Assembly (NCBI GenBank): GCA_029265405.1
Contig: JAJUJI010000007.1
Span: forward strand, 62,001 to 126,000
DNA from: Clostridiales bacterium
GTDB lineage: Bacteria; Bacillota; Clostridia; Oscillospirales; Oscillospiraceae
DNA: 64,000 nucleotides
Direction: 5' to 3'
Every line of letters begins with the position of its first letter. Position 1 is the first letter of the stretch. A program made the translations under genes and the position numbers. Positions 1 to 64,000 of this stretch are shown in pieces. The notes under the pieces are model-generated. The model saw only the letters and a list, made by a program, of their open reading frames with translations. It was not told the origin of the DNA and did no database searches.

Positions 1-8
1 TCGGACTC

Positions 9-37
9 TTGACATTTGCATAGCGCCGCTTTATTAT
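9..37 (+). promoter_or_regulatory. Sigma-70-type promoter of the arabinofuranosidase gene
   Basis: TTGACA at 9-14 and TATTAT at 32-37 are separated by 17 bases, close to the housekeeping consensus. The predicted transcript would start around 44 and include the GAAAGGAG ribosome site before the ATG at 95. Confidence 0.7.
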
Positions 38-94
38 GGCAATTAGTTAATATGAAATATATTTAACGTGTCGATTGAAAGGAGATTGTAAAAA

Positions 95-1702
95 ATGCCG
101 AAGAAAGCCGTTGTGACTGTGCATCCAGCTTACCGCATAGGAGAGATATCTCCGCGCCTTTACGGCTCGTTCCTTGAGCCTATCGGCACCATGGTCAACG
201 GAACCATGTACAACCCCAAGCATCCGACGGCGGACGACAAGGGCTTCCGCCGCGATTTTATCGAAGCGCTGAAGCAGACCCCCATACCGGCGGTCCGGCT
301 GCCGGGAGGCAACTTTGTCTCCGGCTGGGACTGGAAGGATTCTATCGGGCCCATGGAGCAGCGCAAGGCGCACCTTGACCTTGCCTGGCGCCAGTACATA
401 CCCAACGACGTAGGGCATGACGAGTATCTTCAATGGGCCGAGCGCGTCGGCTTCGAGCCGCTCTATACGATAAACCTAGGTACCGGAGACATAAACGACG
501 CGATATATATAACGGAATACACAAACCATGAGGGCGGGACATACTGGTCCGATCTGCGCAGAAAATACGGCCATGAGAAGCCCTACGGGGTGAAGCTCTG
601 GTATCTTGGCAACGAGATGGACGGCCCCTGGCAGATTGGCTCCTGGGAGAAGGACCCGCGGGGCTACGGCATACGTGCCAACGAGGTTTCAAAGGCTATG
701 AAGTGGGTTGACGGCGGCATAGAAACGGCGGTTTGCGTTTCCTCCTCGCCCTTCCTTGCCCATTATCCGCAGTGGGATTTGGAGGTCCTCCAGGAGTGCT
801 ACGAGGCCGTGGACTATGTCTCCATGCACCACTACCACTCGGCGCCGGAGGGGGATTTTGCGGCGCTCCTTGGCGGTTCGGTCTTTTTTGAGGACTATAT
901 CAATACGGAGATAGCCCTTTGCGACTTCGTGCAGACAAAATGCCGCTCGCCGCGCAGGATGCTGCTGTCCTTCGACGAATACGGCTGCATGATACGACCG
1001 AACCGCCCGCTTCGCCCCGGCTACGGCCCGCATAATCTTTACATGGACCATTACAATTTCCCGACGCGCAAGTACATTCGCCATGACCCGGACAACATGC
1101 TTATGCCCGGAATGCCGCCGATGGGCCGCCACGGGGATATGCCGATGGCCCTTGCCAATACCTCGGTGCTGCTGGCCTTCCTGCGCCACGCAGACCGCGT
1201 TAAGGTCGGCTGCATGACCGGGGGGCTGGGAACGCTTGCCGCAGCAAGCCGCGAGCACATATGGAGGAGCGCCGGCTATTACCCCTTTACCCAGCTTATG
1301 ACCTACGGGCGCGGCGTTTCAATGCGCACCTCGGTGGATTGCGACACCTTCGATATACCCGGCTATGCGATAGACGACAATTCCCAGTATTACAGGCACG
1401 AGGGGCTGCCCTTTATCGACACTGCGGCCGCGCTGGATGAGGAAAAGGGCGAGCTGGCGGTCTTTGCCATAAACCGCAACTGGGAGGCCTCAAACGATGT
1501 CAGCATAGATGTATCCGGTTTTGAGGGCTGGAGCTTCGTCGAGCATATCCAGCTTTATTCCGACGACCCGAACGCCGCCAATACTTATGAAAACCCGGAC
1601 GCCATAATTCCGACGGCAAACAAGGAAGCGAAATTTGAATGCGGGAAGGTTTCCGCGAATCTTAAGAGCCTCTCGTGGAATGTATTCAGATTCAAAAAAT
1701 AA
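95..1702 (+). CDS. GH51 alpha-L-arabinofuranosidase, intracellular
   Basis: This 535-residue protein should remove terminal alpha-L-arabinofuranosyl groups from arabinan or arabinoxylan oligosaccharides with retention of configuration. The N-terminal stretch with GSFLEPIG and VRLPGGNF is typical of the GH51 barrel. The acid/base is expected at E174 in WYLGNEMDGP and the nucleophile at E295 in SFDEYG, close to the positions known for Geobacillus GH51 enzymes. A C-terminal beta-sandwich follows. There is no signal peptide, so it acts in the cytoplasm on imported sugars. The ATG is preceded by GAAAGGAG at 77-84. It has its own promoter and converges with the PucR-type gene. Substrate within the family is inferred. 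Confidence 0.93.
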   Translation: MPKKAVVTVHPAYRIGEISPRLYGSFLEPIGTMVNGTMYNPKHPTADDKGFRRDFIEALKQTPIPAVRLPGGNFVSGWDWKDSIGPMEQRKAHLDLAWRQYIPNDVGHDEYLQWAERVGFEPLYTINLGTGDINDAIYITEYTNHEGGTYWSDLRRKYGHEKPYGVKLWYLGNEMDGPWQIGSWEKDPRGYGIRANEVSKAMKWVDGGIETAVCVSSSPFLAHYPQWDLEVLQECYEAVDYVSMHHYHSAPEGDFAALLGGSVFFEDYINTEIALCDFVQTKCRSPRRMLLSFDEYGCMIRPNRPLRPGYGPHNLYMDHYNFPTRKYIRHDPDNMLMPGMPPMGRHGDMPMALANTSVLLAFLRHADRVKVGCMTGGLGTLAAASREHIWRSAGYYPFTQLMTYGRGVSMRTSVDCDTFDIPGYAIDDNSQYYRHEGLPFIDTAAALDEEKGELAVFAINRNWEASNDVSIDVSGFEGWSFVEHIQLYSDDPNAANTYENPDAIIPTANKEAKFECGKVSANLKSLSWNVFRFKK

Positions 1703-1743
1703 GGCGAAGGCGCCCGTGGAGCGCTGAAGCTGAGCCTTGCAAG

Positions 1744-1781
1744 GCGGGCCGCCCAAACTTTTGACGGTTTGGGCGGCCCGC
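1744..1781. terminator. Hairpin terminator between convergent genes
   Basis: Perfect 15-bp arms (1744-1758 and 1767-1781) enclose an 8-base loop. The hairpin lies between the arabinofuranosidase stop (1702) and the stop of the minus-strand regulator (1791), so it can serve both. Confidence 0.7.
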
Positions 1782-1790
1782 TTGCGACGC

Positions 1791-3032
1791 TCACTGATTT
1801 TTCTCCAGATAATCAATTATTTGCAGAGATTGTTCAAAAGAAAACATGATGTTGGGATCGCCTAAATCCAGATCAAACAGCTCCTGCATGCGCTTGAGGC
1901 GGTAGTCCACCGAGTTCCGGTGTATCCCGAGCAGCGAGGCGGTTTTTGCCGGGTTGCGGCCGCTTTTAAGGTAAGCCCTTATGGTCGGCATGAAACAGGT
2001 TCTGTTATCCTCGTCATACCTTTTGATGCAAAGAAGCATAGGATTGCAGAAATCAAAAAGGTTTTGCTCGTTATGCAGCAAATCGCACATGTGGTAGGTG
2101 ACGTACTCCCAGAGATAGTATATCGGGCCGCGCCCCTCCATTTGCTTTCCTATCCTGGTGGCTGTGACGGCTTGAGTATAGGCCGAGGGAAGGCTGTTCA
2201 TGGAAAGGAACCTGCCGCTGCCCCCGCAGACCAGCCCATTTGCCGTAAGGAAGGCTTTGAACTGAGACCTCTCGTCATGCGTGAGCAGAAGATTTCCGCT
2301 GAATTCAAAAAGCAGAACCAGCTTATCGTTGTAGATAAAGCTCTTGCATTTGTGGAGCATATTTTCCAGGCTGTCGCGGACATATTCGATAGGCGGCTGG
2401 CTGGGGCCGTCCTTTTCGACAACAAAAAGGCAGCGCGAGCGCCTTGGCTCAATGTTGACCGCAATCAGCTGCTGCCTTAGCTGGTCGCCGTACAGCTTTC
2501 CGTTGAGTATATCTGCCAATATGTATTCATGCGTTCTTTTAGCGGCTATAGCTGCCGAGGCGCTGACGCGGAGTTCGGTAGCCAATATTTTGCACAGGAG
2601 AGAAAATATTTTCCGTTCAGCTTCTCCGATCGGCCCGTTAATCTCCAGCAAAGCCGCAAAACCGAAAGGCATGGCTGCCGAGCCGATTCTGAATACCAGC
2701 AGCCTGTGCCCGGAGCCGGCGGTGTCAAAAAAGGACGGCTCTTCAAGGGTGTAAAGCAGGGCAAATTTGCCGCAGTCGTCATTCTTGCCTGCCAAAAAAG
2801 AAAAGTATGAGGGCGGATAATACCTATCCTTTTCGATGCTGTTCCATGGCGGCTTTACCGCAGCCTCGGACAAGCCTGAGCTGAATAGAACCTTGCAGCT
2901 CCTGTCGATAACTATTAAGGGGTTGTTCAAAGCCGCTTGCGCCTCGCTTGCTATCGATTGGAGCCCAGCGCCTGAAACCAGCAGCTCGTACAGCCTCAAG
3001 GATACGGCGTCAACAGTTGCTTCGCAGTTCAC
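1791..3032 (-). CDS. PucR/CdaR-family transcriptional regulator
   Basis: The last 60 residues (SGRNPAKTASLLGIHRNSVDYRLKRM) form the helix-turn-helix typical of the PucR C-terminal domain. The preceding 340 residues look like the sensory/GGDEF-related part of CdaR-like activators. The frame is open to 3125, but I choose GTG at 3032: AAAGGAG lies 8 bases upstream, giving 413 residues, and the extra N-terminal residues lack family character. A strong promoter lies at 3135-3162. It is divergent from the cupin-like genes and so is a candidate regulator of them. Ligand unknown; relatives sense purine-degradation or sugar-acid metabolites. Confidence 0.85.
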   Translation of the reverse strand: MNCEATVDAVSLRLYELLVSGAGLQSIASEAQAALNNPLIVIDRSCKVLFSSGLSEAAVKPPWNSIEKDRYYPPSYFSFLAGKNDDCGKFALLYTLEEPSFFDTAGSGHRLLVFRIGSAAMPFGFAALLEINGPIGEAERKIFSLLCKILATELRVSASAAIAAKRTHEYILADILNGKLYGDQLRQQLIAVNIEPRRSRCLFVVEKDGPSQPPIEYVRDSLENMLHKCKSFIYNDKLVLLFEFSGNLLLTHDERSQFKAFLTANGLVCGGSGRFLSMNSLPSAYTQAVTATRIGKQMEGRGPIYYLWEYVTYHMCDLLHNEQNLFDFCNPMLLCIKRYDEDNRTCFMPTIRAYLKSGRNPAKTASLLGIHRNSVDYRLKRMQELFDLDLGDPNIMFSFEQSLQIIDYLEKNQ

Positions 3033-3134
3033 CAAAGCATCTCCTTTGTGAATAATTACAACCGCTTGTCGTGAGGGCATTAACAAATGGGAAATAAAAA
3101 AACAGACGAACGGCAAAGAAAGCATACAATAATT

Positions 3135-3162
3135 ATTGTAACATTAAGCTAATAGTTGTCAA
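3135..3162 (-). promoter_or_regulatory. Promoter of the PucR-type regulator
   Basis: On the minus strand TTGACA (3162-3157) and TACAAT (3140-3135) are spaced by 16 bases. This leaves a leader of roughly 95 bases before the GTG at 3032. The 363-base gap 3033-3395 is strongly AT-rich and holds this promoter and a weaker forward one. Confidence 0.65.
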
Positions 3163-3348
3163 TATATTTGTATTATTGCACATTTAATGCCATTTAACGC
3201 AATATTATTGTTGGCAGCTCCAAAAAATAGCCGCAAAATCTGTAAAACGTCATATTTTCATGCGGCAAACAGCATTGTACACTATATACATAGAATAAGC
3301 CCGGAGTGGACGGCCGGACATTTTAGTACATACAAATGCAATAAAGCT

Positions 3349-3377
3349 TTGTAATTGCTTACATAATATTATATGCT
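3349..3377 (+). promoter_or_regulatory. Possible promoter of the cupin-like gene cluster
   Basis: TTGTAA (3349-3354) and TATGCT (3372-3377) with 17-base spacing are the best forward match before the first cupin-like gene. The leader would be only about 12 bases and just include the G-rich ribosome site, so the true start may lie further upstream. Weak call. Confidence 0.3.
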
Positions 3378-3395
3378 TTGCTAGGGGGGGCAGCC

Positions 3396-4001
3396 TTGGG
3401 CAGATACGATAGCCTTATATATGAGTTCAGGAAAGAGGAAACAAAATGGGGGGAATTTTTGCCGCGGTACCAGGCGTATTTCCGCGGGGACTCCTGCATG
3501 CCGGGCGCCAGGTTTTATACTCAGTATCGCCCCTACATGAAGGAGGCTTATGTCGACCGAGAGCCTAATTTCCACACCGAGGAAGAATACCTTTGCTTTA
3601 TAGGCTATGATATGGCCGATCCCTTCGGCTCTTTTGACGCCGGGATAGAAATATGGATAGGCGAGGATATAGACGAAATGGAGCGGCATGTCATAACCGA
3701 GCCTACCATAGTCAGGATACCGCCCTTTACCTGGCATTGCCCGCTCAGGTACATAAAAGTCAACAAACCGGTGTACCTGGAATCAATGCTGGCGAGCGGC
3801 AGGTTCGGCGTATTCGTCCGAAGGTTTGATGAAGACGGGAATCCTTATTATCCTTATTCGGTTGCCGGGCATAAGCCCTGCGTTTTGGAGCCGGGCAAGC
3901 AATGCAATGTCTGCGGCCGCTGCTTTAAGGACGCGCTCGAACGTGATGACGCCATGGCGAGAAAGCCCTGGCAAAAGCCGGGCCGCGCGTATTCTTATTG
4001 A
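3396..4001 (+). CDS. Cupin-like protein with C-terminal four-cysteine motif, copy 1
   Basis: I do not recognise a named family. The 201-residue protein has two cupin-like stretches: FHTEEEY with H60 and E64, and PPFTWHCPL with H114, compatible with a mononuclear metal site. Near the C terminus C162, C170, C173 and C176 form C-x7-C-x2-C-x2-C, which suggests zinc or iron-sulfur binding. No signal peptide or membrane segment. The start is TTG at 3396 after a run of seven G, because this makes its N terminus (GRYDSLIYEF) line up with both downstream paralogues. It carries a 20-residue basic tail the other copies lack. It is the first of three tandem paralogues divergent from a PucR-type regulator. 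Confidence 0.75.
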   Translation: MGRYDSLIYEFRKEETKWGEFLPRYQAYFRGDSCMPGARFYTQYRPYMKEAYVDREPNFHTEEEYLCFIGYDMADPFGSFDAGIEIWIGEDIDEMERHVITEPTIVRIPPFTWHCPLRYIKVNKPVYLESMLASGRFGVFVRRFDEDGNPYYPYSVAGHKPCVLEPGKQCNVCGRCFKDALERDDAMARKPWQKPGRAYSY

Positions 4002-4022
4002 TTATATCGAGGGGCTGACGAT

Positions 4023-4568
4023 ATGGGACAATATGATTGGCTGTTTTACAAATTCCCGAAGGTCGAGACCCGCTCCGGCGGGATGCTTCCGCCTGTGGAG
4101 GCTTACTTTCGCGGCGCTTCCTGCATTCCGGGCTCGCAGATATACGCCCCTTACCGCGCGTATATGAAGGCGGGCGTTATCGACCCGGAGCCGCATTTCC
4201 ATAGGGATGAAGAATATCTTGCCTTCGTGGGGCATGATCTGCGCGACGCGTTTGAATCCTTTGACGCGGTAATTGAGATTTATATGGGCGAAAATATAGA
4301 CGATATGGAAAAAATAGTCATAGACAAGCCGGCGATGATACGCATACCGCAATTTTTCTGGCATGGGCCCATAGAAATAAAAAAACTGGGAAGGCCCTTG
4401 TTTTTCCAGCCGGTGCTTTTTAACGGAAGGTATTATGCCATAAGGCGCAGGCACGATAAAAACGGCCGTGAATACTACGATACGGTCTGCGAGGGGATTA
4501 CGCCGTGCAGGCTGGATAATTCAAAGCTATGCGGTTTTTGCGGCAAATGCCTGTATGGGCAGGAATAG
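4023..4568 (+). CDS. Cupin-like protein with C-terminal four-cysteine motif, copy 2
   Basis: The 181-residue paralogue begins at the ATG at 4023 with GAGGGG 8 bases upstream, 21 bases after copy 1. It keeps FHRDEEY, then PQFFWHGP, then the C-x7-C-x2-C-x2-C ending (CRLDNSKLCGFCGKC). It is the most divergent of the three: W-H-C-P of copies 1 and 3 is W-H-G-P here, and several conserved aromatic residues change. The histidines and acidic residue expected to bind metal are retained. Function unknown; possibly a metal-dependent isomerase, lyase or binding protein acting with the sugar genes nearby. Confidence 0.72.
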   Translation: MGQYDWLFYKFPKVETRSGGMLPPVEAYFRGASCIPGSQIYAPYRAYMKAGVIDPEPHFHRDEEYLAFVGHDLRDAFESFDAVIEIYMGENIDDMEKIVIDKPAMIRIPQFFWHGPIEIKKLGRPLFFQPVLFNGRYYAIRRRHDKNGREYYDTVCEGITPCRLDNSKLCGFCGKCLYGQE

Positions 4569-4644
4569 GGAGGAATGGCCGGAAAGCATGTCCCGATAAG
4601 CGGAGCGCATGCCTGGCTTCGAGCGAAGGGAGCGGATTTTCCCT

Positions 4645-5187
4645 ATGGGCAAATACGAGCGTCTTATACATACGTTTCAGAAGCAGTACAACTATTGGGG
4701 AGATTTTATGCCCCCGTATCAGGCCTATTTTCGTGGGCATGACTGTATGCCGGATTCCAATTTTTATGCCTCCTACCGCTGCTACATGAGGGAGGCCTTT
4801 GTGGATCGGTGGCCAAATTTCCATACTGAGGAGGAGTATTTATGCTTCATCGGGTATGATATGGCCGATCCATGGGGGTCCTGGGATGCGGAGATAGAAT
4901 TGTGGATCGGGAAAGACATTAACGATATGGAAAAGCATATCATTACTGAGCCTACGATAGTCAGGATTCCTCCCTATACCTGGCATTGCCCTCTCGAGTA
5001 CAAGCGCGTCGGCAAACCGGTATACTTTGAAGTTCTGCATACAAGAGGAAAATTCGGCATATTTGCCCAAAAAAGCGGCGACGATGGCGGGGCGCGCCTT
5101 GAATATACAGGTTCAGGCGGGAACAAGCCCTGCGTGCTCGACAAGTCGAAGCAATGCACCTTTTGCGGCAAATGCTGGAAAAAATAA
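4645..5187 (+). CDS. Cupin-like protein with C-terminal four-cysteine motif, copy 3
   Basis: The frame is open from 4609, but ATG 4645 aligns with the N termini of the other copies (GKYERLIHTF), giving 180 residues. GAAGGGAG lies about 12 bases upstream. It is much closer to copy 1 than to copy 2: the metal-site stretch from FHTEEEY through GYDMADP is identical in copies 1 and 3. The ending CVLDKSKQCTFCGKC repeats the four-cysteine pattern. This suggests copies 1 and 3 arose by a more recent duplication, or converge by gene conversion across copy 2. It is followed after 102 bases by a solute-binding lipoprotein. Confidence 0.73.
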   Translation: MGKYERLIHTFQKQYNYWGDFMPPYQAYFRGHDCMPDSNFYASYRCYMREAFVDRWPNFHTEEEYLCFIGYDMADPWGSWDAEIELWIGKDINDMEKHIITEPTIVRIPPYTWHCPLEYKRVGKPVYFEVLHTRGKFGIFAQKSGDDGGARLEYTGSGGNKPCVLDKSKQCTFCGKCWKK

Positions 5188-5239
5188 TAAAAGAGGCGAA
5201 AGCGGCAAGCTCAGGCGAAGCAAAGGCGAAAGAATAAGC

Positions 5240-5257
5240 GGCGGCGCCAGCGCCGCC
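5240..5257 (+). repeat. Small GC-rich hairpin before the solute-binding protein gene
   Basis: Eight-base arms GGCGGCGC / GCGCCGCC with a two-base loop lie 33 bases before the lipoprotein start. No T-tract follows. It may be a processing or stability element that raises binding-protein expression relative to the cupin-like genes. Weak functional inference. Confidence 0.4.
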
Positions 5258-5289
5258 ATGTCATACTATATGGATTGAAGGGAGCAGAT

Positions 5290-7041
5290 ATGAAAAGAAT
5301 AGCAGCAATGGTTTTAGCACTTTTGTTCACGCTTGCATTGTTTGCCGGTTGCGGGGGCAAAAACGCCGGCGGCAATGAAAAAGCGAGCGGGAACGCCGAC
5401 CTGAATACCGATGAAAGCAAAACCGGGAGCGGCGTCCAATCCACGGCGGAGCCGTCTCCCACGCAAGAGCCGCTGCCCTATGCGGCGGGCAAATTCAAAA
5501 CGGATGAAAAAGGCCTTGCTCTTGAAAAGTACGACTATCCGCTGCCGCTTGACACTTCAGGCGAAACTCTCACCATGTGGACCTGCACATGGACGCCGGA
5601 ATTTTTGCCTGAAGACGGCTATGGGGCCACCGAGCTGCCTCAGGAGGTTGAAAAGCGCACCGGCGTGCATGTGGAATACACCACGGTCACGTCGGCTCAG
5701 CGGAGTGAAAACTTTGCGGTTCTGCTAGCCTCGGACTCGCTGCTTGACATAATGTGCTCGGCCATATCCTTCTATACCGGCTCATTTAAGAAGGCAGTTA
5801 CCGAGGAAGGCTATTTTGTAAACCTTTACGACTATCGACAGTACATGCCCAACTACATATACGAAGTCCTCAAGGATCCGGAGGATCGCAACACGATAAA
5901 GACGGTATTCAATGAGGACGACCTGATTCTCGCCTTTTATGAGCTGAGAAGCGTCATCGAGCTGTCCAACGGCGCCTTTGCGCGCGGAGACTGGCTGGAG
6001 GATATGGGCAAGACTAATGCCGATATCAAGACCTTTGACGATATCCACGACATGCTCATGTTCTTCAAGAGCCAAAAAGGCGTGGAAACGCCGATGGCCA
6101 TGTTCAACACTATTGAAGCGGCCGGCGCTTACGAATGGGTCGGATACGACACCTACGCCTGCTGCAACGGCATCAAGACCCAGTATGTGGTTGACGGCAA
6201 GGTGAGGCTCAGCAATGTGGGCGAAAACGACCGTGAGCTTATGACAATGATAAACAAATGGTACAGCGAGGGACTAATAGACCCGAACTGGTCGTCGTAC
6301 ACCTCGATTCCCGATTTTGACGAAAAGCTTGATACGGGGGAACTGGGCTATCTTACGGGCTCGCGCCCCACTACCATGCAGGGTCATAATCAGGCTATTC
6401 CGGCCGGCGAGAAGTACGGCTGGGTCGGCATAGCCAAGCCTGTGCGCACTGCAGGCCAGACGCTGCATATGGGCTTCCAGGTGAACCGTATTTACTGGGG
6501 CAGCGCTTCGATATCCTCGAAATGCGCCAATATTCCGCTGGCCTGCACCTGGCTCGACTGGCGCTACAGCGAGGAGGGCAGCTTCCTATACGGATACGGC
6601 GTCCAAGGGGTAAGCTGGGATTACGATGAAAACGGGGAAATCGTCATTACGGACTTTATAGTCAACCATAAGGCGTACTGGTCCATGGCCATGACGACCT
6701 ACGCTTTGAACAGCCTTTCCGAGCCGGGCCTGTATATCAACTATACATGGAAGGTTCCCGGCAACGAAGCCGCGCTGCAATATCTGAAGGACTGGAACAC
6801 CGTACCCCATGACGACGCCTATGTGTATCCGAGCGGCATTACCTTTACGGACGAGCAAAACAATATATTGACGCAATACGGGGCCGACGTAGCTTCATAT
6901 CTTTCGGAAAACTACCTTGCCTTTGTGGACGGCTCCAAGCCTCTCAGCGAGTGGGACTCCTACGTGGAAGGGGTAAACGCAATAGGCCTCGACAAGATAC
7001 TTGCGGTCTACCAGGAAGCGTATGACGATTTTATGGCCTAG
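5290..7041 (+). CDS. Extracellular solute-binding lipoprotein of an ABC sugar importer
   Basis: The 583-residue protein starts at ATG 5290, with AGGGAG 7 bases upstream. It has a lipoprotein signal peptide with lipobox LFAGC (C21), then a low-complexity linker and a large periplasmic-binding fold of the LplA type, with TMWTCTWTPEF after the linker and aromatic-rich C-terminal parts. It would sit on the outer face of the membrane and deliver an oligosaccharide to a permease. No permease genes adjoin it; the nearest set is the LplBC-like pair at 12.9-14.8 kb, which has its own binding protein. It may share that permease or belong with genes elsewhere. Substrate unknown. Confidence 0.88.
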   Translation: MKRIAAMVLALLFTLALFAGCGGKNAGGNEKASGNADLNTDESKTGSGVQSTAEPSPTQEPLPYAAGKFKTDEKGLALEKYDYPLPLDTSGETLTMWTCTWTPEFLPEDGYGATELPQEVEKRTGVHVEYTTVTSAQRSENFAVLLASDSLLDIMCSAISFYTGSFKKAVTEEGYFVNLYDYRQYMPNYIYEVLKDPEDRNTIKTVFNEDDLILAFYELRSVIELSNGAFARGDWLEDMGKTNADIKTFDDIHDMLMFFKSQKGVETPMAMFNTIEAAGAYEWVGYDTYACCNGIKTQYVVDGKVRLSNVGENDRELMTMINKWYSEGLIDPNWSSYTSIPDFDEKLDTGELGYLTGSRPTTMQGHNQAIPAGEKYGWVGIAKPVRTAGQTLHMGFQVNRIYWGSASISSKCANIPLACTWLDWRYSEEGSFLYGYGVQGVSWDYDENGEIVITDFIVNHKAYWSMAMTTYALNSLSEPGLYINYTWKVPGNEAALQYLKDWNTVPHDDAYVYPSGITFTDEQNNILTQYGADVASYLSENYLAFVDGSKPLSEWDSYVEGVNAIGLDKILAVYQEAYDDFMA

Positions 7042-7177
7042 TAGCCGCAAGCCACCCTTGCGCTTCCGGGAGGGAAGCTTGGCTCTGATTTTTGCCTCCT
7101 TACAAATAGCGGAAAAAACCTTTGAGGCCGGATAGGCCGGGCCGGATGCGGCAGGCCGGGCCCAGGCAGGCGGCATG

Positions 7178-7221
7178 CGCCGCCCCTGCGGTGTCAAGCC
7201 CTTGACACCGCAGGGGCGGCG
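7178..7221. terminator. Long perfect hairpin after the solute-binding protein gene
   Basis: Arms of 21 bases (7178-7198 and 7201-7221) are perfectly complementary with a two-base loop. Only a short T-poor stretch follows. It separates the binding-protein gene from the kinase-phosphorylase pair and probably ends or attenuates transcription. The kinase ribosome site follows 20 bases later. Confidence 0.65.
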
Positions 7222-7252
7222 GCTTATTCTATTTCATATAGGGGGGTCCTAT

Positions 7253-8227
7253 ATGCCTGAATATGAAAAAAACGATGATACGGCTGATGTCCGGAGGCTG
7301 ATTGCCGAGCGCAGGGACAGGCTGCCGCCGCGGGTGCCGGACGACATACCGCACGGGGACATGCCCGGCGATAAGGTAAGAATAGACGCCGGACATATAG
7401 CCAAGGCCAACACGCTATTTCCAATATTGCTTGATTTGCTTCCGCCGGTTTTGGAGGCCAATCCGTACGGAAGGGCCGTGATCGCGGTGTGCGGCGGCTC
7501 TGGCGTTGGTAAATCGGAAACCGCCTCGCTGCTGGCCTATTACCTGAACGATATGGGGCTTGGGGCCTATACGCTCTCGGGCGACAACTATCCGCACCGC
7601 ATACCGAAGTATAACGACGCAGAAAGGCTGCGCATTTTTCGCCACAGCGGAGTCAGGGGCCTTATAACCGGCGGGCAGTATTCGCCGGAGCGCGCCGAGA
7701 TACTCAAAAGGCTTCAGCTCGCGGGAGAGGATGCCGATCCCGCGCGCGCGGCCGACTATCCCTGGCTGGCCGTGTATCAAAAGGAGGGCCGTTCGGGGCT
7801 GAAGGGCTATTTGGGTACTGAAAGGGAGCTGGATTTCCGCGAGCTTACGGACATAGTATGCAGCTTCAAAAACGGCGCCGCTTCGATATGGCTCAAGCGC
7901 ATGGGGCGCGAGGAAACCGAGCTATGGTATGAAAAAGTGGATTTCAGCGGAAAGCGCGTGCTGGTTATCGAGTGGACGCACGCAAACAGCGACGGATATC
8001 AGGGCGTGGACATACCTATTTTCCTCAACAGCACGCCTCAGGAAACGCTGGAGCACCGCAGGGCCCGCGCCAGAGACGGTGGAGCTGACAGCCCGTTTAC
8101 AACCATGGTTCTTGAGATAGAGCAGGAGCTTCTGGCCGGGCAGGCGTCCAAGGCAAAAATCATCATGAATAAAAACGGCGAAATCCTTGATTACAGCCGG
8201 TACCGCCTTTTCATGGCGAGGCAGTAG
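7253..8227 (+). CDS. P-loop kinase of the uridine kinase/phosphoribulokinase superfamily
   Basis: Start at ATG 7253 with a GGGGGG ribosome site; 324 residues. Walker A is GGSGVGKSE with K87, followed by SGDNYPHR, which resembles the substrate loop of uridine-kinase-like proteins. The first 70 residues are a variable N-terminal extension. Such proteins are often annotated as adenylylsulfate or uridine kinases by similarity only; substrate cannot be read from the sequence. The stop is 18 bases before the GH13_18 phosphorylase, so the two are almost certainly co-translated. A role in phosphorylating the acceptor or sugar released by that phosphorylase is my inference. Confidence 0.75.
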   Translation: MPEYEKNDDTADVRRLIAERRDRLPPRVPDDIPHGDMPGDKVRIDAGHIAKANTLFPILLDLLPPVLEANPYGRAVIAVCGGSGVGKSETASLLAYYLNDMGLGAYTLSGDNYPHRIPKYNDAERLRIFRHSGVRGLITGGQYSPERAEILKRLQLAGEDADPARAADYPWLAVYQKEGRSGLKGYLGTERELDFRELTDIVCSFKNGAASIWLKRMGREETELWYEKVDFSGKRVLVIEWTHANSDGYQGVDIPIFLNSTPQETLEHRRARARDGGADSPFTTMVLEIEQELLAGQASKAKIIMNKNGEILDYSRYRLFMARQ

Positions 8228-8245
8228 GGGAGGCGTCTTGGGGCT

Positions 8246-9940
8246 ATGAAAATGAGCGCGGCGCCCATGCTGAACGCGTATCCCGACAGCATCGGGCCGG
8301 ACCTGGGCCATGCCGTAAGGCTTCTGCAAAGGCCGGAGCTGAAGGACGTCTTCGGATCGTTCTATATACTGCCGAGCATATTCAACACAGACCTTGACAG
8401 GGGCTTTTCGGTCATAGATTACAATATAAACAGGCTGCTCGGCTCGGAAAAGGATCTGGAGGACCTGCGGGGGCTGGGGATAGACCTGAAGCTGGACTTC
8501 ATTTTGAATCACGCCTCGGTCCTGTCAAAGCCCTTTCGTGACATTGTCGAAAAAGGCGGCAGATCCGAATACAGGGATTTTTTTATAGATTGGAACCGGT
8601 TTTGGGAAGGGCGCGGAGTTATGACGGAGGAGGGCTATATCCAGCCCGACCCGGAGCTTATTAAGGATATGTTTTTCAGGAAGCCCGGCCTGCCCGTGCT
8701 TATGGTGCGTTTTCCCGACGGGAGGGACGTTCCTTACTGGAACACCTTTTATCAGGAGGTAAGGTACGCGAAAATCGACCCGCTGGAGCTGGTTTCAAGG
8801 CTGGACCTTCAATACAACGCCGCCGTCATGCTGGCCGGCGTTGTAAACGCCGCTATAGACGCGGGCAAAAGGCCGGCCGAGATCAACTTCGGGCGTTTTG
8901 GGGACTGCCGTGACGCTGTTGTGGAAATGCTGGAGTCCGGGCGCAGGTATCTAGGCCAGATGGACCTGAATATCAAATCCCCTCTGGTCTGGGAGCATTA
9001 CGACCGGACGCTGCGCACCCTCGCCGGCTACGGGGCGGGGATAGTCAGGCTGGATGCCTTCGCCTACGCGCACAAGGAGCCGGGCAGAAGGAACTTCTTG
9101 AACGAGCCGGAAACGTGGGAGCTGCTGGAGAGGATAAGAGGGCTGGCCGACAGGTACGGCTTGACCCTGCTTCCGGAAATACACGCCTCCTATGGGGAAA
9201 AGGTATATAAAGAGATAGCCGCCCGCGGCTATCCCACCTATGATTTCTTCCTGCCCGGCCTTATTATAGACGCCTTCGAGCGGCAGACGGCCGAGGTCCT
9301 TGCAGGTTGGGCCAACGAGCTGCATCGCGGCGGGATACGCACGGTCAACATGCTCGGCTGCCATGACGGCATACCGCTTCTGGACCTGAAGGGGCTGCTT
9401 GAGGAGGAGCGAATCCGGAGCCTTATCGATACGGTAGTCGGGCGCGGGGGCTATGTGAAGGATTTGCACGGCAAGACGAATATTTACTACCAGGTCAACG
9501 CCACTTATTACAGCGCGCTGGGGGAGGACGACCGCAGGCTGCTGCTGGCACGCGCCATCCAGCTTTTCACGCCAGGAAAGCCGCAGATTTGGTATCTTGA
9601 CCTGTTTGCAGGCAAAAACGACTATGAGGCCGTTGCCAGGGCCGGCGCCGGCGGCCATAAGGAGATCAACCGCACCAACCTGTCCTACGAGACGGCCGAA
9701 GCGGCGCTGGGAAAAAGCGTGGTGAGGGACCAGCTTGAGCTGCTGAGATTCAGAAACATATTTCCCGCCTTCGGCTTCGACGGTGCGATGCGCGCCGCCG
9801 CCGGGCCGGAGCATAGGCTTGAAATAAGCTGGGAAAAGGAGGGCTGCAGGGCCCTGCTTGCGGCGGATCTGCGCACCTGCGGCTTTTCCGTGACGGGTTT
9901 CGACGCCGCCGGGAAAAAAATTTTCGAGTATGTTCAATAA
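8246..9940 (+). CDS. GH13_18 sucrose-phosphorylase-like enzyme
   Basis: The 564-residue enzyme belongs to the alpha-amylase superfamily, subfamily 18, whose members reversibly phosphorolyse alpha-glucosides (sucrose, sucrose 6-phosphate, glucosylglycerate or glucosylglycerol) to glucose 1-phosphate. D270 in GIVRLDAFAY should be the nucleophile, E311 in LLPEIHASYG the acid/base, and D374 in GCHDG the transition-state stabiliser. There is no signal peptide, so it is cytoplasmic. It begins 18 bases after the kinase. The acceptor is not obvious, and the linked kinase suggests a non-fructose acceptor that needs phosphorylation. Length and motif order are normal for the subfamily. Confidence 0.88.
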   Translation: MKMSAAPMLNAYPDSIGPDLGHAVRLLQRPELKDVFGSFYILPSIFNTDLDRGFSVIDYNINRLLGSEKDLEDLRGLGIDLKLDFILNHASVLSKPFRDIVEKGGRSEYRDFFIDWNRFWEGRGVMTEEGYIQPDPELIKDMFFRKPGLPVLMVRFPDGRDVPYWNTFYQEVRYAKIDPLELVSRLDLQYNAAVMLAGVVNAAIDAGKRPAEINFGRFGDCRDAVVEMLESGRRYLGQMDLNIKSPLVWEHYDRTLRTLAGYGAGIVRLDAFAYAHKEPGRRNFLNEPETWELLERIRGLADRYGLTLLPEIHASYGEKVYKEIAARGYPTYDFFLPGLIIDAFERQTAEVLAGWANELHRGGIRTVNMLGCHDGIPLLDLKGLLEEERIRSLIDTVVGRGGYVKDLHGKTNIYYQVNATYYSALGEDDRRLLLARAIQLFTPGKPQIWYLDLFAGKNDYEAVARAGAGGHKEINRTNLSYETAEAALGKSVVRDQLELLRFRNIFPAFGFDGAMRAAAGPEHRLEISWEKEGCRALLAADLRTCGFSVTGFDAAGKKIFEYVQ

Positions 9941-9946
9941 AAAAGA

Positions 9947-9971
9947 CGGGGCCGGCTTGCAGCCGGCTCCG
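9947..9971. terminator. Terminator between convergent GH13_18 and ATPase genes
   Basis: An 11-bp stem with one G-T pair and a TGC loop. On the minus strand it is followed by TCTTTTTTATT, a classic intrinsic terminator for the long importer operon that ends at 9979. It can also stop the GH13_18 transcript. Confidence 0.82.
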
Positions 9972-9978
9972 TTAAGCT

Positions 9979-11169
9979 TCAGCTTGAAAACAGGCTTGCT
10001 CCGGTTTCCGGGTCGAACAGGTGCACTCTGCGGCCCTCCGCGCCAAGGAGCAGACTTGTTCCCGGCAGCCAGCCGGCCTGGACCTCGCCCGAGGGTACTA
10101 CAGAAATAAGCTCCGTACCGCCGGAGTCAAAAAAAATATGCGTTTCGTCCCAGTTAACGCTGAGGCTTAGGATCCTGGCCTCCAGGCCGGCGGGAGAAGG
10201 GCGAAGGTAAACGGGGCGTATGCCCAAAACGACCCTTCCGGGCTTCACTCCTTTTGAGGCCAATATGCGGCTTCGCTCTTCAGAAAGCCGTACCTTCAAG
10301 CCGCGGCACCGGACCCAGTATTCCCCGCCTTCCGCAGTCAAAACGGCGTCGTCAAAAAAATTCATGCGGGGCGTTCCGATGAAGCCGGCGGTAAAGCGGT
10401 TTGCCGGCCTGCCGTATACCTCGGCGGGCGTTCCCGCCTGCCTTATCAGCCCGTTTTCCATGACGACAAGCCTGTCGCCGAGGGATAGCGCCTCCGTCTG
10501 GTCGTGGGTGGCGTAGACGAAGGTCTTGCCCAGACTGCCGTGCAGGCGCCGCAGCTCGCTTCTTATCTGAGCCCGCGTTTTAGGGTCCAGATTGCTGAAG
10601 GGCTCGTCATATAAAAATACAGACGGATCCCTTATCAGAGTCCGGCCGATTGCCACCCTCTGCCGTTCTCCGCCGGACAGCTCCCCGGGCCTTTTGTCAA
10701 GCTTGCCTTCCAGCCCCAGCGTTTCGGCGGCAAGCCGGACCTTCTCGTCTATCTCATGGCGGGGCAGGCGCCGGATCCTAAGGGAAAAAGCGAGGTTGTC
10801 GTAGACCGTAAGGTGCGGATAGAGGGCCAGGTTCTGGCTTACCAAAGCAATGTTGCGCTCATTGGGCGGGATGGAGGAGGCGGGCCTTCCGTCAAGGTAA
10901 AGCTCGCCGTCGGTAAGGCTCTCCAGCCCGGCTATCAGGCGCAGGAGCGTCGTTTTGCCGCAGCCGGAGGGGCCGGTCAGAACCGTGAAGGAGCCGTCCG
11001 GTATGTCCAGCCATGTGCGCCTGAGGGCTATAACGCCCTCGCTGGTGGCGTACGGCTGCCTTTTTTCCCGTTCAAGAGCTTCCCTTGCTTTTTTTCGCCC
11101 GAATATTCTACCCTTCAAGCTGGTGAAGGGATAAATTTTGACGGCCCCCTCAAGCCTTATTGCAGCCAT
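9979..11169 (-). CDS. MsmX/UgpC-type sugar ABC transporter ATPase
   Basis: The 396-residue cytoplasmic ATPase has Walker A GPSGCGKTT, signature LSGGERQRVA, Walker B VFLYDEP, D-loop SNLD and switch histidine in YATHDQ. The C-terminal third is a TOBE/MalK-like regulatory region. Compared with MalK it has about 30 extra basic residues between the first strand (KIYPF) and the next (GVIAL), an insertion I recall from other clostridial sugar ATPases. It closes the minus-strand operon and probably powers the LplBC-like permease, perhaps also other importers, as MsmX does in Bacillus. Gap of 12 bases from the YesL-like gene. Confidence 0.9.
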   Translation of the reverse strand: MAAIRLEGAVKIYPFTSLKGRIFGRKKAREALEREKRQPYATSEGVIALRRTWLDIPDGSFTVLTGPSGCGKTTLLRLIAGLESLTDGELYLDGRPASSIPPNERNIALVSQNLALYPHLTVYDNLAFSLRIRRLPRHEIDEKVRLAAETLGLEGKLDKRPGELSGGERQRVAIGRTLIRDPSVFLYDEPFSNLDPKTRAQIRSELRRLHGSLGKTFVYATHDQTEALSLGDRLVVMENGLIRQAGTPAEVYGRPANRFTAGFIGTPRMNFFDDAVLTAEGGEYWVRCRGLKVRLSEERSRILASKGVKPGRVVLGIRPVYLRPSPAGLEARILSLSVNWDETHIFFDSGGTELISVVPSGEVQAGWLPGTSLLLGAEGRRVHLFDPETGASLFSS

Positions 11170-11181
11170 AACGCCATCCTT

Positions 11182-11898
11182 TTAGTCATTCTTATCTTCA
11201 TCCAGATCGAAGCGCTCCGCCTCTTTTATTGCCGAATGGGCCTCGGCCTGCGCCTCAGGGGCCGGAGCCTGCACCTCGCCGCCTAAAAGGCCGTTCGCCC
11301 TCATGTACTTCAGGAAAAGCTTTTCCGTGACCTGGCTGAGCGTCCACATGTGAAGCCCGGGCAGAAACAGCAGAAGGGGAGGCCAAAACCAGGCGGCGGC
11401 GGCAAAAATAAGCCCCAAAATAAGCAGGGGCAACAGCCTGGGAAGGCTGCCGAGGGCAAACCAGGCCGAAAGGCGCAGCACGGCTACGACGCCGCAGTCG
11501 AACCTGGAGAGAACTGGCGCGATAAGCATAAAGACGCAGGCGGCAATAAGGCTGAGGACCAGCCCTATTGCCAGATAAGCAAGCCCGAAGGGGCGAGCGC
11601 TCATTTGCGCGCCGAAATCAAGGCAGGTATAAAGGATAAGGGCCGCCGCGACGCAAAGGAGCGAAAGGGGTATGCCTTGCTTCAGATTGCTTTTAAAAGA
11701 GCTGAAAAAAGCCCTCGCCGCTCCCGTTCCGCCGCCGCGCACGGTTTTGACTATGGCGTGATACATGGCAGCCGAGGCGGGAATCAGCGTTACCGCCGGA
11801 ACGGAGGCGGCGCACCAGAGCAGGCTCAGCATCATCATGCCGCCGATGGCGGAGAGCGCCGACATCAGCGGGCCGTCGTGATGAAATAGTCCTCCCAA
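11182..11898 (-). CDS. YesL-like DUF624 membrane protein
   Basis: The 238-residue protein has about five hydrophobic segments and the DUF624 N terminus GLFHHDGPLMS. The start is TTG at 11898, because this gives the conserved GLFH N terminus and GGCGGGG lies 7 bases upstream. YesL-family proteins accompany LplA/B/C-type polysaccharide-fragment importers in Firmicutes, but their role is unknown. The acidic, alanine-rich C-terminal tail after residue 205 is not part of the domain. Confidence 0.82.
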   Translation of the reverse strand: MGGLFHHDGPLMSALSAIGGMMMLSLLWCAASVPAVTLIPASAAMYHAIVKTVRGGGTGAARAFFSSFKSNLKQGIPLSLLCVAAALILYTCLDFGAQMSARPFGLAYLAIGLVLSLIAACVFMLIAPVLSRFDCGVVAVLRLSAWFALGSLPRLLPLLILGLIFAAAAWFWPPLLLFLPGLHMWTLSQVTEKLFLKYMRANGLLGGEVQAPAPEAQAEAHSAIKEAERFDLDEDKND

Positions 11899-11938
11899 TT
11901 ATCAGCCCCGCCTTATGAATAAATTTGACAGCTCGCGC

Positions 11939-12883
11939 TCAAAAGCCCAGCCCCTCAAGCCAGGAGGCGCACAGGCCGCTCCAGCTTGCCACCTGGGGTA
12001 CGCTGGAGGAAAGGTCGTTGTTTCCGTCGGCCAGGGCCAGACCGTGAACGCCCTCGGAATAGCAGTGAAGCTCGTAAGGCACCCCCGCAGCCTGGAGAGC
12101 CGAGCACAGCGCGAAGGAGTGGCGGGCGTCGTCGCTTATTGTTGTCCATACGAACATGGGCGGCGTGTCCGGGGTTACGTTCTGCTCAGGGGAAAGGTAG
12201 AATTTTTCGGCCGCGGAGGTTTTGTCCTGGGCCATGAACATGCCGGGAAAGGCGCACATGGAAAAGGCCCCGTAGCAGATGACGGCGGCGTCCGGCCGGC
12301 AGGAAAAACGCTCTACGGGATCCTCCGCGTCCGGAGTTCCGGCGTCGTAATGCGTCGCGCAGTTGCCCGAAAGCATGCCGCCCGCCGAAAAGCCCATCGC
12401 CGCCACCTTCTCGGTTATTTGCAGCTCGTCCCTTTTGCATCTTAGAAGGCGGATGGCTCGCTGCATGTCGGCTATAGCGTCATGCCTTGTATAGGGCTTG
12501 ATGCGGTAGGTCAGTATAGCGGCGTTGAAGCCCGCGTTTGCAAAATAAGCGGCCACATTCATGCCCTCGCAGCCGGTGCGGGTTTCAAAGCCGCCCCCGT
12601 GGGCCACGATGACGGTGCCCCTTGGCCTTACCCTGTCGGGCGAAGGGATAAAGGCTATCGAGGGCTCCGGCTGCAGAGGCGTTTTGGCCGCGTCATAGCC
12701 CGGCGCGCCCTTTTCCCAGAGCGGAATAAGGTCGAAGCGGTTTATCGCATCGTTCCAAATTTTAAGGTTCCCTTCGATGTCAAATGAACCGTCCGGCTTG
12801 CGGTGCCTGGAAACATGCCGGATTACAGCCTTTTCAGCGACTATTTTTTCCAGCGTCTCGCGGTTGGATTCGTATTTTTTCAT
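11939..12883 (-). CDS. Alpha/beta-hydrolase, probable intracellular sugar esterase
   Basis: The 314-residue protein shows the oxyanion-hole motif AHGGGF, the nucleophile elbow GFSAGG and a late GVHGL that should hold the catalytic histidine, matching the BD-FAE/acetyl-esterase group. No signal peptide. It lies between the permease gene LplC-like (21 bases upstream) and the YesL-like gene, so it is likely to remove acetyl or other acyl groups from the imported oligosaccharide. Exact substrate is not predictable. Confidence 0.82.
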   Translation of the reverse strand: MKKYESNRETLEKIVAEKAVIRHVSRHRKPDGSFDIEGNLKIWNDAINRFDLIPLWEKGAPGYDAAKTPLQPEPSIAFIPSPDRVRPRGTVIVAHGGGFETRTGCEGMNVAAYFANAGFNAAILTYRIKPYTRHDAIADMQRAIRLLRCKRDELQITEKVAAMGFSAGGMLSGNCATHYDAGTPDAEDPVERFSCRPDAAVICYGAFSMCAFPGMFMAQDKTSAAEKFYLSPEQNVTPDTPPMFVWTTISDDARHSFALCSALQAAGVPYELHCYSEGVHGLALADGNNDLSSSVPQVASWSGLCASWLEGLGF

Positions 12884-12904
12884 GGCTGCGCTAAACCTCC
12901 CCGG

Positions 12905-13807
12905 TCAGCCCTTGACGCTTCCCACGACAAGGCCCTTTATAAGCTCCTTCTGGATGAAGGGGTAGACCATAAGTATCGGCAAAATGGCTATAATCGCGAT
13001 GGCCATGCGCGCTCCCTCGGTAGGCAGGTCAAGGTTTGCAAGCATAGCCTGCTCGGCCATATTGGAGCTTGTTTTAAGGAAAGTGATGTTGTTCATTAGC
13101 TTTTGCAGATACACCTGTATAGTGTAAAGCTTGGAATTGGTGATGTAGTAAAGGCCGTTGGTCCAGTTGTTCCAGTAGCCAACCGCCGCAAAAAGCCCCA
13201 CGGTGGCCAGCACGGGCTTGGACAGGGGCACCATGATTTTTGAGTATATTCGCAGCTCGCCGGCCCCGTCCATTCTGGCGGCCTCGATAATGGCGTAGGG
13301 TATGCTGGCGCTGTAATAGTTTCTGACCAGCAGCACGTTCATCGCGCCCATAAGGCCGCCGGGCAGTATAAGCGCCCAGATGGTGTCCTTTACGTGGAAG
13401 ATCCTTGTCCAGACTATATAAGAGGCCGTAAGGCCGCCGTTGAACATGCAGGTGAAAAAGACCACAAAGGCAAGCACGTTTCTCGCCTTGAAGTCCTTTC
13501 TGCTGAGAGGATAGGCAAACAGCGAGGTGAGTACCAGGTTCGTCAGCGTTCCCGCGGTTGTCACTAAGATAGTGAGCAGATAGCATCTTCCGATGGTGAG
13601 CCTCTTTGCCCACAGGAAGGAATACGCGGCGGTGCTGAACTTGGAAGGCCAAAACCGATAGCCGAATTTTGAGATGGCCTCCTCGCTGGAAAAGGATACG
13701 CTAAGCATAAGTATGAACGGCGTGATGCAGTATATGGCGATCAATATCATGACCGTCAAGGCAACGTAATGGAAGACCTTTTCGCTGCCCATTCTTGTCG
13801 TATTCAT
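12905..13807 (-). CDS. LplC/YtcP-type ABC sugar permease
   Basis: The 300-residue inner-membrane subunit has six predicted transmembrane segments and the EAA-like loop EAARMDGAGELRIYSKIMVPL that contacts the ATPase. The start is ATG 13807 with GGGAGG 9 bases upstream. It pairs with the LplB-like subunit 17 bases upstream to form the membrane channel for complex plant oligosaccharides. Family is the CUT1 subset that lacks a dedicated ATPase. Confidence 0.92.
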   Translation of the reverse strand: MNTTRMGSEKVFHYVALTVMILIAIYCITPFILMLSVSFSSEEAISKFGYRFWPSKFSTAAYSFLWAKRLTIGRCYLLTILVTTAGTLTNLVLTSLFAYPLSRKDFKARNVLAFVVFFTCMFNGGLTASYIVWTRIFHVKDTIWALILPGGLMGAMNVLLVRNYYSASIPYAIIEAARMDGAGELRIYSKIMVPLSKPVLATVGLFAAVGYWNNWTNGLYYITNSKLYTIQVYLQKLMNNITFLKTSSNMAEQAMLANLDLPTEGARMAIAIIAILPILMVYPFIQKELIKGLVVGSVKG

Positions 13808-13824
13808 AAGCCGCAGCCTCCCGC

Positions 13825-14799
13825 TCAGAACAGCGCGCTGTCTTTGTCGAACTTCCTGACTACCGCGTTGGAAAGCAGCACGAGCAGGAAGCCGATTATA
13901 GCCTGGAATACGCTGGCCGCCGAGGACATCCCGACGTTGTTCATTTCAAGCAGCGCCCTGTATACGTAGGTGTCTATAGTTTGCGTCGTTGAATAGAGCA
14001 TGCCGGAATTCAGCGTGACCTGATAAAAGAGGCCGAAATCCGAATTGAATATGCTGCCTATGCTCAAAAGCAGCATAAGTATTATCATATGCCGGAGCAG
14101 GGGCAGGGTGATGTGCCATATTTGCTGGAGCTTCCTTGCGCCGTCTATCCTTGCCACCTCATATAGGGACTTGTCTATTCCGCCTATGGAGGCCATGTAA
14201 ACGATTGAGCTTTGCCCGGATACCTGCCAGAAATGGACTATGGTCAGTATCAGAGGCCAATATTTCGCGGACATGTACCAGTTTATGGGCTTGTCGAGTA
14301 TTACGCTGTTCAGGTATCCGTTTGTCACGCTGAGAAAGCCGTAAACTATATACGAGAGTATGACCGCCGATATCATAAACGGGAAGCAAATGACCGGCTG
14401 TATTATTTTGGCTATTTTTCTGTCGGCTATCTCGGACATGAAAAGCGCTATCGCCAGCGCTATAACCAACCCTAGCGCTATCCAGGTCAGGTTGTACAGC
14501 AGGGTATTGCGAATCATGATCCAGGCGTCCTTGGTGGCAAACAGGTACTTGAAATTGTCAAAGCCGACCCAGGGGCTTTTGAAAATTCCTATGGAAAAGT
14601 TAACCTTTTTAAACGCTATAAGTATGCCGAAAAGCGGCAGGTAGTTGTTGCAGGTCAGATAAATCATTCCCGGCAATATCATCAGATAGAGCGGTATCTG
14701 GTGCCTGATGTCCGTCCAGCGGTTTTTCCTGCGTTTTTTCAGCAGGTTTTCGTATTGGCGGATATCGTTTTCCTCCGCCGCCGGTCGTGTTTCCGTCAA
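13825..14799 (-). CDS. LplB/YteP-type ABC sugar permease
   Basis: The channel partner of the LplC-like protein. I place the start at TTG 14799 because GAGGGG lies 6 bases before it; upstream codons to 14844 have no ribosome site. That gives 324 residues with six transmembrane segments, beginning around YLMILPG, and the EAA-like loop EVARIDGARKLQQIWHITLP. It lies 129 bases after the binding-protein gene. The substrate of relatives is rhamnogalacturonan or other plant-wall fragments; here unknown. Confidence 0.9.
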   Translation of the reverse strand: MTETRPAAEENDIRQYENLLKKRRKNRWTDIRHQIPLYLMILPGMIYLTCNNYLPLFGILIAFKKVNFSIGIFKSPWVGFDNFKYLFATKDAWIMIRNTLLYNLTWIALGLVIALAIALFMSEIADRKIAKIIQPVICFPFMISAVILSYIVYGFLSVTNGYLNSVILDKPINWYMSAKYWPLILTIVHFWQVSGQSSIVYMASIGGIDKSLYEVARIDGARKLQQIWHITLPLLRHMIILMLLLSIGSIFNSDFGLFYQVTLNSGMLYSTTQTIDTYVYRALLEMNNVGMSSAASVFQAIIGFLLVLLSNAVVRKFDKDSALF

Positions 14800-14927
14800 T
14801 CGGATCCCCTCTTTTTCAGACTGTTCCAACAGCCCGCGCCGCACTGATGCGGCGCGGGCGTCGAGTTAGAAGGAGCTTTTTGCCTTGGTGGCGGTTTGAG
14901 CCGCGCCGTTTTTCCCCGAATCAGGCC

Positions 14928-16487
14928 TTACTTGCTCTTGCTTGCCAGCCAGGCGTCGACCTGAGCCTGGTAGTCGGCCAAAATATCGTCAATCCCCGCC
15001 GCTTTCAGCGCGCTGAGGAACTCGGGCATGTAAACCTCGGGATCCACGTCGCCGTAAATGAGCGCCTTGAAATACTGGTTGTATACGTTGTTCACGGCCG
15101 CGTACTGGGTGGAAACCTTTTCCGTGCTGGGGGTAAAGCCGAAGAGCGGAACCTTGCGGGCTGTTTCAAGATTTTTCTTCATATAGTCCCTTGATTCCTC
15201 GGTAGTTCCCTCGAACCTGTACATCAAAAATTCGTCGCCGAAGATGCCGCTGTTGAGGGCGACCTGGTAAGGCACCGTGTCCCCAGTCTGGCCTTCGGGA
15301 TAGTTGATGGTCCCGTCCTCGTTGAATACGAAGTCAACGCCTTCAATGCCGTACATCATGGTATTGAGCACGAACTCGTCGGTCCACATCAGGTTCAGGA
15401 GGGTGGCGGCGGCCTCGGGGTTCTTGGAGGTGTAGGAAACGCCCCACATGATGCTGTTGGAGGAGCTGAGATCCTGGACAAGCACCTCTTTCGCGCCTAT
15501 TTCATCGCCGTAGGACTGGGTAAGACCGTTGGCCATAGTGGCCTCGTCATTGCTGTGGGCCATGACGGTTCCGATGGAAACGCCGTTTTGCAGCATAATA
15601 TCGGCCGTCAGGGAGTTTGCGGAGCCCTCCGGGCTGGTGTAGCCGAGCTGGCGGTACTTGTAGGCGCATTTCACGGCCTCGTTCCACGCCTCGGTTTCAA
15701 AATAGTTGACTATGGTGGGGTCGTCGCCTACCGTAGCGCCGACCAGGCCGACGATCGCCGTATCGTAGATGTTGTTGAAAATGTCGTAGTAGCGGCTGGA
15801 GTCGGCGTCTATCACCATGTCGGGGTAGGCGGCCTTCAGGGCGGCAAACAGGTCCTCAAGGTCGAAGAAGTCGTGTATCTTGCTCATGTCGTAGCCTATG
15901 GCGTCCACATAGGATTTATGGTAGAGGTATTTATAGGAGAGAACCAGGCATTTGTGGCAGGGAATGGCGTATACGTTGCCGTTTGTGGAGCCGATCTCAA
16001 GCCAGTCGCCGAGCAGCGCCTTGGTTTCCTTCATAACGTTGTCCAGATAAGGGTTGAGGTTTACCAGATAGCCGTTGTCCACCATGGTGGGGTAGTCGAG
16101 AGCCATAACTATGTCGCAGGGCTCGCCGCTGGAAAGGATCAAGTCGATTTGAGTTTGATAGTCAAAAAGTGTAATAAATTCGATGTCCAACGCCAGATTG
16201 AGGCCTTTGTCGTTTTTCAGGTAATCGTTTATGGCGTCCTCAACCTGCTTTGTGCCCTCTTCGCTGGGCGTAGTCCACCAGTTGACATAATATATTTTTA
16301 CAGTGTAGGGAGGGGTTTCGCTGGAGGCGCTGCTGCCAGAGGCGGAACTGCCGTCAGAAGCGGCGCCGCCGTTTGCAGCGCCGGAGCCCTCCTTCGCCGC
16401 GCCGCTGTTCTCGCCGCCGCTACCGCCGCAGGCGGTGAAGGAAAAGATCAGGAGCATCGCCAGCAGTAGTGCAAGTGCTTTTTTCAT
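14928..16487 (-). CDS. LplA-like solute-binding lipoprotein
   Basis: The 519-residue protein has a signal peptide with lipobox FTAC (C20), then a serine/glycine/alanine-rich linker of about 35 residues and a CUT1-type binding fold. It is the first gene of the permease block (LplB- and LplC-like downstream) and so is the receptor for this importer. It differs clearly from the lipoprotein at 5290. Start ATG 16487 with AAAGGA 10 bases upstream. Likely controlled by the YesM/YesN pair encoded just upstream. Confidence 0.92.
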   Translation of the reverse strand: MKKALALLLAMLLIFSFTACGGSGGENSGAAKEGSGAANGGAASDGSSASGSSASSETPPYTVKIYYVNWWTTPSEEGTKQVEDAINDYLKNDKGLNLALDIEFITLFDYQTQIDLILSSGEPCDIVMALDYPTMVDNGYLVNLNPYLDNVMKETKALLGDWLEIGSTNGNVYAIPCHKCLVLSYKYLYHKSYVDAIGYDMSKIHDFFDLEDLFAALKAAYPDMVIDADSSRYYDIFNNIYDTAIVGLVGATVGDDPTIVNYFETEAWNEAVKCAYKYRQLGYTSPEGSANSLTADIMLQNGVSIGTVMAHSNDEATMANGLTQSYGDEIGAKEVLVQDLSSSNSIMWGVSYTSKNPEAAATLLNLMWTDEFVLNTMMYGIEGVDFVFNEDGTINYPEGQTGDTVPYQVALNSGIFGDEFLMYRFEGTTEESRDYMKKNLETARKVPLFGFTPSTEKVSTQYAAVNNVYNQYFKALIYGDVDPEVYMPEFLSALKAAGIDDILADYQAQVDAWLASKSK

Positions 16488-16655
16488 TTTTTAGCTCAAT
16501 CCTTTCTGTCATACCGTTAAACGTATAAGAGCGTGACGCCGCGGGCGGCATGCACACTCCTTCCCATAATGCAAGCTGTACGATAATAATATCATTTGCT
16601 GCAAGCAAAAACTTTTAGATTTGTAATAAACACTTTTCATTATGTACTGGCAAAA

Positions 16656-17333
16656 TCAGCCGATAAGCCTTATAAGGGCCTTGATTGCCAGCTCCCTGTT
16701 GGCCGCTCCGGCGGCTATCCCGGCTATGGCGCTTTCCGGGTAAAAGCCTTCCTTAATTACCGGAGATTCCCTGTCAAGAATAATGCCGTAAGCCGCCGTT
16801 TTGCCGCTGCCGCCAGCGCACCGGTATATGCGTCCGGCGTTGCTTCCCAAAACCTCTTGCGGAAGCAAGGCTTCAAGATCCTCAAAGCAGCCGTAGCCGG
16901 CGTAGCTGTCGAATACCTCCCTGTCGGATATGAACAGATCCAGATTCCCCACGCTGAAAAGCGCGGCCAGCGCCTGCACCGTAAAGGCGCTTTCCTCCGT
17001 CATGTCGTTCCGGCTGTACCTGAAGCCGGCGTCTATGTCTATGCGGAACAGCTTCTTATCGTATCCCTCCCGCTCAAGCAAATCTCCGAAAAGCCGGTCT
17101 TCGCCTGCGGCGTCCCGGCCTTCGGCCCCGCTTGAATTGACCATGACTACATACAGAGCGGTTTTTTCGTGCCTTGACGTGTTAAGGACAAGATATGCGG
17201 CCAGCGCCAGAATAAGGACGGCCGCAAGCATGGGGGCCTTGTAGTAATCCCAGATATACTGCCGCCTCTGCCTCGGCTCCAGCCTTTTTATAGTGGAGGC
17301 TTCCCGCCTGAAAAACGCTTTTATTTTGTTCAT
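16656..17333 (-). CDS. Membrane-anchored protein of unknown function beside YesMN
   Basis: I do not recognise a family. The 225-residue protein has a basic N terminus, one membrane helix at about residues 33-52 (APMLAAVLILALAAYLVL), and an extracytoplasmic domain with short patterns seen in binding proteins: SVGNLDLFISDREVFDSYA, then a C-terminal alanine-rich helix. It may be a tethered accessory sensor or ligand-presenting protein for YesM. It sits 28 bases after the YesN stop and 168 bases before the binding-protein gene. Confidence 0.6.
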   Translation of the reverse strand: MNKIKAFFRREASTIKRLEPRQRRQYIWDYYKAPMLAAVLILALAAYLVLNTSRHEKTALYVVMVNSSGAEGRDAAGEDRLFGDLLEREGYDKKLFRIDIDAGFRYSRNDMTEESAFTVQALAALFSVGNLDLFISDREVFDSYAGYGCFEDLEALLPQEVLGSNAGRIYRCAGGSGKTAAYGIILDRESPVIKEGFYPESAIAGIAAGAANRELAIKALIRLIG

Positions 17334-17361
17334 CTATACCGACCGAGCTCCCATCCTGGAA

Positions 17362-18927
17362 TCAGCCCCGCCATGCGGCCGGGCTTATGCCGCAGGCTTT
17401 TTTGAAGACGGTGGAAAAATAGGACAGATTGTCGAAGCCGACCTCCAAAGCCACGTCTCCCACCGACATGCTTGTCGTCGCCATCAGGCGCTTTGCCTCG
17501 CGTATGCGGCATTGGTTTATATACTCCCTCAGCGTGAAGCCGGTTTCCTGGCGGAAGAGCTTTGAAAGGTAGTTGGGTGTTACGTAGACATACGCCGCTA
17601 TGTCGCCGCGCGATATGTCCTCCTTGTAATGCTCCTCTATGTAGGCCTTAATCTTTTCCGCTATGCCGGAGGCCTCCCTAAGCTTTAAAAGCATTTCCTC
17701 TACGCAGTCGTACATGTAGCTGGTGAACTTGACCATATTGAATACGGATTGCTCCGCCTTCTCGTTCATTTCTCTGGCAGCCGGGTCCTTGAAAACCGCG
17801 TGGGCCTGAATATTGTTGTCCTGCATGTAGCTGTAGAATACCTGAAGAAGGTCCTGATGCAGCATATGCATATCTATATCGGCGCTGTTTCTCGAAGCAA
17901 GCTCCTCGGCGGTTTTGGCGACAAGGCTCATAAGCGCCGCCTTATTATGCTGCTGGAGATGCTCAAGCACGAGCCTATGGTCTATATTGCCCGGCGTACC
18001 GCTTGCGTTCCAGTCATATTCCGTCCAAAAAACGATTTTTCCGGCATGGAATCTGAGCTTCTCGATGGCCCTGTCCATTTCCGGCCTTACTTCGGGAAGC
18101 CTGCAAAGAGCGCAGGGCTCACCGATAAGGCATACGGGATCGCAGGAAAGGTAGCGGCGGCACAGAGCTATCAAATCCTCGCATTTTTTGCGCAAGGCCT
18201 CCGCCGAATACTGCTCGGTAAGAAACACTATCATGGTTATATAAGAGTTTTCGCCGGCCAAGGTCGCGTATTCGAGCTTCAGCTTGCCCGTGAGCGCCTC
18301 GATGCAGATCTGCCCGAAGGCGTATTTAAGCTGGCTTTCCTTCCAGCCGGCGTTTAAGGCTTGGCTGGCGTTGGCCTGTATATATATAAGCCTGATTTGC
18401 GTGTCCGGCTTCAAGCGCGGCTCAACTGCCGCAAAAAGACTGGCAATCGCGGCCCTGTCCGTCCCGTAATTTCCCGCCGAAAGCGAGTTGAGCATGCTGT
18501 TGACTATATAGAGCCTGCCGCTTGAATCCTGCGAGCCGAGCCTTAAGTTCTTCTCCTTCAGCGCTTTTTGGACAGCCGCGTTTACAACCGTCTTAAGCTC
18601 CTCAGTTTCAAAGGGCTTTGTCAGATAGTTGCTGGCTCCGTACCTGAGCGCCTCTCTGGCGTATTCAAAGTCGGAATAACATGTTAAGAAAATGAACTCA
18701 GTAGCTACACCCTCCGAACGCAGCCATTTCAACACCTGTATTCCGTCGCATAGGGGCATGCCAATATCGCAAAGCACGATCTCCGGTTGTTCCTGCCGTA
18801 TGAGCTGCTTGGCCGCCGCTCCGTTATAGGCGCGAAGCACCTTGTCTATTCCCAGCTCAGACCAGTCGATTACCGACTCTATCATGTCGATTGTGGAGCG
18901 GTCGTCGTCGGCAACCAGCATTTTCAT
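17362..18927 (-). CDS. YesN-type response regulator with AraC DNA-binding domain
   Basis: The 521-residue regulator has a receiver domain with D7-D9 acidic pocket and phosphoacceptor D54 (IVLCDIGMP), a long middle region, and a C-terminal AraC/XylS helix-turn-helix pair (ISRGDIAAYVYVTPNYLSKL and MSVGDVALEVGF). The ATG at 18927 has AAAGGAGACG upstream and starts one base after the sensor-kinase stop, so the pair is translationally linked. By analogy with Bacillus YesN it should activate the downstream importer operon when an extracellular glycan fragment is sensed. Confidence 0.9.
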   Translation of the reverse strand: MKMLVADDDRSTIDMIESVIDWSELGIDKVLRAYNGAAAKQLIRQEQPEIVLCDIGMPLCDGIQVLKWLRSEGVATEFIFLTCYSDFEYAREALRYGASNYLTKPFETEELKTVVNAAVQKALKEKNLRLGSQDSSGRLYIVNSMLNSLSAGNYGTDRAAIASLFAAVEPRLKPDTQIRLIYIQANASQALNAGWKESQLKYAFGQICIEALTGKLKLEYATLAGENSYITMIVFLTEQYSAEALRKKCEDLIALCRRYLSCDPVCLIGEPCALCRLPEVRPEMDRAIEKLRFHAGKIVFWTEYDWNASGTPGNIDHRLVLEHLQQHNKAALMSLVAKTAEELASRNSADIDMHMLHQDLLQVFYSYMQDNNIQAHAVFKDPAAREMNEKAEQSVFNMVKFTSYMYDCVEEMLLKLREASGIAEKIKAYIEEHYKEDISRGDIAAYVYVTPNYLSKLFRQETGFTLREYINQCRIREAKRLMATTSMSVGDVALEVGFDNLSYFSTVFKKACGISPAAWRG

Positions 18928-18928
18928 A

Positions 18929-20623
18929 TCAGCTCGTCTCCTTTCCGCTGCCGGGTATCCATATTTCCACATGCGCTCCCCTGGGTATCGCCCTGGAAAG
19001 ACGCAGGAGGTCGTTCCTGCCGTACATGAGCTGGAGCGTTCTGTAGGCGTTGCTCAGGCCTATTTGCCCTTTTTCATCAGCGGCGCCGCCGCCGCTGAAT
19101 CTGTCCAGCACCTCCTGAGGGAAGCCGGCGCCGTTATCCTCGACTACTATGCGGAAGCCGTCAAAATCCCCAGTCCTGACGGTTTCGCACTGGATGATTA
19201 TGTTCAGCGTTTCGTAAAGGTCCATGGCGTGCTTGAAGGCGTTTTCTATAACCGTAAAAAGTATAAGGTAGGGTATCTGCCTGTCCTCCACGGATGCCTC
19301 GCAGCCGATATAGGCCTCGACGCTGTCCGGAAACTTTATTTCCTGCATTTTCAAATAGTTTCTTATGTTGCCGAGCTCCTCGCTGACCTTCACCGTGCGG
19401 CTGTGGAGCTTGAGCATGTATCGCATGAAATCGGCCAGGGCCTTCAGATACTGGCGTATGTCCTCGTTGCGGTTTTGATATGTCATATTTACAACGGTAG
19501 CAAGCGCGTTGACATAGAAATGAGGCCTGATCTGGGCGCGGAGCATCATAAGCTGGTTTTCCTTCATCTGAAGCTGCTTTTCATAGCTTTCAATCTTCAG
19601 GTTTACCAAATCGTCGGCCATTTTGTTGAAGCTGTTTTGAAGGGATAAAAATTCCGCGCTGGTCGGCTTAGCCCGGATGCGGTACTCGTAATTGCCGCCT
19701 TCTATTTTTTTCATGGCCAGCATCAGCTCGCCAGTGGGCTTGTATACCATATTTCTGAAGCGGAGCGAAACCAGGAGGAACAAAAGCAGGCCGAGAACGG
19801 TCATGGCCAGCAGAGCTAAAGCCACAGATTTGTCCATCACGTTCAGGACGTTTTCCGTCGCAAGCATTTGTATTTCGCCGTCCAGGAGCTTGAAAGCGTA
19901 GGAGGAAGATATGACGTTGCCCTTCCAGGCGCTTTTCAGGCCGGCGTTAGGGCCGGACTCGCCGCTCCAGTCTCTTCCGGCTGCGTGCACCGCCTTGCCG
20001 TCATAATATATGATAATTCCGCTTTTGCCGCCGTCGTCCCTCAGCAGAATGGAGTCGTAATTGGAAAGCTTTGAAATTCCCCCTATGATGTAGCTTCCCA
20101 TCCTGTAAGCCTTGTAGAAATAGGGCGTTTCGTTCAGCTCGGCGACGATCCAGTTCTTGTCGCCTATGCTTGTGCTGTAGGCAGCGTCGCCGCGCAGATA
20201 GCCCTGCAAGGCTTTGAGGCTGCCGACCGTATTGCCCTTCTGCTCGTTTGCCTGCATCAGAAGCGTTCCGCTCTTGGCATCCAGTATGAAAAGCTCGTCG
20301 ATATCCGGACAAAAGCTGATTTTCGAGCTCATGGCGTCTATGCAGTTGGAATAGGCCTTATATCTGGCTATGCCCGATTCGCTTTCCATATCCTTCTCGG
20401 AGTAGACCGTTCTCATCAGATCCTTGATATGGGTGTCCATGGCGGCCAGCTTCGACTCTATGGTTTCCCCGCATATTTCAAGCGTCTGGGTGTAGGACTG
20501 GGTTACCGCGGCCCTGGTCTGCCTGAAGAAATATGCATATGTAAAAAGCAAAAACAGCACGAAGACCGAAAAGGTTAGGGCCATGGTCGCAAAAACCGTA
20601 ACCCTCCATGACCGCACCTTCAA
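18929..20623 (-). CDS. YesM-type sensor histidine kinase
   Basis: The 564-residue kinase has an N-terminal membrane helix, an extracellular sensor domain (about 35-275), a second helix, a HAMP region, then the His-kinase motif RAQIRPHFYVNAL with H368 and a GHKL ATPase domain with VEDNGAGF. The start is TTG 20623 with AAGGAGG 9 bases upstream. It probably senses a sugar, directly or through a binding protein, and phosphorylates the adjacent YesN-type regulator. The downstream gene order implies control of the Lpl-type import operon. Confidence 0.9.
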   Translation of the reverse strand: MKVRSWRVTVFATMALTFSVFVLFLLFTYAYFFRQTRAAVTQSYTQTLEICGETIESKLAAMDTHIKDLMRTVYSEKDMESESGIARYKAYSNCIDAMSSKISFCPDIDELFILDAKSGTLLMQANEQKGNTVGSLKALQGYLRGDAAYSTSIGDKNWIVAELNETPYFYKAYRMGSYIIGGISKLSNYDSILLRDDGGKSGIIIYYDGKAVHAAGRDWSGESGPNAGLKSAWKGNVISSSYAFKLLDGEIQMLATENVLNVMDKSVALALLAMTVLGLLLFLLVSLRFRNMVYKPTGELMLAMKKIEGGNYEYRIRAKPTSAEFLSLQNSFNKMADDLVNLKIESYEKQLQMKENQLMMLRAQIRPHFYVNALATVVNMTYQNRNEDIRQYLKALADFMRYMLKLHSRTVKVSEELGNIRNYLKMQEIKFPDSVEAYIGCEASVEDRQIPYLILFTVIENAFKHAMDLYETLNIIIQCETVRTGDFDGFRIVVEDNGAGFPQEVLDRFSGGGAADEKGQIGLSNAYRTLQLMYGRNDLLRLSRAIPRGAHVEIWIPGSGKETS

Positions 20624-20775
20624 CTCTGTCCGCCTCCTTAAAGCGCATATTTAGGGCTTGCGGCCGAAAAACGGGCATCCGCCCTGAGCGGGGCCCAAGT
20701 CCATTATAGCATCAAAGGGCCGAGTTTTATCCGGCAACGTCCAATAAAAATTATGGGAATGATTCGCCGGCATGA

Positions 20776-20816
20776 CGAAAGAGCATCCGGCCCGGTTGGA
20801 TCCGCATGCTCTTTCG
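20776..20816 (-). terminator. Probable terminator of the serine hydrolase gene
   Basis: Eleven-base perfect arms (20776-20786 and 20806-20816) enclose a 19-base loop just past the serine hydrolase stop at 20843. The T-rich stretch on the minus strand lies about 20 bases further, so efficiency is uncertain. Confidence 0.5.
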
Positions 20817-20842
20817 GTATTCGGCAAAGACGGGCCGGCGGA

Positions 20843-22339
20843 CTAGGCCAGGACCGCAAGGACGGGCTCCGGCGCGGCGTTTCCGAAAAAGTGGCCGCCC
20901 TCCTCCGTAATGAGGCAGGAGGTGCCGCAAAAGCGGAAATCAAGCAACTTTTTGTGGCAGCCCTCTACATTGCGGCATACGAGCCTGAGAGTATCGTCTG
21001 AGCGCCAGTAGGCGCTTGCCAGGAGCTGCGTGCCGTCGATCAGGTTCCGGCGGCGGCTCCCGTCCATTGCCGCGGTAAGCGTGTATTCGGCGCCGCCGAG
21101 CGCATACGAAAAGTCGCAGGCGTCTTCCGTAAAGCGGAAGCTGAATTGGGATATGCCCGCCGGCGGCATGCCTCCGCTCATAAAGAAGCGCATCATATCG
21201 CCCAGCAGCAGGGTGCCGCGCGCTACGTTCCAGCGAGCTCCGTCTACGAGCTCGCGTCGGGTGCCGAAGGGTGCAAAAGGCTCGTTGGGCAGGGAGAGGG
21301 AGCGCAGCCTGCGGGCAAGGCGCCCCGAAGCCTCGGCGTTTTCAGGAAGAGCGTCGGCGCCGGGCAACCGCTCTAAAAATTCCCACATGATGTCCAGCGT
21401 CTTTTGCGCCCAGTGCGCGCCCGAGGCGTTCTCCGTTATGGCTATGATCATGTCCCTGTCGGGAACGACGATTGTGAACTGGCCCATGGCCCCGTCTGCG
21501 CGGTAAACGCCCTTAGGCCTGCACATCCATATTTGGTATCCGTAGCCGACGAAATTGTCCTTCGCCGGGGGATTGACGGCTTCCTCGGTGGCCGATTCGT
21601 TTTGGAGCGTGGTTGCCAGCGCCACGTAGTCCTCCGCCAGTATGCGCTCCCCGTCCCAAACGCCGCCGTCGGCGTACAGCTTCATGAGCCGGAGGTTGTC
21701 CTCCGTTGTCGCCAGCAGTCCGCCGCCTCCAACCTCCATGCCGTCGGGCATGCGCATCCAGCGCAGGTTTTCGGCGCATATGCCTATCTTGTCGAAGAGC
21801 CTGGGCTTAAGGTAGTCGTGCAGGCCGAGGCCTGTCTTTTCGCGGACTATGGCCCCCAGCAGCGTCGAGCCCGTGCTGTTGTACATGTAAGTCGTGCCGG
21901 GCACGTGCTTTACCGGTACGGCGAGGAAGTCTCTTATCCAATCGAGGCTGGGCCTCGGCATTTCGTCCATTCCGCAGCCCATGCACAGCACGTCGCGCAC
22001 CTTCAGCATTTTCAGGTTCTCCGACGGCTCGGCAGGCGCCTTGTCCGGAAAAATGTCTATTATGCGCTCGTCGAGGCTGAGCAGGCCCTCGGTGTAGGCT
22101 ATGCCGACCGCAGTGGCCGCGTAGGTCTTTGTGTGAGATTGCAGGCCGTGCCTTATGCCCGGCGCGTAAGGGTTCCACCAGCCCTCGGCGAAAACCTTGC
22201 CATGCCGCATGAGCATAAGGCCGTGCGGCTCCGTCCAGCCCTCCTCAAGGCGGTCCAGCAGCCAATCGACAGCCGCGCTGGGCACCCCTACCGCTTCCGG
22301 GGTCACTCTTTCAAATTCTTTGCGTTTAAAACCGTTCAT
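20843..22339 (-). CDS. Beta-lactamase-fold serine hydrolase (class C/esterase type)
   Basis: The 498-residue protein has S68-H-T-K71 as the S-x-x-K nucleophile motif and a Y-N-S at the second motif (TTYMYNSTGSTLLG). It lacks a signal peptide, which argues against a true beta-lactamase and for a cytoplasmic esterase or peptidase. The C-terminal 140 residues form an extra domain of unknown role. I choose ATG 22339 with GAAAGGGG upstream rather than the earlier in-frame start. It is flanked by other acyl hydrolases, which suggests glycan deacylation. Confidence 0.8.
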   Translation of the reverse strand: MNGFKRKEFERVTPEAVGVPSAAVDWLLDRLEEGWTEPHGLMLMRHGKVFAEGWWNPYAPGIRHGLQSHTKTYAATAVGIAYTEGLLSLDERIIDIFPDKAPAEPSENLKMLKVRDVLCMGCGMDEMPRPSLDWIRDFLAVPVKHVPGTTYMYNSTGSTLLGAIVREKTGLGLHDYLKPRLFDKIGICAENLRWMRMPDGMEVGGGGLLATTEDNLRLMKLYADGGVWDGERILAEDYVALATTLQNESATEEAVNPPAKDNFVGYGYQIWMCRPKGVYRADGAMGQFTIVVPDRDMIIAITENASGAHWAQKTLDIMWEFLERLPGADALPENAEASGRLARRLRSLSLPNEPFAPFGTRRELVDGARWNVARGTLLLGDMMRFFMSGGMPPAGISQFSFRFTEDACDFSYALGGAEYTLTAAMDGSRRRNLIDGTQLLASAYWRSDDTLRLVCRNVEGCHKKLLDFRFCGTSCLITEEGGHFFGNAAPEPVLAVLA

Positions 22340-22616
22340 GCCGCATGCCCCTTTCCATATCGCGTTTCGATTATATCGCATTAAAATATGTTAAGATATG
22401 GCGCTTGCGTTTTCAAATGATTTTGTAAGCAGGTTTTGTTTTTTTGTATCATATGGGATTCAGCGGCGGCTGCGAGATACGGGCATTTGAGCAGACGGCG
22501 GCCCGGGGTTCAGCGTACATTATCGAAAATCAAGCTTACATTAGCTGATGCCGTTTTCAGCGGAGGCTCTATAATGGATATAACCATTATTATTAAAGCA
22601 AAGGAGAGGCTGGGTT

Positions 22617-24158
22617 ATGTCTGATTTCAGCGAAGCGAAGATCAAGGTGAAGCAGGGCTGGCTGCGCGGCTATGTCGACGGAGGCCTGAAAATTTTCAAG
22701 GGCATCCCCTATGCGGCCCCGCCGTTAGGAGAGCGCAGGTTCCGGGCTCCCGAAGACCCGGGCGTCTGGCGCGGCGTTCGGGACGCCACCAGATACGGAG
22801 CGGCTTCCATACAGCATGTTGGAGAATTCATGCCCGAGGAGCCGCGCTCGCAGTATGAGGAGGACTGCCTTTATCTCAACGTCTGGACTCCGGCAAAAAC
22901 GCCGGATGACAGGCTGCCCGTTTTCATTTGGATACACGGCGGCGGGCTGGTGGCGGGCTCCGGCGTGGAATCCGTTTGCGATGGGAAGGGGCTTGCTTCT
23001 AGAAAGGATATGGTGGTCGTCACTATAAATTACAGGCTGGGCTTCTTCGGTTTTTTTGCGCATCCGGAGCTTACCGCGGAAAACGGAGGCCGTACCTCGG
23101 GCAACTGGGCGCTGCTCGATATGCGCAAGGCGGCCCTGTGGGTCAAGGAGAATATAGCCGCCTTCGGGGGTGATCCGGACAATATCACAATTGCCGGGCA
23201 GTCGGGAGGAGCGGCGGCCGTAGGGACCATATTGGTTTCGCCAATGATGGCCGGAATAGTCAGGCGCGTGGGCATAGAGAGCGGTCCCATCCTGTGGGGT
23301 TTCATGCAGCCGCCGAAACGCGAGGTTATGGAAAAGCGCGGCGAGGAGTTTATGGAGCTCATAGGCTGCAAAAGCATAGCCGAGCTGCGCGGGATGGACG
23401 CATGGGAGCTTTTCGGGCTTGTGGAGAAAAACAAGCTTGTCAACAGCTTCAACTTCTGCGTGGACGGGGAATTTGTTCCCGACGAGATACCGGCCATGAT
23501 GGAGCGCGGCGAATTCAACGCTTTCGACGTCATGATGGGCAACTGCTCGCAGGAATTTCCCGTCGCGGGTCCGGAGGGCATGACCGCGGAAAAATTCAAC
23601 GCCTACATCGACGGCGCATACCCCGACAGGGCTGAGGACATGAAGAAATGGTATCCCGCCCGGACGCCGGCGGAGGCGGCGAAGCAGGCTGCCACAATCG
23701 CTTCGGACATCATGCTTATAGGCGCGATACGCGTAGGCCAGCTTTGCGCAAGGTACGGCAGGAGGGCATACATATGGCTGGCGGTCAAGGAAACCGAAAA
23801 CGAGGAGGGCGCGGCGACGGGCTGTCCCCATTGCGCCGAGATGCCATATCTTTTCGGCCGCGTTGACAAGGGAGGCCGCCATCCCTTCGCGGATTACAGG
23901 TGGGTCGGAAAGGACTATGATTTCATGGACCTCATCCAGAGCTACTGGTACAATTTCGCCAAAAAAGGAGACCCGAACGGCGGCGGGCTTCCTCAATGGA
24001 ACGAGTACAAGCGGGATTTTGACATCATGGAGCTGGGCAATGAGGCGCACATGATAACCGAACCAGACAGGCTTGCAAAATACTCGTATTTCCTCGGCAA
24101 GATGCTGGATAAGCCGGGCCTTACCCCGGTCAGGCTCGGCGCGCTGCCCTCCTTTTAA
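22617..24158 (+). CDS. Type-B carboxylesterase
   Basis: The 513-residue enzyme has the carboxylesterase features FKGIPYAAPPLGERRF, EDCLYLNVWTP, the oxyanion hole WIHGGG, the nucleophile elbow GQSGGA (S196) and a late PHCAEMPY that should place the catalytic histidine. The elbow is GQSGG rather than the usual GESAGG. No signal peptide. It ends convergently with a polysaccharide deacetylase gene. A role in removing acetyl or feruloyl groups from imported glycans is likely but inferred. Start ATG 22617 with AAAGGAGAGG upstream. Confidence 0.88.
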   Translation: MSDFSEAKIKVKQGWLRGYVDGGLKIFKGIPYAAPPLGERRFRAPEDPGVWRGVRDATRYGAASIQHVGEFMPEEPRSQYEEDCLYLNVWTPAKTPDDRLPVFIWIHGGGLVAGSGVESVCDGKGLASRKDMVVVTINYRLGFFGFFAHPELTAENGGRTSGNWALLDMRKAALWVKENIAAFGGDPDNITIAGQSGGAAAVGTILVSPMMAGIVRRVGIESGPILWGFMQPPKREVMEKRGEEFMELIGCKSIAELRGMDAWELFGLVEKNKLVNSFNFCVDGEFVPDEIPAMMERGEFNAFDVMMGNCSQEFPVAGPEGMTAEKFNAYIDGAYPDRAEDMKKWYPARTPAEAAKQAATIASDIMLIGAIRVGQLCARYGRRAYIWLAVKETENEEGAATGCPHCAEMPYLFGRVDKGGRHPFADYRWVGKDYDFMDLIQSYWYNFAKKGDPNGGGLPQWNEYKRDFDIMELGNEAHMITEPDRLAKYSYFLGKMLDKPGLTPVRLGALPSF

Positions 24159-24197
24159 AGGCGGCGGACGGCGCGGGTTTCAGGCTTGAAAAGATTG

Positions 24198-24232
24198 CGC
24201 CGGACGGCGGGCATGACGCTTGCCGTCCGGCG
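24198..24232. terminator. Bidirectional hairpin between convergent esterase and deacetylase genes
   Basis: Perfect 11-base arms (24198-24208 and 24222-24232) with a 13-base loop lie in the 82-base gap between two converging genes. Confidence 0.65.
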
Positions 24233-24240
24233 TCCTCTTG

Positions 24241-25071
24241 CTAAAGACCGGTATATATCGTTTCACCTGGGCGGACAAGGAGGGGCCGAACCGTCCTCTC
24301 CATGCCTCTGCCCAGAGAAAACCAGACCTCGCGGGCGCTGGGATTGCAGACCTGCCCGCAGCCGGCGGACCAAATCAGGCTGTTGAAGGCCTCGACGCAG
24401 TCGTGAATCTCCATGTTGGTGGCAAACCAGATGTCGTCCCTGCCGGCAAGCCTCTCCAGCAGGCGCTCCATCGTTTCCCAGTTTTGCTTGAAGGCAAATT
24501 CATAGCTGTGTCCCCAGACGTAGAACAGGGAGGGGCCCATAAAATCGGGGAGCTGAAGGAACCTGTCGGCAAGCTCCATGAGCTCCGGCTCGTCATGGTG
24601 GCAGGTTGGGTTCCATTCGTACCAGTTTTCCGGCAGCCTGAAATCGTGCGTAGACTTTATCGTCCTGGCATAGGCTATGCCGGCGGCCTTGAGAATGCCT
24701 ATGACCTCGGTGTTGTATGTGCCGAAGGGATAGGCGTGCCCGCGGACTATGCCGCCGGTCAGCTCCTCAAGCCTGAGGCGGTCGTCCAGTAGCTCGCGGA
24801 AAGCGGCGTGGCTAGGGATCAGATTTAAAAAAGGATGGTTGAAGCCATGGGTCGCGACTTCCGCCATGTCGGGGGCAAAAAGCTCCCTTATTTCCTCCGC
24901 CTTGAGGTATTTTTCCTCGCCGAGTCTGAAGCTGTTTAAATTAAAGGTGCATTTGACTTTGCGGCTGCGGCAAAGCTCCGCCAGCTTCCGGTCCGCCTCG
25001 GCCCCGTCGTCGTAGCTGAGGGTGAAAGCTTTGGTTTTTCCGCCCGGGAACAGCATGGTTATCCTATCCAT
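24241..25071 (-). CDS. Polysaccharide deacetylase (NodB-like) family protein
   Basis: The 276-residue protein has the first NodB motif as LSYDDG, the metal-binding histidines in ATHGFNHPF and an arginine/histidine stretch RGHAYPFGTYN typical of CE4-like enzymes, plus WGHSYEF near the end. No signal peptide, so it may act on imported oligosaccharides rather than on cell wall. It is followed on the minus strand by nothing for 80 bases and lies downstream of the CE2-like esterase, 37 bases away, so the two are probably co-transcribed. Confidence 0.85.
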   Translation of the reverse strand: MDRITMLFPGGKTKAFTLSYDDGAEADRKLAELCRSRKVKCTFNLNSFRLGEEKYLKAEEIRELFAPDMAEVATHGFNHPFLNLIPSHAAFRELLDDRLRLEELTGGIVRGHAYPFGTYNTEVIGILKAAGIAYARTIKSTHDFRLPENWYEWNPTCHHDEPELMELADRFLQLPDFMGPSLFYVWGHSYEFAFKQNWETMERLLERLAGRDDIWFATNMEIHDCVEAFNSLIWSAGCGQVCNPSAREVWFSLGRGMERTVRPLLVRPGETIYTGL

Positions 25072-25108
25072 CTTATCCTTCCTCCGGCTTCATTTTATTG
25101 TACTGACA

Positions 25109-26212
25109 TTATTTGACGTCCAAATATTCGCGCAGCATTTCCGCCAGCTCGCGGCCCATGCGCTCGTGGGTGGCCGCGGACGGGTGGGTGTCGGCTCCGA
25201 TGCCTTCGGTAAAGGGTATGATGCCGCCAAACTTGCGGCATTTGACGCGCTTGTCGCCCGTCCTCCTTATGTAGGAATCGACCGTATCCCTGATGTCGTC
25301 ATACAGGTAGTAGTCCATCGGGCCGAGGGTGCACAGTATGAGCGTGTCGGGCCCGTTGAGCGCGCGCACGTCTTCTATGAAGGCCTCATAGCGGCGCCGG
25401 AATTTTTCTATAGCTTCCCTTGCAAAGCCAAGCATTTTTATCTCGTTGGCGTCGTTGGTGCCAAGATTGATCACAACGGCGTCGTTCGGGTTTAAGGCAA
25501 AGTCCCAGGGCGTGAAAGCGTCCAGTCCACGCTCCTTTTCCAGCAGGCGGTCGGTATAGCGGTAGATGCTTTCCATGCCCAGAACCTCAACCGGAAGGGG
25601 CAGCCAGGTGGGGGCGGCGACGGAGCAGCCGGAAACCGCTATGCAGGAGTATTCGGCCCCCAGCGCTTTCGCCGCCAGCGCGCCGTAGGCCCTTTCCCCG
25701 TTTTCCTCCTCGGTGCGGAAGCCCGGCTCCGAGGATTCGTTGCCGTAGCCGCAGGATATGGAGTCGCCAACGACCTCTAACCTGAGCGAGGGTTTGCCCC
25801 CAACTGGGAGCAAAAATTCCCCGTCCGTCTCAAGCGCCAATAAGCCCGCCTTGCCCCTGGCATTTTCCGAAAGCTTTACAACGCTTATCGTATGCTCGCC
25901 CGTTGAGCCTTCAAACAGGGTCAGCCACGAATCCGGCTCCGTCAGCTTGAGCCGCGCAAGAAAACCTTCTTTGCCGGAGGATTCGTCCCTGACGCCTATG
26001 CAGGGGTGTTCCAGCGTCTCCGAAGGAAGCAGGGGCGGGCCCATGCGGTTTGGAAGCGAGACAAGGCGCGCCCTCAAAACGGAGCCCCTAAAGCAAACGG
26101 TAAAGCCCGAGCATGACCAGTTGAACCAGACAGCCCCGCCGCCTGGCTCCCGTATGGTCCTGCCCGTGAACTTTACCGATTTGTTCAAAGCGTTTGCTTC
26201 TATCCTTATCAT
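25109..26212 (-). CDS. SGNH-fold esterase, carbohydrate esterase family 2-like
   Basis: The frame is open far upstream, but that part merely shadows the NIF3-like gene. The real start is ATG 26212, overlapping the NIF3 stop as ATGA. The 367-residue protein has an N-terminal beta-sandwich of about 135 residues (jelly roll), then the SGNH core: S151 in VGDSISCGYG, GTND, and D341/H343 in DTHPS. This two-domain layout matches CE2 acetyl-xylan esterases. No signal peptide. Translational coupling with the NIF3-like gene is unusual. Confidence 0.86.
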   Translation of the reverse strand: MIRIEANALNKSVKFTGRTIREPGGGAVWFNWSCSGFTVCFRGSVLRARLVSLPNRMGPPLLPSETLEHPCIGVRDESSGKEGFLARLKLTEPDSWLTLFEGSTGEHTISVVKLSENARGKAGLLALETDGEFLLPVGGKPSLRLEVVGDSISCGYGNESSEPGFRTEEENGERAYGALAAKALGAEYSCIAVSGCSVAAPTWLPLPVEVLGMESIYRYTDRLLEKERGLDAFTPWDFALNPNDAVVINLGTNDANEIKMLGFAREAIEKFRRRYEAFIEDVRALNGPDTLILCTLGPMDYYLYDDIRDTVDSYIRRTGDKRVKCRKFGGIIPFTEGIGADTHPSAATHERMGRELAEMLREYLDVK

Positions 26213-27015
26213 ATGTAACTCACCGGCTCTCCCGAAGATATGTGCTCTACAGGTATGTCTCCCACGAGAGGGGACAGCCATTCGGGCAGATATTGCATGC
26301 CGCACTCCTCGGTGCGGTTGTGGCCGAGTATTATCATGGCCTTGTTTAGGCCCAGAAAAGCGGCGTCCCTGACAAAGGCGCAGGTTGTCCATTCCACTAT
26401 CTCGCCGCAGACAAGCACGTCCAAGCTTTCCTCCGCCATTGTTTTCGCCGGCATCAGCTCGTCGCCAAGGCCCAGGCTGCCGCCGCCTACCAGCACGCCT
26501 ATATCCCGGCATTTCATGCCGGGGTCGCCTATAAGCCTTACGCAGGGCATGCCCAGCTTCCGCTTGAAGGCTTCGCAGAGCTCGGCGACGGTCGTTTCGG
26601 GCAGGCGGTAGAGGCGCGCATGACCGCCGGACCGGGCATAGGACTCCCAGCCGAGCAGCCTTTCCCAGCCGGCGTAGATGAGGTCGGGCCGCGCGGCGTG
26701 CATGTGGTCGTGAAAACGCCAGACGGTTATGCCGTTTTCCTCTATAAACTTTTTCTTCAGCTCGTAAACGGGGTTTCCCCGAAGCCACGAGGTGTCCTCC
26801 CGCGAGCTGAAGAAGGTGGGCTCGTGGGTGATTACCAGATTTGCGCCAATTTCGGCGGCCTTGCGCAGCACGCCCATATCGGCCATGAAGCAAACGGCTA
26901 TGGCCCTCACTTCGGCTTCCGGATCGCCGGCGTGCAGCACGTCGCAGGAGCCGGCGTCGGGAAAAGCCGGAGCGGAAGCCCGGAATATGGCCTGCATTAA
27001 ATCCCTGACCTTCAA
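26209..27015 (-). CDS. NIF3-like (DUF34) metal-binding protein
   Basis: The 268-residue protein shows the NIF3/DUF34 dinuclear metal motifs ITHEPTFF and RFHDHMHAA, with a late GHNRTEE that should complete the site. DUF34 proteins are widespread and of uncertain function, often mis-annotated as GTP cyclohydrolase I type 2. I choose TTG 27015 because GAGGAGG lies 7 bases upstream; earlier frame extension lacks a site. It is first in an operon with the CE2-like esterase (ATGA overlap) and a NodB-like deacetylase, suggesting a link with carbohydrate turnover. Confidence 0.84.
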   Translation of the reverse strand: MKVRDLMQAIFRASAPAFPDAGSCDVLHAGDPEAEVRAIAVCFMADMGVLRKAAEIGANLVITHEPTFFSSREDTSWLRGNPVYELKKKFIEENGITVWRFHDHMHAARPDLIYAGWERLLGWESYARSGGHARLYRLPETTVAELCEAFKRKLGMPCVRLIGDPGMKCRDIGVLVGGGSLGLGDELMPAKTMAEESLDVLVCGEIVEWTTCAFVRDAAFLGLNKAMIILGHNRTEECGMQYLPEWLSPLVGDIPVEHISSGEPVSYI

Positions 27016-27050
27016 ATTGCAACCTCCTCGCAATTAAAGCCGAATGCCCG

Positions 27051-27076
27051 GGCCGCCGCTAAAAAGCGGGGCGGCC
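27051..27076 (-). terminator. Hairpin after the acyl-CoA thioesterase gene
   Basis: GGCCGCCGCT pairs with AGCGGGGCGGCC around an A-rich loop with a two-base bulge. It lies 17 bases beyond the thioesterase stop and before the NIF3-like gene on the minus strand. No long T-tract, so termination is only likely. Confidence 0.5.
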
Positions 27077-27092
27077 TGCGGACGTAAAGACG

Positions 27093-27542
27093 CTATTTGG
27101 CCTGCCTTGCCAGGCGCCTCTGTCGTCCCTCCTCGAACAGCCTTTTTTCCTCCTCCGTTTCGGGGCTGAGAGGAGGAAGCTTTTTGGGCTTTCCCATCTT
27201 GTCCAGGGCGACCATGGTGAAAAAGGCCGACAGCGCTCTGACCGGAGGGTCCTCGGATTCCAGGTCCTCGACGTCCACAGTAACGATGACCTCCATGGAC
27301 GTGTTGCCTACATAGGCTACCGTCGCCGTGCAGATTACAAAGGCGCCCACGAAAATTGGATAGAGGAACTGCATCTCGTCCACGCGCGCGGTGACGACGT
27401 TCGACCTGGCATACCTTCTGGCTGCGGCCCCGGCGGCCCTGTCCATGAGCTTCATTATTTCGCCGCCGTGCACGTTGCCGGCGTAGTTCGCCTCGGTCGG
27501 CATCATTGTCTGGCTCATCGTAATAGACGTTCTTTTGTCCAT
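27093..27542 (-). CDS. Hot-dog-fold acyl-CoA thioesterase (YciA/BFIT type)
   Basis: The 149-residue protein hydrolyses acyl-CoA thioesters in the cytoplasm. The motif GNVHGGEIMKLMDRAAG contains the conserved aspartate of the hot-dog acyl-CoA hydrolases. ATG 27542 is chosen because AAGGAG lies 6 bases upstream; the in-frame ATG at 27578 has no ribosome site. It is the first gene outside the left repeat of the island and probably the original downstream neighbour of aspS. Confidence 0.88.
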   Translation of the reverse strand: MDKRTSITMSQTMMPTEANYAGNVHGGEIMKLMDRAAGAAARRYARSNVVTARVDEMQFLYPIFVGAFVICTATVAYVGNTSMEVIVTVDVEDLESEDPPVRALSAFFTMVALDKMGKPKKLPPLSPETEEEKRLFEEGRQRRLARQAK

Positions 27543-27589
27543 ATTCGGCTCCTTCTCCGCTTTATTTTGATCCTTCATATTTTAATATA

Positions 27590-27765
27590 TTATCGCCGCG
27601 GGAAAAAGGCAAGAAAAGCCTTCGTAAAATCCTGCGCCCGCCGCCGGAAGCAAAAAGCAAGGCCGCGCCCCGGTACAGGAAGCCGCCTTGCTTTTAGGCA
27701 ATTTATTGCTTTTTGATAATAATCCCCAGCTCGTCGAGCTGCCTCTGCTCAACCTCGGAGGGGGC
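27590..27765. repeat. Left 176-bp direct repeat (copy of aspS 3' end and terminator)
   Basis: This stretch matches 37679-37854 base for base except 27692 (T, C in the right copy), an offset of 10,089 bases. It contains 20 codons plus stop of aspS and 113 bases beyond, including the aspS terminator hairpin. It lies outside any intact gene and so marks the left end of the inserted DNA. The T at 27692 lengthens the terminator stem by A-T pairs, so this copy may be closer to the ancestral form. Confidence 0.95.
27703..27765 (-). pseudogene. Fragment of aspS (last 20 codons) in the left repeat
   Basis: Read on the minus strand, these bases encode the same last residues as the intact aspS gene (ending DELGIIIKKQ) and the same stop. 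The upstream side is cut where island DNA begins at 27766. It cannot be expressed as a functional protein. Confidence 0.9.
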
Positions 27766-27823
27766 AGAGTACGGTGAGCGGAGCGCGTGACTACGCCTGA
27801 GGTTTGAATACAAGGCAATGCAT

Positions 27824-27852
27824 TTGACAAACTAAATCTTATATGATATATT
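27824..27852 (+). promoter_or_regulatory. Consensus promoter of the island operon
   Basis: TTGACA (27824-27829) and TATATT (27847-27852) are spaced by exactly 17 bases. The predicted transcript would have a leader of about 485 bases before the molybdoenzyme start at 28345. Confidence 0.75.
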
Positions 27853-28344
27853 CGTATTTAGTAGCAATAAGTTAGAATAAGTTTGGTATAGTTAGAACTG
27901 GTTTAATGCAATCAGTTAAAGATGTAATCGATTAGGAAAATATTTTGCAAAGGGCTGCGCAAGCAGGAATAAAATAAAAAATTCTATATGGCTTCCATGA
28001 AGCAGAGGCTGCTTGATATGTTGGCCGGAATTTGCATATTGGCAGGCAAGGACGAGCTTAAGCGGCTGCGTTTGCATTCAAAAAATATGAAATCGCGAAA
28101 ACGAATGGGAAGGTATTGGGCAATAAAGCATTACTTATCCGGCTGCTGTTATTGCAAGCATGAGTTTCTGAGCCATATCATTACCAGAAGCGACATTTTA
28201 GGATACCGCGGCGGCGCAGAGAGACTGGGTGCATAGATAAACAATAGCGTGTTTTTCTTGTGGAAAGCGTTTATAACCGCTGAATGGCAACCAACCAGGC
28301 TGTTGAGCGGCTGAAAGCTATAATTTTTATGGAAAGGGATTTTT
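27853..28344 (+). other. Long AT-rich leader region of the island operon
   Basis: No convincing gene is present. A frame of 82 codons at 27988-28236 has no ribosome site and no recognisable composition. GTTAGAA occurs at 27871 and 27891, 20 bases apart, as a possible operator. The ribosome site GAAAGGGA lies 8 bases before the ATG at 28345. The length of the leader leaves room for an RNA control element that I cannot identify. Confidence 0.45.
27871..27897 (+). repeat. Pair of GTTAGAA direct repeats downstream of the island promoter
   Basis: GTTAGAA at 27871-27877 and 27891-27897 are spaced by 20 bases start to start, about two helical turns, shortly after the predicted transcription start. 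This layout would suit a repressor dimer. Short repeats in AT-rich DNA also occur by chance. Confidence 0.35.
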
Positions 28345-31176
28345 ATGGCAACTCGAGTTAATCTTATAATCAACGGTGTGCCGAGGCCTGTCGTCTGCGA
28401 CCCGGAAAAAGACAGTTTGGCTGTTGTTCTTAGGCGGATGGGACTTACGGGGACAAAAATCGGCTGCGGCACGGGGCTTTGCGGCGCATGTTCCGTACTG
28501 CTCAACGGAGATGTTATACGCTCATGTACCAAAAAAATGAAAAGCGTCGCCGAAAACAGCGAAATTTTGACTATTGAAGGAATTGGGACGCCTCAGCATT
28601 TGCATCCGCTTCAGCAGGCCTGGATAACTTACGGAGCAGTGCAATGCGGCTTTTGTTCTCCGGGCTTTATCGTTTCGGCATATGGGCTTTTGCTTAAAAA
28701 CCCTTTGCCTACGCGCGAGGAAGTTCGCGAGTGGTTCAAAGAGCATCACAATGTCTGCCGTTGCACCGGCTATAAGCCCCTTGTGGATGCCGTCATGGCG
28801 GCGGCCAAGGTTATGCGCGGAGAGGCCACAATGGCCGACATTACCTTTGATGCTGATTCCTGCGCAGATTATTATGGTTCGTGCCTGCCAAGACCGTCGG
28901 CCCTTCCGAAGGTCACCGGTCTTGCCGATTATGGCGACGACTTGAAGCTTAAGATGCCGGAAGGTACCGCTTTCCTTGCCGTTGTCCTTTCCGAAGTGCA
29001 TCATGCCAGAATCATCAGCATTGATACGTCTGAAGCAGAAAAAATGCCTGGCGTCATTAAGGTAATGACCGCGAAGGACGTTAAGGGTTCCAATACGCTG
29101 CCTGTTCCGCAGATACATCCCAGAATGAAAGCGCATGGCCTTTTGGAATTTCCGGTGATTTGCGGTAAAAAAATCAACAGACGCGGCGACGTGGTCGCGC
29201 TGGTTGCGGCCGACACCGAGAGGCATGCCCGCGAGGCTGCCAAGAAAGTCAAGCAAAACCTTGAGATTTTGCCGGCTTACATGTCATACCTTGAAGCTGT
29301 CTTGCCCAACGCGCTCCAGCTTCAGGAGCAGCTTCCGAACTTTTATATGGAACAGCCGCTGTATAAGGGTCAGGATACGGCCGACGTAATAGAGGACGCG
29401 GATATCGTTGTGGAAGGCAGCTTTTACTCTTCGCGCGAACCTCATCTTCCCATTGAGCCGGATACCGTGCAGGGGTACTACGAAGCCGACGGAACGCTGA
29501 CGATTCAATGCAAGGCTCAGGCGATTTATGATGCCCGCTCCGAGGTCGCCGCGGCCACAGGCCAGCCCCTGGAGAAGTTACGGATTATTATGAATCCTAC
29601 CGGCGGATCCTTTGGCTATACCATGGCTTCAAACACCTATTCGCTTGTTGCAACCGCTGTGCAAAACCTTGGGATCCCATGTACGTTGACGCTGAGCTAT
29701 GAGGAATTCAACCATACGAGCGGCAAGCGCGGGGCGTCCTATTCCAACGGCCGACTTTCTTGCACCAAAGACGGCAAAATTACTGCCGCGGAATTTGATA
29801 TTGCACTTGATCACGGAGCATACACAAACGTTGCCAGCATTATTTTTGGCAACTTTATATCTATTCCGTTCCATGGCTACAACATACCGAACGTAAAGGC
29901 TTTGGCGCGCGCAGGTTTCTCCAACAACGGCTTTCAGACGGCTTATCGCGGCTTCGGGGCTCCTCAAGCGTACACAATGTCTGAAGCGCTGATTGATATG
30001 GCCGCTGAAAAAACCGGCATCGATCCATGGGAATTCCGTTATAAAAACCTCGCACGGCCCGGAGACACTACCATAAACAGCCGTCCTTATAAAGATTACA
30101 GCATTTACCCGGGACTTATGGAAAAGATCAAGCCCGTATACGATTCTTATAAGGCTGAGGCGGAGGAAGGGAAAAAGCGGGGTCGTCATCTGGGCGTCGG
30201 CATAAGCTTAGGCGGATTTCTGTGCACCACCGGCAAGTTTGACTCTTCGGACATCGAGCTGGAGCTAAATCCGGACGGAACGGTAACCAATTATAACACC
30301 TGGCAGGACGTCGGCCAAGGCGGCGATATAGGCGCGCTGACGCATACGCTAAAGGCGCTTGCTCCTCTTGGGCTGAGGCCCGACCAAGTGAAGCTTGTGA
30401 TGAACGATACTTGTAGATGCAAAAATTCGGGCATTTCCGCCGCAAGCCGGCAGCACTTTGTAACGGGCAACGCTATTATTGACGGCGCTAATAAGCTGCT
30501 GAACGCCATGCGCAAGGCGGATGGAACCTATCGCACTTACGATGAGATGGTAAAGGAGGGTATACCGACCAGGTATGTCGGCCATTCCGATCATTTGAGC
30601 CACGAGATCGACCCCGGCCTCAATCCAAACACCGGGGAGGGGGAGAAAAACTCAGAATTCATGTACGCAGTTAACGTCTGTCTGGTAGAGGTCGATGTTG
30701 AAAGCGGAAAAACCAAGGTTCTCCGCTATACGACAGCTGCAGACGTCGGAGCAATAGGCAACCGCTTGGCTGTGGATGGACAAGGCTACGGAGGGCTTTC
30801 CCATTGCATCGGCTTTGCTCTCAGCGAAGATTACAACGCCGAGAAAAAGCACGGAAACATTGCAGGCTGCGGAATTCCCACCATCGATATGATTCCGGAC
30901 GACTTCAACGTTATTTATAACGAAACGCCGCGCCCGCTCGGTCCCCATGGTTCGTCCGGCTGCTCGGAAAACTTCCAGTGCTCGGGGCATATGGCGGTAA
31001 TAAACGCCATTAACAACGCCTGCGGCGTGCGCATATACGCCCTTCCGGCCACACCTGACAAGGTTAAGGCGGCGTATGAGAAAAAGCTGCGCGGCGAGGA
31101 CTTGACTCCCGCCAAATACTACTTGGGCTCCGATTTTGAAGAAGAGCTAGAGTTTATTAAGGCCAATCCCATATGA
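28345..31176 (+). CDS. mop: Mop-type molybdenum aldehyde oxidoreductase (xanthine oxidase family)
   Basis: The 943-residue single-chain enzyme joins a 2Fe-2S domain pair to the molybdopterin-binding part, as in Desulfovibrio gigas aldehyde oxidoreductase (907 residues). Cysteines C41, C46, C49, C61 and C101, C104, C138, C140 occur at the Mop positions plus one. The active-site glutamate is E875 in SSGCSENF. It lacks an FAD domain, so electrons must pass to a separate partner, probably the next gene's product. It should oxidise aldehydes (or hydroxylate heterocycles) using molybdenum cytosine dinucleotide. No Tat signal, so cytoplasmic. First gene of the island operon. Confidence 0.92.
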   Translation: MATRVNLIINGVPRPVVCDPEKDSLAVVLRRMGLTGTKIGCGTGLCGACSVLLNGDVIRSCTKKMKSVAENSEILTIEGIGTPQHLHPLQQAWITYGAVQCGFCSPGFIVSAYGLLLKNPLPTREEVREWFKEHHNVCRCTGYKPLVDAVMAAAKVMRGEATMADITFDADSCADYYGSCLPRPSALPKVTGLADYGDDLKLKMPEGTAFLAVVLSEVHHARIISIDTSEAEKMPGVIKVMTAKDVKGSNTLPVPQIHPRMKAHGLLEFPVICGKKINRRGDVVALVAADTERHAREAAKKVKQNLEILPAYMSYLEAVLPNALQLQEQLPNFYMEQPLYKGQDTADVIEDADIVVEGSFYSSREPHLPIEPDTVQGYYEADGTLTIQCKAQAIYDARSEVAAATGQPLEKLRIIMNPTGGSFGYTMASNTYSLVATAVQNLGIPCTLTLSYEEFNHTSGKRGASYSNGRLSCTKDGKITAAEFDIALDHGAYTNVASIIFGNFISIPFHGYNIPNVKALARAGFSNNGFQTAYRGFGAPQAYTMSEALIDMAAEKTGIDPWEFRYKNLARPGDTTINSRPYKDYSIYPGLMEKIKPVYDSYKAEAEEGKKRGRHLGVGISLGGFLCTTGKFDSSDIELELNPDGTVTNYNTWQDVGQGGDIGALTHTLKALAPLGLRPDQVKLVMNDTCRCKNSGISAASRQHFVTGNAIIDGANKLLNAMRKADGTYRTYDEMVKEGIPTRYVGHSDHLSHEIDPGLNPNTGEGEKNSEFMYAVNVCLVEVDVESGKTKVLRYTTAADVGAIGNRLAVDGQGYGGLSHCIGFALSEDYNAEKKHGNIAGCGIPTIDMIPDDFNVIYNETPRPLGPHGSSGCSENFQCSGHMAVINAINNACGVRIYALPATPDKVKAAYEKKLRGEDLTPAKYYLGSDFEEELEFIKANPI

Positions 31177-31331
31177 GCTTTATGTCCTCATGGAATATGT
31201 TCGGATTTGCGCCGTTTAAAAGGCGCATATTGACGGATGCGCGCCTGGTGACAGCACGAAGGACGCGCTAGGTTGCGTGCGCTTAAAGCTTTGAGACGCC
31301 GCAGGCTTTATTGAAAGGATGAGAGCAAAAA

Positions 31332-33566
31332 ATGCTTCCTGAAGAGGCGGCTGCGTACGTAAACAAATGCTTCAACGGAGAACCCGCTTCATGCACATAC
31401 GCCTGCCCTTTCAATATGGACATTCGCTCGTTTATGGAAAAAGCGGCGCGGGGGCGATGGTTGGCGGCCTACAGGGAGCTCCGGAACGCGGTGATCTTTC
31501 CCGCTATCGTCAGCGCCCTGTGCGATCAGCCGTGCCGCAGCTATTGCCAGCGGGCCGACGTGGGCGACGAAGCTTTGGCCGTACGCGATTTAGAGGAAGC
31601 CGTAATCCGGTTGACAAAGAGCCGCAAGCCTGAAAATTATTTTATACCGGCAAAAAGTGGGCGCGTCGCAGTTGTCGGTGCCGGTCCTGCGGCTCTCTCC
31701 TGCGCTTTGCTCCTGGCCCAGAAAAAGTTTGCTGTCACAATTTTTGAAAAAGAAGCCGTCTGGGGTGGAAGCCTCAGAAGGCATCCCAAATTTCCCGAGT
31801 TTGACGAGGAATTTGCAATACAATTGTCGGACGTTGACATCGAATTTCGATATAATAATGAAATAAAGGAGCTTGAAGCGCTCTCCAGCTACGATGCCGT
31901 TTATGTGGCGACAGGGAAAAATGGGGATTCCTTCGGGCTTTTACCCGACTGGAACGCCGAATTGTATTCAACATCTGTATCGGGGGTTTTCTTGGGCGGT
32001 GAGCTCGTCGGCAAAACGCTTATTGAAGCGATCGCTCAGGGCGGCGTTGCGTCAAAAATCATTGAAGGTTATTTTTTGTCCGGGAGCATAAAAAAACAGC
32101 CTGAACCGGACCGTTCTAAGCGTCTTCGCTTTCTGCGCCGCAAAGACCTCGAGAAAAAACCTCTGGTGCTTAAATCGGGAGACGTCTATTCTGAAGAAGA
32201 AGCTCGCGCCGAGGCTTCGCGATGCCTACTATGCGACTGCGACTATTGCGAAGCGGGTTGCGAAATGCTCAATTATTATAAGAAAAAGCCCAAAAAGATA
32301 GGACTTGAGGTCCATACGGACTCCATGGCCGCATCGACCGTTTCCCCTAAAACCATAACGCGCGAAACGTATTCGTGCAATATTTGCGGGTATTGCAAAT
32401 CTGTTTGTCCCGAAGGCGTGGATATTGGCGCACTTCTTCAATTTTCCAGGGCAGACCGTTTCAATCAAAATAAAAATATACCTGCTTATCATGATTATTG
32501 GCTGAGGGAGTTGGATTTTTACAGCGGCGAGGGTTTTTTTGCCGCGCCTCCAAGAGGCAAGCGCACTTGTACCCACGCCTTTTTTCCGGGTTGCCGCCTC
32601 GGGGCCGGCGAACCTGGATATGTTGTTAAGTCTTATGATTATTTGGCGGAAAAATTCGACGCAGGCTTGATTCTGGGATGCTGCGGCGCGCCGGCCTATT
32701 GGGCGGGTGACAATAATCGTCTTGACTCGAATATTTCGCTTTTGCGCCAAAGCTGGGAAAAGCTCGGCCGGCCGGTAATGGTGCTTGCCTGCGCCTATTG
32801 CAAATATATTTTTTCACTGTTTATGCCGGAAATACCCTGTGTTTCGATATATGAAATTATGGGTGAAGACGGCTCGGTAAGGCCGGTTTCATATTTTGAT
32901 GAAGCGGCCGTTTTTGATCCGTGCGCCGCCAGGAACGATATCAAAATGCAGGCCGGGGTGCGCAGGATAGCGGGCAGGGCGGGTGTAAAAATAGAGGAAC
33001 TGGAGCAGCCGAACCGCTGCTGCGGTTTTGGCGGGCATATCAGCTTAGCTAATCCCGATTTGTATGATATTATTACGGCTAACCGTGCGGAAGCCAGCGA
33101 CAAACCGTATATTGTCTACTGTGCAAACTGCCGAGATGTTTTTTTTCAAAAAAACAAGTCTTCCGCCCATATTCTCGCCTTAATTTTTGGGATTGAGCAG
33201 CGGGCGACCACCCTGCAGGAAAAGAAAGCTAACAGTCTGGAGGTTAAAAGAATAATGATGAAAAAGCTTTCCGGCGAAGATTTTACCCCGCAAAAGCCCC
33301 CATGGGACGAGTTGTCGCTTTCAATGCCTAGACTATTGAGGGAAGAGTTGGACCGCCAATTAATTATCGAGGATGATCTAAAAGAAGCAATATGGATGGC
33401 TGAAGCGTCAGGCGATAAATTCATCAACGATGCGGAGGGCGTCTGCCAGTGCAGCATGGTAAAGCCGGCCCTAACCTATTGGGTACAGTATAAAAAAAAT
33501 GGGCCGCTGCTTTATGAGGTTAGGAACGCTTATTGCCATCGCATTAAATTCATTAAGGAGGATTGA
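31332..33566 (+). CDS. GltD-like FAD/Fe-S protein with CCG domains, lacking the NAD(P)H domain
   Basis: The 744-residue protein begins with a dicluster-binding region (CTYACPFNMD, CDQPCRSYC) and an FAD site, VAVVGAGPAALS (G116, G118). The second half of the FAD domain follows at once (GVFLGGELVGKTLIEAI near residue 227), so the roughly 150-residue NAD(P)H domain usual in GltD is absent. A 4Fe-4S pair (CNICGYCKSVCPEG), two CCG motifs of the heterodisulfide-reductase type (LGCCGAP, RCCGFGG) and a C-terminal TYWVQY/AYCHRI domain follow. It most likely carries electrons between the molybdoenzyme and ferredoxin or a disulfide. It resembles proteins named pyridine nucleotide-disulfide oxidoreductase/dicluster-binding. 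Confidence 0.82.
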   Translation: MLPEEAAAYVNKCFNGEPASCTYACPFNMDIRSFMEKAARGRWLAAYRELRNAVIFPAIVSALCDQPCRSYCQRADVGDEALAVRDLEEAVIRLTKSRKPENYFIPAKSGRVAVVGAGPAALSCALLLAQKKFAVTIFEKEAVWGGSLRRHPKFPEFDEEFAIQLSDVDIEFRYNNEIKELEALSSYDAVYVATGKNGDSFGLLPDWNAELYSTSVSGVFLGGELVGKTLIEAIAQGGVASKIIEGYFLSGSIKKQPEPDRSKRLRFLRRKDLEKKPLVLKSGDVYSEEEARAEASRCLLCDCDYCEAGCEMLNYYKKKPKKIGLEVHTDSMAASTVSPKTITRETYSCNICGYCKSVCPEGVDIGALLQFSRADRFNQNKNIPAYHDYWLRELDFYSGEGFFAAPPRGKRTCTHAFFPGCRLGAGEPGYVVKSYDYLAEKFDAGLILGCCGAPAYWAGDNNRLDSNISLLRQSWEKLGRPVMVLACAYCKYIFSLFMPEIPCVSIYEIMGEDGSVRPVSYFDEAAVFDPCAARNDIKMQAGVRRIAGRAGVKIEELEQPNRCCGFGGHISLANPDLYDIITANRAEASDKPYIVYCANCRDVFFQKNKSSAHILALIFGIEQRATTLQEKKANSLEVKRIMMKKLSGEDFTPQKPPWDELSLSMPRLLREELDRQLIIEDDLKEAIWMAEASGDKFINDAEGVCQCSMVKPALTYWVQYKKNGPLLYEVRNAYCHRIKFIKED

Positions 33567-33569
33567 TTA

Positions 33570-33767
33570 TTGAATAGCAATGACAATAATTGGAAATGCG
33601 CAAAATGTGATATGCCGCTTGTGAAAAAAAAGACGCTGTTTACTTATTTGGGCCATAATATTACTTACGAAGTGAGCAGATGCCCCAAGTGCGGAAGCGT
33701 TTTTATACCTAAGGAGCTTGCTGAGGGCAAAATGGCAGAGGTTGAAGCGCAGCTGGAAGACAAGTGA
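33570..33767 (+). CDS. Small Cys4 redox or zinc-ribbon protein (DVU_1557-like)
   Basis: The 65-residue protein starts at TTG 33570, three bases after the preceding stop, with AAGGAGG 8 bases upstream. CAKCDMP and CPKCGSVF form a two-CxxC zinc-ribbon or rubredoxin-like knuckle. It matches my recollection of the small redox protein found with the Desulfovibrio cluster. It may be an electron carrier or a structural subunit of the preceding oxidoreductase. Confidence 0.72.
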   Translation: MNSNDNNWKCAKCDMPLVKKKTLFTYLGHNITYEVSRCPKCGSVFIPKELAEGKMAEVEAQLEDK

Positions 33768-33813
33768 GCGCGCCATAAATATGCGAGCCGCACTAATACG
33801 ATGAGGAGATACG

Positions 33814-35151
33814 GTGGTTATGCTGGAAAAGATAGAGTATGTTCGCCACACTTACAGTCTGTGTCCCATTTGCTTCCGACGCCTTCAGGCGGATATAGTG
33901 AAAACGGGAACGGAGTATTTATTAAGAAAAGAATGCCCGGAACACGGTTTTTTTTCTGCCGTTGTGTGGCGAGGAGAGCAGCCCTCGCTGGAAGAGTGGC
34001 AGGAAGGCGTCGAACCGGATGAGGCTTATTCCGGGTGTCCCAAATCATGCGGGCTCTGCAGTCATCATCTGCGCAAGACGTGCTGCGCGCTTGTGGAGGT
34101 CACCTCGCGCTGCAATCTGTCCTGCGCCGTATGCTTTGCGTCTTCGGGTGAAAACATCGCCGACGAACCGACGGTTGAAAATCTGTCCAAACAGTTTAAA
34201 GCGCTTGTTAATAACGGCAATACCTTTGTCCAGCTCTCAGGCGGCGAACCCACCGTTAGGGACGATCTTCCGGATATAATAGCGGCAGCTAAGGCGGCCG
34301 GCTGCGAAACCATACAGCTCAATACAAACGGTATCCGCCTGGGACAAGATCCTTCCTATACAAGAACGCTGAAAGAAGCGGGGCTTTCATTCGTTTTTAT
34401 GCAGTTTGACGGCACAAAAGACGACATTTACCTCAAGCTAAGGGGCCGGCCGCTGCTGAAATGTAAAGAGGCCGCAATCGATTGCTGTGCGGAGAATCTG
34501 CTTGGGTTGACTCTTGTACCGACGGTGGTACCCGGAGTAAACGATAGGGATATCGGCGGCATAATAAGCTTTGGGCTGGAGCGTTCGCCTATGGTGCGCG
34601 GCGTCCATTTTCAGCCCGTAAGCTATTTTGGGAGGTATCCAAAAGCGCCGTCTGATCTTGATCGCATTACATTACCGGAGATTCTGCGGGCAATTGAGGA
34701 GCAAACCGGAGGCAAAATAAGAATCGCCGATTTTTTGCCTTCCTCCTGCGACCATCCGAGATGCGGCTTTCACGGCGACTTTGTCGTTTTGCCTGACGGT
34801 GCCTTGCTTAGCTTGACCGTGAAACGCAAAAGCGCATGCTGCGAAAAAAAAGGCTTAACGACGCTCGACGAGGCCGCTCATATTAAAAACAGGAATTTTG
34901 TGGCGCGGCGCTGGAAAAGAACGGAGGATGAAACGGCGGAGCGGGCTCCTCGCGACGGCGATTACACCAATCTCGATTTTATCTTAAGGCGTATCAAATC
35001 TCACGGTTTCACGATTACAGCCATGGCTTTTCAGGACGCTTATACCATTGATCTGGAGCGCTTGCAACGATGCAGCCTGCACGTATACAAGGGAGGAAAA
35101 ACCATTCCGTTCTGCGCTTATTATCTTACAGATATCTTGGGCGGCAGATAA
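33814..35151 (+). CDS. Radical SAM enzyme of the TrsS/Tes-like group
   Basis: The 445-residue protein has an N-terminal cysteine region (LCPICFRRL, ECPEHGFF), SGCPKSCGLC, then the radical SAM motif CNLSCAVC (CxxxCxxC), and the GGEP motif QLSGGEPTVR. The C-terminal half has paired cysteines (SSCDHPRCGF, CCEKKG) for further Fe-S clusters. The layout recalls the MJ0619/tetraether-synthase-like group and the radical SAM (seleno)protein family TrsS; the frame has no internal TGA, so it would be a cysteine form. The start may be GTG 33814 or ATG 33820; GAGGAG is closer to the GTG. Substrate unknown. Confidence 0.8.
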   Translation: MVMLEKIEYVRHTYSLCPICFRRLQADIVKTGTEYLLRKECPEHGFFSAVVWRGEQPSLEEWQEGVEPDEAYSGCPKSCGLCSHHLRKTCCALVEVTSRCNLSCAVCFASSGENIADEPTVENLSKQFKALVNNGNTFVQLSGGEPTVRDDLPDIIAAAKAAGCETIQLNTNGIRLGQDPSYTRTLKEAGLSFVFMQFDGTKDDIYLKLRGRPLLKCKEAAIDCCAENLLGLTLVPTVVPGVNDRDIGGIISFGLERSPMVRGVHFQPVSYFGRYPKAPSDLDRITLPEILRAIEEQTGGKIRIADFLPSSCDHPRCGFHGDFVVLPDGALLSLTVKRKSACCEKKGLTTLDEAAHIKNRNFVARRWKRTEDETAERAPRDGDYTNLDFILRRIKSHGFTITAMAFQDAYTIDLERLQRCSLHVYKGGKTIPFCAYYLTDILGGR

Positions 35152-35153
35152 AT

Positions 35154-35816
35154 ATGGATGACGATATCTATAATATAATTAACAATTGTTTTTCTCTCGA
35201 AACCATGCATCCTGGCGGCCTGCGGCTGACCGATAGAGCTTTCCGCCTCGCCGGGCTAGCAAAGGAACTTCGATGCGCGGATATCGGTTGCGGCATTGGC
35301 GCGACGTGCGCATATCTCTCGAAGAAATATGATCTGGATATGTTAGGTCTTGATAAATCTGAAGTTTTAATCGGTAAGGGTCGCCTTTTGCATCCCGGAT
35401 TGAAGCTTCTATGCCACGATTGCATATCTCTACCTTTTGAAAACGGCAGTCTCGACGCAGCGTTTATGGAATGCTCGCTTTCGGTCATCGGACACCACGG
35501 CGACGTTATTTCTGAATGTGCCCGAGTTTTAAAGCCGGGTGGAAGGCTGATTTTGTCTGACATCACAATAAAAAGTCAGGCAGGCAATATGGAGCTCGGT
35601 TATCTTTCGGAAGAGGGGCTTATTAAGTTTCTTTCAGCCGGCGGCTTTGCCGTAAGGACGCTTGAGAATCATACGCCTGCTCTGAAAACATACGCGGCGG
35701 AGCTGTTTTCAAACGCCGATGCGGCTTCAATAGAGGCGATTTGCCAAGGCATGGGAAATATTAACCTGCGAGATTTAGAATATGCCCTATTTATCGCGGT
35801 CAAAAATAAACCATAA
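35154..35816 (+). CDS. Class I SAM-dependent methyltransferase (DVU_1556-like)
   Basis: The 220-residue protein starts at ATG 35154, two bases after the radical SAM stop, which implies coupled translation. ADIGCGIGAT is motif I for SAM binding, LGLDKSE and LPFENGSLDAAF follow as motifs II and IV, and RVLKPGGRLILSDI is typical of the UbiE/Methyltransf_11 class. A substrate made by the radical SAM partner is a plausible target. It resembles the methyltransferase I recall from the Desulfovibrio DVU1556 family. Confidence 0.82.
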   Translation: MDDDIYNIINNCFSLETMHPGGLRLTDRAFRLAGLAKELRCADIGCGIGATCAYLSKKYDLDMLGLDKSEVLIGKGRLLHPGLKLLCHDCISLPFENGSLDAAFMECSLSVIGHHGDVISECARVLKPGGRLILSDITIKSQAGNMELGYLSEEGLIKFLSAGGFAVRTLENHTPALKTYAAELFSNADAASIEAICQGMGNINLRDLEYALFIAVKNKP

Positions 35817-35891
35817 AGATATTTCGGCGATTGAGGCCGAAAATCACATTTTAAGGCGCGCTTATCGCGTTTGCCGGAAAAGAGGCTTATT

Positions 35892-36296
35892 GTGAACGAA
35901 ATAAGAAAAGAATATGCGCGCATGCGCGCGCAAAACTATTGCTGCAGCCAGATAATCATTGAGCTTGCACTCGAGGCTATTGGAGAAGAAAATAACATGC
36001 TTATTAGCGCCATGCGGGGGCTTTGCGGAGGCTTGCATACGGGCGGCATATGCGGGACGCTGCCGGCCGGCGCATGCCTGCTCGCCATGCTCGCCCCCGA
36101 AAAGGCCGAGAGCGAAATGATCCCCCGTCTTGTGGAGTGGTTTAACGCGACGTTTGCAGAGGCTTATAGCGGCATTGAATGCAATGTAATTTTGGGAGGC
36201 GACCCTATGAACCGTATAGAACGCTGCCCTGAAATAATATGCCAAACCTATTTTAAGTGCCGCGAGCTGCTGGCGGAAAACGGAATAATGATTTAA
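35892..36296 (+). CDS. C_GCAxxG_C_C family protein (DVU_1555-like)
   Basis: The 134-residue protein starts at GTG 35892 with AAGAGG 6 bases upstream. It shows the family pattern: NYCCSQ near residue 17, then GLCGGLHTGGICGTLPAG, and later cysteines in IECNV, IERCPEI and YFKCREL. Members are redox-active or metal-binding proteins found in anaerobes and beside molybdo- or seleno-enzymes. Function in this island is unknown. Confidence 0.8.
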   Translation: MNEIRKEYARMRAQNYCCSQIIIELALEAIGEENNMLISAMRGLCGGLHTGGICGTLPAGACLLAMLAPEKAESEMIPRLVEWFNATFAEAYSGIECNVILGGDPMNRIERCPEIICQTYFKCRELLAENGIMI

Positions 36297-36307
36297 TTCG
36301 CCTATAT

Positions 36308-37624
36308 ATGAGAGTAACACCGCTGGAGGCTTGGATTGCCTCGAAAATTGCTCTGCCTGCCGGGCAGAAATGCAATTTGCAGGCTATTAAGGCCTATCAA
36401 CTTGAAAAGCTAAGAGAAACCGTGGCTTATGCACGCGCAAAGAGCAGGTTTTACGGGAGGCTGCTGGCGGATTTCGATCCTGATGATATACGCTCTGTTG
36501 AAGACATATCGCGCCTTCCTTTTACTTATCCCGAGGATATTGCGGGCTACCCAAATGATTTTATATGCGTATCTCCGCAGGATATATGGCGCATTGTGAC
36601 ACTCCCTACCTCAGGTACGACCGGCAAGCCAAAACGCGTCTTTTTTACCGATGACGATTTGGAGTTGACAGTGGATTTTTTCCATCATGGCATGACCACG
36701 CTTTCCGACGGGAGCGATCGGGTTATGATATTCATGTCGGGCTCGAAGCAAGGCAGCGTCGGAGATTTGCTTGTCAAGGGACTTGACCGTTTTTCTTGTA
36801 CCGGTATTGTTTATGGTCCGATTTATGATTATGAAGCCGCTTATAAAGCTCTGGTTAAAGAGAAAATTACCGTAATTGTAGGCATCCCTTCGCAAATATT
36901 AGCCTTGGTGAGGACGCATCCCGCAAGGGATGATATTGCCGTCAGAAAAGTGCTACTCAGTGCCGATTATATTTCGTCGGCTGCGGTTTCGGCAATAACA
37001 GCGGCCTGGGGCGCCGAGGTGTATGGCCATTATGGAATGACCGAAACCGGTTTTGGCGGCGGTGTAGAATGCCAGGCCCGTCATGGATACCATCTGCGCG
37101 AATCAGATCTTTATTTTGAAATCGTCGAACCTTCGGACGGTTGTAGAGTTCCGGACGGATGTTACGGCGAGATCGTATTTACAACGCTTAACAGAAAAGC
37201 TATGCCGCTTATCAGGTACCGCACCGGCGACAAGGCGAAATTTTTTACTGAACCCTGCCCATGCGGAACAGTGCTTCGCCGGCTTGACCACATCGCTGGT
37301 CGCATTCGCGATAACGCTAAGCTTAAGGACGGTAAAGTATTTTCTATAACGGAGCTGGATGAAATCGTGCTGGCGAATCCCTCCGTCGTATCCTATAACG
37401 CAGCCTTGGAAACCAGAAGCGGATACGATTGTCTTGTAATTACCGTTCAGGCTGCCGATACGCGCGAAAGCGCCGCCAAGCGGTTGGAGGAAGAACTCTT
37501 AAAGGCGGTGCAACGACTGACAAAAGACCAAATACGGCTTGAGATTAAAACCGTAGATGCTGAACATTTTACCCCACAAGTTTTAAAGCGCCATATCGAG
37601 GATAAGCGGACAGGTTGCCTGTAA
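36308..37624 (+). CDS. Phenylacetate-CoA-ligase-like AMP-forming enzyme (DVU_1553-like)
   Basis: The 438-residue protein has the ATP-binding loop TLPTSGTTGKPKR, the motif YGHYGMTETGFGGGVEC and the hinge RYRTGDKAK with a CPCG pair shortly after, all typical of PaaK-type adenylate-forming enzymes. It probably activates a carboxylate to an acyl-adenylate or CoA thioester, perhaps the acid made by the molybdoenzyme. I start it at ATG 36308, 11 bases after the preceding stop; no clear ribosome site is visible, so coupling is likely. Its stop codon lies inside the palindrome at 37622. Confidence 0.83.
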   Translation: MRVTPLEAWIASKIALPAGQKCNLQAIKAYQLEKLRETVAYARAKSRFYGRLLADFDPDDIRSVEDISRLPFTYPEDIAGYPNDFICVSPQDIWRIVTLPTSGTTGKPKRVFFTDDDLELTVDFFHHGMTTLSDGSDRVMIFMSGSKQGSVGDLLVKGLDRFSCTGIVYGPIYDYEAAYKALVKEKITVIVGIPSQILALVRTHPARDDIAVRKVLLSADYISSAAVSAITAAWGAEVYGHYGMTETGFGGGVECQARHGYHLRESDLYFEIVEPSDGCRVPDGCYGEIVFTTLNRKAMPLIRYRTGDKAKFFTEPCPCGTVLRRLDHIAGRIRDNAKLKDGKVFSITELDEIVLANPSVVSYNAALETRSGYDCLVITVQAADTRESAAKRLEEELLKAVQRLTKDQIRLEIKTVDAEHFTPQVLKRHIEDKRTGCL

Positions 37625-37675
37625 TCAGGGTCTGCCGAAAAAGTGTTATAACACTTTTTCGGCAGACCCTGATTA
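37622..37675. terminator. Perfect 54-bp palindrome closing the island operon
   Basis: Bases 37622-37648 are the exact reverse complement of 37649-37675, two 27-base arms with no loop. It starts on the stop codon of the CoA-ligase gene and ends four bases before the right repeat. As RNA it would form a very stable hairpin and, with the TATATTT after it, could end the operon and insulate aspS on the other strand. It might also be a recombination mark of the island end. Confidence 0.8.
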
Positions 37676-37678
37676 TAT

Positions 37679-37854
37679 TTATCGCCGCGGGAAAAAGGCA
37701 AGAAAAGCCTTCGTAAAATCCTGCGCCCGCCGCCGGAAGCAAAAAGCAAGGCCGCGCCCCGGTACAGGAAGCCGCCTTGCCTTTAGGCAATTTATTGCTT
37801 TTTGATAATAATCCCCAGCTCGTCGAGCTGCCTCTGCTCAACCTCGGAGGGGGC
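37679..37854. repeat. Right 176-bp direct repeat (native aspS 3' end and terminator)
   Basis: Matches 27590-27765 except one base (C at 37781). Here it joins the intact aspS gene, so this side is continuous with the functional gene. Confidence 0.95.
37746..37780 (-). terminator. Intrinsic terminator of aspS
   Basis: On the minus strand GCAAGGC and GCCTTGC pair around a 21-base GC-rich loop and are followed by TTTTTGC. The same hairpin occurs in the left repeat (27657-27691), where extra A-T pairs lengthen it. Confidence 0.75.
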
Positions 37855-39561
37855 GCCCATCATCAAGTCCTGGGCGTTTTTATTCATCGGGAAGGGAATT
37901 ATCTCCCTAATGGAGCTTTCGCCCGCCAGCAGCATGACCATCCGGTCTATCCCCGGGGCGATGCCGGCGTGGGGCGGGGCCCCGTAGCAGAAGGCGTTGT
38001 ACATGGCGGGAAATTTGGCCTTGACGTCCTCCTCGCCGAGGCCTACAAGCTCGAAGGCCTTGACCATAATGTCCGGGTCGTGGTTGCGCACCGCGCCCGA
38101 GGACAGCTCCACGCCGTTGCAGACAAGGTCATACTGGAAGGCGAAGATGTCGAGCGGGCTTATCTCGCCGCGCTCGGCCTTAAGCAATATCTCCAGGCCG
38201 CCCTTCGGCATCGAGAAGGGGTTGTGGCAAAATTCCAGCTTGCCCGATTCCTCGCCTATCTCGTACATGGGAAAATCGACTATCCAGCAGAACTCGTAGC
38301 GCTTGGACGCCATGTGCCCGGGTACGGCGGCGCCAGCCATTTTCAGCATTACGCCTGCGGTCTTGCGAGCCTCGTCCGCCGTACCGGCGGAAATGAGGAC
38401 GAGGGCTCCGGGGGCAAGGTCAAGGGCAGCCTTTAGGGCGTCCTCCCTGCCCGCCATGAACTTGGCTACGCCGCCGGCAAATGCGCCGCTTTCGTCCACG
38501 CGGAACCAGTAGGGCTTTTTGCCGGACTGGACGCCCGCGTCGTCGCAGAGCTTTTCTATCTCCTTGCGCGTAAGCCCGCAGCCGGAGACGGGAACGGCCT
38601 TGACGGTCCTTCCGGCAAAGGGCTCGAAGCCCGTGTCCTGGACAAGGGAGCTTATGTCCCGCACCGTAAGGTCGATTCGGAGGTCGGGCTTGTCCGTGCC
38701 GTAGGTTTCCATGGCGTCGTTGTAGGCGATGCGGCGGAAGGGGGCCGAGGAGGCCGCATGAAACGCGCCGTATCGGGCGAATATCGGCGGCAATACGTCC
38801 TCAAGAACCGAGAAAACATCCTCCTGCGTGGCAAAGGCCATTTCCATGTCGAGCTGGTAGAACTCGCCCGGAGAACGGTCGCCTCTTGCGTCCTCATCCC
38901 TGAAGCAGGGGGCTATCTGGAAATAGCGGTCGAAGCCGGAAACCATGAGAAGCTGCTTGAACTGCTGCGGGGCCTGGGGAAGGGCGTAGAACTTGCCGGG
39001 GTGCTTCCGGGCGGGCACGAGGTAATCGCGGGCGCCCTCGGGAGAGGAGGCCGTGAGTATGGGAGTGGTGATTTCAAGGAAGCCGTGCTCGGCCATGGCC
39101 TGGCGCAGGGCGGCCACCACGCTGCAGCGCAGGACTATGTTGCTCTTTACCTCGGGATTGCGCAGATCCAGATAGCGGTGCTTCAGGCGCGCGGCCTCGT
39201 CGGCCTCTCGGCTGCGGTTTATTTCAAAGGGCAGCTCGTTGTGCCTGCAGCGGCCCAGCACCTCTATTTTGTCCGGAACGACCTCTATATCTCCCGTGGG
39301 CAGCCTGGGGTTCTTGCTCGCCCGCTCGCGGACTGTGCCCTCGACGGATATGACGGACTCCTTGTTTATGCTCCTTACGAGCCTCATCATTTCTTCCGTT
39401 TCAACTACGACCTGGGTTGTGCCGTAGAAGTCTCTAACTATCACAAAGGCAAAATTGCTGCCAACCTCCCGGACGTTTTCCATCCAGCCCGCTATTTTCA
39501 CTCGCTCTCCGGCGTTTTCAAGCCTAAGAGCGCCGCAGGTATGCGTTCGCGACTGCGTCAT
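37792..39561 (-). CDS. aspS: Aspartyl-tRNA synthetase
   Basis: The 589-residue class II synthetase has an N-terminal OB-fold anticodon domain (GWMENVREVGSNFAFVIVRD), the class II motifs (FLEITTPIL, RCFRDEDARGDR in essence, with QIAPCFRDED) and the bacterial insertion (GAD) domain between motifs 2 and 3, plus motif 3 GIAPGIDRMVMLL. Length is normal for bacterial AspRS. It lies 22 bases after hisS and is the last gene of the minus-strand operon. Its 3' end is the target duplicated around the island; the gene itself is intact. Confidence 0.97.
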   Translation of the reverse strand: MTQSRTHTCGALRLENAGERVKIAGWMENVREVGSNFAFVIVRDFYGTTQVVVETEEMMRLVRSINKESVISVEGTVRERASKNPRLPTGDIEVVPDKIEVLGRCRHNELPFEINRSREADEAARLKHRYLDLRNPEVKSNIVLRCSVVAALRQAMAEHGFLEITTPILTASSPEGARDYLVPARKHPGKFYALPQAPQQFKQLLMVSGFDRYFQIAPCFRDEDARGDRSPGEFYQLDMEMAFATQEDVFSVLEDVLPPIFARYGAFHAASSAPFRRIAYNDAMETYGTDKPDLRIDLTVRDISSLVQDTGFEPFAGRTVKAVPVSGCGLTRKEIEKLCDDAGVQSGKKPYWFRVDESGAFAGGVAKFMAGREDALKAALDLAPGALVLISAGTADEARKTAGVMLKMAGAAVPGHMASKRYEFCWIVDFPMYEIGEESGKLEFCHNPFSMPKGGLEILLKAERGEISPLDIFAFQYDLVCNGVELSSGAVRNHDPDIMVKAFELVGLGEEDVKAKFPAMYNAFCYGAPPHAGIAPGIDRMVMLLAGESSIREIIPFPMNKNAQDLMMGAPSEVEQRQLDELGIIIKKQ

Positions 39562-39583
39562 ATGCTCTATTCCTGTTCCTTTC

Positions 39584-40846
39584 CTAACGTTTGACTATGG
39601 CCGCTATGGCCTCCGGTTCCAGCGCGCATTCGGTTTCCTCGCCGGTGGCCATATTTTTCACCCTGACGCGCCCGCTTTCAAGCTCGCCGCCCCCTACAAC
39701 TACCGTATATTGCGCGCCGCTTTTCCCGGCGTATTTCATCTGTGCCTTCAGGCTCCGGCCCATAAGGTCGCTTTCCGCGGACACGCGGAGCCTGCGCAGG
39801 CCGTTTACCAGGGCTATAACCGTCCCGGCAGCCTCCGGAGCCTGGCAGGCCGCAAAAATGCGGATGGGGTCGGGCTTGGGAATCTCGGAGCCCTCCGCCT
39901 CCATGGCCAGCAGCATGCGCTCTATTCCGCTGCCGAAGCCCAAAGCGGGAATGGGAGGGCCGCCAAGCTCAGAAACCAGCCCGTCGTACCTTCCGCCGCC
40001 TATAACCGTCAGGCCTCCTATCGGAAGCGAAATGAATTCAAAGACGGTGCGCGTGTAGTAGTCCAGTCCCCTTACTATGCGGGGATTGACGGCGAAGTCT
40101 ATGCCGACGGCTTTTAGATATGCCTGGACGCCGTTAAAATGCTCTCGGCAGGCATCGCAAAGGTAATCCAGAACCGACGGAGCGCCTTTTGAAAGCTCCC
40201 TGCAGGACTCGTTCTTGCAGTCCAGTATGCGCATGGGATTGCGCTCCAGGCGGTCAAGGCAGGTGCCGCAAAGCTCGCCGCGCCTGCCGCGGAAATAAGC
40301 CTTAAGAGCCTCGTGGAAGGCGGGGCGGCAGCTTGGACAGCCTATGGAGTTTATTTCCAGCCTGAACTCCTTCAGCCCCAAACGGCGCAGATACTCCGCC
40401 CCGAGGGCAATTATTTCGGCGTCGGCCTCCGGCCCTTCGGCGCCGAAGCATTCGACTCCGAACTGGTGGTGCTCCCTCAGCCTGCCGGCCTGGGGCTTTT
40501 CGTAGCGGAAATTCGGCACGATATAATAGGCTTTTACGGGCAGGCCAGAAGCGAAGAGCGAGTTTTCCAGGCAGCTCCTGACGACGGAGGCTGTTCCCTC
40601 CGGCCTCAGCGATATGGAGCGGCCGCCCTTGTCGCTGAAGGTGTACATCTCCTTCTGGACTACGTCGGTGGTATCCCCGACGCCGCGCACAAACAGCTCC
40701 GTATGCTCAAAGGTGGGGAAGCGCAGCTCCGCAAAGCCGAAATCTTGGGCGGTTCCTCTGGCCACGCCTTCCAGATGCTGCCACTTGTAAACCTCCGAAG
40801 GGAGCACATCCTTGGTGCCTCTCGGGGCGTTTATCAAAACGGGCAT
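39584..40846 (-). CDS. hisS: Histidyl-tRNA synthetase
   Basis: The 420-residue class II synthetase begins APRGTKDVLP and has motif 2-like FRYEKPQAGRLREHHQFG, the histidine-binding motif RGLDYYTRTVFE, and a C-terminal anticodon domain (VRVKNMATGEE). Start ATG 40846 has GAAAGGA 9 bases upstream; an earlier in-frame start is weaker. It pairs with aspS as in many Firmicutes. The upstream gap of 121 bases is too short for a T-box leader. Confidence 0.97.
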   Translation of the reverse strand: MPVLINAPRGTKDVLPSEVYKWQHLEGVARGTAQDFGFAELRFPTFEHTELFVRGVGDTTDVVQKEMYTFSDKGGRSISLRPEGTASVVRSCLENSLFASGLPVKAYYIVPNFRYEKPQAGRLREHHQFGVECFGAEGPEADAEIIALGAEYLRRLGLKEFRLEINSIGCPSCRPAFHEALKAYFRGRRGELCGTCLDRLERNPMRILDCKNESCRELSKGAPSVLDYLCDACREHFNGVQAYLKAVGIDFAVNPRIVRGLDYYTRTVFEFISLPIGGLTVIGGGRYDGLVSELGGPPIPALGFGSGIERMLLAMEAEGSEIPKPDPIRIFAACQAPEAAGTVIALVNGLRRLRVSAESDLMGRSLKAQMKYAGKSGAQYTVVVGGGELESGRVRVKNMATGEETECALEPEAIAAIVKR

Positions 40847-40967
40847 AAAATACTGTCCTTTCAAGACGAAATGGGCCGGTAGACCGGCCGAAATATATAA
40901 GCTTAAGGCGGGAAAGCCTGAACCGGCAAATCCCGCCGACGATGTTGTTCCTTACGCCGGAGCCGCA

Positions 40968-41372
40968 TCATTTTTTCTTTGGGTTTACGACGTCGCGCCA
41001 GTCCAGGTCCCCGCGCTGCAGGCCTAGTATGAGCACCTCCGCCGTAGCGACGTTGGAGGCGAAGGGTATGCTGTACTGGTCGCACAGGCGGGCTATAAGC
41101 CCCATATCCTCCATATATTCGGGCGACTGCGGATCGGCAAAAAACAATACAAGGTCTATCTCGTTGTAGGCTATGCGCGCGCCTATCTGCTCTATGCCCC
41201 CCTGCCTGCGGGACATGTAGGCGGTGACCTTCAGACCCGTCGCTTCGGTGACGAGGCGGCCTGTGTCGTTGGTGGAGCAGAGAGTGTGGGAGGCGAAGAT
41301 TCCGCAATAAGCGATGCAAAATTGCACCATCAGTTCCCGCTTGTTGTCGTGCGCTATCAGTGCTATGTTCAC
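40968..41372 (-). CDS. mgsA: Methylglyoxal synthase
   Basis: The 134-residue enzyme converts dihydroxyacetone phosphate to methylglyoxal and phosphate. NIALIAHDNKRELM, CSTNDTGRLV and MSRRQGGIEQIGARI are family signatures; the aspartates in HDNK and FADPQ are expected in catalysis. The start is GTG 41372 with AAGGAGG 8 bases upstream. It follows minD by 47 bases, an order common in Clostridia. Confidence 0.94.
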   Translation of the reverse strand: MNIALIAHDNKRELMVQFCIAYCGIFASHTLCSTNDTGRLVTEATGLKVTAYMSRRQGGIEQIGARIAYNEIDLVLFFADPQSPEYMEDMGLIARLCDQYSIPFASNVATAEVLILGLQRGDLDWRDVVNPKKK

Positions 41373-41419
41373 AGGCTTTTCCTCCTTATATATTGGTACT
41401 GTACGCCCGTCGGCGCAGG

Positions 41420-42154
41420 TCATGCTATCGGCACCTTCTGGCCGTCCAGACGCCGGGCTATACGCATGGCTGCGGCTGCGGCCCCCTTCCCTGTATGGAG
41501 CATAAGGGGCTTTCCTATGGCCGCGGCGATGATCACCGCCTTGTCTTCCGGTATATAGCCAAGGAGCCTCGCGCCTATGCGGTCTATGGCGTCGTCAAGA
41601 TTCATTTTCACGCTGCGCAGCACCGAAGGGCGGATACGGTTCAGGATCAGGCGCACGTCGGATATACCAAGAGCTTCAAGCTCCTGAACGGTTCTGGCCG
41701 CGTCGCGGCAGCTTGAGGGCTCGACAGAAGACACAATAATCGCCTTGTCGGCTCCGGCGGAGGCCTCGTGAAAGCCCGCGCCAAGACCGGCGGGGCTGTC
41801 TATAATAACATAATCGTACTTTTTTTTCAAATCCTTAATCAGTTCGGGAAGGCCGGGCCTTGCCGCCTCCACGGGGGCGGTGAGAAAATAAAGGTTTGGT
41901 ATCTCGCGGTGCGCCGCTATCGCGTCGTCCGGCGAGCAGCGGCCGGACAGAATATCGTTGTAGTCATATATGGAGGCGTCCGCCATGCCCAGACAGAGGT
42001 CGAGATTTTTCAGCACGGCGTCGCCGTCCACGCAGAGCGTGCGCCTGCCCAATAGGGCCAGGCAGGAGCCGAGGGCTGCCGCCGCGGTGGTTTTCCCGGT
42101 GCCGCCCTTTCCGGAGGTTATGACTATAGCGCCGCCTGCGGATCCGTCGAGCAT
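41420..42154 (-). CDS. minD: Septum-site ATPase MinD
   Basis: The 244-residue ParA/MinD ATPase has the deviant Walker A SGKGGTGKTT, VDGDAVLKNLDLCLG and the switch stretch IIDSPAG. The start ATG 42154 has GGGAGG 5 bases upstream. MinD binds the membrane through its C-terminal helix and recruits MinC to block polar division. Here the end (MRIARRLDGQKVPIA) is a basic amphipathic helix. No minC or minE gene is next to it. Confidence 0.92.
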   Translation of the reverse strand: MLDGSAGGAIVITSGKGGTGKTTAAAALGSCLALLGRRTLCVDGDAVLKNLDLCLGMADASIYDYNDILSGRCSPDDAIAAHREIPNLYFLTAPVEAARPGLPELIKDLKKKYDYVIIDSPAGLGAGFHEASAGADKAIIVSSVEPSSCRDAARTVQELEALGISDVRLILNRIRPSVLRSVKMNLDDAIDRIGARLLGYIPEDKAVIIAAAIGKPLMLHTGKGAAAAAMRIARRLDGQKVPIA

Positions 42155-42208
42155 AAGAGCCTCCCAGCTTAATTAAATATTATATAATAATAAGCAAAAA
42201 TATACAAG

Positions 42209-44260
42209 TTAAGGCAGCAGGATATTTTCCTCTTGGTACGCCTTTTTGCCTTTTTCCTTGAAATAGCAATCGAATATCTCCTTGGCTATCTCCGCGAGCC
42301 TCCAGCCCGCCGCCCCCTTTTCCACAACCACCGCCACAGCTATCTCGGGATTTTCATAGGGAGCGAAGGCTATGAAAACAGCGTTGTTTTCCACATCCTC
42401 GCGGATCTGCGCGGTTCCCGTCTTGCAGGCGACCTTTACGGAATAGTTGCCGAAAACATAGGAAGAAGAGCCGTAAAGGGAGGCCATAAGCATGCCTTCC
42501 TGTACCGCGCCGAAGTATTCCGGCTTAGCCTCCACCCGGCTGATTATGGCCGGCTGGTATTCAGCGACGGACGCCGAGCCGTCGAAGCTCCTGACGGATT
42601 TCAGCAAATGGACGGCGTATCTGGAGCCGCCGGAGGCTATAGTCGCGGCGTAGGAGGCAAGCTGGAGAGGAGTGAAAAGATTGTAGGACTGGCCTATGGA
42701 GGCCTGCAGCGTGTCGCCCACATACCATTGCTCCCCGACCGTCTGCTCCTTGTACGGGCGGGAGGCCAGAACACCCTTTTCCTCGTATAGCTCTATGCCG
42801 GTAGGCTGGCCCAGGCCGAAGGCCGCGGCGTAGGAGGAGAGCTTGTTTATCCCAACCTTCTGGCCGACCACGTAGAAAAAGTAGTTGCAGGAGACCTGGA
42901 GCGCTTCCTTGACGTTTATGTTCCCGTGAGAGCCGGGGTATATCCAGCATTTATATGTATAGCCCTCGTACTCGTCTATTATACCCTTGTCATATATCTT
43001 AGTGTCTATGTCTATAGCGCCCTCCTGAAGGCCGGCTATCGCGGTTACCGGCTTGAAGGTGGAGCCCGGAGTATAGGCGCCCTGGGTGGCCCTGTTGTAT
43101 AGCGGAGCCAGGGGGTCGCTCAGCAGCGCGGCATAATCGTCGGAAAAGGTTTTCAGGTTGAAGGTTGGGTAGGAGGCCAGGGCGAGCACGTCGCCCGAGC
43201 CGACCTTAACGACGGCAACCGCGCCGCCTTCTGCTAGGGTGACCTTTTCGCCGTCCTTTGCCTTGGCCGCGCGCTCTCGGTTTATTTCGTCTATCCTGGA
43301 GGCCAGGGCGTCCTCGGCGGCCTGCTGGCAGAAAAGATCTATGGTAAGGGTAACGTCGCCGCCCGCCTTTGGCTCGGTCTTGTAGTAGGTGTTGACGACA
43401 TCGCCGGAGGCCGTGCTGACCGTGGCAATGGTTCCGTCTGTGCCGTGCAGGTATTGCTCGAAGGCCTTTTCGGCCCCGTCCTTGCCGACTATCGCGTTCA
43501 TAGGGTAGCCGAGAGCGCTGTAATACTTATACTCATCCTCGTCCATCAGGCCGGTCCTGCCCAGCAGATGGGCCGCGTAGGTGGTATGGTACTCGCGCAC
43601 GGAGGAGGTTTTGACCGAGACTCCCGGAAAGGATTTTTCCAGAACCAGAGCTATCAGACCGCTGTCTATGTCCTCGGCGAATACATAGTCCGGCAGGCGG
43701 AAGAGCTCGCGCACCTCAAGCTCGTAGCGCACGCCCGCTGCAAGCCGCGCCTCCCTGTCGGTAAAGCTATCGGGTATGGAATAATGCTCGCGGAAATAGG
43801 CCATAAGGCCGGCGGCGTCAATGCTTGCGTCAAGCTTGAAGTGCTTGAGATAGTCGTCGAGCCTTTTGCGCTGCCCGTCGCTCATTGCGGTATAGGCAAA
43901 GGGCGCTTCTGAGCTTATCGGAAGGGTGTCCCTGTAGGTCTGGCCGTAATCGGAGACGCAGGCTATGAGCCGGAGCAGCGCCCCGTTCGGGTCCTCGTCC
44001 CTGACCAGCTTGAGGCGGTCTATGACGATGTTGTAGCTTACACGGTTGGATACCAAAAGCCTGCCGTATCTGTCCAATATGCTGCCTCTGGACGCGGGTA
44101 CGGTTTCCGTATCCAAGATGGTATTCATGGACTCCTCGTAATAGTAGTCTTTTTTGACCACCTGAAGATTGTAGAGAGAGAGGACGGCTATTGTGGCCAG
44201 CAGCAGGGGCATGAACACTATAAGCGCTATTCTTGCCGGACGAACGTATTTTTCTTTCAT
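42209..44260 (-). CDS. mrdA: Penicillin-binding protein 2 (elongation-specific transpeptidase)
   Basis: The 683-residue membrane-anchored enzyme cross-links peptidoglycan during lateral growth. One N-terminal membrane helix (IALIVFMPLLLATIAVLSLY), a dimerisation domain (ASRGSILDRYGRLL), then the transpeptidase: S400-T-F-K in GSTFKP, SCN in LQVSCNYFF, and KTGT in ACKTGTAQI. It follows mreD by 6 bases within the shape operon. Its length fits PBP2 of Gram-positives. Confidence 0.95.
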   Translation of the reverse strand: MKEKYVRPARIALIVFMPLLLATIAVLSLYNLQVVKKDYYYEESMNTILDTETVPASRGSILDRYGRLLVSNRVSYNIVIDRLKLVRDEDPNGALLRLIACVSDYGQTYRDTLPISSEAPFAYTAMSDGQRKRLDDYLKHFKLDASIDAAGLMAYFREHYSIPDSFTDREARLAAGVRYELEVRELFRLPDYVFAEDIDSGLIALVLEKSFPGVSVKTSSVREYHTTYAAHLLGRTGLMDEDEYKYYSALGYPMNAIVGKDGAEKAFEQYLHGTDGTIATVSTASGDVVNTYYKTEPKAGGDVTLTIDLFCQQAAEDALASRIDEINRERAAKAKDGEKVTLAEGGAVAVVKVGSGDVLALASYPTFNLKTFSDDYAALLSDPLAPLYNRATQGAYTPGSTFKPVTAIAGLQEGAIDIDTKIYDKGIIDEYEGYTYKCWIYPGSHGNINVKEALQVSCNYFFYVVGQKVGINKLSSYAAAFGLGQPTGIELYEEKGVLASRPYKEQTVGEQWYVGDTLQASIGQSYNLFTPLQLASYAATIASGGSRYAVHLLKSVRSFDGSASVAEYQPAIISRVEAKPEYFGAVQEGMLMASLYGSSSYVFGNYSVKVACKTGTAQIREDVENNAVFIAFAPYENPEIAVAVVVEKGAAGWRLAEIAKEIFDCYFKEKGKKAYQEENILLP

Positions 44261-44266
44261 AGTCGG

Positions 44267-44770
44267 TTATCTGCCTTTAATTCTCGGGCGCGAAGCCCGC
44301 CGGACGCATAGGTATACGGGAAGTATAAAAATAAAGGAGTATAAGGTCTGCCGCAATCCGGTCAGCAGCAGCGAAAGCGGGTCGGCTCCGTAAAATGCCA
44401 GAAAGCGGAAAAGCTGCAGGAGGGCCGAAATCACAAGGACTGCCACCGACATCACGCAAAAGGACGGAAAGCCCCTTGCCAATATGAACTGGCTGAGGAA
44501 ACCGGCAAAAAAGCCGCAGACGGTCAACAGCACGGTAAAAAGAAGGCCCGTGCCGCCCATTGAGGCGTCGCACAAGACGCCCGCTGCGAGCCCCCACAGG
44601 CCGCCGTGCAGACCGCCATTGAAAAGACCGGCGCCGACCGCAAAAAGGGGCAGGAGCAGGGGAGCGGCGCCCATCAGCCTGACGCGGGAAAAGACGCCCG
44701 TTTGCAGCAGAAACAGCGCCAGCAGCAGCGCGGTGTTTTTGATGAGAGAAGCCAGACGTTCAGCTTTCAT
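44267..44770 (-). CDS. mreD: Rod-shape protein MreD
   Basis: The 167-residue integral membrane protein has about five hydrophobic segments and sits between mreC and mrdA. It overlaps the mreC end by 11 bases. MreD links MreC, PBP2 and RodA in the elongasome. Family sequence is poorly conserved, so the call leans on position and topology. Confidence 0.85.
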   Translation of the reverse strand: MKAERLASLIKNTALLLALFLLQTGVFSRVRLMGAAPLLLPLFAVGAGLFNGGLHGGLWGLAAGVLCDASMGGTGLLFTVLLTVCGFFAGFLSQFILARGFPSFCVMSVAVLVISALLQLFRFLAFYGADPLSLLLTGLRQTLYSFIFILPVYLCVRRASRPRIKGR

Positions 44771-45602
44771 TGTCCGCCTCGTAGTATTTGATGATAAACA
44801 CCTGTGTCAGGGCCTTCAAATCCGCGGAGGGGGTGATCACGCCATAGGCTCCGTACCCGGAGCGGTCCTCCTTTAGGTCCGTAACCTTGCCTATGACAAG
44901 ACCCGCCGGATAGACGCCGCAGGTACCGGAGGTTAGGACCGTATCGCCTATCAAAACGCCAGAGTTGTCGAAAACATATGTAAGCTTAAGGCAGCCCTTT
45001 GTCATAAGGGCAAAGTCGCCTTCGGCTACGGCGGTTATGGACGCGTCCTGCAGAAGAGCCCCTATGGCTGTACCCGAATCTATGACTGTGCGGACGTCGG
45101 AGGTATTTGCCCCGACCTCGCGTATTAGGCCCACGACGTAACCGTCCTCGGTTATCACGCAGTCGCCCTCCTTCAGCCCGGCGCGGGAGCCCTTGTCTAT
45201 GACAAAGGAGGATGCCCAGCTTGAAGCGTCCCAGGATACGACGGAGGCGTCCACATAACGATAATCCGGCTTTTTTTCGCTAAGCCTGAGCAGCTTCCTG
45301 AGCCTTTCGTTTTCCCTGAGCGCGTCGGCAGAAAGGCGCGCTTCCTTTTCCATGGAGGCGATGCGAGACTTGAGCTCGGCGTTTTCCCTGACGAGCTCGT
45401 CGTAGTTGTGCATATAGCCGTATACCCTCTCGAGGGAGGAGACAGCGTTTCCGGCCAGCTTTTCAACGGGGGACAGCAGGCCGCCGATAAGGCTGGAAAA
45501 CAAGCCCGCGCCGCCGGCGAGATAGGAAACCGCGGTTATCAGCACCGCCAGCGCCAGCGCCGCCAATACGGGAACGCCCGCTTTTTTGAAAAATGCCTTC
45601 AT
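44760..45602 (-). CDS. mreC: Rod-shape protein MreC
   Basis: The 280-residue protein has one N-terminal membrane helix, a coiled coil (about 60-105: NAELKSRIASMEKEARLSADALREN) and the MreC beta-domain (VVSWDASSWASSFVIDKGSRAGLKEGDCVI). Its start overlaps the maf stop as ATGA. It organises the cell-wall elongation complex. mreB and rodA are not in the window. Confidence 0.94.
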   Translation of the reverse strand: MKAFFKKAGVPVLAALALAVLITAVSYLAGGAGLFSSLIGGLLSPVEKLAGNAVSSLERVYGYMHNYDELVRENAELKSRIASMEKEARLSADALRENERLRKLLRLSEKKPDYRYVDASVVSWDASSWASSFVIDKGSRAGLKEGDCVITEDGYVVGLIREVGANTSDVRTVIDSGTAIGALLQDASITAVAEGDFALMTKGCLKLTYVFDNSGVLIGDTVLTSGTCGVYPAGLVIGKVTDLKEDRSGYGAYGVITPSADLKALTQVFIIKYYEADNES

Positions 45603-46207
45603 TTTTCTTGCCGCAGCGGGCTCACGCCAAGCCTTGAGAGCATGGCTCCCAGCGTATATAAGGGCAGCCCTATCACATTGAAATACTCGCCCTCTATCCG
45701 GCTGACAAACAGGGCCGCCAGATCCTGAGCGCCGTAGGCTCCCGCCTTGTCCAGCGGCTGGCCGGTTGCGACGTAGGCGTCTATTTCACTTTCGCTCAAG
45801 CTTTTAAACCAGACGTCCGTCGCCGCGCCGCCGGTAAGGACGCCGTCCCTGTCCAAAAGCGCTATGCCGGAATAAACCGTATGCTTTCTGCCGGACAGGG
45901 CGCGGAGCATGCGCCTCGCGTCCTCAGCGTCCGCCGGCTTGCCCAGCGCGGACCCGTCCAGCCAGACTATCGTATCCGCCGCGATGATGAGGGAGCCCGA
46001 GGGGTCGCCGCCGATTTTTTCCAGCACGCTTTCGGCCTTTTTCAAAGCGATATGCTCCACCGCCTTTCCCGGCTCCAGGCCGGAAGGATAGCCGGCCTCC
46101 GAATCGGCGGGTATGATTTTAAAATCCTTTATCCCTATCAGCCCCAGCAGCTCGCGGCGGCGGGGCGAGGCGGAGGCTAAGATGATGCCGTCGTATTTGT
46201 CAAGCAT
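45599..46207 (-). CDS. maf: Maf-family nucleoside triphosphate pyrophosphatase
   Basis: The 202-residue enzyme hydrolyses non-canonical or dTTP/UTP nucleotides as a house-cleaning function. LASASPRRRELL, SEAGYP, ADTIVWLDG and VYSG are Maf signatures. I use ATG 46207 because it matches the family N terminus and lies 7 bases after AAGGGC; it overlaps the U32 peptidase end by 8 bases. The upstream frame extension is not conserved. Gene order maf-mreC-mreD is typical of Firmicutes. Confidence 0.93.
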   Translation of the reverse strand: MLDKYDGIILASASPRRRELLGLIGIKDFKIIPADSEAGYPSGLEPGKAVEHIALKKAESVLEKIGGDPSGSLIIAADTIVWLDGSALGKPADAEDARRMLRALSGRKHTVYSGIALLDRDGVLTGGAATDVWFKSLSESEIDAYVATGQPLDKAGAYGAQDLAALFVSRIEGEYFNVIGLPLYTLGAMLSRLGVSPLRQEK

Positions 46208-48335
46208 AGTATAAGCCCTTTGATTTGGAGTTTGGTTCATATTTGTTGAGCAGCAGATATCTGCCGGCGATCGAGGCGCATTCCTTGGCATTTTCGGTGG
46301 TGAAGGCAAGGTGCAGGCACCACAGCCCCAGCTCCTCGAAATCCTTCAGCCGCCCGGCAATGAAAAGCTTGTCCGGGCTATAAACGACGCTGCGGCAGCC
46401 CTCGGCCCTTATTACCGGGTAAAGTCTGCCCTGCCTGTCGCGGAGATGCTGCGCCGCCTCGCAGGCGCATATGCCCGCGGAGCATCTTATAATGCAGTTT
46501 TCCGTGACCATCAGAGGCAGCCTGCCATAGGCCGGAAGCTCCGTGTCTATATATTTTGAAAGCTCCCTGATGTGTTCGAGCTTCAGCTCGGGAGAAAGAA
46601 GGGCGGAAATCAGGCCCTGCTCCTTAAGAGCCTTGAGGGTGTAGGAATTGCCGACGTTGAGATTAAGGCCGCCCCTGAGCTTGAAGCCAAGGACCCGGGC
46701 GGGAGTTATCTGGCTGACGCTGTTGACCATAACCTCGTCTATGTGCATATCCCTGAGGCTGTGCAGATCCCTGTAGACGTCTATGGCGTTGGCGTCGGAC
46801 ACCACGGGAGGCAGCACCGCGCAGATGGAGGTTACCCCGTTTTCCCAGAAGGGGGTAACGGACGCCGGGGAAGCCTTCAGCTCGCTCAGGGGGATATACA
46901 ATACCTTGGGCTTTGTTCCGGCAAGCTGCGCCGAAAGCTGGGAAGCCTTCAAAACTGAAAAGGTCAGGTCGGGCTTTTCCCCGCTGCCCTCATATTTTAT
47001 TATTTCCGGAAGCTTGCCTACGGATACGGAGGGAGCGGCCCTCCTCAGGGCGGACAGGCGCGACAGGGCTTCCCTGCGAACGCGCGAAATGTCGGCCGAA
47101 GGGAGATACAGGCCGGGCTCGATGCTCGCTTTGGCGCCCGCGCAATGATACGGCGTCCCGAGGGTGTTGAAAAGCTGCGTTTTGAATATCGCCGGGGTAA
47201 GCTCTCGCTTGCCGGGGCCGGCGGACTCCGGAACGGGGCCGGAGGCCGCCGCCGTATTGCCCCTGTCGTCGGAAACCGCGATACGCACTTCGGCGCCTCT
47301 GCGCAGCTCGCCGTACATGAGCACCGGCACACGCTGGGAATCGCCGCCCATATAGTCGTTTCTTACCGTGGAAAGGACGGTCTTTATTTTACCCTTCGCT
47401 TTTTTCGGTGCGATTTTGCCCGCGAGCATGTCCCCGCCCGGCTTTCCTTCAAAAAAGGCGGCGGTGGCGCCGGCAGGCGAAAAGGCTTCGCGCAGGAGCT
47501 CCATATCGTGCTCGGAGGGAGGCTTGCCGCTATCCAGCGCGCGGCGGAAAATGCCGGCGGCCATGGCGGCATATTCGGGGCGCCTCTCCGCCCCGGCGAC
47601 GGATACGGCGGTTATGCCGAGAGCGGCAAGCTCGCCTAAATGAGGCGCCAGCGACAAATCCTTCAGCCTCAAGCCGGAGCCGCTTTCCTTTGAAGCGGCG
47701 TTATGCAAGCAGCTCTCGGAGCAGGGCCCGGAGCAGACGCCCGAAGCGCCCGCTTTTCCCGCAGCAAAAGGCTCCATGCGGCAGGTGCCGCCGTAAGCGA
47801 TGCATTGCGGGCCGTAGCAGCAGGCTTCAAATTCTAAGCCGCTTCCGCCGCTCCGCTGGATAATCAGGCCGATAAGGGCGCGCGGAAGCTGGTGGGGCAG
47901 TATTATGCGGGATACGCCTATGGAAGCCAGCAGGCTCGCTCCGCTGGAGTCCTGCACGCCGGCCGACGCCTCGGCGTGCAGGGGGACGCCGGGAAGAAGC
48001 TGGCGGAGAGCCCTGAGAAGGCCGAGGTCGTCCGCGCTTACGGCGTCGGCTCCGGCGCGGCAGGCCCTGAGCGCAAGCTCGGCCGACTGCGCGAAGCCGC
48101 CGTCGGAAATCGGGCGGCTGAGCGAGAGATATACCCTTGCGCCGCGTATGCGGCAGTATTCCGCGGCCGCGTCAAAGGCGGACCAGGCGCCGGGCTCAAA
48201 AGAGGAGGCGAAGCCGCAGAACCCCGCAAAGCCGACGCGCACCGCGTCGGCCCCGTTTGCGACGGCGGCCCGTATAGCCTCGGCCGAACCGGCGTACGCA
48301 ACCAGCTCCAAGAGTCCGCTCCCCTCCTTATGCAT
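46200..48335 (-). CDS. U32-family peptidase
   Basis: The 711-residue protein has the N-terminal U32 barrel (ELVAYAGSAEAIRAAVANGADAV, with KVGFAGFCGFASSFE-like repeats) and the cysteine-bearing motif EACCYGPQCIAYGGTCRM, matching the family cysteine/tyrosine motif. It then has a long C-terminal extension of DUF3656 type. U32 proteins are needed for RNA or tRNA hydroxylation or for peptide degradation; role here uncertain. It opens the operon from a promoter at 48377-48404 and overlaps maf. Confidence 0.86.
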   Translation of the reverse strand: MHKEGSGLLELVAYAGSAEAIRAAVANGADAVRVGFAGFCGFASSFEPGAWSAFDAAAEYCRIRGARVYLSLSRPISDGGFAQSAELALRACRAGADAVSADDLGLLRALRQLLPGVPLHAEASAGVQDSSGASLLASIGVSRIILPHQLPRALIGLIIQRSGGSGLEFEACCYGPQCIAYGGTCRMEPFAAGKAGASGVCSGPCSESCLHNAASKESGSGLRLKDLSLAPHLGELAALGITAVSVAGAERRPEYAAMAAGIFRRALDSGKPPSEHDMELLREAFSPAGATAAFFEGKPGGDMLAGKIAPKKAKGKIKTVLSTVRNDYMGGDSQRVPVLMYGELRRGAEVRIAVSDDRGNTAAASGPVPESAGPGKRELTPAIFKTQLFNTLGTPYHCAGAKASIEPGLYLPSADISRVRREALSRLSALRRAAPSVSVGKLPEIIKYEGSGEKPDLTFSVLKASQLSAQLAGTKPKVLYIPLSELKASPASVTPFWENGVTSICAVLPPVVSDANAIDVYRDLHSLRDMHIDEVMVNSVSQITPARVLGFKLRGGLNLNVGNSYTLKALKEQGLISALLSPELKLEHIRELSKYIDTELPAYGRLPLMVTENCIIRCSAGICACEAAQHLRDRQGRLYPVIRAEGCRSVVYSPDKLFIAGRLKDFEELGLWCLHLAFTTENAKECASIAGRYLLLNKYEPNSKSKGLYYA

Positions 48336-48376
48336 ATGTCGGCGTGGTAAGGTTTACGTAATTTACCGCATCCCGT

Positions 48377-48404
48377 AGTATATCATACGGCGCGGAATTT
48401 TCAA
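48377..48404 (-). promoter_or_regulatory. Promoter of the U32-maf-mre operon
   Basis: On the minus strand TTGAAA (48404-48399) and TATACT (48382-48377) have a 16-base spacing. The start of the U32 gene is 41 bases downstream. Confidence 0.65.
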
Positions 48405-48427
48405 AGATTTTTTGTTTTCATTTTCGC

Positions 48428-48456
48428 TTGCCTGCGCCTCGGCCATTTGATAAAAT
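48428..48456 (+). promoter_or_regulatory. Promoter of the dnaD operon
   Basis: TTGCCT (48428-48433) and TAAAAT (48451-48456) are spaced by 17 bases; GGGAGG and the dnaD ATG at 48490 follow. It is divergent from the U32 promoter within 155 bases. Confidence 0.55.
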
Positions 48457-48489
48457 TGAAGCCCGAACAAACCAGTGGGAGGCCGAAAA

Positions 48490-49512
48490 ATGGCTAAAAG
48501 CGAATACATACTGCCAAAGCCGGAAACGGTTTCCATGAGCCTTGCCGCCGCGGAAAGGCTGATAGCCTCAGGCATGGGCGACGCGGCGCTGCTATATATT
48601 TACATACTCAGAAACAACGGCCGTTTTTCCGCGGAGGAAGCGGAGCGCGAGCTGCCCATCAAATCCTCCATTTCCTCCGCCATGGCGGAGCTTGCCCGGC
48701 TGGGACTGGTATCGGCGGCTTACGAACGCCCCGGAGACGCCATAGCCGCGCGGAGCGAGCCGGCCGGGCGGGAGGAAGTCGGCTCTGACAGGGCCGCGCC
48801 TCTTAAGCGTCTTGACGCGCCGCCGGAATACAGCGCCGCCGACATCAAGCGGAACATAGACGGGGGCTCGGATTTCAAAACCATAGTCGAGGAGGTCCAG
48901 CAGCGCCTGGGCAGGGTTCTGTCCGGAGGCGATCTGATAATACTATTCGGCATCTACGATTATCTCGGGCTGCCGGCTGAGGTTATCCTGCTGCTGGTCG
49001 GCTGGTGCATAGAGGAGCAGGAGCGGAAATACGGCGAGGGCAAGCGCCCCACCCTGAGGATAATAGAAAAGGAGGCCTACATATGGGCCCACAGGGAGCT
49101 TTTCACCCTGGAGGCCGCCGAGGCTTACCTGAGAAAGAAAAGCCAGAGCAAGAAAAAAAGCGAGGAAATAAAGGGCTGCCTCGGGATAAAGGGCCGGCCG
49201 CTCTCTCCGACGGAGGAGAAATACATAACCGCGTGGCTGGATATGGGCTTCGACGCCGAGGCCATAGAGGAGGCCTACGACCGGACCATAATGAATAAGA
49301 AAGAGCTCATCTGGCCTTATATCAACCGGATCATGGAGAGCTGGCATAAAAAAGGACTGCACACCCTGCAGGAAATAAAAAGCGGAGACATGAAGCCTGA
49401 GCAGAGGGAAGGCAGGAGGGAGCCCGCCTCGGCGCCGGACCCGGCCGATTACGAGCGCATGAAAAGGTACCTTGAAAAGCTGAACGAAAGAAGTGGTAAA
49501 AATGGCGCTTGA
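48490..49512 (+). CDS. dnaD: DnaD-domain primosomal replication protein
   Basis: The 340-residue protein has an N-terminal winged-helix-like half, then two DnaD/DnaB_2 modules: one around residues 130-205 (LIILFGIYDYLGLPAEVILLLVGWC) and one around 235-295 (YITAWLDMGFDAEAIEEAYDRTI with the family motif WPYINRIMESWHKKG). It helps load the replicative helicase in Firmicutes. ATG 48490 has GGGAGG 7 bases upstream. It overlaps the next gene by 11 bases. Confidence 0.92.
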   Translation: MAKSEYILPKPETVSMSLAAAERLIASGMGDAALLYIYILRNNGRFSAEEAERELPIKSSISSAMAELARLGLVSAAYERPGDAIAARSEPAGREEVGSDRAAPLKRLDAPPEYSAADIKRNIDGGSDFKTIVEEVQQRLGRVLSGGDLIILFGIYDYLGLPAEVILLLVGWCIEEQERKYGEGKRPTLRIIEKEAYIWAHRELFTLEAAEAYLRKKSQSKKKSEEIKGCLGIKGRPLSPTEEKYITAWLDMGFDAEAIEEAYDRTIMNKKELIWPYINRIMESWHKKGLHTLQEIKSGDMKPEQREGRREPASAPDPADYERMKRYLEKLNERSGKNGA

Positions 49513-50497
49513 CGGAAAGATACTCGCCAGAGCGATAGAAAGGTACGAGGCCGAAAAAAGGAAGCGCGCCGCCGAAGCGGAGGAGCTTCGCCGGGAAATA
49601 TACGAAATTAAGCCGAGAGTAAAGGAAATAGACGCGCTGCTCGTTGATACCGTGGCCCGGGCGGCGCTGGCGGCCCTGGGCGGCGGCGGCGACCCGGAAA
49701 AGGCCATAGCCGACGCTCAAAAGCGGAATCTGGAGCTTCAGGCCGAGCGGGCGGAGCTAATAACGGAGGCCGGCTATCCCATGGGCTGCATAGACGAGCT
49801 GCCCAGGTGCAAAAAATGCGGGGATGCGGGCTTTAGGGGCAGGACGCCCTGCTCTTGCCTTATGAAGCTATACGCCGAGGAGCAGCGGAAGGAGCTTTCG
49901 TATTTCCTTAAGCTGGGCGAGGAAAACTTCAAAGCCTTCAGGCTGGATTACTACGACGACGCGGCGCCGACCGTAAACGGCATATCGCCGCGAAGACATA
50001 TGGAGCTGGTGCTGGAAACCTGCCGGGCGTACGCCGAAAAATTCGACGGAAGCGAGGGCAACCTGTTCCTCAACGGGGGCACGGGCCTGGGCAAGACCTT
50101 TTTATCCTCATGCATAGCCGGGGAGGTTTCAAAAAGAGGCTATTCCGTGGTGTACGATACGGCCTCAAACATAGTCGCGGCCTTTGAGGCCGCCAGGTTT
50201 TCGCGCTACGGCGATTCGGAGGACTCGGATAACGAGGTCAGGCGCTATTTAAGCTGCGATCTGCTGATAATAGACGATCTGGGCACGGAAGCGGCAAACA
50301 GCTTTTCCGTCAGCGTCATATACACCGTGATAAACAGCCGCCTTGTCAACAAAAAGAACACGGTTATCAGCTCAAATCTCGGCATAGAGGAGATAAGAAA
50401 AAAATATTCGCCCCAAATAGCCTCCCGGCTTGAGGGCGAATATGTAAACCTGAAGTTCCACGGCTCCGACATCAGGCTGCTGAAAAAAAAGAAATGA
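49502..50497 (+). CDS. DnaC/DnaI-like helicase loader ATPase
   Basis: The 331-residue AAA+ protein has an N-terminal coiled coil, a zinc knuckle (CKKCGDAGFRGRTPCSC), Walker A GGTGLGKTFLS and Walker B LLIIDDLG. These features match DnaI/DnaC, which loads the replicative helicase. ATG 49502 is chosen although a GTG lies 9 bases earlier. It is fused in translation with dnaD through an 11-base overlap, an arrangement seen across Clostridia. Confidence 0.92.
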   Translation: MALDGKILARAIERYEAEKRKRAAEAEELRREIYEIKPRVKEIDALLVDTVARAALAALGGGGDPEKAIADAQKRNLELQAERAELITEAGYPMGCIDELPRCKKCGDAGFRGRTPCSCLMKLYAEEQRKELSYFLKLGEENFKAFRLDYYDDAAPTVNGISPRRHMELVLETCRAYAEKFDGSEGNLFLNGGTGLGKTFLSSCIAGEVSKRGYSVVYDTASNIVAAFEAARFSRYGDSEDSDNEVRRYLSCDLLIIDDLGTEAANSFSVSVIYTVINSRLVNKKNTVISSNLGIEEIRKKYSPQIASRLEGEYVNLKFHGSDIRLLKKKK

Positions 50498-50504
50498 CCG
50501 CGCT

Positions 50505-51242
50505 TCAGGGCCGAGTAAACTCGGGCCTTCTGTAAACGGCCGTCCTCAGCTCCCTTACGTAGTCCTCCTTGTCCTTTTCCGGCATATCCGAAGCCAGAGC
50601 CAGCTCTACCGCCCTTTCAATATCGTAGGGGATTCTTATTATTGAGATCGAAAAGGGCGAGGCTTCCCCCGAGCCGTATTCGCCCTCGATTACCGCGTAT
50701 GACGCCTGGGCGATATCGAGGGGATTGCCGACGCTGCCGGCGTTGAAGACGGTTTTGCCTTCGAAATTTTCGACATGCGCGCCGTGTATGTCGCCGTAGC
50801 CCACCACATCCGAATACCTGTCCAGCGTCGGGGTGGGCTCGAAGAGGCGCAGTCTTTTAGCCTTTTCGGTAAAAAGAAAGGTCCTGTAGAAGGCGTCGAA
50901 GGGGGCGGCGTGGAAAAGGCGGACAAGCCTGCCGCTCATATAGAACTCCAGATACATGGGCAGGGAGCTCAGATAGGCCAGACGCTCGGCGCCCAAAAGC
51001 CTTTGGTGCCAGGACAGCAGCTCATGCCGGCCCTCGCAGAGCATCAGGTCCCAGTTGCCCTTGACCACGCTCTCGCAGCGCGATTTTATAAGGTCCACCG
51101 CCTCCGCCGAGCCGGGGCCCTTTCCGGCAAGATCGCCGAGGCATATAACGCGCTTAAGGCCTCTGGCCTCGATGTCGGCAAATACCGCCTCAAGAGCAGG
51201 TATGTTTCCGTGTATGTCCGATATTACCGCAAATCTGTCCAT
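50505..51242 (-). CDS. Calcineurin-like metallophosphoesterase
   Basis: The 245-residue protein has the metal motifs ISDIHGN, GDLAGKGP, GNWD and GDIHGAHVE with a later GSVGNP, typical of the YfcE/MPE group of cytoplasmic phosphoesterases. Substrate unknown. ATG 51242 has GGGAG 8 bases upstream. It converges with the dnaI-like gene, seven bases apart, with no terminator between them. Confidence 0.88.
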   Translation of the reverse strand: MDRFAVISDIHGNIPALEAVFADIEARGLKRVICLGDLAGKGPGSAEAVDLIKSRCESVVKGNWDLMLCEGRHELLSWHQRLLGAERLAYLSSLPMYLEFYMSGRLVRLFHAAPFDAFYRTFLFTEKAKRLRLFEPTPTLDRYSDVVGYGDIHGAHVENFEGKTVFNAGSVGNPLDIAQASYAVIEGEYGSGEASPFSISIIRIPYDIERAVELALASDMPEKDKEDYVRELRTAVYRRPEFTRP

Positions 51243-51281
51243 ACAAGACGCTCCCGTCGCCGCTTTTTATTATAGTATAGC

Positions 51282-51319
51282 ACAATCCCATCGGCCTGTG
51301 AACCGGCCGGTGGGATTGT
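51282..51319 (-). repeat. Near-perfect inverted repeat upstream of the phosphoesterase promoter
   Basis: Fifteen-base arms (51282-51296 and 51305-51319) differ by one T/C position and enclose an 8-base loop. The -10-like TATACT/TATAAT sequence of the phosphoesterase gene follows directly on the minus strand. It could be an operator or a stem for attenuation. Confidence 0.5.
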
Positions 51320-51350
51320 CGCCGCTCATTTGCCCGCATAAAAAAGAACG

Positions 51351-51384
51351 GCCGCCGACATCCGCCTGCGGGTAAGGCGGCGGC
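51351..51384 (-). terminator. Intrinsic terminator after acpP
   Basis: GCCGCCGCC pairs with GGCGGC on the minus strand and is followed by CGTTCTTTTTTAT. It lies about 40 bases beyond the acpP stop. Confidence 0.8.
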
Positions 51385-51426
51385 GTGTCCGTTCAGGCCG
51401 CTTTTCGGAAGCGTTGGAGCGACAGG

Positions 51427-51657
51427 CTATTCGAGCATGCCTTCGATGTAGCGCACCACGTCCCCCACGGTCTTAAGCTCGGCGACAGCCTCGTCGGTTA
51501 TGGTTACGGCAAATTCATCCTCCAGCGTCATTATCATTTCAACGACATCCAGAGAGTCGGCTCCAAGATCGCCCGCAATGTCGGTGTTTTCGGTGATGCT
51601 GTCCTCGTCTATGCCGAATTGGGCGGAAAGAATTTCCTTTAATTTATCAAGTACCAT
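51427..51657 (-). CDS. acpP: Acyl carrier protein
   Basis: The 76-residue acidic protein carries the phosphopantetheine site DLGADSLDVVE (S35). It has the usual length and four-helix pattern. The start is ATG 51657 with GGAGG 5 bases upstream, 12 bases after the jag stop, so it is translationally linked to the rpmH-yidC-jag operon. Usual neighbours (fabD, rnc) are not here. Role: fatty-acid chain elongation carrier. Confidence 0.95.
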   Translation of the reverse strand: MVLDKLKEILSAQFGIDEDSITENTDIAGDLGADSLDVVEMIMTLEDEFAVTITDEAVAELKTVGDVVRYIEGMLE

Positions 51658-51669
51658 ATTTACCTCCAA

Positions 51670-52320
51670 TTATTTCCTTTCGGTGCGCCTGCTCTTGCCG
51701 TAAGCTATCACGACGCGGCGGTTCGGCTCGCTTCCGGTGGAAAAAGTGCTGACATCCTTATAATCCTGAAGAGCGGTATGGATTACATGGCGCTCATAGG
51801 AATTCATGGGCTCAAGAGTCATATTCTTACGATATTTTATGACCTTGGCGGCCACTTTATAAGCTAAACTGCTGAGGGATTCCTCGCGTTTTTTGCGGTA
51901 ATTTTCCGCGTCCACGCTGACATGGATGCGGCTGTCCGAGCCGCGGTTGACGGCAAAGCTGGTTATGTGCTGTATTGCGTCGAGCGTTTCGCCGCGCCTG
52001 CCTATGAGCATGCCGAGCTTGTCGCCGGTCAGGTTGATGAAAATGCCGGCCTCGCCCCGATCCTCGACTACGGGCACCGCGTCGGAGCCCAGCCTCTCCA
52101 GCAGACCCTTCAAAAAGGCCTCCGCCTTTTCGGCGACGGACTCGGTATATTCGTAGCTCACGCGCACCTTGGCGGGAACCGCGCCGATGCCGAGAAAGCC
52201 GGCCTTGGATCTTTCAATGATTTCAACGGATACCTCGTCACGCCTTTTCCCCAGCGTGGCAAGAGCGGAGGCGATGGCATCCTCTTCGGTTTTTGCGACC
52301 GCTTCAATCGATTTAAGCAT
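51670..52320 (-). CDS. jag: Jag/SpoIIIJ-associated RNA-binding protein (KhpB)
   Basis: The 216-residue protein has an N-terminal Jag domain (LKSIEAVAKTEEDAIASALATLG), a KH domain with GRRGETLDAIQHITSF, and an R3H domain at the end (RRVVIAYGKSRR). Start ATG 52320 has GGAGG 5 bases upstream; an earlier ATG is embedded in the ribosome site. It follows yidC, as usual near the replication origin. It binds RNA and affects cell shape and division in relatives. Confidence 0.93.
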   Translation of the reverse strand: MLKSIEAVAKTEEDAIASALATLGKRRDEVSVEIIERSKAGFLGIGAVPAKVRVSYEYTESVAEKAEAFLKGLLERLGSDAVPVVEDRGEAGIFINLTGDKLGMLIGRRGETLDAIQHITSFAVNRGSDSRIHVSVDAENYRKKREESLSSLAYKVAAKVIKYRKNMTLEPMNSYERHVIHTALQDYKDVSTFSTGSEPNRRVVIAYGKSRRTERK

Positions 52321-52368
52321 CTTATCCTCCATTCACGGCGGGCCTGAGGCTCCGCACAGAGTCATGGT

Positions 52369-53676
52369 TTACTTTGTTCCGTCTTCTCTGAAATCTATTT
52401 CGGGGATGGCGGGAATTTCCTCGCTTTCCGACGCGGCGCCGCCCTGGAGCTCGGCCTCCGCGTCGGCCTGGTTATAGGCCTCAGCCCTGCCGGCGCTGTT
52501 ATCCTGCGCTGAAGCTGCCGTTCCTCTTGAAAAGCGGTCCGGATCGTAGGCCCTGCCGCGGGCGTAGGGCCGGTCGCCGACCTGAGAGGGATTTGCGTTT
52601 TCCTTGCGCTTATCCGCCGGACCGTGCTGGGCCTGCCACTCGGCCGCGCGCTGCTCGGCCTTTATTTTCTCATTCTTCTGTAATTTGCGCTTGCTCGTGT
52701 TGGGGTTGACCGCTGTGGCGCCCTCCTCGCGAAGCCTCGCGGTTTCAAGGCGCTTGCGCTCCAGCTCCTCCTCGCGGGCCTTTATCCGGGCGCGCCTCTC
52801 GGCGTCCTCGGCGTCAAGCTCGCGGGTAAAGACCTTGCCAAGTATAAAGTCCTGTATTGCCTGGAAAACCGATGAGGCTATCCAGTAAAGGCCCAGGGCG
52901 CCGGGCATGGCGAAGCCTATCCAGAGGGAGACCAGGGGCATCATGAGCATCATGGTTTTGTTGGTGCTGGCGGCCTCCGGAGCCACCGTCCCGCCGGAGG
53001 AGGCCATGCTGATCTTGCTGGAAACGTAGGCCAGCAGGGCCGAAACGACGGGTATGAGGAAAAGTCCGAGCTGGGGCCAGACGGGCTTGCCGTTGGAAAA
53101 AAAGGTCCAAAATTGCCAGGACGGCTGGCTGCCCAGGTCAAGGCCCAGAAAATTATAGTCCAGCTTCTGGAGCTTGTCGCTGATTCCGGCAAACCTCTCA
53201 AAATGCGCGGTTATGAATTGGGATTCGAATATCTGCTCGTATGCCTTGCCCTGGCCGGTGGCTGGGGCCACATAGCCCAGGGTCGTCAGCAGCTCCCGTA
53301 TGGTCTTGTAGGCGTCCGCTGAAACGCCCATCATTATGGTTATGGGATAGCGTATGGCCCTGTACAGCGCCAGCAGAATAGGAAAGGGGATCAGGGACCA
53401 CAGGCAGCCGCTCATGGGGTTGATCTTTTCCTCTTTATAAAACTTCTGCAGCTCTTCCTGGTATTTCTGCTTGTTGCCCTCGTATTTCTTTTCGAGCTCC
53501 TTAAGATAGGGAGTGAACCTGGCCTGCCGCATCATTCCCTTTTTGCTCTTCATGGAGAAGTAAAGGAGGATCAGCCTGACCAGAAGCGCGAAAAGAAATA
53601 TGGCTATGCCGTAGCTGTGGGTGAGGTTGTATAGGACAAGAAGCAGCCAGCCAAAGGGTTTAGCAATATAATCCAT
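52369..53676 (-). CDS. yidC: Membrane protein insertase YidC/OxaA
   Basis: The 435-residue polytopic membrane protein has about five hydrophobic segments. The conserved region includes KPFGWLLLVLYNLTHSYG, the cytoplasmic loop RQARFTPYLKELEKKYEGNK and FPILLALYRAIR. The C-terminal 140 residues are an unusually long charged, low-complexity tail after FTREL. There is no lipoprotein signal. ATG 53676 has AAGGAG 7 bases upstream. Confidence 0.94.
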   Translation of the reverse strand: MDYIAKPFGWLLLVLYNLTHSYGIAIFLFALLVRLILLYFSMKSKKGMMRQARFTPYLKELEKKYEGNKQKYQEELQKFYKEEKINPMSGCLWSLIPFPILLALYRAIRYPITIMMGVSADAYKTIRELLTTLGYVAPATGQGKAYEQIFESQFITAHFERFAGISDKLQKLDYNFLGLDLGSQPSWQFWTFFSNGKPVWPQLGLFLIPVVSALLAYVSSKISMASSGGTVAPEAASTNKTMMLMMPLVSLWIGFAMPGALGLYWIASSVFQAIQDFILGKVFTRELDAEDAERRARIKAREEELERKRLETARLREEGATAVNPNTSKRKLQKNEKIKAEQRAAEWQAQHGPADKRKENANPSQVGDRPYARGRAYDPDRFSRGTAASAQDNSAGRAEAYNQADAEAELQGGAASESEEIPAIPEIDFREDGTK

Positions 53677-53717
53677 CTAACAACTCCTTAACATACTGCC
53701 CGGAATATTAGCGACCC

Positions 53718-53927
53718 TCAGGGTACGGGGTCGTAGCCTCCCTTGTGGAAAGGGTGGCATCGCATAAAACGCCTGAAGGCTAGCCAGACGCCTTTTGGCG
53801 CTCCGTACTTTTCGATGGCTTCGAGGGCGTACTGCGAGCATGTGGGAATATAGCGGCAACAGGGAGGTTTGGCCGGGGACACAAACCTCCTGTAAAGCTT
53901 AATGAGAGCTATGAGAAAAGCCTTCAT
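53718..53927 (-). CDS. yidD: YidD membrane-insertion efficiency factor
   Basis: The 69-residue protein has the family signature [19 protein letters not shown] and ends [13 protein letters not shown]. It is small, membrane-associated and thought to assist YidC. Its start abuts the rnpA stop (TAA ATG). Confidence 0.95.
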
Positions 53928-54272
53928 TTATTTGCAGCCCTTCAATATCCCTAATTTTTCCGCGGCGCCGAGCAAGCTGCGCTCGATGTCCCAATAAGAG
54001 GCTTCGGCAGCTTTTGCCCTGGCAACTACCACAATGTCCCAGCCCGTCCTGAACCTTGCCTCGTTGAGCCTGTAGATTTCCCTGATGCGGCGGCGCACTC
54101 GGTTCCTGTGCACCGCCTTGCCTATTTTTGAACCTACGGTAATCCCCAGCCTGTTTTCGGCCTTATGGTTTCTGCCGCAGTAAACAACCACCAGAGGCGA
54201 GGCGTAGCTTTTGCCTCTTGAATACAACCGCCTGAACTCGTAGTTCTTATTCAGGGACAGGGTGGCTTTCAT
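53928..54272 (-). CDS. rnpA: Ribonuclease P protein component
   Basis: The 114-residue basic protein assists RNase P RNA in tRNA 5' processing. FRRLYSRGKSYASPLVVVY, GKAVHRNRVRRRIREIYR and GWDIVVVAR are the RnpA conserved blocks. It starts 5 bases after the rpmH stop. Confidence 0.95.
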   Translation of the reverse strand: MKATLSLNKNYEFRRLYSRGKSYASPLVVVYCGRNHKAENRLGITVGSKIGKAVHRNRVRRRIREIYRLNEARFRTGWDIVVVARAKAAEASYWDIERSLLGAAEKLGILKGCK

Positions 54273-54277
54273 ACCGC

Positions 54278-54412
54278 TCAGACGGTCAGCTCTGCGCGGC
54301 CCTTAGCTCTGCGCCTGGCAAGCACCTTGCGGCCGTTTTTTGTGGACATTCTTTTGCGGAAGCCGTGAACCTTGGCTCTCTGGCGCTTCTTGGGCTGATA
54401 AGTCCTAAGCAT
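54278..54412 (-). CDS. rpmH: 50S ribosomal protein L34
   Basis: The 44-residue protein reads [18 protein letters not shown] and continues with [20 protein letters not shown], the typical L34. The ATG at 54412 has GGAGG 10 bases upstream. It heads the rpmH-rnpA-yidD-yidC-jag-acpP operon under a consensus promoter at 54546-54575. dnaA, normally next door, is absent. Confidence 0.97.
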
Positions 54413-54545
54413 GCGATATACACCTCCTGCGCTGCTTTATTATTACTCAACAGAGCATAAACAAACGTGGCGCTATGCTCCGCAGTCAACTTGAAATGCT
54501 CGCCGCCGGCCCGGGGATTAAGCAGGGGCGTATAGAGCGCGAAAC

Positions 54546-54575
54546 ATTGTACCTCAAACAAATTCTGCGTGTCAA
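54546..54575 (-). promoter_or_regulatory. Promoter of the rpmH operon
   Basis: On the minus strand TTGACA (54575-54570) and TACAAT (54551-54546) have 18-base spacing, leaving a leader of about 125 bases before rpmH. The rest of the 309-base gap 54413-54721 is GC-rich with palindromic GCGC runs near 54640-54715 and no gene. Confidence 0.75.
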
Positions 54576-54721
54576 CAGTTTGCCCGCTTTTTTTCGGAAG
54601 TATATGAGCTTGCTCATATTGCATCCATAACCTTCGGATAAGCCGGCGCGCGGCGCGGCAATGCGGCTTTTGCGGCCAATCCGCCGCGCTGCGTCCGCGC
54701 TTTAAACGCTCCGGTCCCGCC

Positions 54722-55519
54722 CTACTGCGCCGCTTTCAGGTCGCGCCTTTCAAAGCTCAGGAAGGCCCCGGCCAGGGCCGCCGCGGAAACGCACAGGGAA
54801 AGGGCCGCAAACAGCGGTTCAAGACGGCCCTCAAGAAGCTCGGTCGGCAGGAAATATTTGAAAAGCGCAAAAAACCTCAGGGCGCCTCCCTTTTCCAGCA
54901 TGTCGTATAATACGCCGAGCGCGTAGGAAACCAAAACTGCGGCGTTGGCCAGCTTAAGGCCGCGCTCGGCGCTTGAGCGGAAGGCGGCAAAGAAGGCCGC
55001 AAGGCTGAAAAAAGCAAGGCCCGTCAGCCAGGCGGAAGCCGAAAAAGCCCAAAACGGCACGCCCGCGCCGCCCTCAAGCCTCAGGGCGGCAGCGGAGGCC
55101 GCCGAAAGCAAACCGTTCAAAACGGCGTACGCCGTAAGATAAATCAGCGCCGCCAGCAGCTTAAGCGACAATATGCCGGAGCGGGAGCGGGGCTTTGTGA
55201 AAAGAAACTCGTAGGTTTTGTCAATGCTTTCCCTAGCGACGGCGCCGCCGCCCAACCAGACCGCGTATACCGCCGAAAGCAGGGCCGCATACTGGGCCAG
55301 TACGGAATAGAAGCCCCCAAAGGTGTCTATGTCGGCATTTGACATAAGCAGCATGGCTGTGACGATTTTGGGAAAGGCGGCCGCAAGCTCGGAAAAGCCT
55401 CCGCCGCCGGACAGGCCGGTCGCCTTCGTCATGCCCATAAAAATGAAGAAAAGGAGGCCTAAGGACCAGAAAAGAAAGGGCTTGAGTCCCGCCTTCAGCT
55501 CGCGCATAAGTATATTCAT
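54722..55519 (-). CDS. ABC-2-type transporter permease
   Basis: The 265-residue membrane protein has about six hydrophobic segments, a first helix near residues 13-31 (LKPFLFWSLGLLFFIFMG), and the overall look of ABC-2/CcmB-like export subunits that work in pairs. It follows a sister permease by 12 bases. Substrate unknown; such three-gene units often export drugs, peptides or lipids. Confidence 0.8.
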   Translation of the reverse strand: MNILMRELKAGLKPFLFWSLGLLFFIFMGMTKATGLSGGGGFSELAAAFPKIVTAMLLMSNADIDTFGGFYSVLAQYAALLSAVYAVWLGGGAVARESIDKTYEFLFTKPRSRSGILSLKLLAALIYLTAYAVLNGLLSAASAAALRLEGGAGVPFWAFSASAWLTGLAFFSLAAFFAAFRSSAERGLKLANAAVLVSYALGVLYDMLEKGGALRFFALFKYFLPTELLEGRLEPLFAALSLCVSAAALAGAFLSFERRDLKAAQ

Positions 55520-55531
55520 CCGCGCCCCCCC

Positions 55532-56329
55532 TTAAACCGAGCGTATCTCGCCGCGGCAATATCCGACATAAGCCGCCGCAAGCAGCACGGCGGACGCCGC
55601 AGCGGCGGTCAAAGCCAAAGGCGCGTCGAAGCGGCCCTCCTTAAGGGCCAAATTGACGTCGAAATATCCATATACCGCCAAAAAGCGGGAAGCCCTGTCC
55701 TCAAGCAGGTTGCCAAGGGCCGTCAGCACGAAGCCGGCCATCGTTATGGCCACCGCGCCGGCCGCCACCGAACGCACCTTTTTTAGGAAAACTCCAAAGA
55801 AAACGGACGCAGCAAGAATAATAAGCTGCGTGAAAAGCAGCGCGCTCCCGGCCAAAACCGCCCAGCCGGCCGGCGCGCCCCCTGAGCGGGGGAGGCTCAT
55901 GGCGGTAAAAACGGCTGTGTAAGCGGCATTTGCAGCCGCAAGCAGGGTAAGAGCGGCAAGAAGCTTGGCAAAAAACAGCCTGCCGCGGGATGCCGGCTTG
56001 GTCATCAAAAAATCCATGCATTTGGCGCGCTTCTCGCGCGAGAAAAGGCCGAGTCCCAGGCTTGAGGCCATGGCGGCGCCCATAACGGCGGCATATAGGA
56101 AGCAGAAGGAGTAAAAGCCGCCGAAGCTGAAAATGTCGTCCATAAACACGCCGAAGGCCGCCTTGAACTCCTTCGGAAAGCCGTCGATCACGGCTTCCAT
56201 TGAGGCGCGGCTGTCCAAAAACATGGGGTAGATTCCCACCACCATCGCTATGAGAAAAGCCAGAAGCACGGCGGCCCAAACCAGGGCGCCCTTCCACGCG
56301 CGCCTCAGCTCAAACAGATAGACGTTCAT
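55532..56329 (-). CDS. ABC-2-type transporter permease
   Basis: The 265-residue membrane protein is a paralogue-like partner of the next permease, of identical length, with similar hydrophobic pattern (FELRRAWKGALVWAAVLLAFLIAM at the N terminus). The start overlaps the ATPase stop as ATGA, indicating tight coupling. Together with the ATPase the two form a typical three-component exporter. Confidence 0.8.
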   Translation of the reverse strand: MNVYLFELRRAWKGALVWAAVLLAFLIAMVVGIYPMFLDSRASMEAVIDGFPKEFKAAFGVFMDDIFSFGGFYSFCFLYAAVMGAAMASSLGLGLFSREKRAKCMDFLMTKPASRGRLFFAKLLAALTLLAAANAAYTAVFTAMSLPRSGGAPAGWAVLAGSALLFTQLIILAASVFFGVFLKKVRSVAAGAVAITMAGFVLTALGNLLEDRASRFLAVYGYFDVNLALKEGRFDAPLALTAAAASAVLLAAAYVGYCRGEIRSV

Positions 56330-57216
56330 TGCGCCGCCTCCACGCCGGAATAGAAGCTCATGAATATCTCCTCCAGCTCAGGCTCGGAAATATCCAAATT
56401 CTCCAGTGAAAGCCCTGCCAGCCTCGCTATAAGGGCGTTTATGTCGCCCCTGTATATGAAGCTCACGTGGGGGCCGTCCGTTTTGATGTCGGAAGCGCCC
56501 TCAAGCTCGAAGCGCTCAAGCGGCTTCCTCGCCGTGAAGCCGACCTTTTTGTACGAGGTTTGGCGCAGCTCCGCCATTTTTTGTACGCTTATAATGCGGC
56601 CGTCCTTTATAATGGCAACTCTGTGGCAGATGCGCTGCACCTCGCTGAGTATATGCGACGAAAACAGGACCGAGGCGCCTCTTTCGTTTTCCCTGCCGAT
56701 AAGCTCGAAGAAGGTTCGCTGCATAAGCGGGTCCAGGCCGCTGGTGGGCTCGTCGAGTATGATAAGCCTCGGAGAATGCAGCAGGCCCTGGATAATGCCG
56801 ACCTTCTTCTTGTTGCCAAGGCTCATATCCTCTATTTTTTTGTTCAGGTCCAGCTCCAGGATTCCGGCAAGCTCCCTAATGCGCGCCGAGCAGTCCTTCC
56901 TGTAAAAGCTGGCCGAATACCTGAGCAGGTCTATTGCGCGCATGCCCTCGTAGTAAAACACCTCGCTCGGAAGATAGCCGACCTCGGCCAGTATCCTGAC
57001 CTTGTCCTTTTCGCAGTCCAGGCCGAAAATGCGCGCCTCGCCGCCGGTCTTGCGTATGAGGCCCAGCAGCGTCCGGATGGTGGTGGACTTGCCCGCCCCG
57101 TTGGGGCCAATAAAGCCGAAGATTTCGCCCTCGCCTATTTCCATATCGACGTCTATTATTCCGCGGGACTTGCCGTAGAACTTTGTGAGCTTTTTTGTTT
57201 CGAGCACCGTTTTCAC
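56326..57216 (-). CDS. ABC transporter ATPase of the exporter
   Basis: The frame is open from 57534, but the ATPase fold begins at GTG 57216, with GGAGG 8 bases upstream, giving 296 residues. Walker A GPNGAGKSTT, signature MSLGNKKKVGIIQ and Walker B LIILDEP are present; the signature is the relaxed LSLGxxKK form typical of export ATPases. It is coupled by ATGA to the first permease. Confidence 0.9.
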   Translation of the reverse strand: MKTVLETKKLTKFYGKSRGIIDVDMEIGEGEIFGFIGPNGAGKSTTIRTLLGLIRKTGGEARIFGLDCEKDKVRILAEVGYLPSEVFYYEGMRAIDLLRYSASFYRKDCSARIRELAGILELDLNKKIEDMSLGNKKKVGIIQGLLHSPRLIILDEPTSGLDPLMQRTFFELIGRENERGASVLFSSHILSEVQRICHRVAIIKDGRIISVQKMAELRQTSYKKVGFTARKPLERFELEGASDIKTDGPHVSFIYRGDINALIARLAGLSLENLDISEPELEEIFMSFYSGVEAAQ

Positions 57217-57479
57217 TGAATATTCCTCCGCATTCGCAATCGCCCCGCATAAGATGAAGGGCGGCCCTCGGACGGCCCCAATGGTCGGGATGGAGCCTTT
57301 GAGGCCGGGCATGCCCCGCAGCATGATGCATATATGACATATATATAATATTACCTTTGCGGCTTTCCGCAAGTCCCTTTTGCAAAATTTAAGAGAGCTG
57401 CGGGCGGATGTGTTGTAAAAGGCGCAGATATGCTGTATTATGCCATTATCATAGCATCGAAGGGCGGGAAAGAAAAGGA

Positions 57480-58898
57480 ATGGACGGCCTGTCGCTGAAC
57501 GAGCTGCTGAACGCATACTCCTTGTCCGGCGCATATCCCATGCACATGCCCGGCCATAAGAGGAACGGCTCCCTGCTGGGCGCGGAGCTGCCCTACAGGC
57601 TGGACATTACGGAAATACCCGGCTTCGATAATCTGCAAAGCCCGGAGGGCGTGCTGAAAAGCACGGCCGAGCTGGCGGCGCGCCTGTACGGGGCGGAAAG
57701 GGCCTACCTGTCGGTCAACGGGAGCACAGGGGCTATACTTGCCGCCGTAAGGGCCTGCGCAAAGCCCTATGACCAGGTGATAGTAGCCCGAAACTGCCAC
57801 AAGTCCGTATACAGCGCCATGGAAATTGGACTGCTGAAGCCGTCGTTTATTGCGCCGGATGTGGACCCTGATACCGGGATAGCCCGCAGCGTGGAGCCGG
57901 CCCAGGTGAGGGAGGCGCTGAAGGCCAATCCCGGCGCGAAGCTGGTGGTAGTGACCTCGCCGACCTACGAGGGAGTGCTCAGCGATATACGCGGCATCGC
58001 CGAGGCGGCGCACGAGAGCGGAATACCCCTGCTTGTGGATTCCGCGCACGGGGCGCATCTTGGCTTTTCACCCTTTTTCGGCGAGAGCGCCGTACAGGCG
58101 GGCGCGGACCTGACCGTAGTCAGCCTGCATAAAACGCTTCCGGCCCTGACGCAGAGCGCCTTGCTGCTTTCGCGCGGCGGGCTGACGGACGAAGCTGCGC
58201 TGCACAACGCGGTCAACGCCTTCCAGACCAGCAGCCCCTCCTACGTGCTTCTGGCCTCCATAGACGCCTGCCTGAGGCTGCTTGAGACGCAGGGAGGCAG
58301 GCTCTTTGCCGATTACGAGCGGAGACTTAAAAGATTCCGGGATAAGATGGGCAGGCTCAGGCGGCTGAGGCTGTACGGCCTTAAAGGCGATGGCCCGCGC
58401 CCGTACTACGGCCTCGACCCCGGAAAGCTGGCGATAGCGACAAATGCGGCCGATATTACCGGGCCGGAGCTGGCGGAGCTTTTGCGCGGCGAATACAAGA
58501 TCGAAACGGAGATGGCGGCGCCGGAATATGCGCTGGCCATGACCAGCCTTTGCGACACCGACGAGGGCTTTGAGCTGCTCTCGGAGGCCCTGCTCAAAAT
58601 AGACGCCGGGCTGAAGGAGGGGAGCGCGCGCTCAATGCCTGAGCGGCCCGCCCTGCCGCAAAGAGCTGCGTTTCCGTATGAGCTTGCGGGCGAGGAGGGG
58701 GAGCCTGTGGAGCTTTGCCGCTGCGCGGGGCGCGTATCGATGGAATACGTTTGGGCATATCCGCCGGGCGTTCCGCTGATAGCTCCAGGCGAAATAGTGC
58801 CGGACTGGCTTGCCAAGGGAGCCCCCGGCCTTGAAACGAGGAGCCTGCACAGCACCCGCGGCGGCTTTCCCCTTAGGCTCTATTGCAAGAAGGAATAG
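57480..58898 (+). CDS. Orn/Lys/Arg decarboxylase-family PLP enzyme
   Basis: The 472-residue fold-type I enzyme has PMHMPGHKRN near the start, SVNGSTGAILAAVRA, and the PLP lysine at K218 in SLHKTLPALTQSA. The C-terminal domain (YPPGVPLIAPGE) is the reduced one seen in small Gram-positive lysine/arginine decarboxylase-like proteins. It decarboxylates a basic amino acid to a polyamine or acts in a related reaction. ATG 57480 follows GAAAAGGA closely. It is divergent from the exporter. Confidence 0.86.
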   Translation: MDGLSLNELLNAYSLSGAYPMHMPGHKRNGSLLGAELPYRLDITEIPGFDNLQSPEGVLKSTAELAARLYGAERAYLSVNGSTGAILAAVRACAKPYDQVIVARNCHKSVYSAMEIGLLKPSFIAPDVDPDTGIARSVEPAQVREALKANPGAKLVVVTSPTYEGVLSDIRGIAEAAHESGIPLLVDSAHGAHLGFSPFFGESAVQAGADLTVVSLHKTLPALTQSALLLSRGGLTDEAALHNAVNAFQTSSPSYVLLASIDACLRLLETQGGRLFADYERRLKRFRDKMGRLRRLRLYGLKGDGPRPYYGLDPGKLAIATNAADITGPELAELLRGEYKIETEMAAPEYALAMTSLCDTDEGFELLSEALLKIDAGLKEGSARSMPERPALPQRAAFPYELAGEEGEPVELCRCAGRVSMEYVWAYPPGVPLIAPGEIVPDWLAKGAPGLETRSLHSTRGGFPLRLYCKKE

Positions 58899-58933
58899 CA
58901 TAATATTTATTTATTATATTGGAGTGGAAAGCT

Positions 58934-59212
58934 GTGAAAAAATCGACGCAGGTACTTATGCTCACGGCCGGGGCCATCATACTGGCCTTTGTAATAATGG
59001 GCCTGACCGTGGATATCAACAGGTTTATGCGGGATCTCAAGCCCTGGGTGTGCCTAATGTTCGGCACGGCCTTTCTATGCACGACAATCGCGTACGGGGA
59101 TATAAAAAACGACAGGACTCCTCAGCAGAGGAGGGCCATACGCCTGCTTATGCTCGCAATTACCGTAGTATGCTTCATTTTGGCCGCCGTAAGCTTCATA
59201 AATATGCACTGA
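58934..59212 (+). CDS. Small membrane protein of unknown function
   Basis: The 92-residue protein from GTG 58934 (GGAG 9 bases upstream) has three hydrophobic stretches (VLMLTAGAIILAFVIMGLTV, WVCLMFGTAFLCTTIAYG, LLMLAITVVCFILAAVSF). No recognisable family motif. It lies between a PLP enzyme and the SCIFF gene. Confidence 0.6.
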   Translation: MKKSTQVLMLTAGAIILAFVIMGLTVDINRFMRDLKPWVCLMFGTAFLCTTIAYGDIKNDRTPQQRRAIRLLMLAITVVCFILAAVSFINMH

Positions 59213-59254
59213 GCGCCTTTCGCCGCTTCTTTCCCGCCCGTACCGAAGATTTTT

Positions 59255-59284
59255 TTGACATCAGGCGGGCGGGGATGATATAAT
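59255..59284 (+). promoter_or_regulatory. Consensus promoter of scfA
   Basis: TTGACA (59255-59260) and TATAAT (59279-59284) match consensus exactly with 18-base spacing. The ribosome site CCGAGGAGA and ATG at 59322 follow. Confidence 0.85.
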
Positions 59285-59321
59285 TAAACGCTATAATATG
59301 CTTATCCGAGGAGACGGTTCC

Positions 59322-59474
59322 ATGAAAAGAATTACAACCTTAAACACGCGCGATTTGGCAAGGAGCGCCGCCGAGGGCGGCTGCGGCGAGTGCCAAACCT
59401 CCTGCCAGTCGGCCTGCAAAACCTCCTGCGGCGTTGCCAACCAGGCCTGCGAGAAAAAGCGGAAGGGCGACTGA
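59322..59474 (+). CDS. scfA: SCIFF ribosomally made peptide precursor (six cysteines in forty-five)
   Basis: The 50-residue peptide has a leader of about 20 residues (MKRITTLNTRDL) and a core with six cysteines: GCGECQTSCQSACKTSC then GVANQAC. It is the substrate of the adjacent radical SAM maturase, which forms a thioether crosslink. It is a near-universal Clostridia peptide of unknown cellular role. Too short for standard gene prediction; its own strong promoter and ribosome site and the maturase next door make the call firm. Confidence 0.95.
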   Translation: MKRITTLNTRDLARSAAEGGCGECQTSCQSACKTSCGVANQACEKKRKGD

Positions 59475-59492
59475 AGCGCCGGAAAAAGCATA

Positions 59493-59525
59493 GGCCGTTT
59501 GTCTCCTTGCCGGAAATAAACGGCC
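59493..59525 (+). terminator. Hairpin between scfA and its maturase gene
   Basis: GGCCGTTT and AAACGGCC arms with a 17-base loop, followed by a T-rich stretch at about 59529-59537. It could end most scfA transcripts and leave lower maturase expression by read-through. Confidence 0.7.
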
Positions 59526-59568
59526 CGCTTTATTTTTAATGCCTGCGAAGGCTTTAGCGGGAGATAAA

Positions 59569-60993
59569 ATGCTTCATCAATACAAACTAAACGGCTACAA
59601 TATAGTTTTGGACGCCAACTCCGGCTCCATACACAGCGTGGACGAGGTGGCCTACGACGTAATAGCCATGCTGGACGCAGGCATGGACAGGGACTCCGTT
59701 ATCCGCAGGGCGCTCGAAAGCTACGGGCACAGGCCGGACGTGGACCGGGCGGAGCTTGAGGAGCTGCTGGCCGACATAGAGGCGCTGAAGGCCGAGGGAA
59801 AGCTGTTTTCACCGGACCTTTTCGGCGAAAACGCCTCCGATTACAAGAACCGGGACGCTTGCGTGAAGGCGCTCTGCCTCCACGCGGCGCACGCCTGCAA
59901 TCTCAACTGCTCCTACTGCTTTGCCGGTCAGGGCAGGTACAGCGGCGAGAGGGCCCTTATGCCCTTTGAGGTGGGGAAGCGGGCCATAGACTTCCTGGTG
60001 GAAAATTCGGGAACGCGGCGCAACCTTGAGGTCGATTTTTTCGGCGGGGAGCCGCTCCTGAATTTTGAGACGGTAAAGCGGATAACGGCCTATGCCAGGA
60101 GTATAGAAAAGGAAAAAAACAAAAATTTCAGGCTTACTTTAACGACAAACGGCGTGCTGCTGGACGACGAAGCGATTGAGTTTGCAAACCGCGAATGCCA
60201 CAACGTGGTGCTGAGCCTTGACGGCAGAAGGGAGACCCACGACAGGCTGAGAAAGACCTTGGGCGGCGGGGGCAGCTATGATCTCGTCGTACCGAAATTT
60301 CAGCGTTTTGTCAGGACGCGCGGCGAGCGGGGCTGCTATATCCGAGGCACCTTTACTCATTACAATACGGACTTCACCAACGATATATTCCATATGCTGG
60401 AGCTGGGCTTCACCGAGCTTTCCATGGAGCCGGTGGTCTGCCCGCCGGGCGAGCCCTACGCGCTCACGGAGGAAGACCTGCCCAAGCTTTTCGAGCAGTA
60501 CGAGCTGCTGGCAGCCGATATGCTCAGGCGGAGCCGGGAGGGAAGGGGCTACACCTTCTACCACTATATGCTGGACCTTGAAAACGGACCCTGCATACGC
60601 AAGCGCATTTCAGGCTGCGGCTCCGGAACGGAATATCTGGCTGTGACTCCGGAGGGAAAGCTGTACCCCTGCCACCAGTTTGTGGGCGATCCAAAGTACC
60701 TAATGGGCGACGTTTGGAGCGGCGTGACCAATGCGGCGGCCATGGAGGAGTTCAGGGCCTGCAGCGCCTATTCGCGGCCCGAGTGCCGCTCATGCTGGGC
60801 AAGGCTCTATTGCAGCGGGGGCTGCGCTGCCAACGCCTATCACGCCGCCGGTTCGGTTTCGGGCGTATACGAGTACGGCTGCAGGCTTTTTAAAAAGCGC
60901 CTGGAATGCGCGATAATGCTTAAGGCGGCCCAGGCGGAGGCCGCACCTGAGGGCTGCGGGGCCGGCTCCGAGGCCAGCGGCCGGGACGCGTGA
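59569..60993 (+). CDS. scfB: Radical SAM SCIFF peptide maturase (SPASM type)
   Basis: The 474-residue enzyme installs the thioether crosslink in SCIFF. It begins with a RiPP-recognition-like domain (about 1-95), has the radical SAM motif CNLNCSYC and a C-terminal SPASM region (CRSCWARLYCSGGCAANAYH, GCRLF) for two further Fe-S clusters. The start is ATG 59569 after GGGAG. It lies 94 bases after scfA. Confidence 0.95.
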   Translation: MLHQYKLNGYNIVLDANSGSIHSVDEVAYDVIAMLDAGMDRDSVIRRALESYGHRPDVDRAELEELLADIEALKAEGKLFSPDLFGENASDYKNRDACVKALCLHAAHACNLNCSYCFAGQGRYSGERALMPFEVGKRAIDFLVENSGTRRNLEVDFFGGEPLLNFETVKRITAYARSIEKEKNKNFRLTLTTNGVLLDDEAIEFANRECHNVVLSLDGRRETHDRLRKTLGGGGSYDLVVPKFQRFVRTRGERGCYIRGTFTHYNTDFTNDIFHMLELGFTELSMEPVVCPPGEPYALTEEDLPKLFEQYELLAADMLRRSREGRGYTFYHYMLDLENGPCIRKRISGCGSGTEYLAVTPEGKLYPCHQFVGDPKYLMGDVWSGVTNAAAMEEFRACSAYSRPECRSCWARLYCSGGCAANAYHAAGSVSGVYEYGCRLFKKRLECAIMLKAAQAEAAPEGCGAGSEASGRDA

Positions 60994-60996
60994 GTC

Positions 60997-61629
60997 ATGA
61001 GCGTCTGCCATATAGTCGGCGCGGCGGAAGTATACGGCGAGATAAAGCCGGGCGAGGGCGATCTGCTGATAGCCGCCGACGCGGGGTACGACAGGCTGGC
61101 CTCGCTCGGATTAAGGCCCGACCTGATAATAGGCGACTTCGATTCGATAGCCGGAGGCGCGCCGGCCGGGGACAACGTGCTGCGCTATCCGGCAAAAAAG
61201 GATGAGACGGACATGCTGCTTGCCGTCAGGCTGGGGCTTGAGCGCGGCTTCAGACGGTTTTGCATCTACGGGGGCATGGGAGGCAGGACGGATCATACGC
61301 TGGCCAACATCCAGACTCTGGGCTTTGCCGCCGAAAACGGGGGCAGGGGCTATCTTTTCGGCAGGGGAGAGACCGTGACCGTGATTAAAAACGGCCGGCT
61401 TCTTTTTCCCGCGCGCCTGAGCGGAATTATATCCGTGTTCGCCATGGGAGGGGAAGCCAGAGGCGTTTATTTGAGGGGCCTTTTGTACCCGCTCGAGGAC
61501 GCCGTGCTGACGCCGGATTTCCCGCTTGGCGTCAGCAACGAGTTTACCGGCAGGGAGGCAGAAGTCGGCGTCACCGAAGGAAAGCTCGTCGTATTGTGGA
61601 CCTCCCCCGTCCTGCCAGACTGGCCGTGA
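60997..61629 (+). CDS. Thiamine pyrophosphokinase
   Basis: The 210-residue enzyme transfers pyrophosphate from ATP to thiamine. AADAGYDRL, DLIIGDFDSI, KKDETDMLLAV and GGMGGRTDHTLANI are conserved blocks of the family. It starts three bases after the maturase stop and so is co-translated. The link with SCIFF seems incidental. Confidence 0.93.
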   Translation: MSVCHIVGAAEVYGEIKPGEGDLLIAADAGYDRLASLGLRPDLIIGDFDSIAGGAPAGDNVLRYPAKKDETDMLLAVRLGLERGFRRFCIYGGMGGRTDHTLANIQTLGFAAENGGRGYLFGRGETVTVIKNGRLLFPARLSGIISVFAMGGEARGVYLRGLLYPLEDAVLTPDFPLGVSNEFTGREAEVGVTEGKLVVLWTSPVLPDWP

Positions 61630-61664
61630 CGCTGCGGGCGGCCAATTTTACAGGCCGATTGCAT

Positions 61665-61687
61665 GGAGAGCGCCGGAGGCGCCCTCC
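61665..61687 (+). terminator. Intrinsic terminator after thiamine pyrophosphokinase gene
   Basis: A ten-base stem with one mismatch around a GGA loop, followed by GTTTTTTG. It ends the scfB-pyrophosphokinase unit. Confidence 0.75.
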
Positions 61688-61713
61688 GTTTTTTGATTTG
61701 GAGTGGATGAGAA

Positions 61714-62364
61714 ATGAGGATGGAAGGCGCGATATTCGACCTTGACGGCACGCTGCTGGACTCTATGCGGGTCTGGAGCAGCTTGGGTGCGGACTATCTC
61801 ATAAGCAGGGGAGTCAGGCCGCGCGGGGATATAGGGGAGGTCTTCAAGCCGCTCAGCCTCAGGCAGGCGGCCGAGTATTATATAAGAGAATACGGGCTGA
61901 CGGATGCGGTCGAGGAGATAGAGGCGGGCGTAAAGCGCATGGTCGAGCGCTTTTATTATGAAACGGTTGGGCCTATGCCCGGAGCGGAGCGCCTGCTCGC
62001 GGAGCTTGAAAGGCGCGGCGTCCCCATGTGCGTGGCCACCGCCACCGACAGGGCCCTGGCCGAGGCCGCGCTGCGGCGCTGCGGCCTGCTGCGCCGCTTC
62101 AGGGCCGTATTGACCTGCGCCGAAGCGGGGGCCGGAAAGGACAGGCCGGATATCTATATGGCGGCGCTTGGCCGCCTGGGCACGCGCATAGAGTCCACCG
62201 TGGTGATCGAGGACGCCCCCTACGCCATAAAAACGGCAAAAGAGGCGGGCTTTACGGTCGTGGGTATGCTGGACGGCGCTGGCTACTGGCGGGCGGAGGA
62301 TGTGGCCGCGGCCGCCGATATATGCGTTTCGAATCTTTGCCAGATACTCGAGCTGCTGGACTAG
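61714..62364 (+). CDS. HAD-superfamily hydrolase (phosphatase/phosphoglucomutase-like)
   Basis: The 216-residue protein has motif I AIFDLDGTLLDS, motif II CVATATD, motif III with K in GKDRPD and motif IV VVIEDAPYAI, with an alpha-helical cap of type C1. It is a phosphatase or beta-phosphoglucomutase-like enzyme of unknown substrate. Confidence 0.88.
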   Translation: MRMEGAIFDLDGTLLDSMRVWSSLGADYLISRGVRPRGDIGEVFKPLSLRQAAEYYIREYGLTDAVEEIEAGVKRMVERFYYETVGPMPGAERLLAELERRGVPMCVATATDRALAEAALRRCGLLRRFRAVLTCAEAGAGKDRPDIYMAALGRLGTRIESTVVIEDAPYAIKTAKEAGFTVVGMLDGAGYWRAEDVAAAADICVSNLCQILELLD

Positions 62365-62442
62365 ACCTTTCCGGCCCCGCGCCCGGGAAGGGTCGGCTTC
62401 GGATGCGCCGCAAATTTGCGACGCTTTTTTATCGACAGGCTA

Positions 62443-62471
62443 TTGACAAACATAAATTACTACTATATATT
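62443..62471 (+). promoter_or_regulatory. Promoter of the PadR-HAAS operon
   Basis: TTGACA (62443-62448) and TATATT (62466-62471) with 17-base spacing. The AT-rich run that follows may hold a PadR operator, as PadR proteins often repress their own operons. Confidence 0.75.
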
Positions 62472-62532
62472 ATTCACTAGAATGATTAATATAGTATTAT
62501 AAATAGACCGGATAATGCGGGAGGCGGAAAAA

Positions 62533-62859
62533 TTGAATATACAATATAAAAAAGGGGTGCTGGAGCTGTGCGTCCTTGCCATGCTGTACCGTGAAGACTG
62601 CTACGGTTACGTCATATCGGAAAGCATCTCAAGAAAAATCGACATCTCGGACGGCACGGTATACCCGATATTGCGCAAGCTGAAAAGCGACGGGCTGGTA
62701 ACGACTTATCTTTCGGAGGAAAGCGGAGGACCGCCGCGAAAGTACTACAAGCTCACCGAGCTGGGAAGGCAGGCGTATTTTAAGGAAAAAGGCGAATGGC
62801 TGGGCTTTATCAGAACGGTGGAAAAAATGCTGGAGGATAATAATAATGAAGAGAGCTGA
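62533..62859 (+). CDS. PadR-family transcriptional regulator
   Basis: The 108-residue winged-helix protein (VLELCVLAMLYREDCYGYVISE, ISDGTVYPILRKLKSDGLV) belongs to the PadR group. The start is TTG 62533 with GGGAGG 8 bases upstream; the ATG at 62515 sits ahead of that ribosome site. It overlaps the next gene by 14 bases. It is usually a repressor of a linked membrane-protein operon. Confidence 0.88.
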   Translation: MNIQYKKGVLELCVLAMLYREDCYGYVISESISRKIDISDGTVYPILRKLKSDGLVTTYLSEESGGPPRKYYKLTELGRQAYFKEKGEWLGFIRTVEKMLEDNNNEES

Positions 62860-63565
62860 ATTTATCGAGAGGTTGTCAAAAAAGCTGAAGGAATTTGACG
62901 TTGCGGATTTGGATGAAATCATATCCGAATACGAGGAGCATTTCGTCTGCAAGCTGGCGGACGGCTATTCGGAGGAGGAGATAGCCGCAAGGCTTGGGGC
63001 TCCGGAGGCGCTGGCGCTTCAATTTGCCGAGGAGGCGAGGGAAAAGGGACCGAAAGGGGCTAAGGCGCTGGCAATTGCGGGCCTTGCTTTTATGGATATA
63101 TTCGCCGGCTGCTTTTTTGCGCTGCTGTATGCCTTCTCGGCGGCGCTGGCGGCCTTTGCGGCGGCGTCGGCAGCCGCGGGGATCTGCCTGCTGTGCGGCT
63201 TCAACCCGTACTCGCTCCTGCCGCCCATGCCTTACTGGTGCGGGGCGATAATGGCGCTTTCCGTAATGGCTCTGGCGGTTTTGGCGGGTACGGGCCTGGT
63301 TTATTACCTGCTTTTCGTGCGTCAGCTCGTCAAAGCCTATGGGCGCTGCCGCCGCAACCTGCTGGCATCCGCTTCCGGAAAGGCCCCGCTGCCCCCGGCT
63401 GCCTCGCATCCGAGGCTTGGCGCGAGGCTCGGCAGAAGGCTGAGAAGCATAGCCCTTATTTCGCTGACGGTATTTGCGGTTTGCTTCGCGGCAGGCTTTG
63501 CGGCCTGCGCCGTATCGGCGGGAGCGCTGGGCTTCTGGCATGCGTGGAGGTGGTTCGTCCAATGA
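62846..63565 (+). CDS. HAAS/DUF1700-domain membrane protein
   Basis: The 239-residue protein has an N-terminal helical HAAS domain (FIERLSKKLKEFDVADLDEIISEYEEHF) and three or four hydrophobic segments. HAAS proteins with a PadR partner form a signalling pair linked to envelope stress and drug resistance. It overlaps the PadR gene by 14 bases and the next gene by ATGA. Confidence 0.85.
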   Translation: MKRAEFIERLSKKLKEFDVADLDEIISEYEEHFVCKLADGYSEEEIAARLGAPEALALQFAEEAREKGPKGAKALAIAGLAFMDIFAGCFFALLYAFSAALAAFAAASAAAGICLLCGFNPYSLLPPMPYWCGAIMALSVMALAVLAGTGLVYYLLFVRQLVKAYGRCRRNLLASASGKAPLPPAASHPRLGARLGRRLRSIALISLTVFAVCFAAGFAACAVSAGALGFWHAWRWFVQ

Positions 63566-64000
63566 AAACCGCCGTCGTTACGGGAGCCACCTCAGGAATC
63601 GGGTTGGCCGTCTGCGCCGAGCTGGCCGCCCTTGGGTTTGCCGTCGTCGGAGTCGGGCAAAGCGAGGAAAGGTGCGCAAGCGCCGCCTCAGGGCTTGCCG
63701 CAGCTTATCCGGACGTACCGATCTTATTTTTCCGTGCAGACCTGTCCAGGCAGGCCGAGGTTGCGCGCGTCGGCGGAGAAATAAGGGAGTACCTTGAGGA
63801 CAGGCGCTTCGGGCGGCTCGAGGCTTTGATTAATAACGCCGGCTGCGTCAGGGGCCGCTATACCACCACCGAGGACGGCTACGAGACCGTATTTGCCGTC
63901 AACCATCTGGCCGGCTTCATGCTGAGCGGCATGCTCATGCCCTGCCTGATCAGCGCAAAAGGAAGGATACTGATGACCTCCAGCGGTTCGCATAAAGGGA
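63562..64000 (+). CDS. Short-chain dehydrogenase/reductase, cut by window end
   Basis: The first 146 codons are visible. VVTGATSGIGLAV is the Rossmann NAD(P)-binding glycine motif, LINNAGCV the NAG motif and MTSSGS contains the catalytic serine region. The start ATG 63562 overlaps the HAAS stop as ATGA. The remainder lies beyond the window, so the active-site tyrosine-lysine pair is not visible. Confidence 0.88.
   Translation, partial: MKTAVVTGATSGIGLAVCAELAALGFAVVGVGQSEERCASAASGLAAAYPDVPILFFRADLSRQAEVARVGGEIREYLEDRRFGRLEALINNAGCVRGRYTTTEDGYETVFAVNHLAGFMLSGMLMPCLISAKGRILMTSSGSHKG

Follow-up and report, generated by a model that had tools for sequence, protein, structure and literature searches.

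What does a molybdenum enzyme do in one locus with a radical SAM enzyme, a methyltransferase and a CoA ligase, and does this gene set travel as one piece of DNA? The locus considered here lies at positions 28345-37624 of the window, i.e. the whole 64,000-nt stretch of contig JAJUJI010000007.1 that was analysed, to which all coordinates refer. It is a further copy of a widespread, functionally unexplained system: the literature covered, which was partial, gave no function in print for the gene set, and a single table entry (in the available part of PMC13188914). A known function would matter for a large number of sulfate reducers, acetogens and gut bacteria. New in the present analysis are a fixed-order core with a reading for the electron partner of the molybdoenzyme, the Tes ligands of TrsS, and a complete Desulfovibrio gigas locus that argues against cofactor modification.

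The locus and its genes

Seven collinear ORFs on the + strand fill the locus (Table 1). The initial annotation had described a seven-gene molybdoenzyme set with the same outer coordinates, and this was borne out: all ORFs are present, and all seven proteins pass the curated cut-offs of NCBIfam families whose names refer to D. vulgaris DVU_1553-1559 or to TrsS. Start codons of the methyltransferase (ATG 35154) and of the ligase (ATG 36308) were picked by us from the sequence, and TrsS starts at GTG 33814 or ATG 33820.

Table 1. Features of the locus and its borders (positions within the window; bits are given with the family cut-off).
Feature	Position	Strand	Details
Direct repeat, left copy	27590..27765	.	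176 nt; end of aspS plus downstream; one mismatch with right copy
Candidate promoter	27824..27852	+	TTGACA-17-TATATT with TG extension; 11/12 positions match; consensus match only
82-aa ORF	27988-28236		inside segment; no Pfam match
Mop-type molybdopterin aldehyde oxidoreductase	28345..31176	+	943 aa; NF045668, 1130.8 bits, cut-off 1100
FAD/Fe-S protein "Dicl", two HdrB-like CCG domains	31332..33566	+	744 aa; NF045663, 640.4 bits, cut-off 530
Cys4 protein, DUF7479 / DVU_1557 family	33570..33767	+	65 aa, TTG start; NF045645, 88.8 bits, cut-off 60
Radical SAM protein TrsS, Tes-like	33814..35151	+	NF045646, 555.4 bits, cut-off 490
Class I SAM methyltransferase, DVU_1556 family	35154..35816	+	NF045667, 162 bits, cut-off 155
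C_GCAxxG_C_C protein, DVU_1555 family	35871..36296	+	NF045669, 122.3 bits, cut-off 103
PaaK-like AMP-forming CoA ligase, DVU_1553 family	36308..37624	+	NF045666, 451.8 bits, cut-off 300
Inverted repeat, terminator-like	37622..37675	.	perfect, 27+27 nt; MFE -48.1 kcal/mol, z -10.2
Direct repeat, right copy	37679..37854	.	within and after intact aspS 3' end; one mismatch with left copy

The seven genes apparently form one transcription unit, bounded by a promoter match and an inverted repeat. Intergenic gaps are, from 5' to 3', 155, 3, 46, 2, 54 and 11 nt, so that the earlier description of very short gaps fails for the 155 nt behind Mop. Promoter-type matches numbered 18 in the region, against 12.3 +/- 4.0 expected. 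We considered the inverted repeat as a dispersed repeat or mobile end and rejected this: a 20-nt piece of it occurs genome-wide only as its own two arms, and because no copies were found elsewhere in the genome a terminator is likelier. An Rfam search of 27000-39000 matched no RNA element.

The likeness to the DVU1551-1559 set, suggested at the outset, proved correct: the window proteins match the D. vulgaris DVU_1551-1559 families (NF045645, NF045646, NF045663-NF045669), the tie to D. vulgaris being by family names. A set of families covering these genes has already been curated at NCBI, hence the neighbourhood itself is known. The window differs from the D. vulgaris set in that nothing related to the DVU_1551 NTP transferase or to the XdhC-type factor turned up in phmmer searches of the window with the C. 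ragsdalei proteins as queries; both are common, not universal, companions. An XdhC-type protein is encoded elsewhere in the window genome (G000:C18; 326 bits, under the cut-off of 350).

Mop, Dicl and DUF7479

By its domain features the window Mop is an aldehyde oxidoreductase of the xanthine-oxidase family, with aldehyde oxidation as its predicted reaction. It has two [2Fe-2S] motifs and the molybdenum domains, and no FAD domain. The same domain plan, likewise without an FAD domain, is found in D. gigas Mop (PDB 1vlb/1sij, which we take to be from that species), and 406 of 905 aligned residues are identical (45%). The eight Fe-S cysteines and the catalytic glutamate, with the roles that we assume for them, are retained, E875 being the equivalent of D. 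gigas E869. Five residues that presumably line the D. gigas channel, F425, F494, L497, Y535 and L626, are replaced by M, V, I, F and T.

The D. gigas enzyme gave the first crystal structure of the xanthine-oxidase family (PMC10223205, available in part, as in all uses below). Its 1.28 A structure contains the MCD cofactor, and the available text mentions no modification. In the same source the enzyme lacks a flavin domain, and its physiological electron partner, flavodoxin, is still termed "putative"; in vitro, electrons flow from Mop to flavodoxin, cytochrome c3 and hydrogenase. For this partner the present locus offers a candidate, Dicl.

Mop, Dicl and DUF7479 form a core of constant gene order. 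Where Mop and Dicl share a strand (52 loci), Dicl is the very next gene in 50; DUF7479 comes after Dicl in all 61 cases, the order of the remaining genes being shuffled. Dicl also stands after Mop in all 12 Mop loci fetched from genomes whose TrsS locus missed some or all partners. One genome, G207, has three Mop above the cut-off together with Dicl, adjacent on 3 of 4 Mop-bearing contigs, and gave no match to TrsS or to the ligase. Since this order is kept across phyla, the partner question becomes directly testable.

The AlphaFold model of Dicl has pLDDT 91.6. Residues 15-250 align with 235 residues scattered over NfnL 46-472. The alignment leaves out the NAD(P)H-binding domain, which the GltD/NfnL relatives insert in their FAD domain and which Dicl lacks. 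The fold suggests FAD binding; the usual GD is GE in the window protein. Residues 413-621 fit the LutA model (Z 19.1), and the whole chain fits EtfD (Z 18.8). For the C-terminal half VIA-align listed no HdrB chain, an absence to which we give no weight. Dicl has two cysteine motifs resembling those of the CCG proteins HdrB (heterodisulfide reductase), LutA and EtfD in a C-terminal half of LutA/EtfD-like fold, C421..C450C451..C487xxC490 and C531..C563C564..C597xxC600, retained in 58/58 aligned sequences; unlike those proteins, it carries this part fused behind a GltD/NfnL-type FAD module devoid of the NAD(P)H domain. The spacers, 28 and 35 in the first motif and 31 and 32 in the second, lie partly outside what we take to be the HdrB-type consensus, C-x(31-39)-CC-x(35-36)-C-x2-C. 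Because the NAD(P)H domain is absent and two HdrB-like cysteine motifs are present, Dicl is probably the dedicated partner of Mop, with an acceptor of the thiol/disulfide type, and is probably not linked to NAD(P)H.

TrsS

Judged by its sequence, TrsS is Tes-like and keeps the Tes cofactor ligands, which are described in the available part of PMC9433317. Its model superposes on Tes (tetraether synthase, GDGT-MAS; 7tol, 7tom) with Z 40.8 over 398 residues for 7tom, the best non-Tes entry reaching 21.6. The rubredoxin motif C-x2-C-x20-C-x2-H, the N-terminal cluster C/C/C/H, the CX3CX2C motif and the labile Met are all present: rubredoxin and RS ligands are kept in 64/64 sequences and Met404, aligned with labile Met439 of Tes, in 63/64. 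C317, C420 and C434 are invariant (64/64), C420 and C434 align with Tes cysteines, and these residues are candidate ligands of the C-terminal cluster.

In Tes, which joins membrane lipids of archaea, the radical chemistry is a Csp3-Csp3 coupling of lipid tails, and the Tes paper notes bacterial homologues whose reaction is unknown (PMC9433317, in part). With such an enzyme in the locus, the earlier suggestion that a cofactor or lipid-like compound is built was a sensible guess. TrsS might join lipid tails as Tes does, with the other genes preparing or tailoring the lipid, as its Tes fold (a model) and its grouping with Tes in the tree (support 95/86, with a single partial Tes row and long branches) would allow. 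We regard this as quite unlikely. TrsS is shorter (445 aa), forms its own clade (100/99) and scores 330.2 bits against the Tes family model, under the cut-off of 450; no lipid genes occur among the recurrent neighbours of TrsS loci, the Lgt-type genes adjoining L056 and L057, which are Tes-family proteins other than TrsS. Moreover its predicted helix 351-367 is strongly charged, in contrast to the amphipathic lipid-pocket helices of Tes (PMC9433317, in part), the correspondence of these helices being our guess.

Selenocysteine, optional according to the family name, was looked for and rejected in the window TrsS, whose 445-aa ORF is uninterrupted by TGA. No internal TGA was seen in 24 TrsS or TrsS-like matches. 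Among the 28 host-family matches, two have one TGA and another has one TAG; the TAG of L189 and the TGA of L190 stand at the extreme C-terminal end, and the remaining TGA case is G254. The "TrsM" that PMC11588087 (in part) lists among cobalamin-dependent enzymes seems to be TsrM misspelt.

Companion genes across genomes

The co-occurrence foreseen for these families was found, far beyond chance, among 249 genomes of the phylum. The molybdoenzyme is present in 16/16 TrsS genomes and 3/233 others, and the ligase goes with TrsS (15/16 versus 0/233), all 15 ligase genomes also carrying Mop. Of 20 Mop loci fetched from Desulfovibrionaceae, 19 have all seven families (tblastn). Unity of the set is nevertheless partial, since none of the six partners was seen at 20/96 TrsS loci (8/53 where flanks are complete). 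Yet a Mop homologue is present in 19 of the 22 genomes of poorly linked loci (those 20 and two partly linked ones); Mop is missing from the genome in 3 cases and the ligase in 6, and most of the 22 are MAGs. One of these genomes, G293, carries another set, which is complete and includes a TrsS; therefore Mop elsewhere in a genome need not serve an unlinked TrsS.

The system often exceeds seven genes, with an NTP transferase-HD protein, an XdhC-type factor and a His phosphatase as additions. Such companions raise the possibility of a maturation role, in which TrsS and its partners would modify either Mop itself or its molybdenum cofactor, or assist in inserting the latter. XdhC-like proteins occur at 39/96 TrsS loci and a His-phosphatase / NTP-transferase-like cluster at 40/96 (by cluster assignment, members not individually annotated); a CobW-like GTPase cluster occurs at 13 loci, with ModA above the cut-off near one, in C. 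ragsdalei. TrsS is also found fused in the order NTP transferase-HD-TrsS, the NTP transferase being MobA-like, and a related Tes-like clade, distinct from TrsS, lies beside DMSO-reductase-family molybdoenzymes in 3/3 loci. We find this explanation rather doubtful all the same. G207 has Mop and no TrsS match, and the locus whose Mop matches the crystallised D. gigas protein at 100% identity over 309 aa carries all seven families, yet the structure holds an ordinary MCD cofactor (PMC10223205, in part). It was because this locus proved complete that we lowered our estimate slightly; TrsS may still have a role in a labile modification or in insertion.

Alternatively, the carboxylate made by Mop from a particular aldehyde would, as the initial annotation read it, be activated by the ligase; the product would be a CoA thioester, and TrsS and the methyltransferase would act on the same carbon skeleton. 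The ligase is PaaK-like, its nearest solved structures being phenylacetate-CoA ligases, and the presence of Mop in every ligase genome fits. An iron-type alcohol dehydrogenase-like cluster that recurs near 7 loci could supply the aldehyde, and a proteome table places DVU_1559 under ethanol metabolism (PMC10920352, in part). This linear catabolism is doubtful, as the ten neighbour clusters found at at least 5 loci contain no CoA-pathway enzyme apparent by eye. Further fusions were TrsS-DUF5714 in both orders, ligase-His phosphatase and methyltransferase-ligase.

A proposal for the working of the locus

We tentatively favour two modules on one transcript, with a chance that we put somewhat below even: a Mop-DUF7479-Dicl core, and a small-molecule module of TrsS, methyltransferase, C_GCAxxG_C_C protein and ligase. 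Mop would oxidise an aldehyde to the carboxylate, and its electrons would leave by the two [2Fe-2S] clusters, probably through DUF7479, to Dicl, which would provide the flavin that Mop is without. The chain would end in the two HdrB-like (noncubane cluster) sites, with a putative acceptor of the thiol/disulfide type, a small molecule or the C_GCAxxG_C_C protein, and not NAD(P). The second module would make or recycle a small molecule for the core, the ligase activating a carboxylate and TrsS performing Tes-type chemistry (H-atom abstraction, capture of carbon on cluster sulfur, coupling). Gene content, order, co-occurrence, cofactor-ligand motifs, the missing NAD(P)H domain and the fusions were computed; electron direction, acceptor and all substrates are our proposals.

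A bolder form of the two-module proposal, which we consider unlikely, is that the second module builds a novel low-molecular-weight thiol/disulfide redox cofactor, the dedicated acceptor of Mop-DUF7479-Dicl in many anaerobic phyla. It would be assembled by radical carbon coupling of the Tes type, methylation and acyl activation; the CoM/CoB pair used by HdrB in methanogens is an analogue.

TrsS loci devoid of the six partners count against the two modules, as does the in vitro electron transfer from D. gigas Mop to other acceptors (PMC10223205, in part). The linkage of TrsS to NTP-transferase/XdhC-type genes, and of the related clade to DMSO-reductase-family enzymes, would also fit a role in maturation.

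The segment between the direct repeats

The locus was said at first to move as a unit. Direct repeats, low GC and a patchy distribution agree with this; a mobility gene and an empty site were not found. None of the seven genes, nor the 82-aa ORF, matched an integrase, transposase or relaxase family (in-frame ORFs covered), and the window holds no tRNA as an integration target. The pair of genes that borders the island on its left was not seen at the aspS loci of 11 relatives, and in 3 host-family genomes that have both aspS (full-length match) and TrsS, these are on separate contigs. Mobility of the island we infer only, because no mobility gene was found among the ORFs covered.

The left repeat copy contains the final 20 codons and the stop of aspS. 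GC of the segment is 49.8%, compared to 54.0-59.3% in 69 flanking stretches of equal length. The repeat, at 176 nt, exceeds common k-mers and the source assembly consists of 20 contigs, so that the position of the island between the two copies could be an assembly artefact. We hold this very improbable, and given the gene set elsewhere it could touch the island's location alone: the same set is present in many independent genomes, and TrsS occurs, patchily, in 28/120 host-family genomes, the window genome counted.

Gene content and boundaries of the island

The seven-gene set proposed in the initial annotation proved to be real: the genes are collinear, and each exceeds the curated threshold for a family belonging to one and the same NCBIfam group. 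Together they make up a candidate transcription unit; a promoter match precedes it, and a strong inverted repeat lies directly 3' of the ligase gene. Two copies of a 176-nt sequence bracket this unit, the right one spanning the end of an intact aspS and the left one being a fragment of that gene, and the GC content of the island (49.8%) is lower than that of all 69 flank windows of equal length. An 82-aa ORF without Pfam match, lying between the left repeat and the gene for Mop, the molybdenum aldehyde oxidoreductase, could be a remnant. The window's genome (2.48 Mb, 20 contigs) also holds a separate set resembling, by eye, three xanthine-dehydrogenase-type genes, near an XdhC-type factor.

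The families NF045663-NF045669 are numbered consecutively, so that curators seem to have handled the genes as one set, and TrsS, the Tes-like radical SAM protein, is included in a published selenoprotein table (PMC13188914). This kind of locus is thus already known, though unexplained. In the portions consulted of the D. vulgaris literature retrieved by locus tag, these genes are mentioned only in passing; a proteome table groups DVU_1559 with ethanol metabolism (PMC10920352), and a study of an adhesin mutant gives it a value of -3.708 among its tabulated proteins (PMC11784015). The tag DVU1558 also retrieved PMC3114432.

Linkage and gene order at TrsS loci

Partners were scored at 96 TrsS loci, a sample tilted to window-like TrsS since it consists of 16 loci plus the best 80 of at least 537 relatives. 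The partner models, made from the first-named 16 loci and the window, are circular for those 16. Mop was found at 54 loci, Dicl (an FAD/Fe-S protein) at 64, the Cys4 protein DUF7479 at 64, the methyltransferase at 56, the C_GCAxxG_C_C protein at 62 and the ligase at 67. When both flanks had to reach 6.5 kb or more, 53 loci remained; the respective counts were then 42, 45, 43, 39, 40 and 44, and 8 loci showed none of the six partners. Partner genes lie on the same strand as TrsS in 360 of 376 cases. The order Mop-Dicl-DUF7479 is fixed (50/52 for Mop-Dicl, 61/61 for Dicl-DUF7479) and the remaining genes are shuffled. Going by their record titles, the loci come from, among others, Clostridia, Desulfobacterota, Chloroflexota, Campylobacterota, Synergistota, Bacteroidota and Acidobacteriota.

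Extra members recur: an XdhC-like factor at 39 of the 96 loci, and a His-phosphatase / NTP-transferase-like cluster, grouped at cluster level and not per member, at 40. Those of C. ragsdalei match NF045664, NF045665 and TIGR03162, each above its own cut-off. Gene fusions also occur (see table). At L065 and L073, DUF5714 may replace the C_GCAxxG_C_C protein, because the DUF5714 of L073 resembles it weakly (E 4e-4) and no C_GCAxxG_C_C gene was found in the sampled DNA of either locus. A CobW-like GTPase cluster is present at 13 TrsS loci, 9 of them among the 20 loci showing none of the six partners, and is the direct neighbour of TrsS at 6 of 16 listed loci. A ModA above cut-off lies close to one of these (L063); the ABC genes by another (L116) are not clearly Mo-type.

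Features located in the window and at other loci
Feature	Locus	Coordinates
Seven-gene island, + strand	window	28345-37624
82-aa ORF	window	27988-28236
Xanthine-dehydrogenase-type set	L192 (G000:C18)	1601-9074
Fusion NTP_transf_3-HD-TrsS	L134	
Fusion TrsS-DUF5714	L065	
Fusion DUF5714-TrsS	L073	
Fusion ligase-His phosphatase	L103	
Fusion methyltransferase-ligase	L066	
CobW-like GTPase + TrsS	L063	8234-10761
CobW-like GTPase + TrsS	L068	617-3088
CobW-like GTPase + TrsS	L083	1049-3455
CobW-like GTPase + TrsS	L095	8946-11296
CobW-like GTPase + TrsS	L116	8928-11275
CobW-like GTPase + TrsS	L122	438-2799
Tes/TrsS-related gene + DMSO-reductase-family molybdoenzyme	L054	3399-7098
Tes/TrsS-related gene + DMSO-reductase-family molybdoenzyme	L055	9645-13147
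Tes/TrsS-related gene + DMSO-reductase-family molybdoenzyme	L221	838-4323
Fatty-acid-synthase-like genes and tandem Tes-family genes	L222 (G186)	3475-11817
Tandem Tes-family radical SAM genes	L222 (G186)	9008-10426, 10423-11817

Poor linkage concerned 22 genomes, 20 with a partnerless TrsS locus and two with a partly linked one. Of these, 19 carry a Mop homologue (16 above cut-off) and 16 the ligase (15 above cut-off); the Mop locus was inspected in 12 of the 22 genomes, and Dicl follows Mop in all 12. Within the Desulfovibrionaceae, 133 of 199 genomes gave a Mop match; all seven families were found at 19 of the 20 Mop loci fetched, and the twentieth (L218) had Mop alone.

Co-occurrence across genomes

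Conserved co-occurrence, which the initial annotation had proposed as a check, was borne out for four families searched in the same 249 phylum genomes. Presence was set at 469 bits or more for TrsS (16 genomes, 15 above the cut-off of 490), about 950 bits or more for Mop (19, 17 above cut-off), E<=1e-100 for Dicl (21, 20 above cut-off) and E<=1e-80 for the ligase (15, 13 above cut-off). Four genomes with a best TrsS score of 313-356 bits, taken as Tes-like relatives, and three with Mop at 671-758 bits were scored negative. Mop occurred in 16/16 TrsS genomes versus 3/233 others (Fisher p 1.5e-22), Dicl in 15/16 versus 6/233, and the ligase in 15/16 versus 0/233, p values here overstating the evidence because the genomes are related and the presence lines were set after the hits were known. 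Leaving out the window genome altered these figures little.

Among the exceptions, G207 has three Mop above cut-off and several Dicl copies (L160-L164), with no TrsS or ligase match, and is a natural test of the Mop/Dicl core alone. Mop is truncated at a contig end in G083 and is a fragment in G073. Five genomes (G037, G047, G086, G150, G177) carry longer Dicl-like proteins (about 850 aa) and no Mop above cut-off.

Structural relatives of Dicl and TrsS

Residues 1-250 of Dicl follow NfnL/GltD but lack their NAD(P)H domain: on 4ylf the Dicl profile passes directly from residue 240 of the chain to residue 410, and the model aligns 235 residues across NfnL 46-472. The NCBI name 'pyridine nucleotide-disulfide oxidoreductase' is therefore no sign of NAD(P)H use. 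Two CCG motifs lie in the C-terminal half, and all 58 of 58 aligned sequences retain their cysteines.

The closest solved relative of TrsS is the tetraether synthase Tes (7tol, E 1.2e-76), which joins two inert sp3 carbons via an intermediate bonded to cluster sulfur (PMC9433317). In 64 TrsS sequences, the rubredoxin ligands C17, C20, C41 and H44, the RS ligands C100, C104 and C107, and C317, C420 and C434 are invariant; 61-63 of the sequences retain the ligands of the N-terminal cluster. We infer the assignment of the C-terminal cluster cysteines. M404, kept in 63 of the 64, aligns with the labile Met439 of Tes. The TrsS model (pLDDT 89.5) gave Z 40.8 to 7tom (Tes) and 21.6 to MoaA. On the tree, TrsS separates as a distinct clade (100/99) next to a partial Tes row (95/86), and three relatives adjoining DMSO-reductase-family enzymes form another (100/100); the deeper order is unsure because of long branches.

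Possible functions

We tentatively favour, at a little under even chance, an electron chain of Mop, DUF7479 and Dicl, served by a small molecule that TrsS, the methyltransferase, the C_GCAxxG_C_C protein and the ligase would make. Taken alone, the Mop-Dicl partnership is probable; a small-molecule role for TrsS and the ligase is conceivable, at somewhat under even chance. Alternatively, TrsS and its partners could act in maturation of Mop or its cofactor. A 309-residue stretch of the 1sij chain, which is D. gigas Mop, matches one genome, G418, at 100%; the locus there (L201) holds all seven families and an XdhC-like gene. The 1.28 Å D. gigas Mop structure is described with MCD as cofactor (PMC10223205). 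Since the locus is complete and MCD is nevertheless given, it is unlikely that TrsS introduces a stable modification into Mop or its cofactor, provided that the D. gigas preparation was mature. The completeness of the D. gigas locus slightly lowers the already low standing of maturation, which seems improbable. Our literature search, not extending to Haft and Tolstoy 2025, found no report of NAD(P)H-domain loss in Dicl, of Tes-ligand conservation in TrsS, or of the fusions or the D. gigas argument.

The Tes/TrsS-related clade directly adjoins DMSO-reductase-family molybdoenzymes at 3/3 loci. One of them, L055, also has MoaA (above cut-off) nearby, together with genes resembling MoeA and MobA; the Dicl model matches a further protein there (112 bits). 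At L222, a tandem pair of Tes-family radical SAM genes is preceded by fatty-acid-synthase-like genes, namely those for two ketoacyl synthases, a FabA-like protein and, below cut-off, an acyl-carrier-like one; this set is possibly a lipid pathway of unknown kind.
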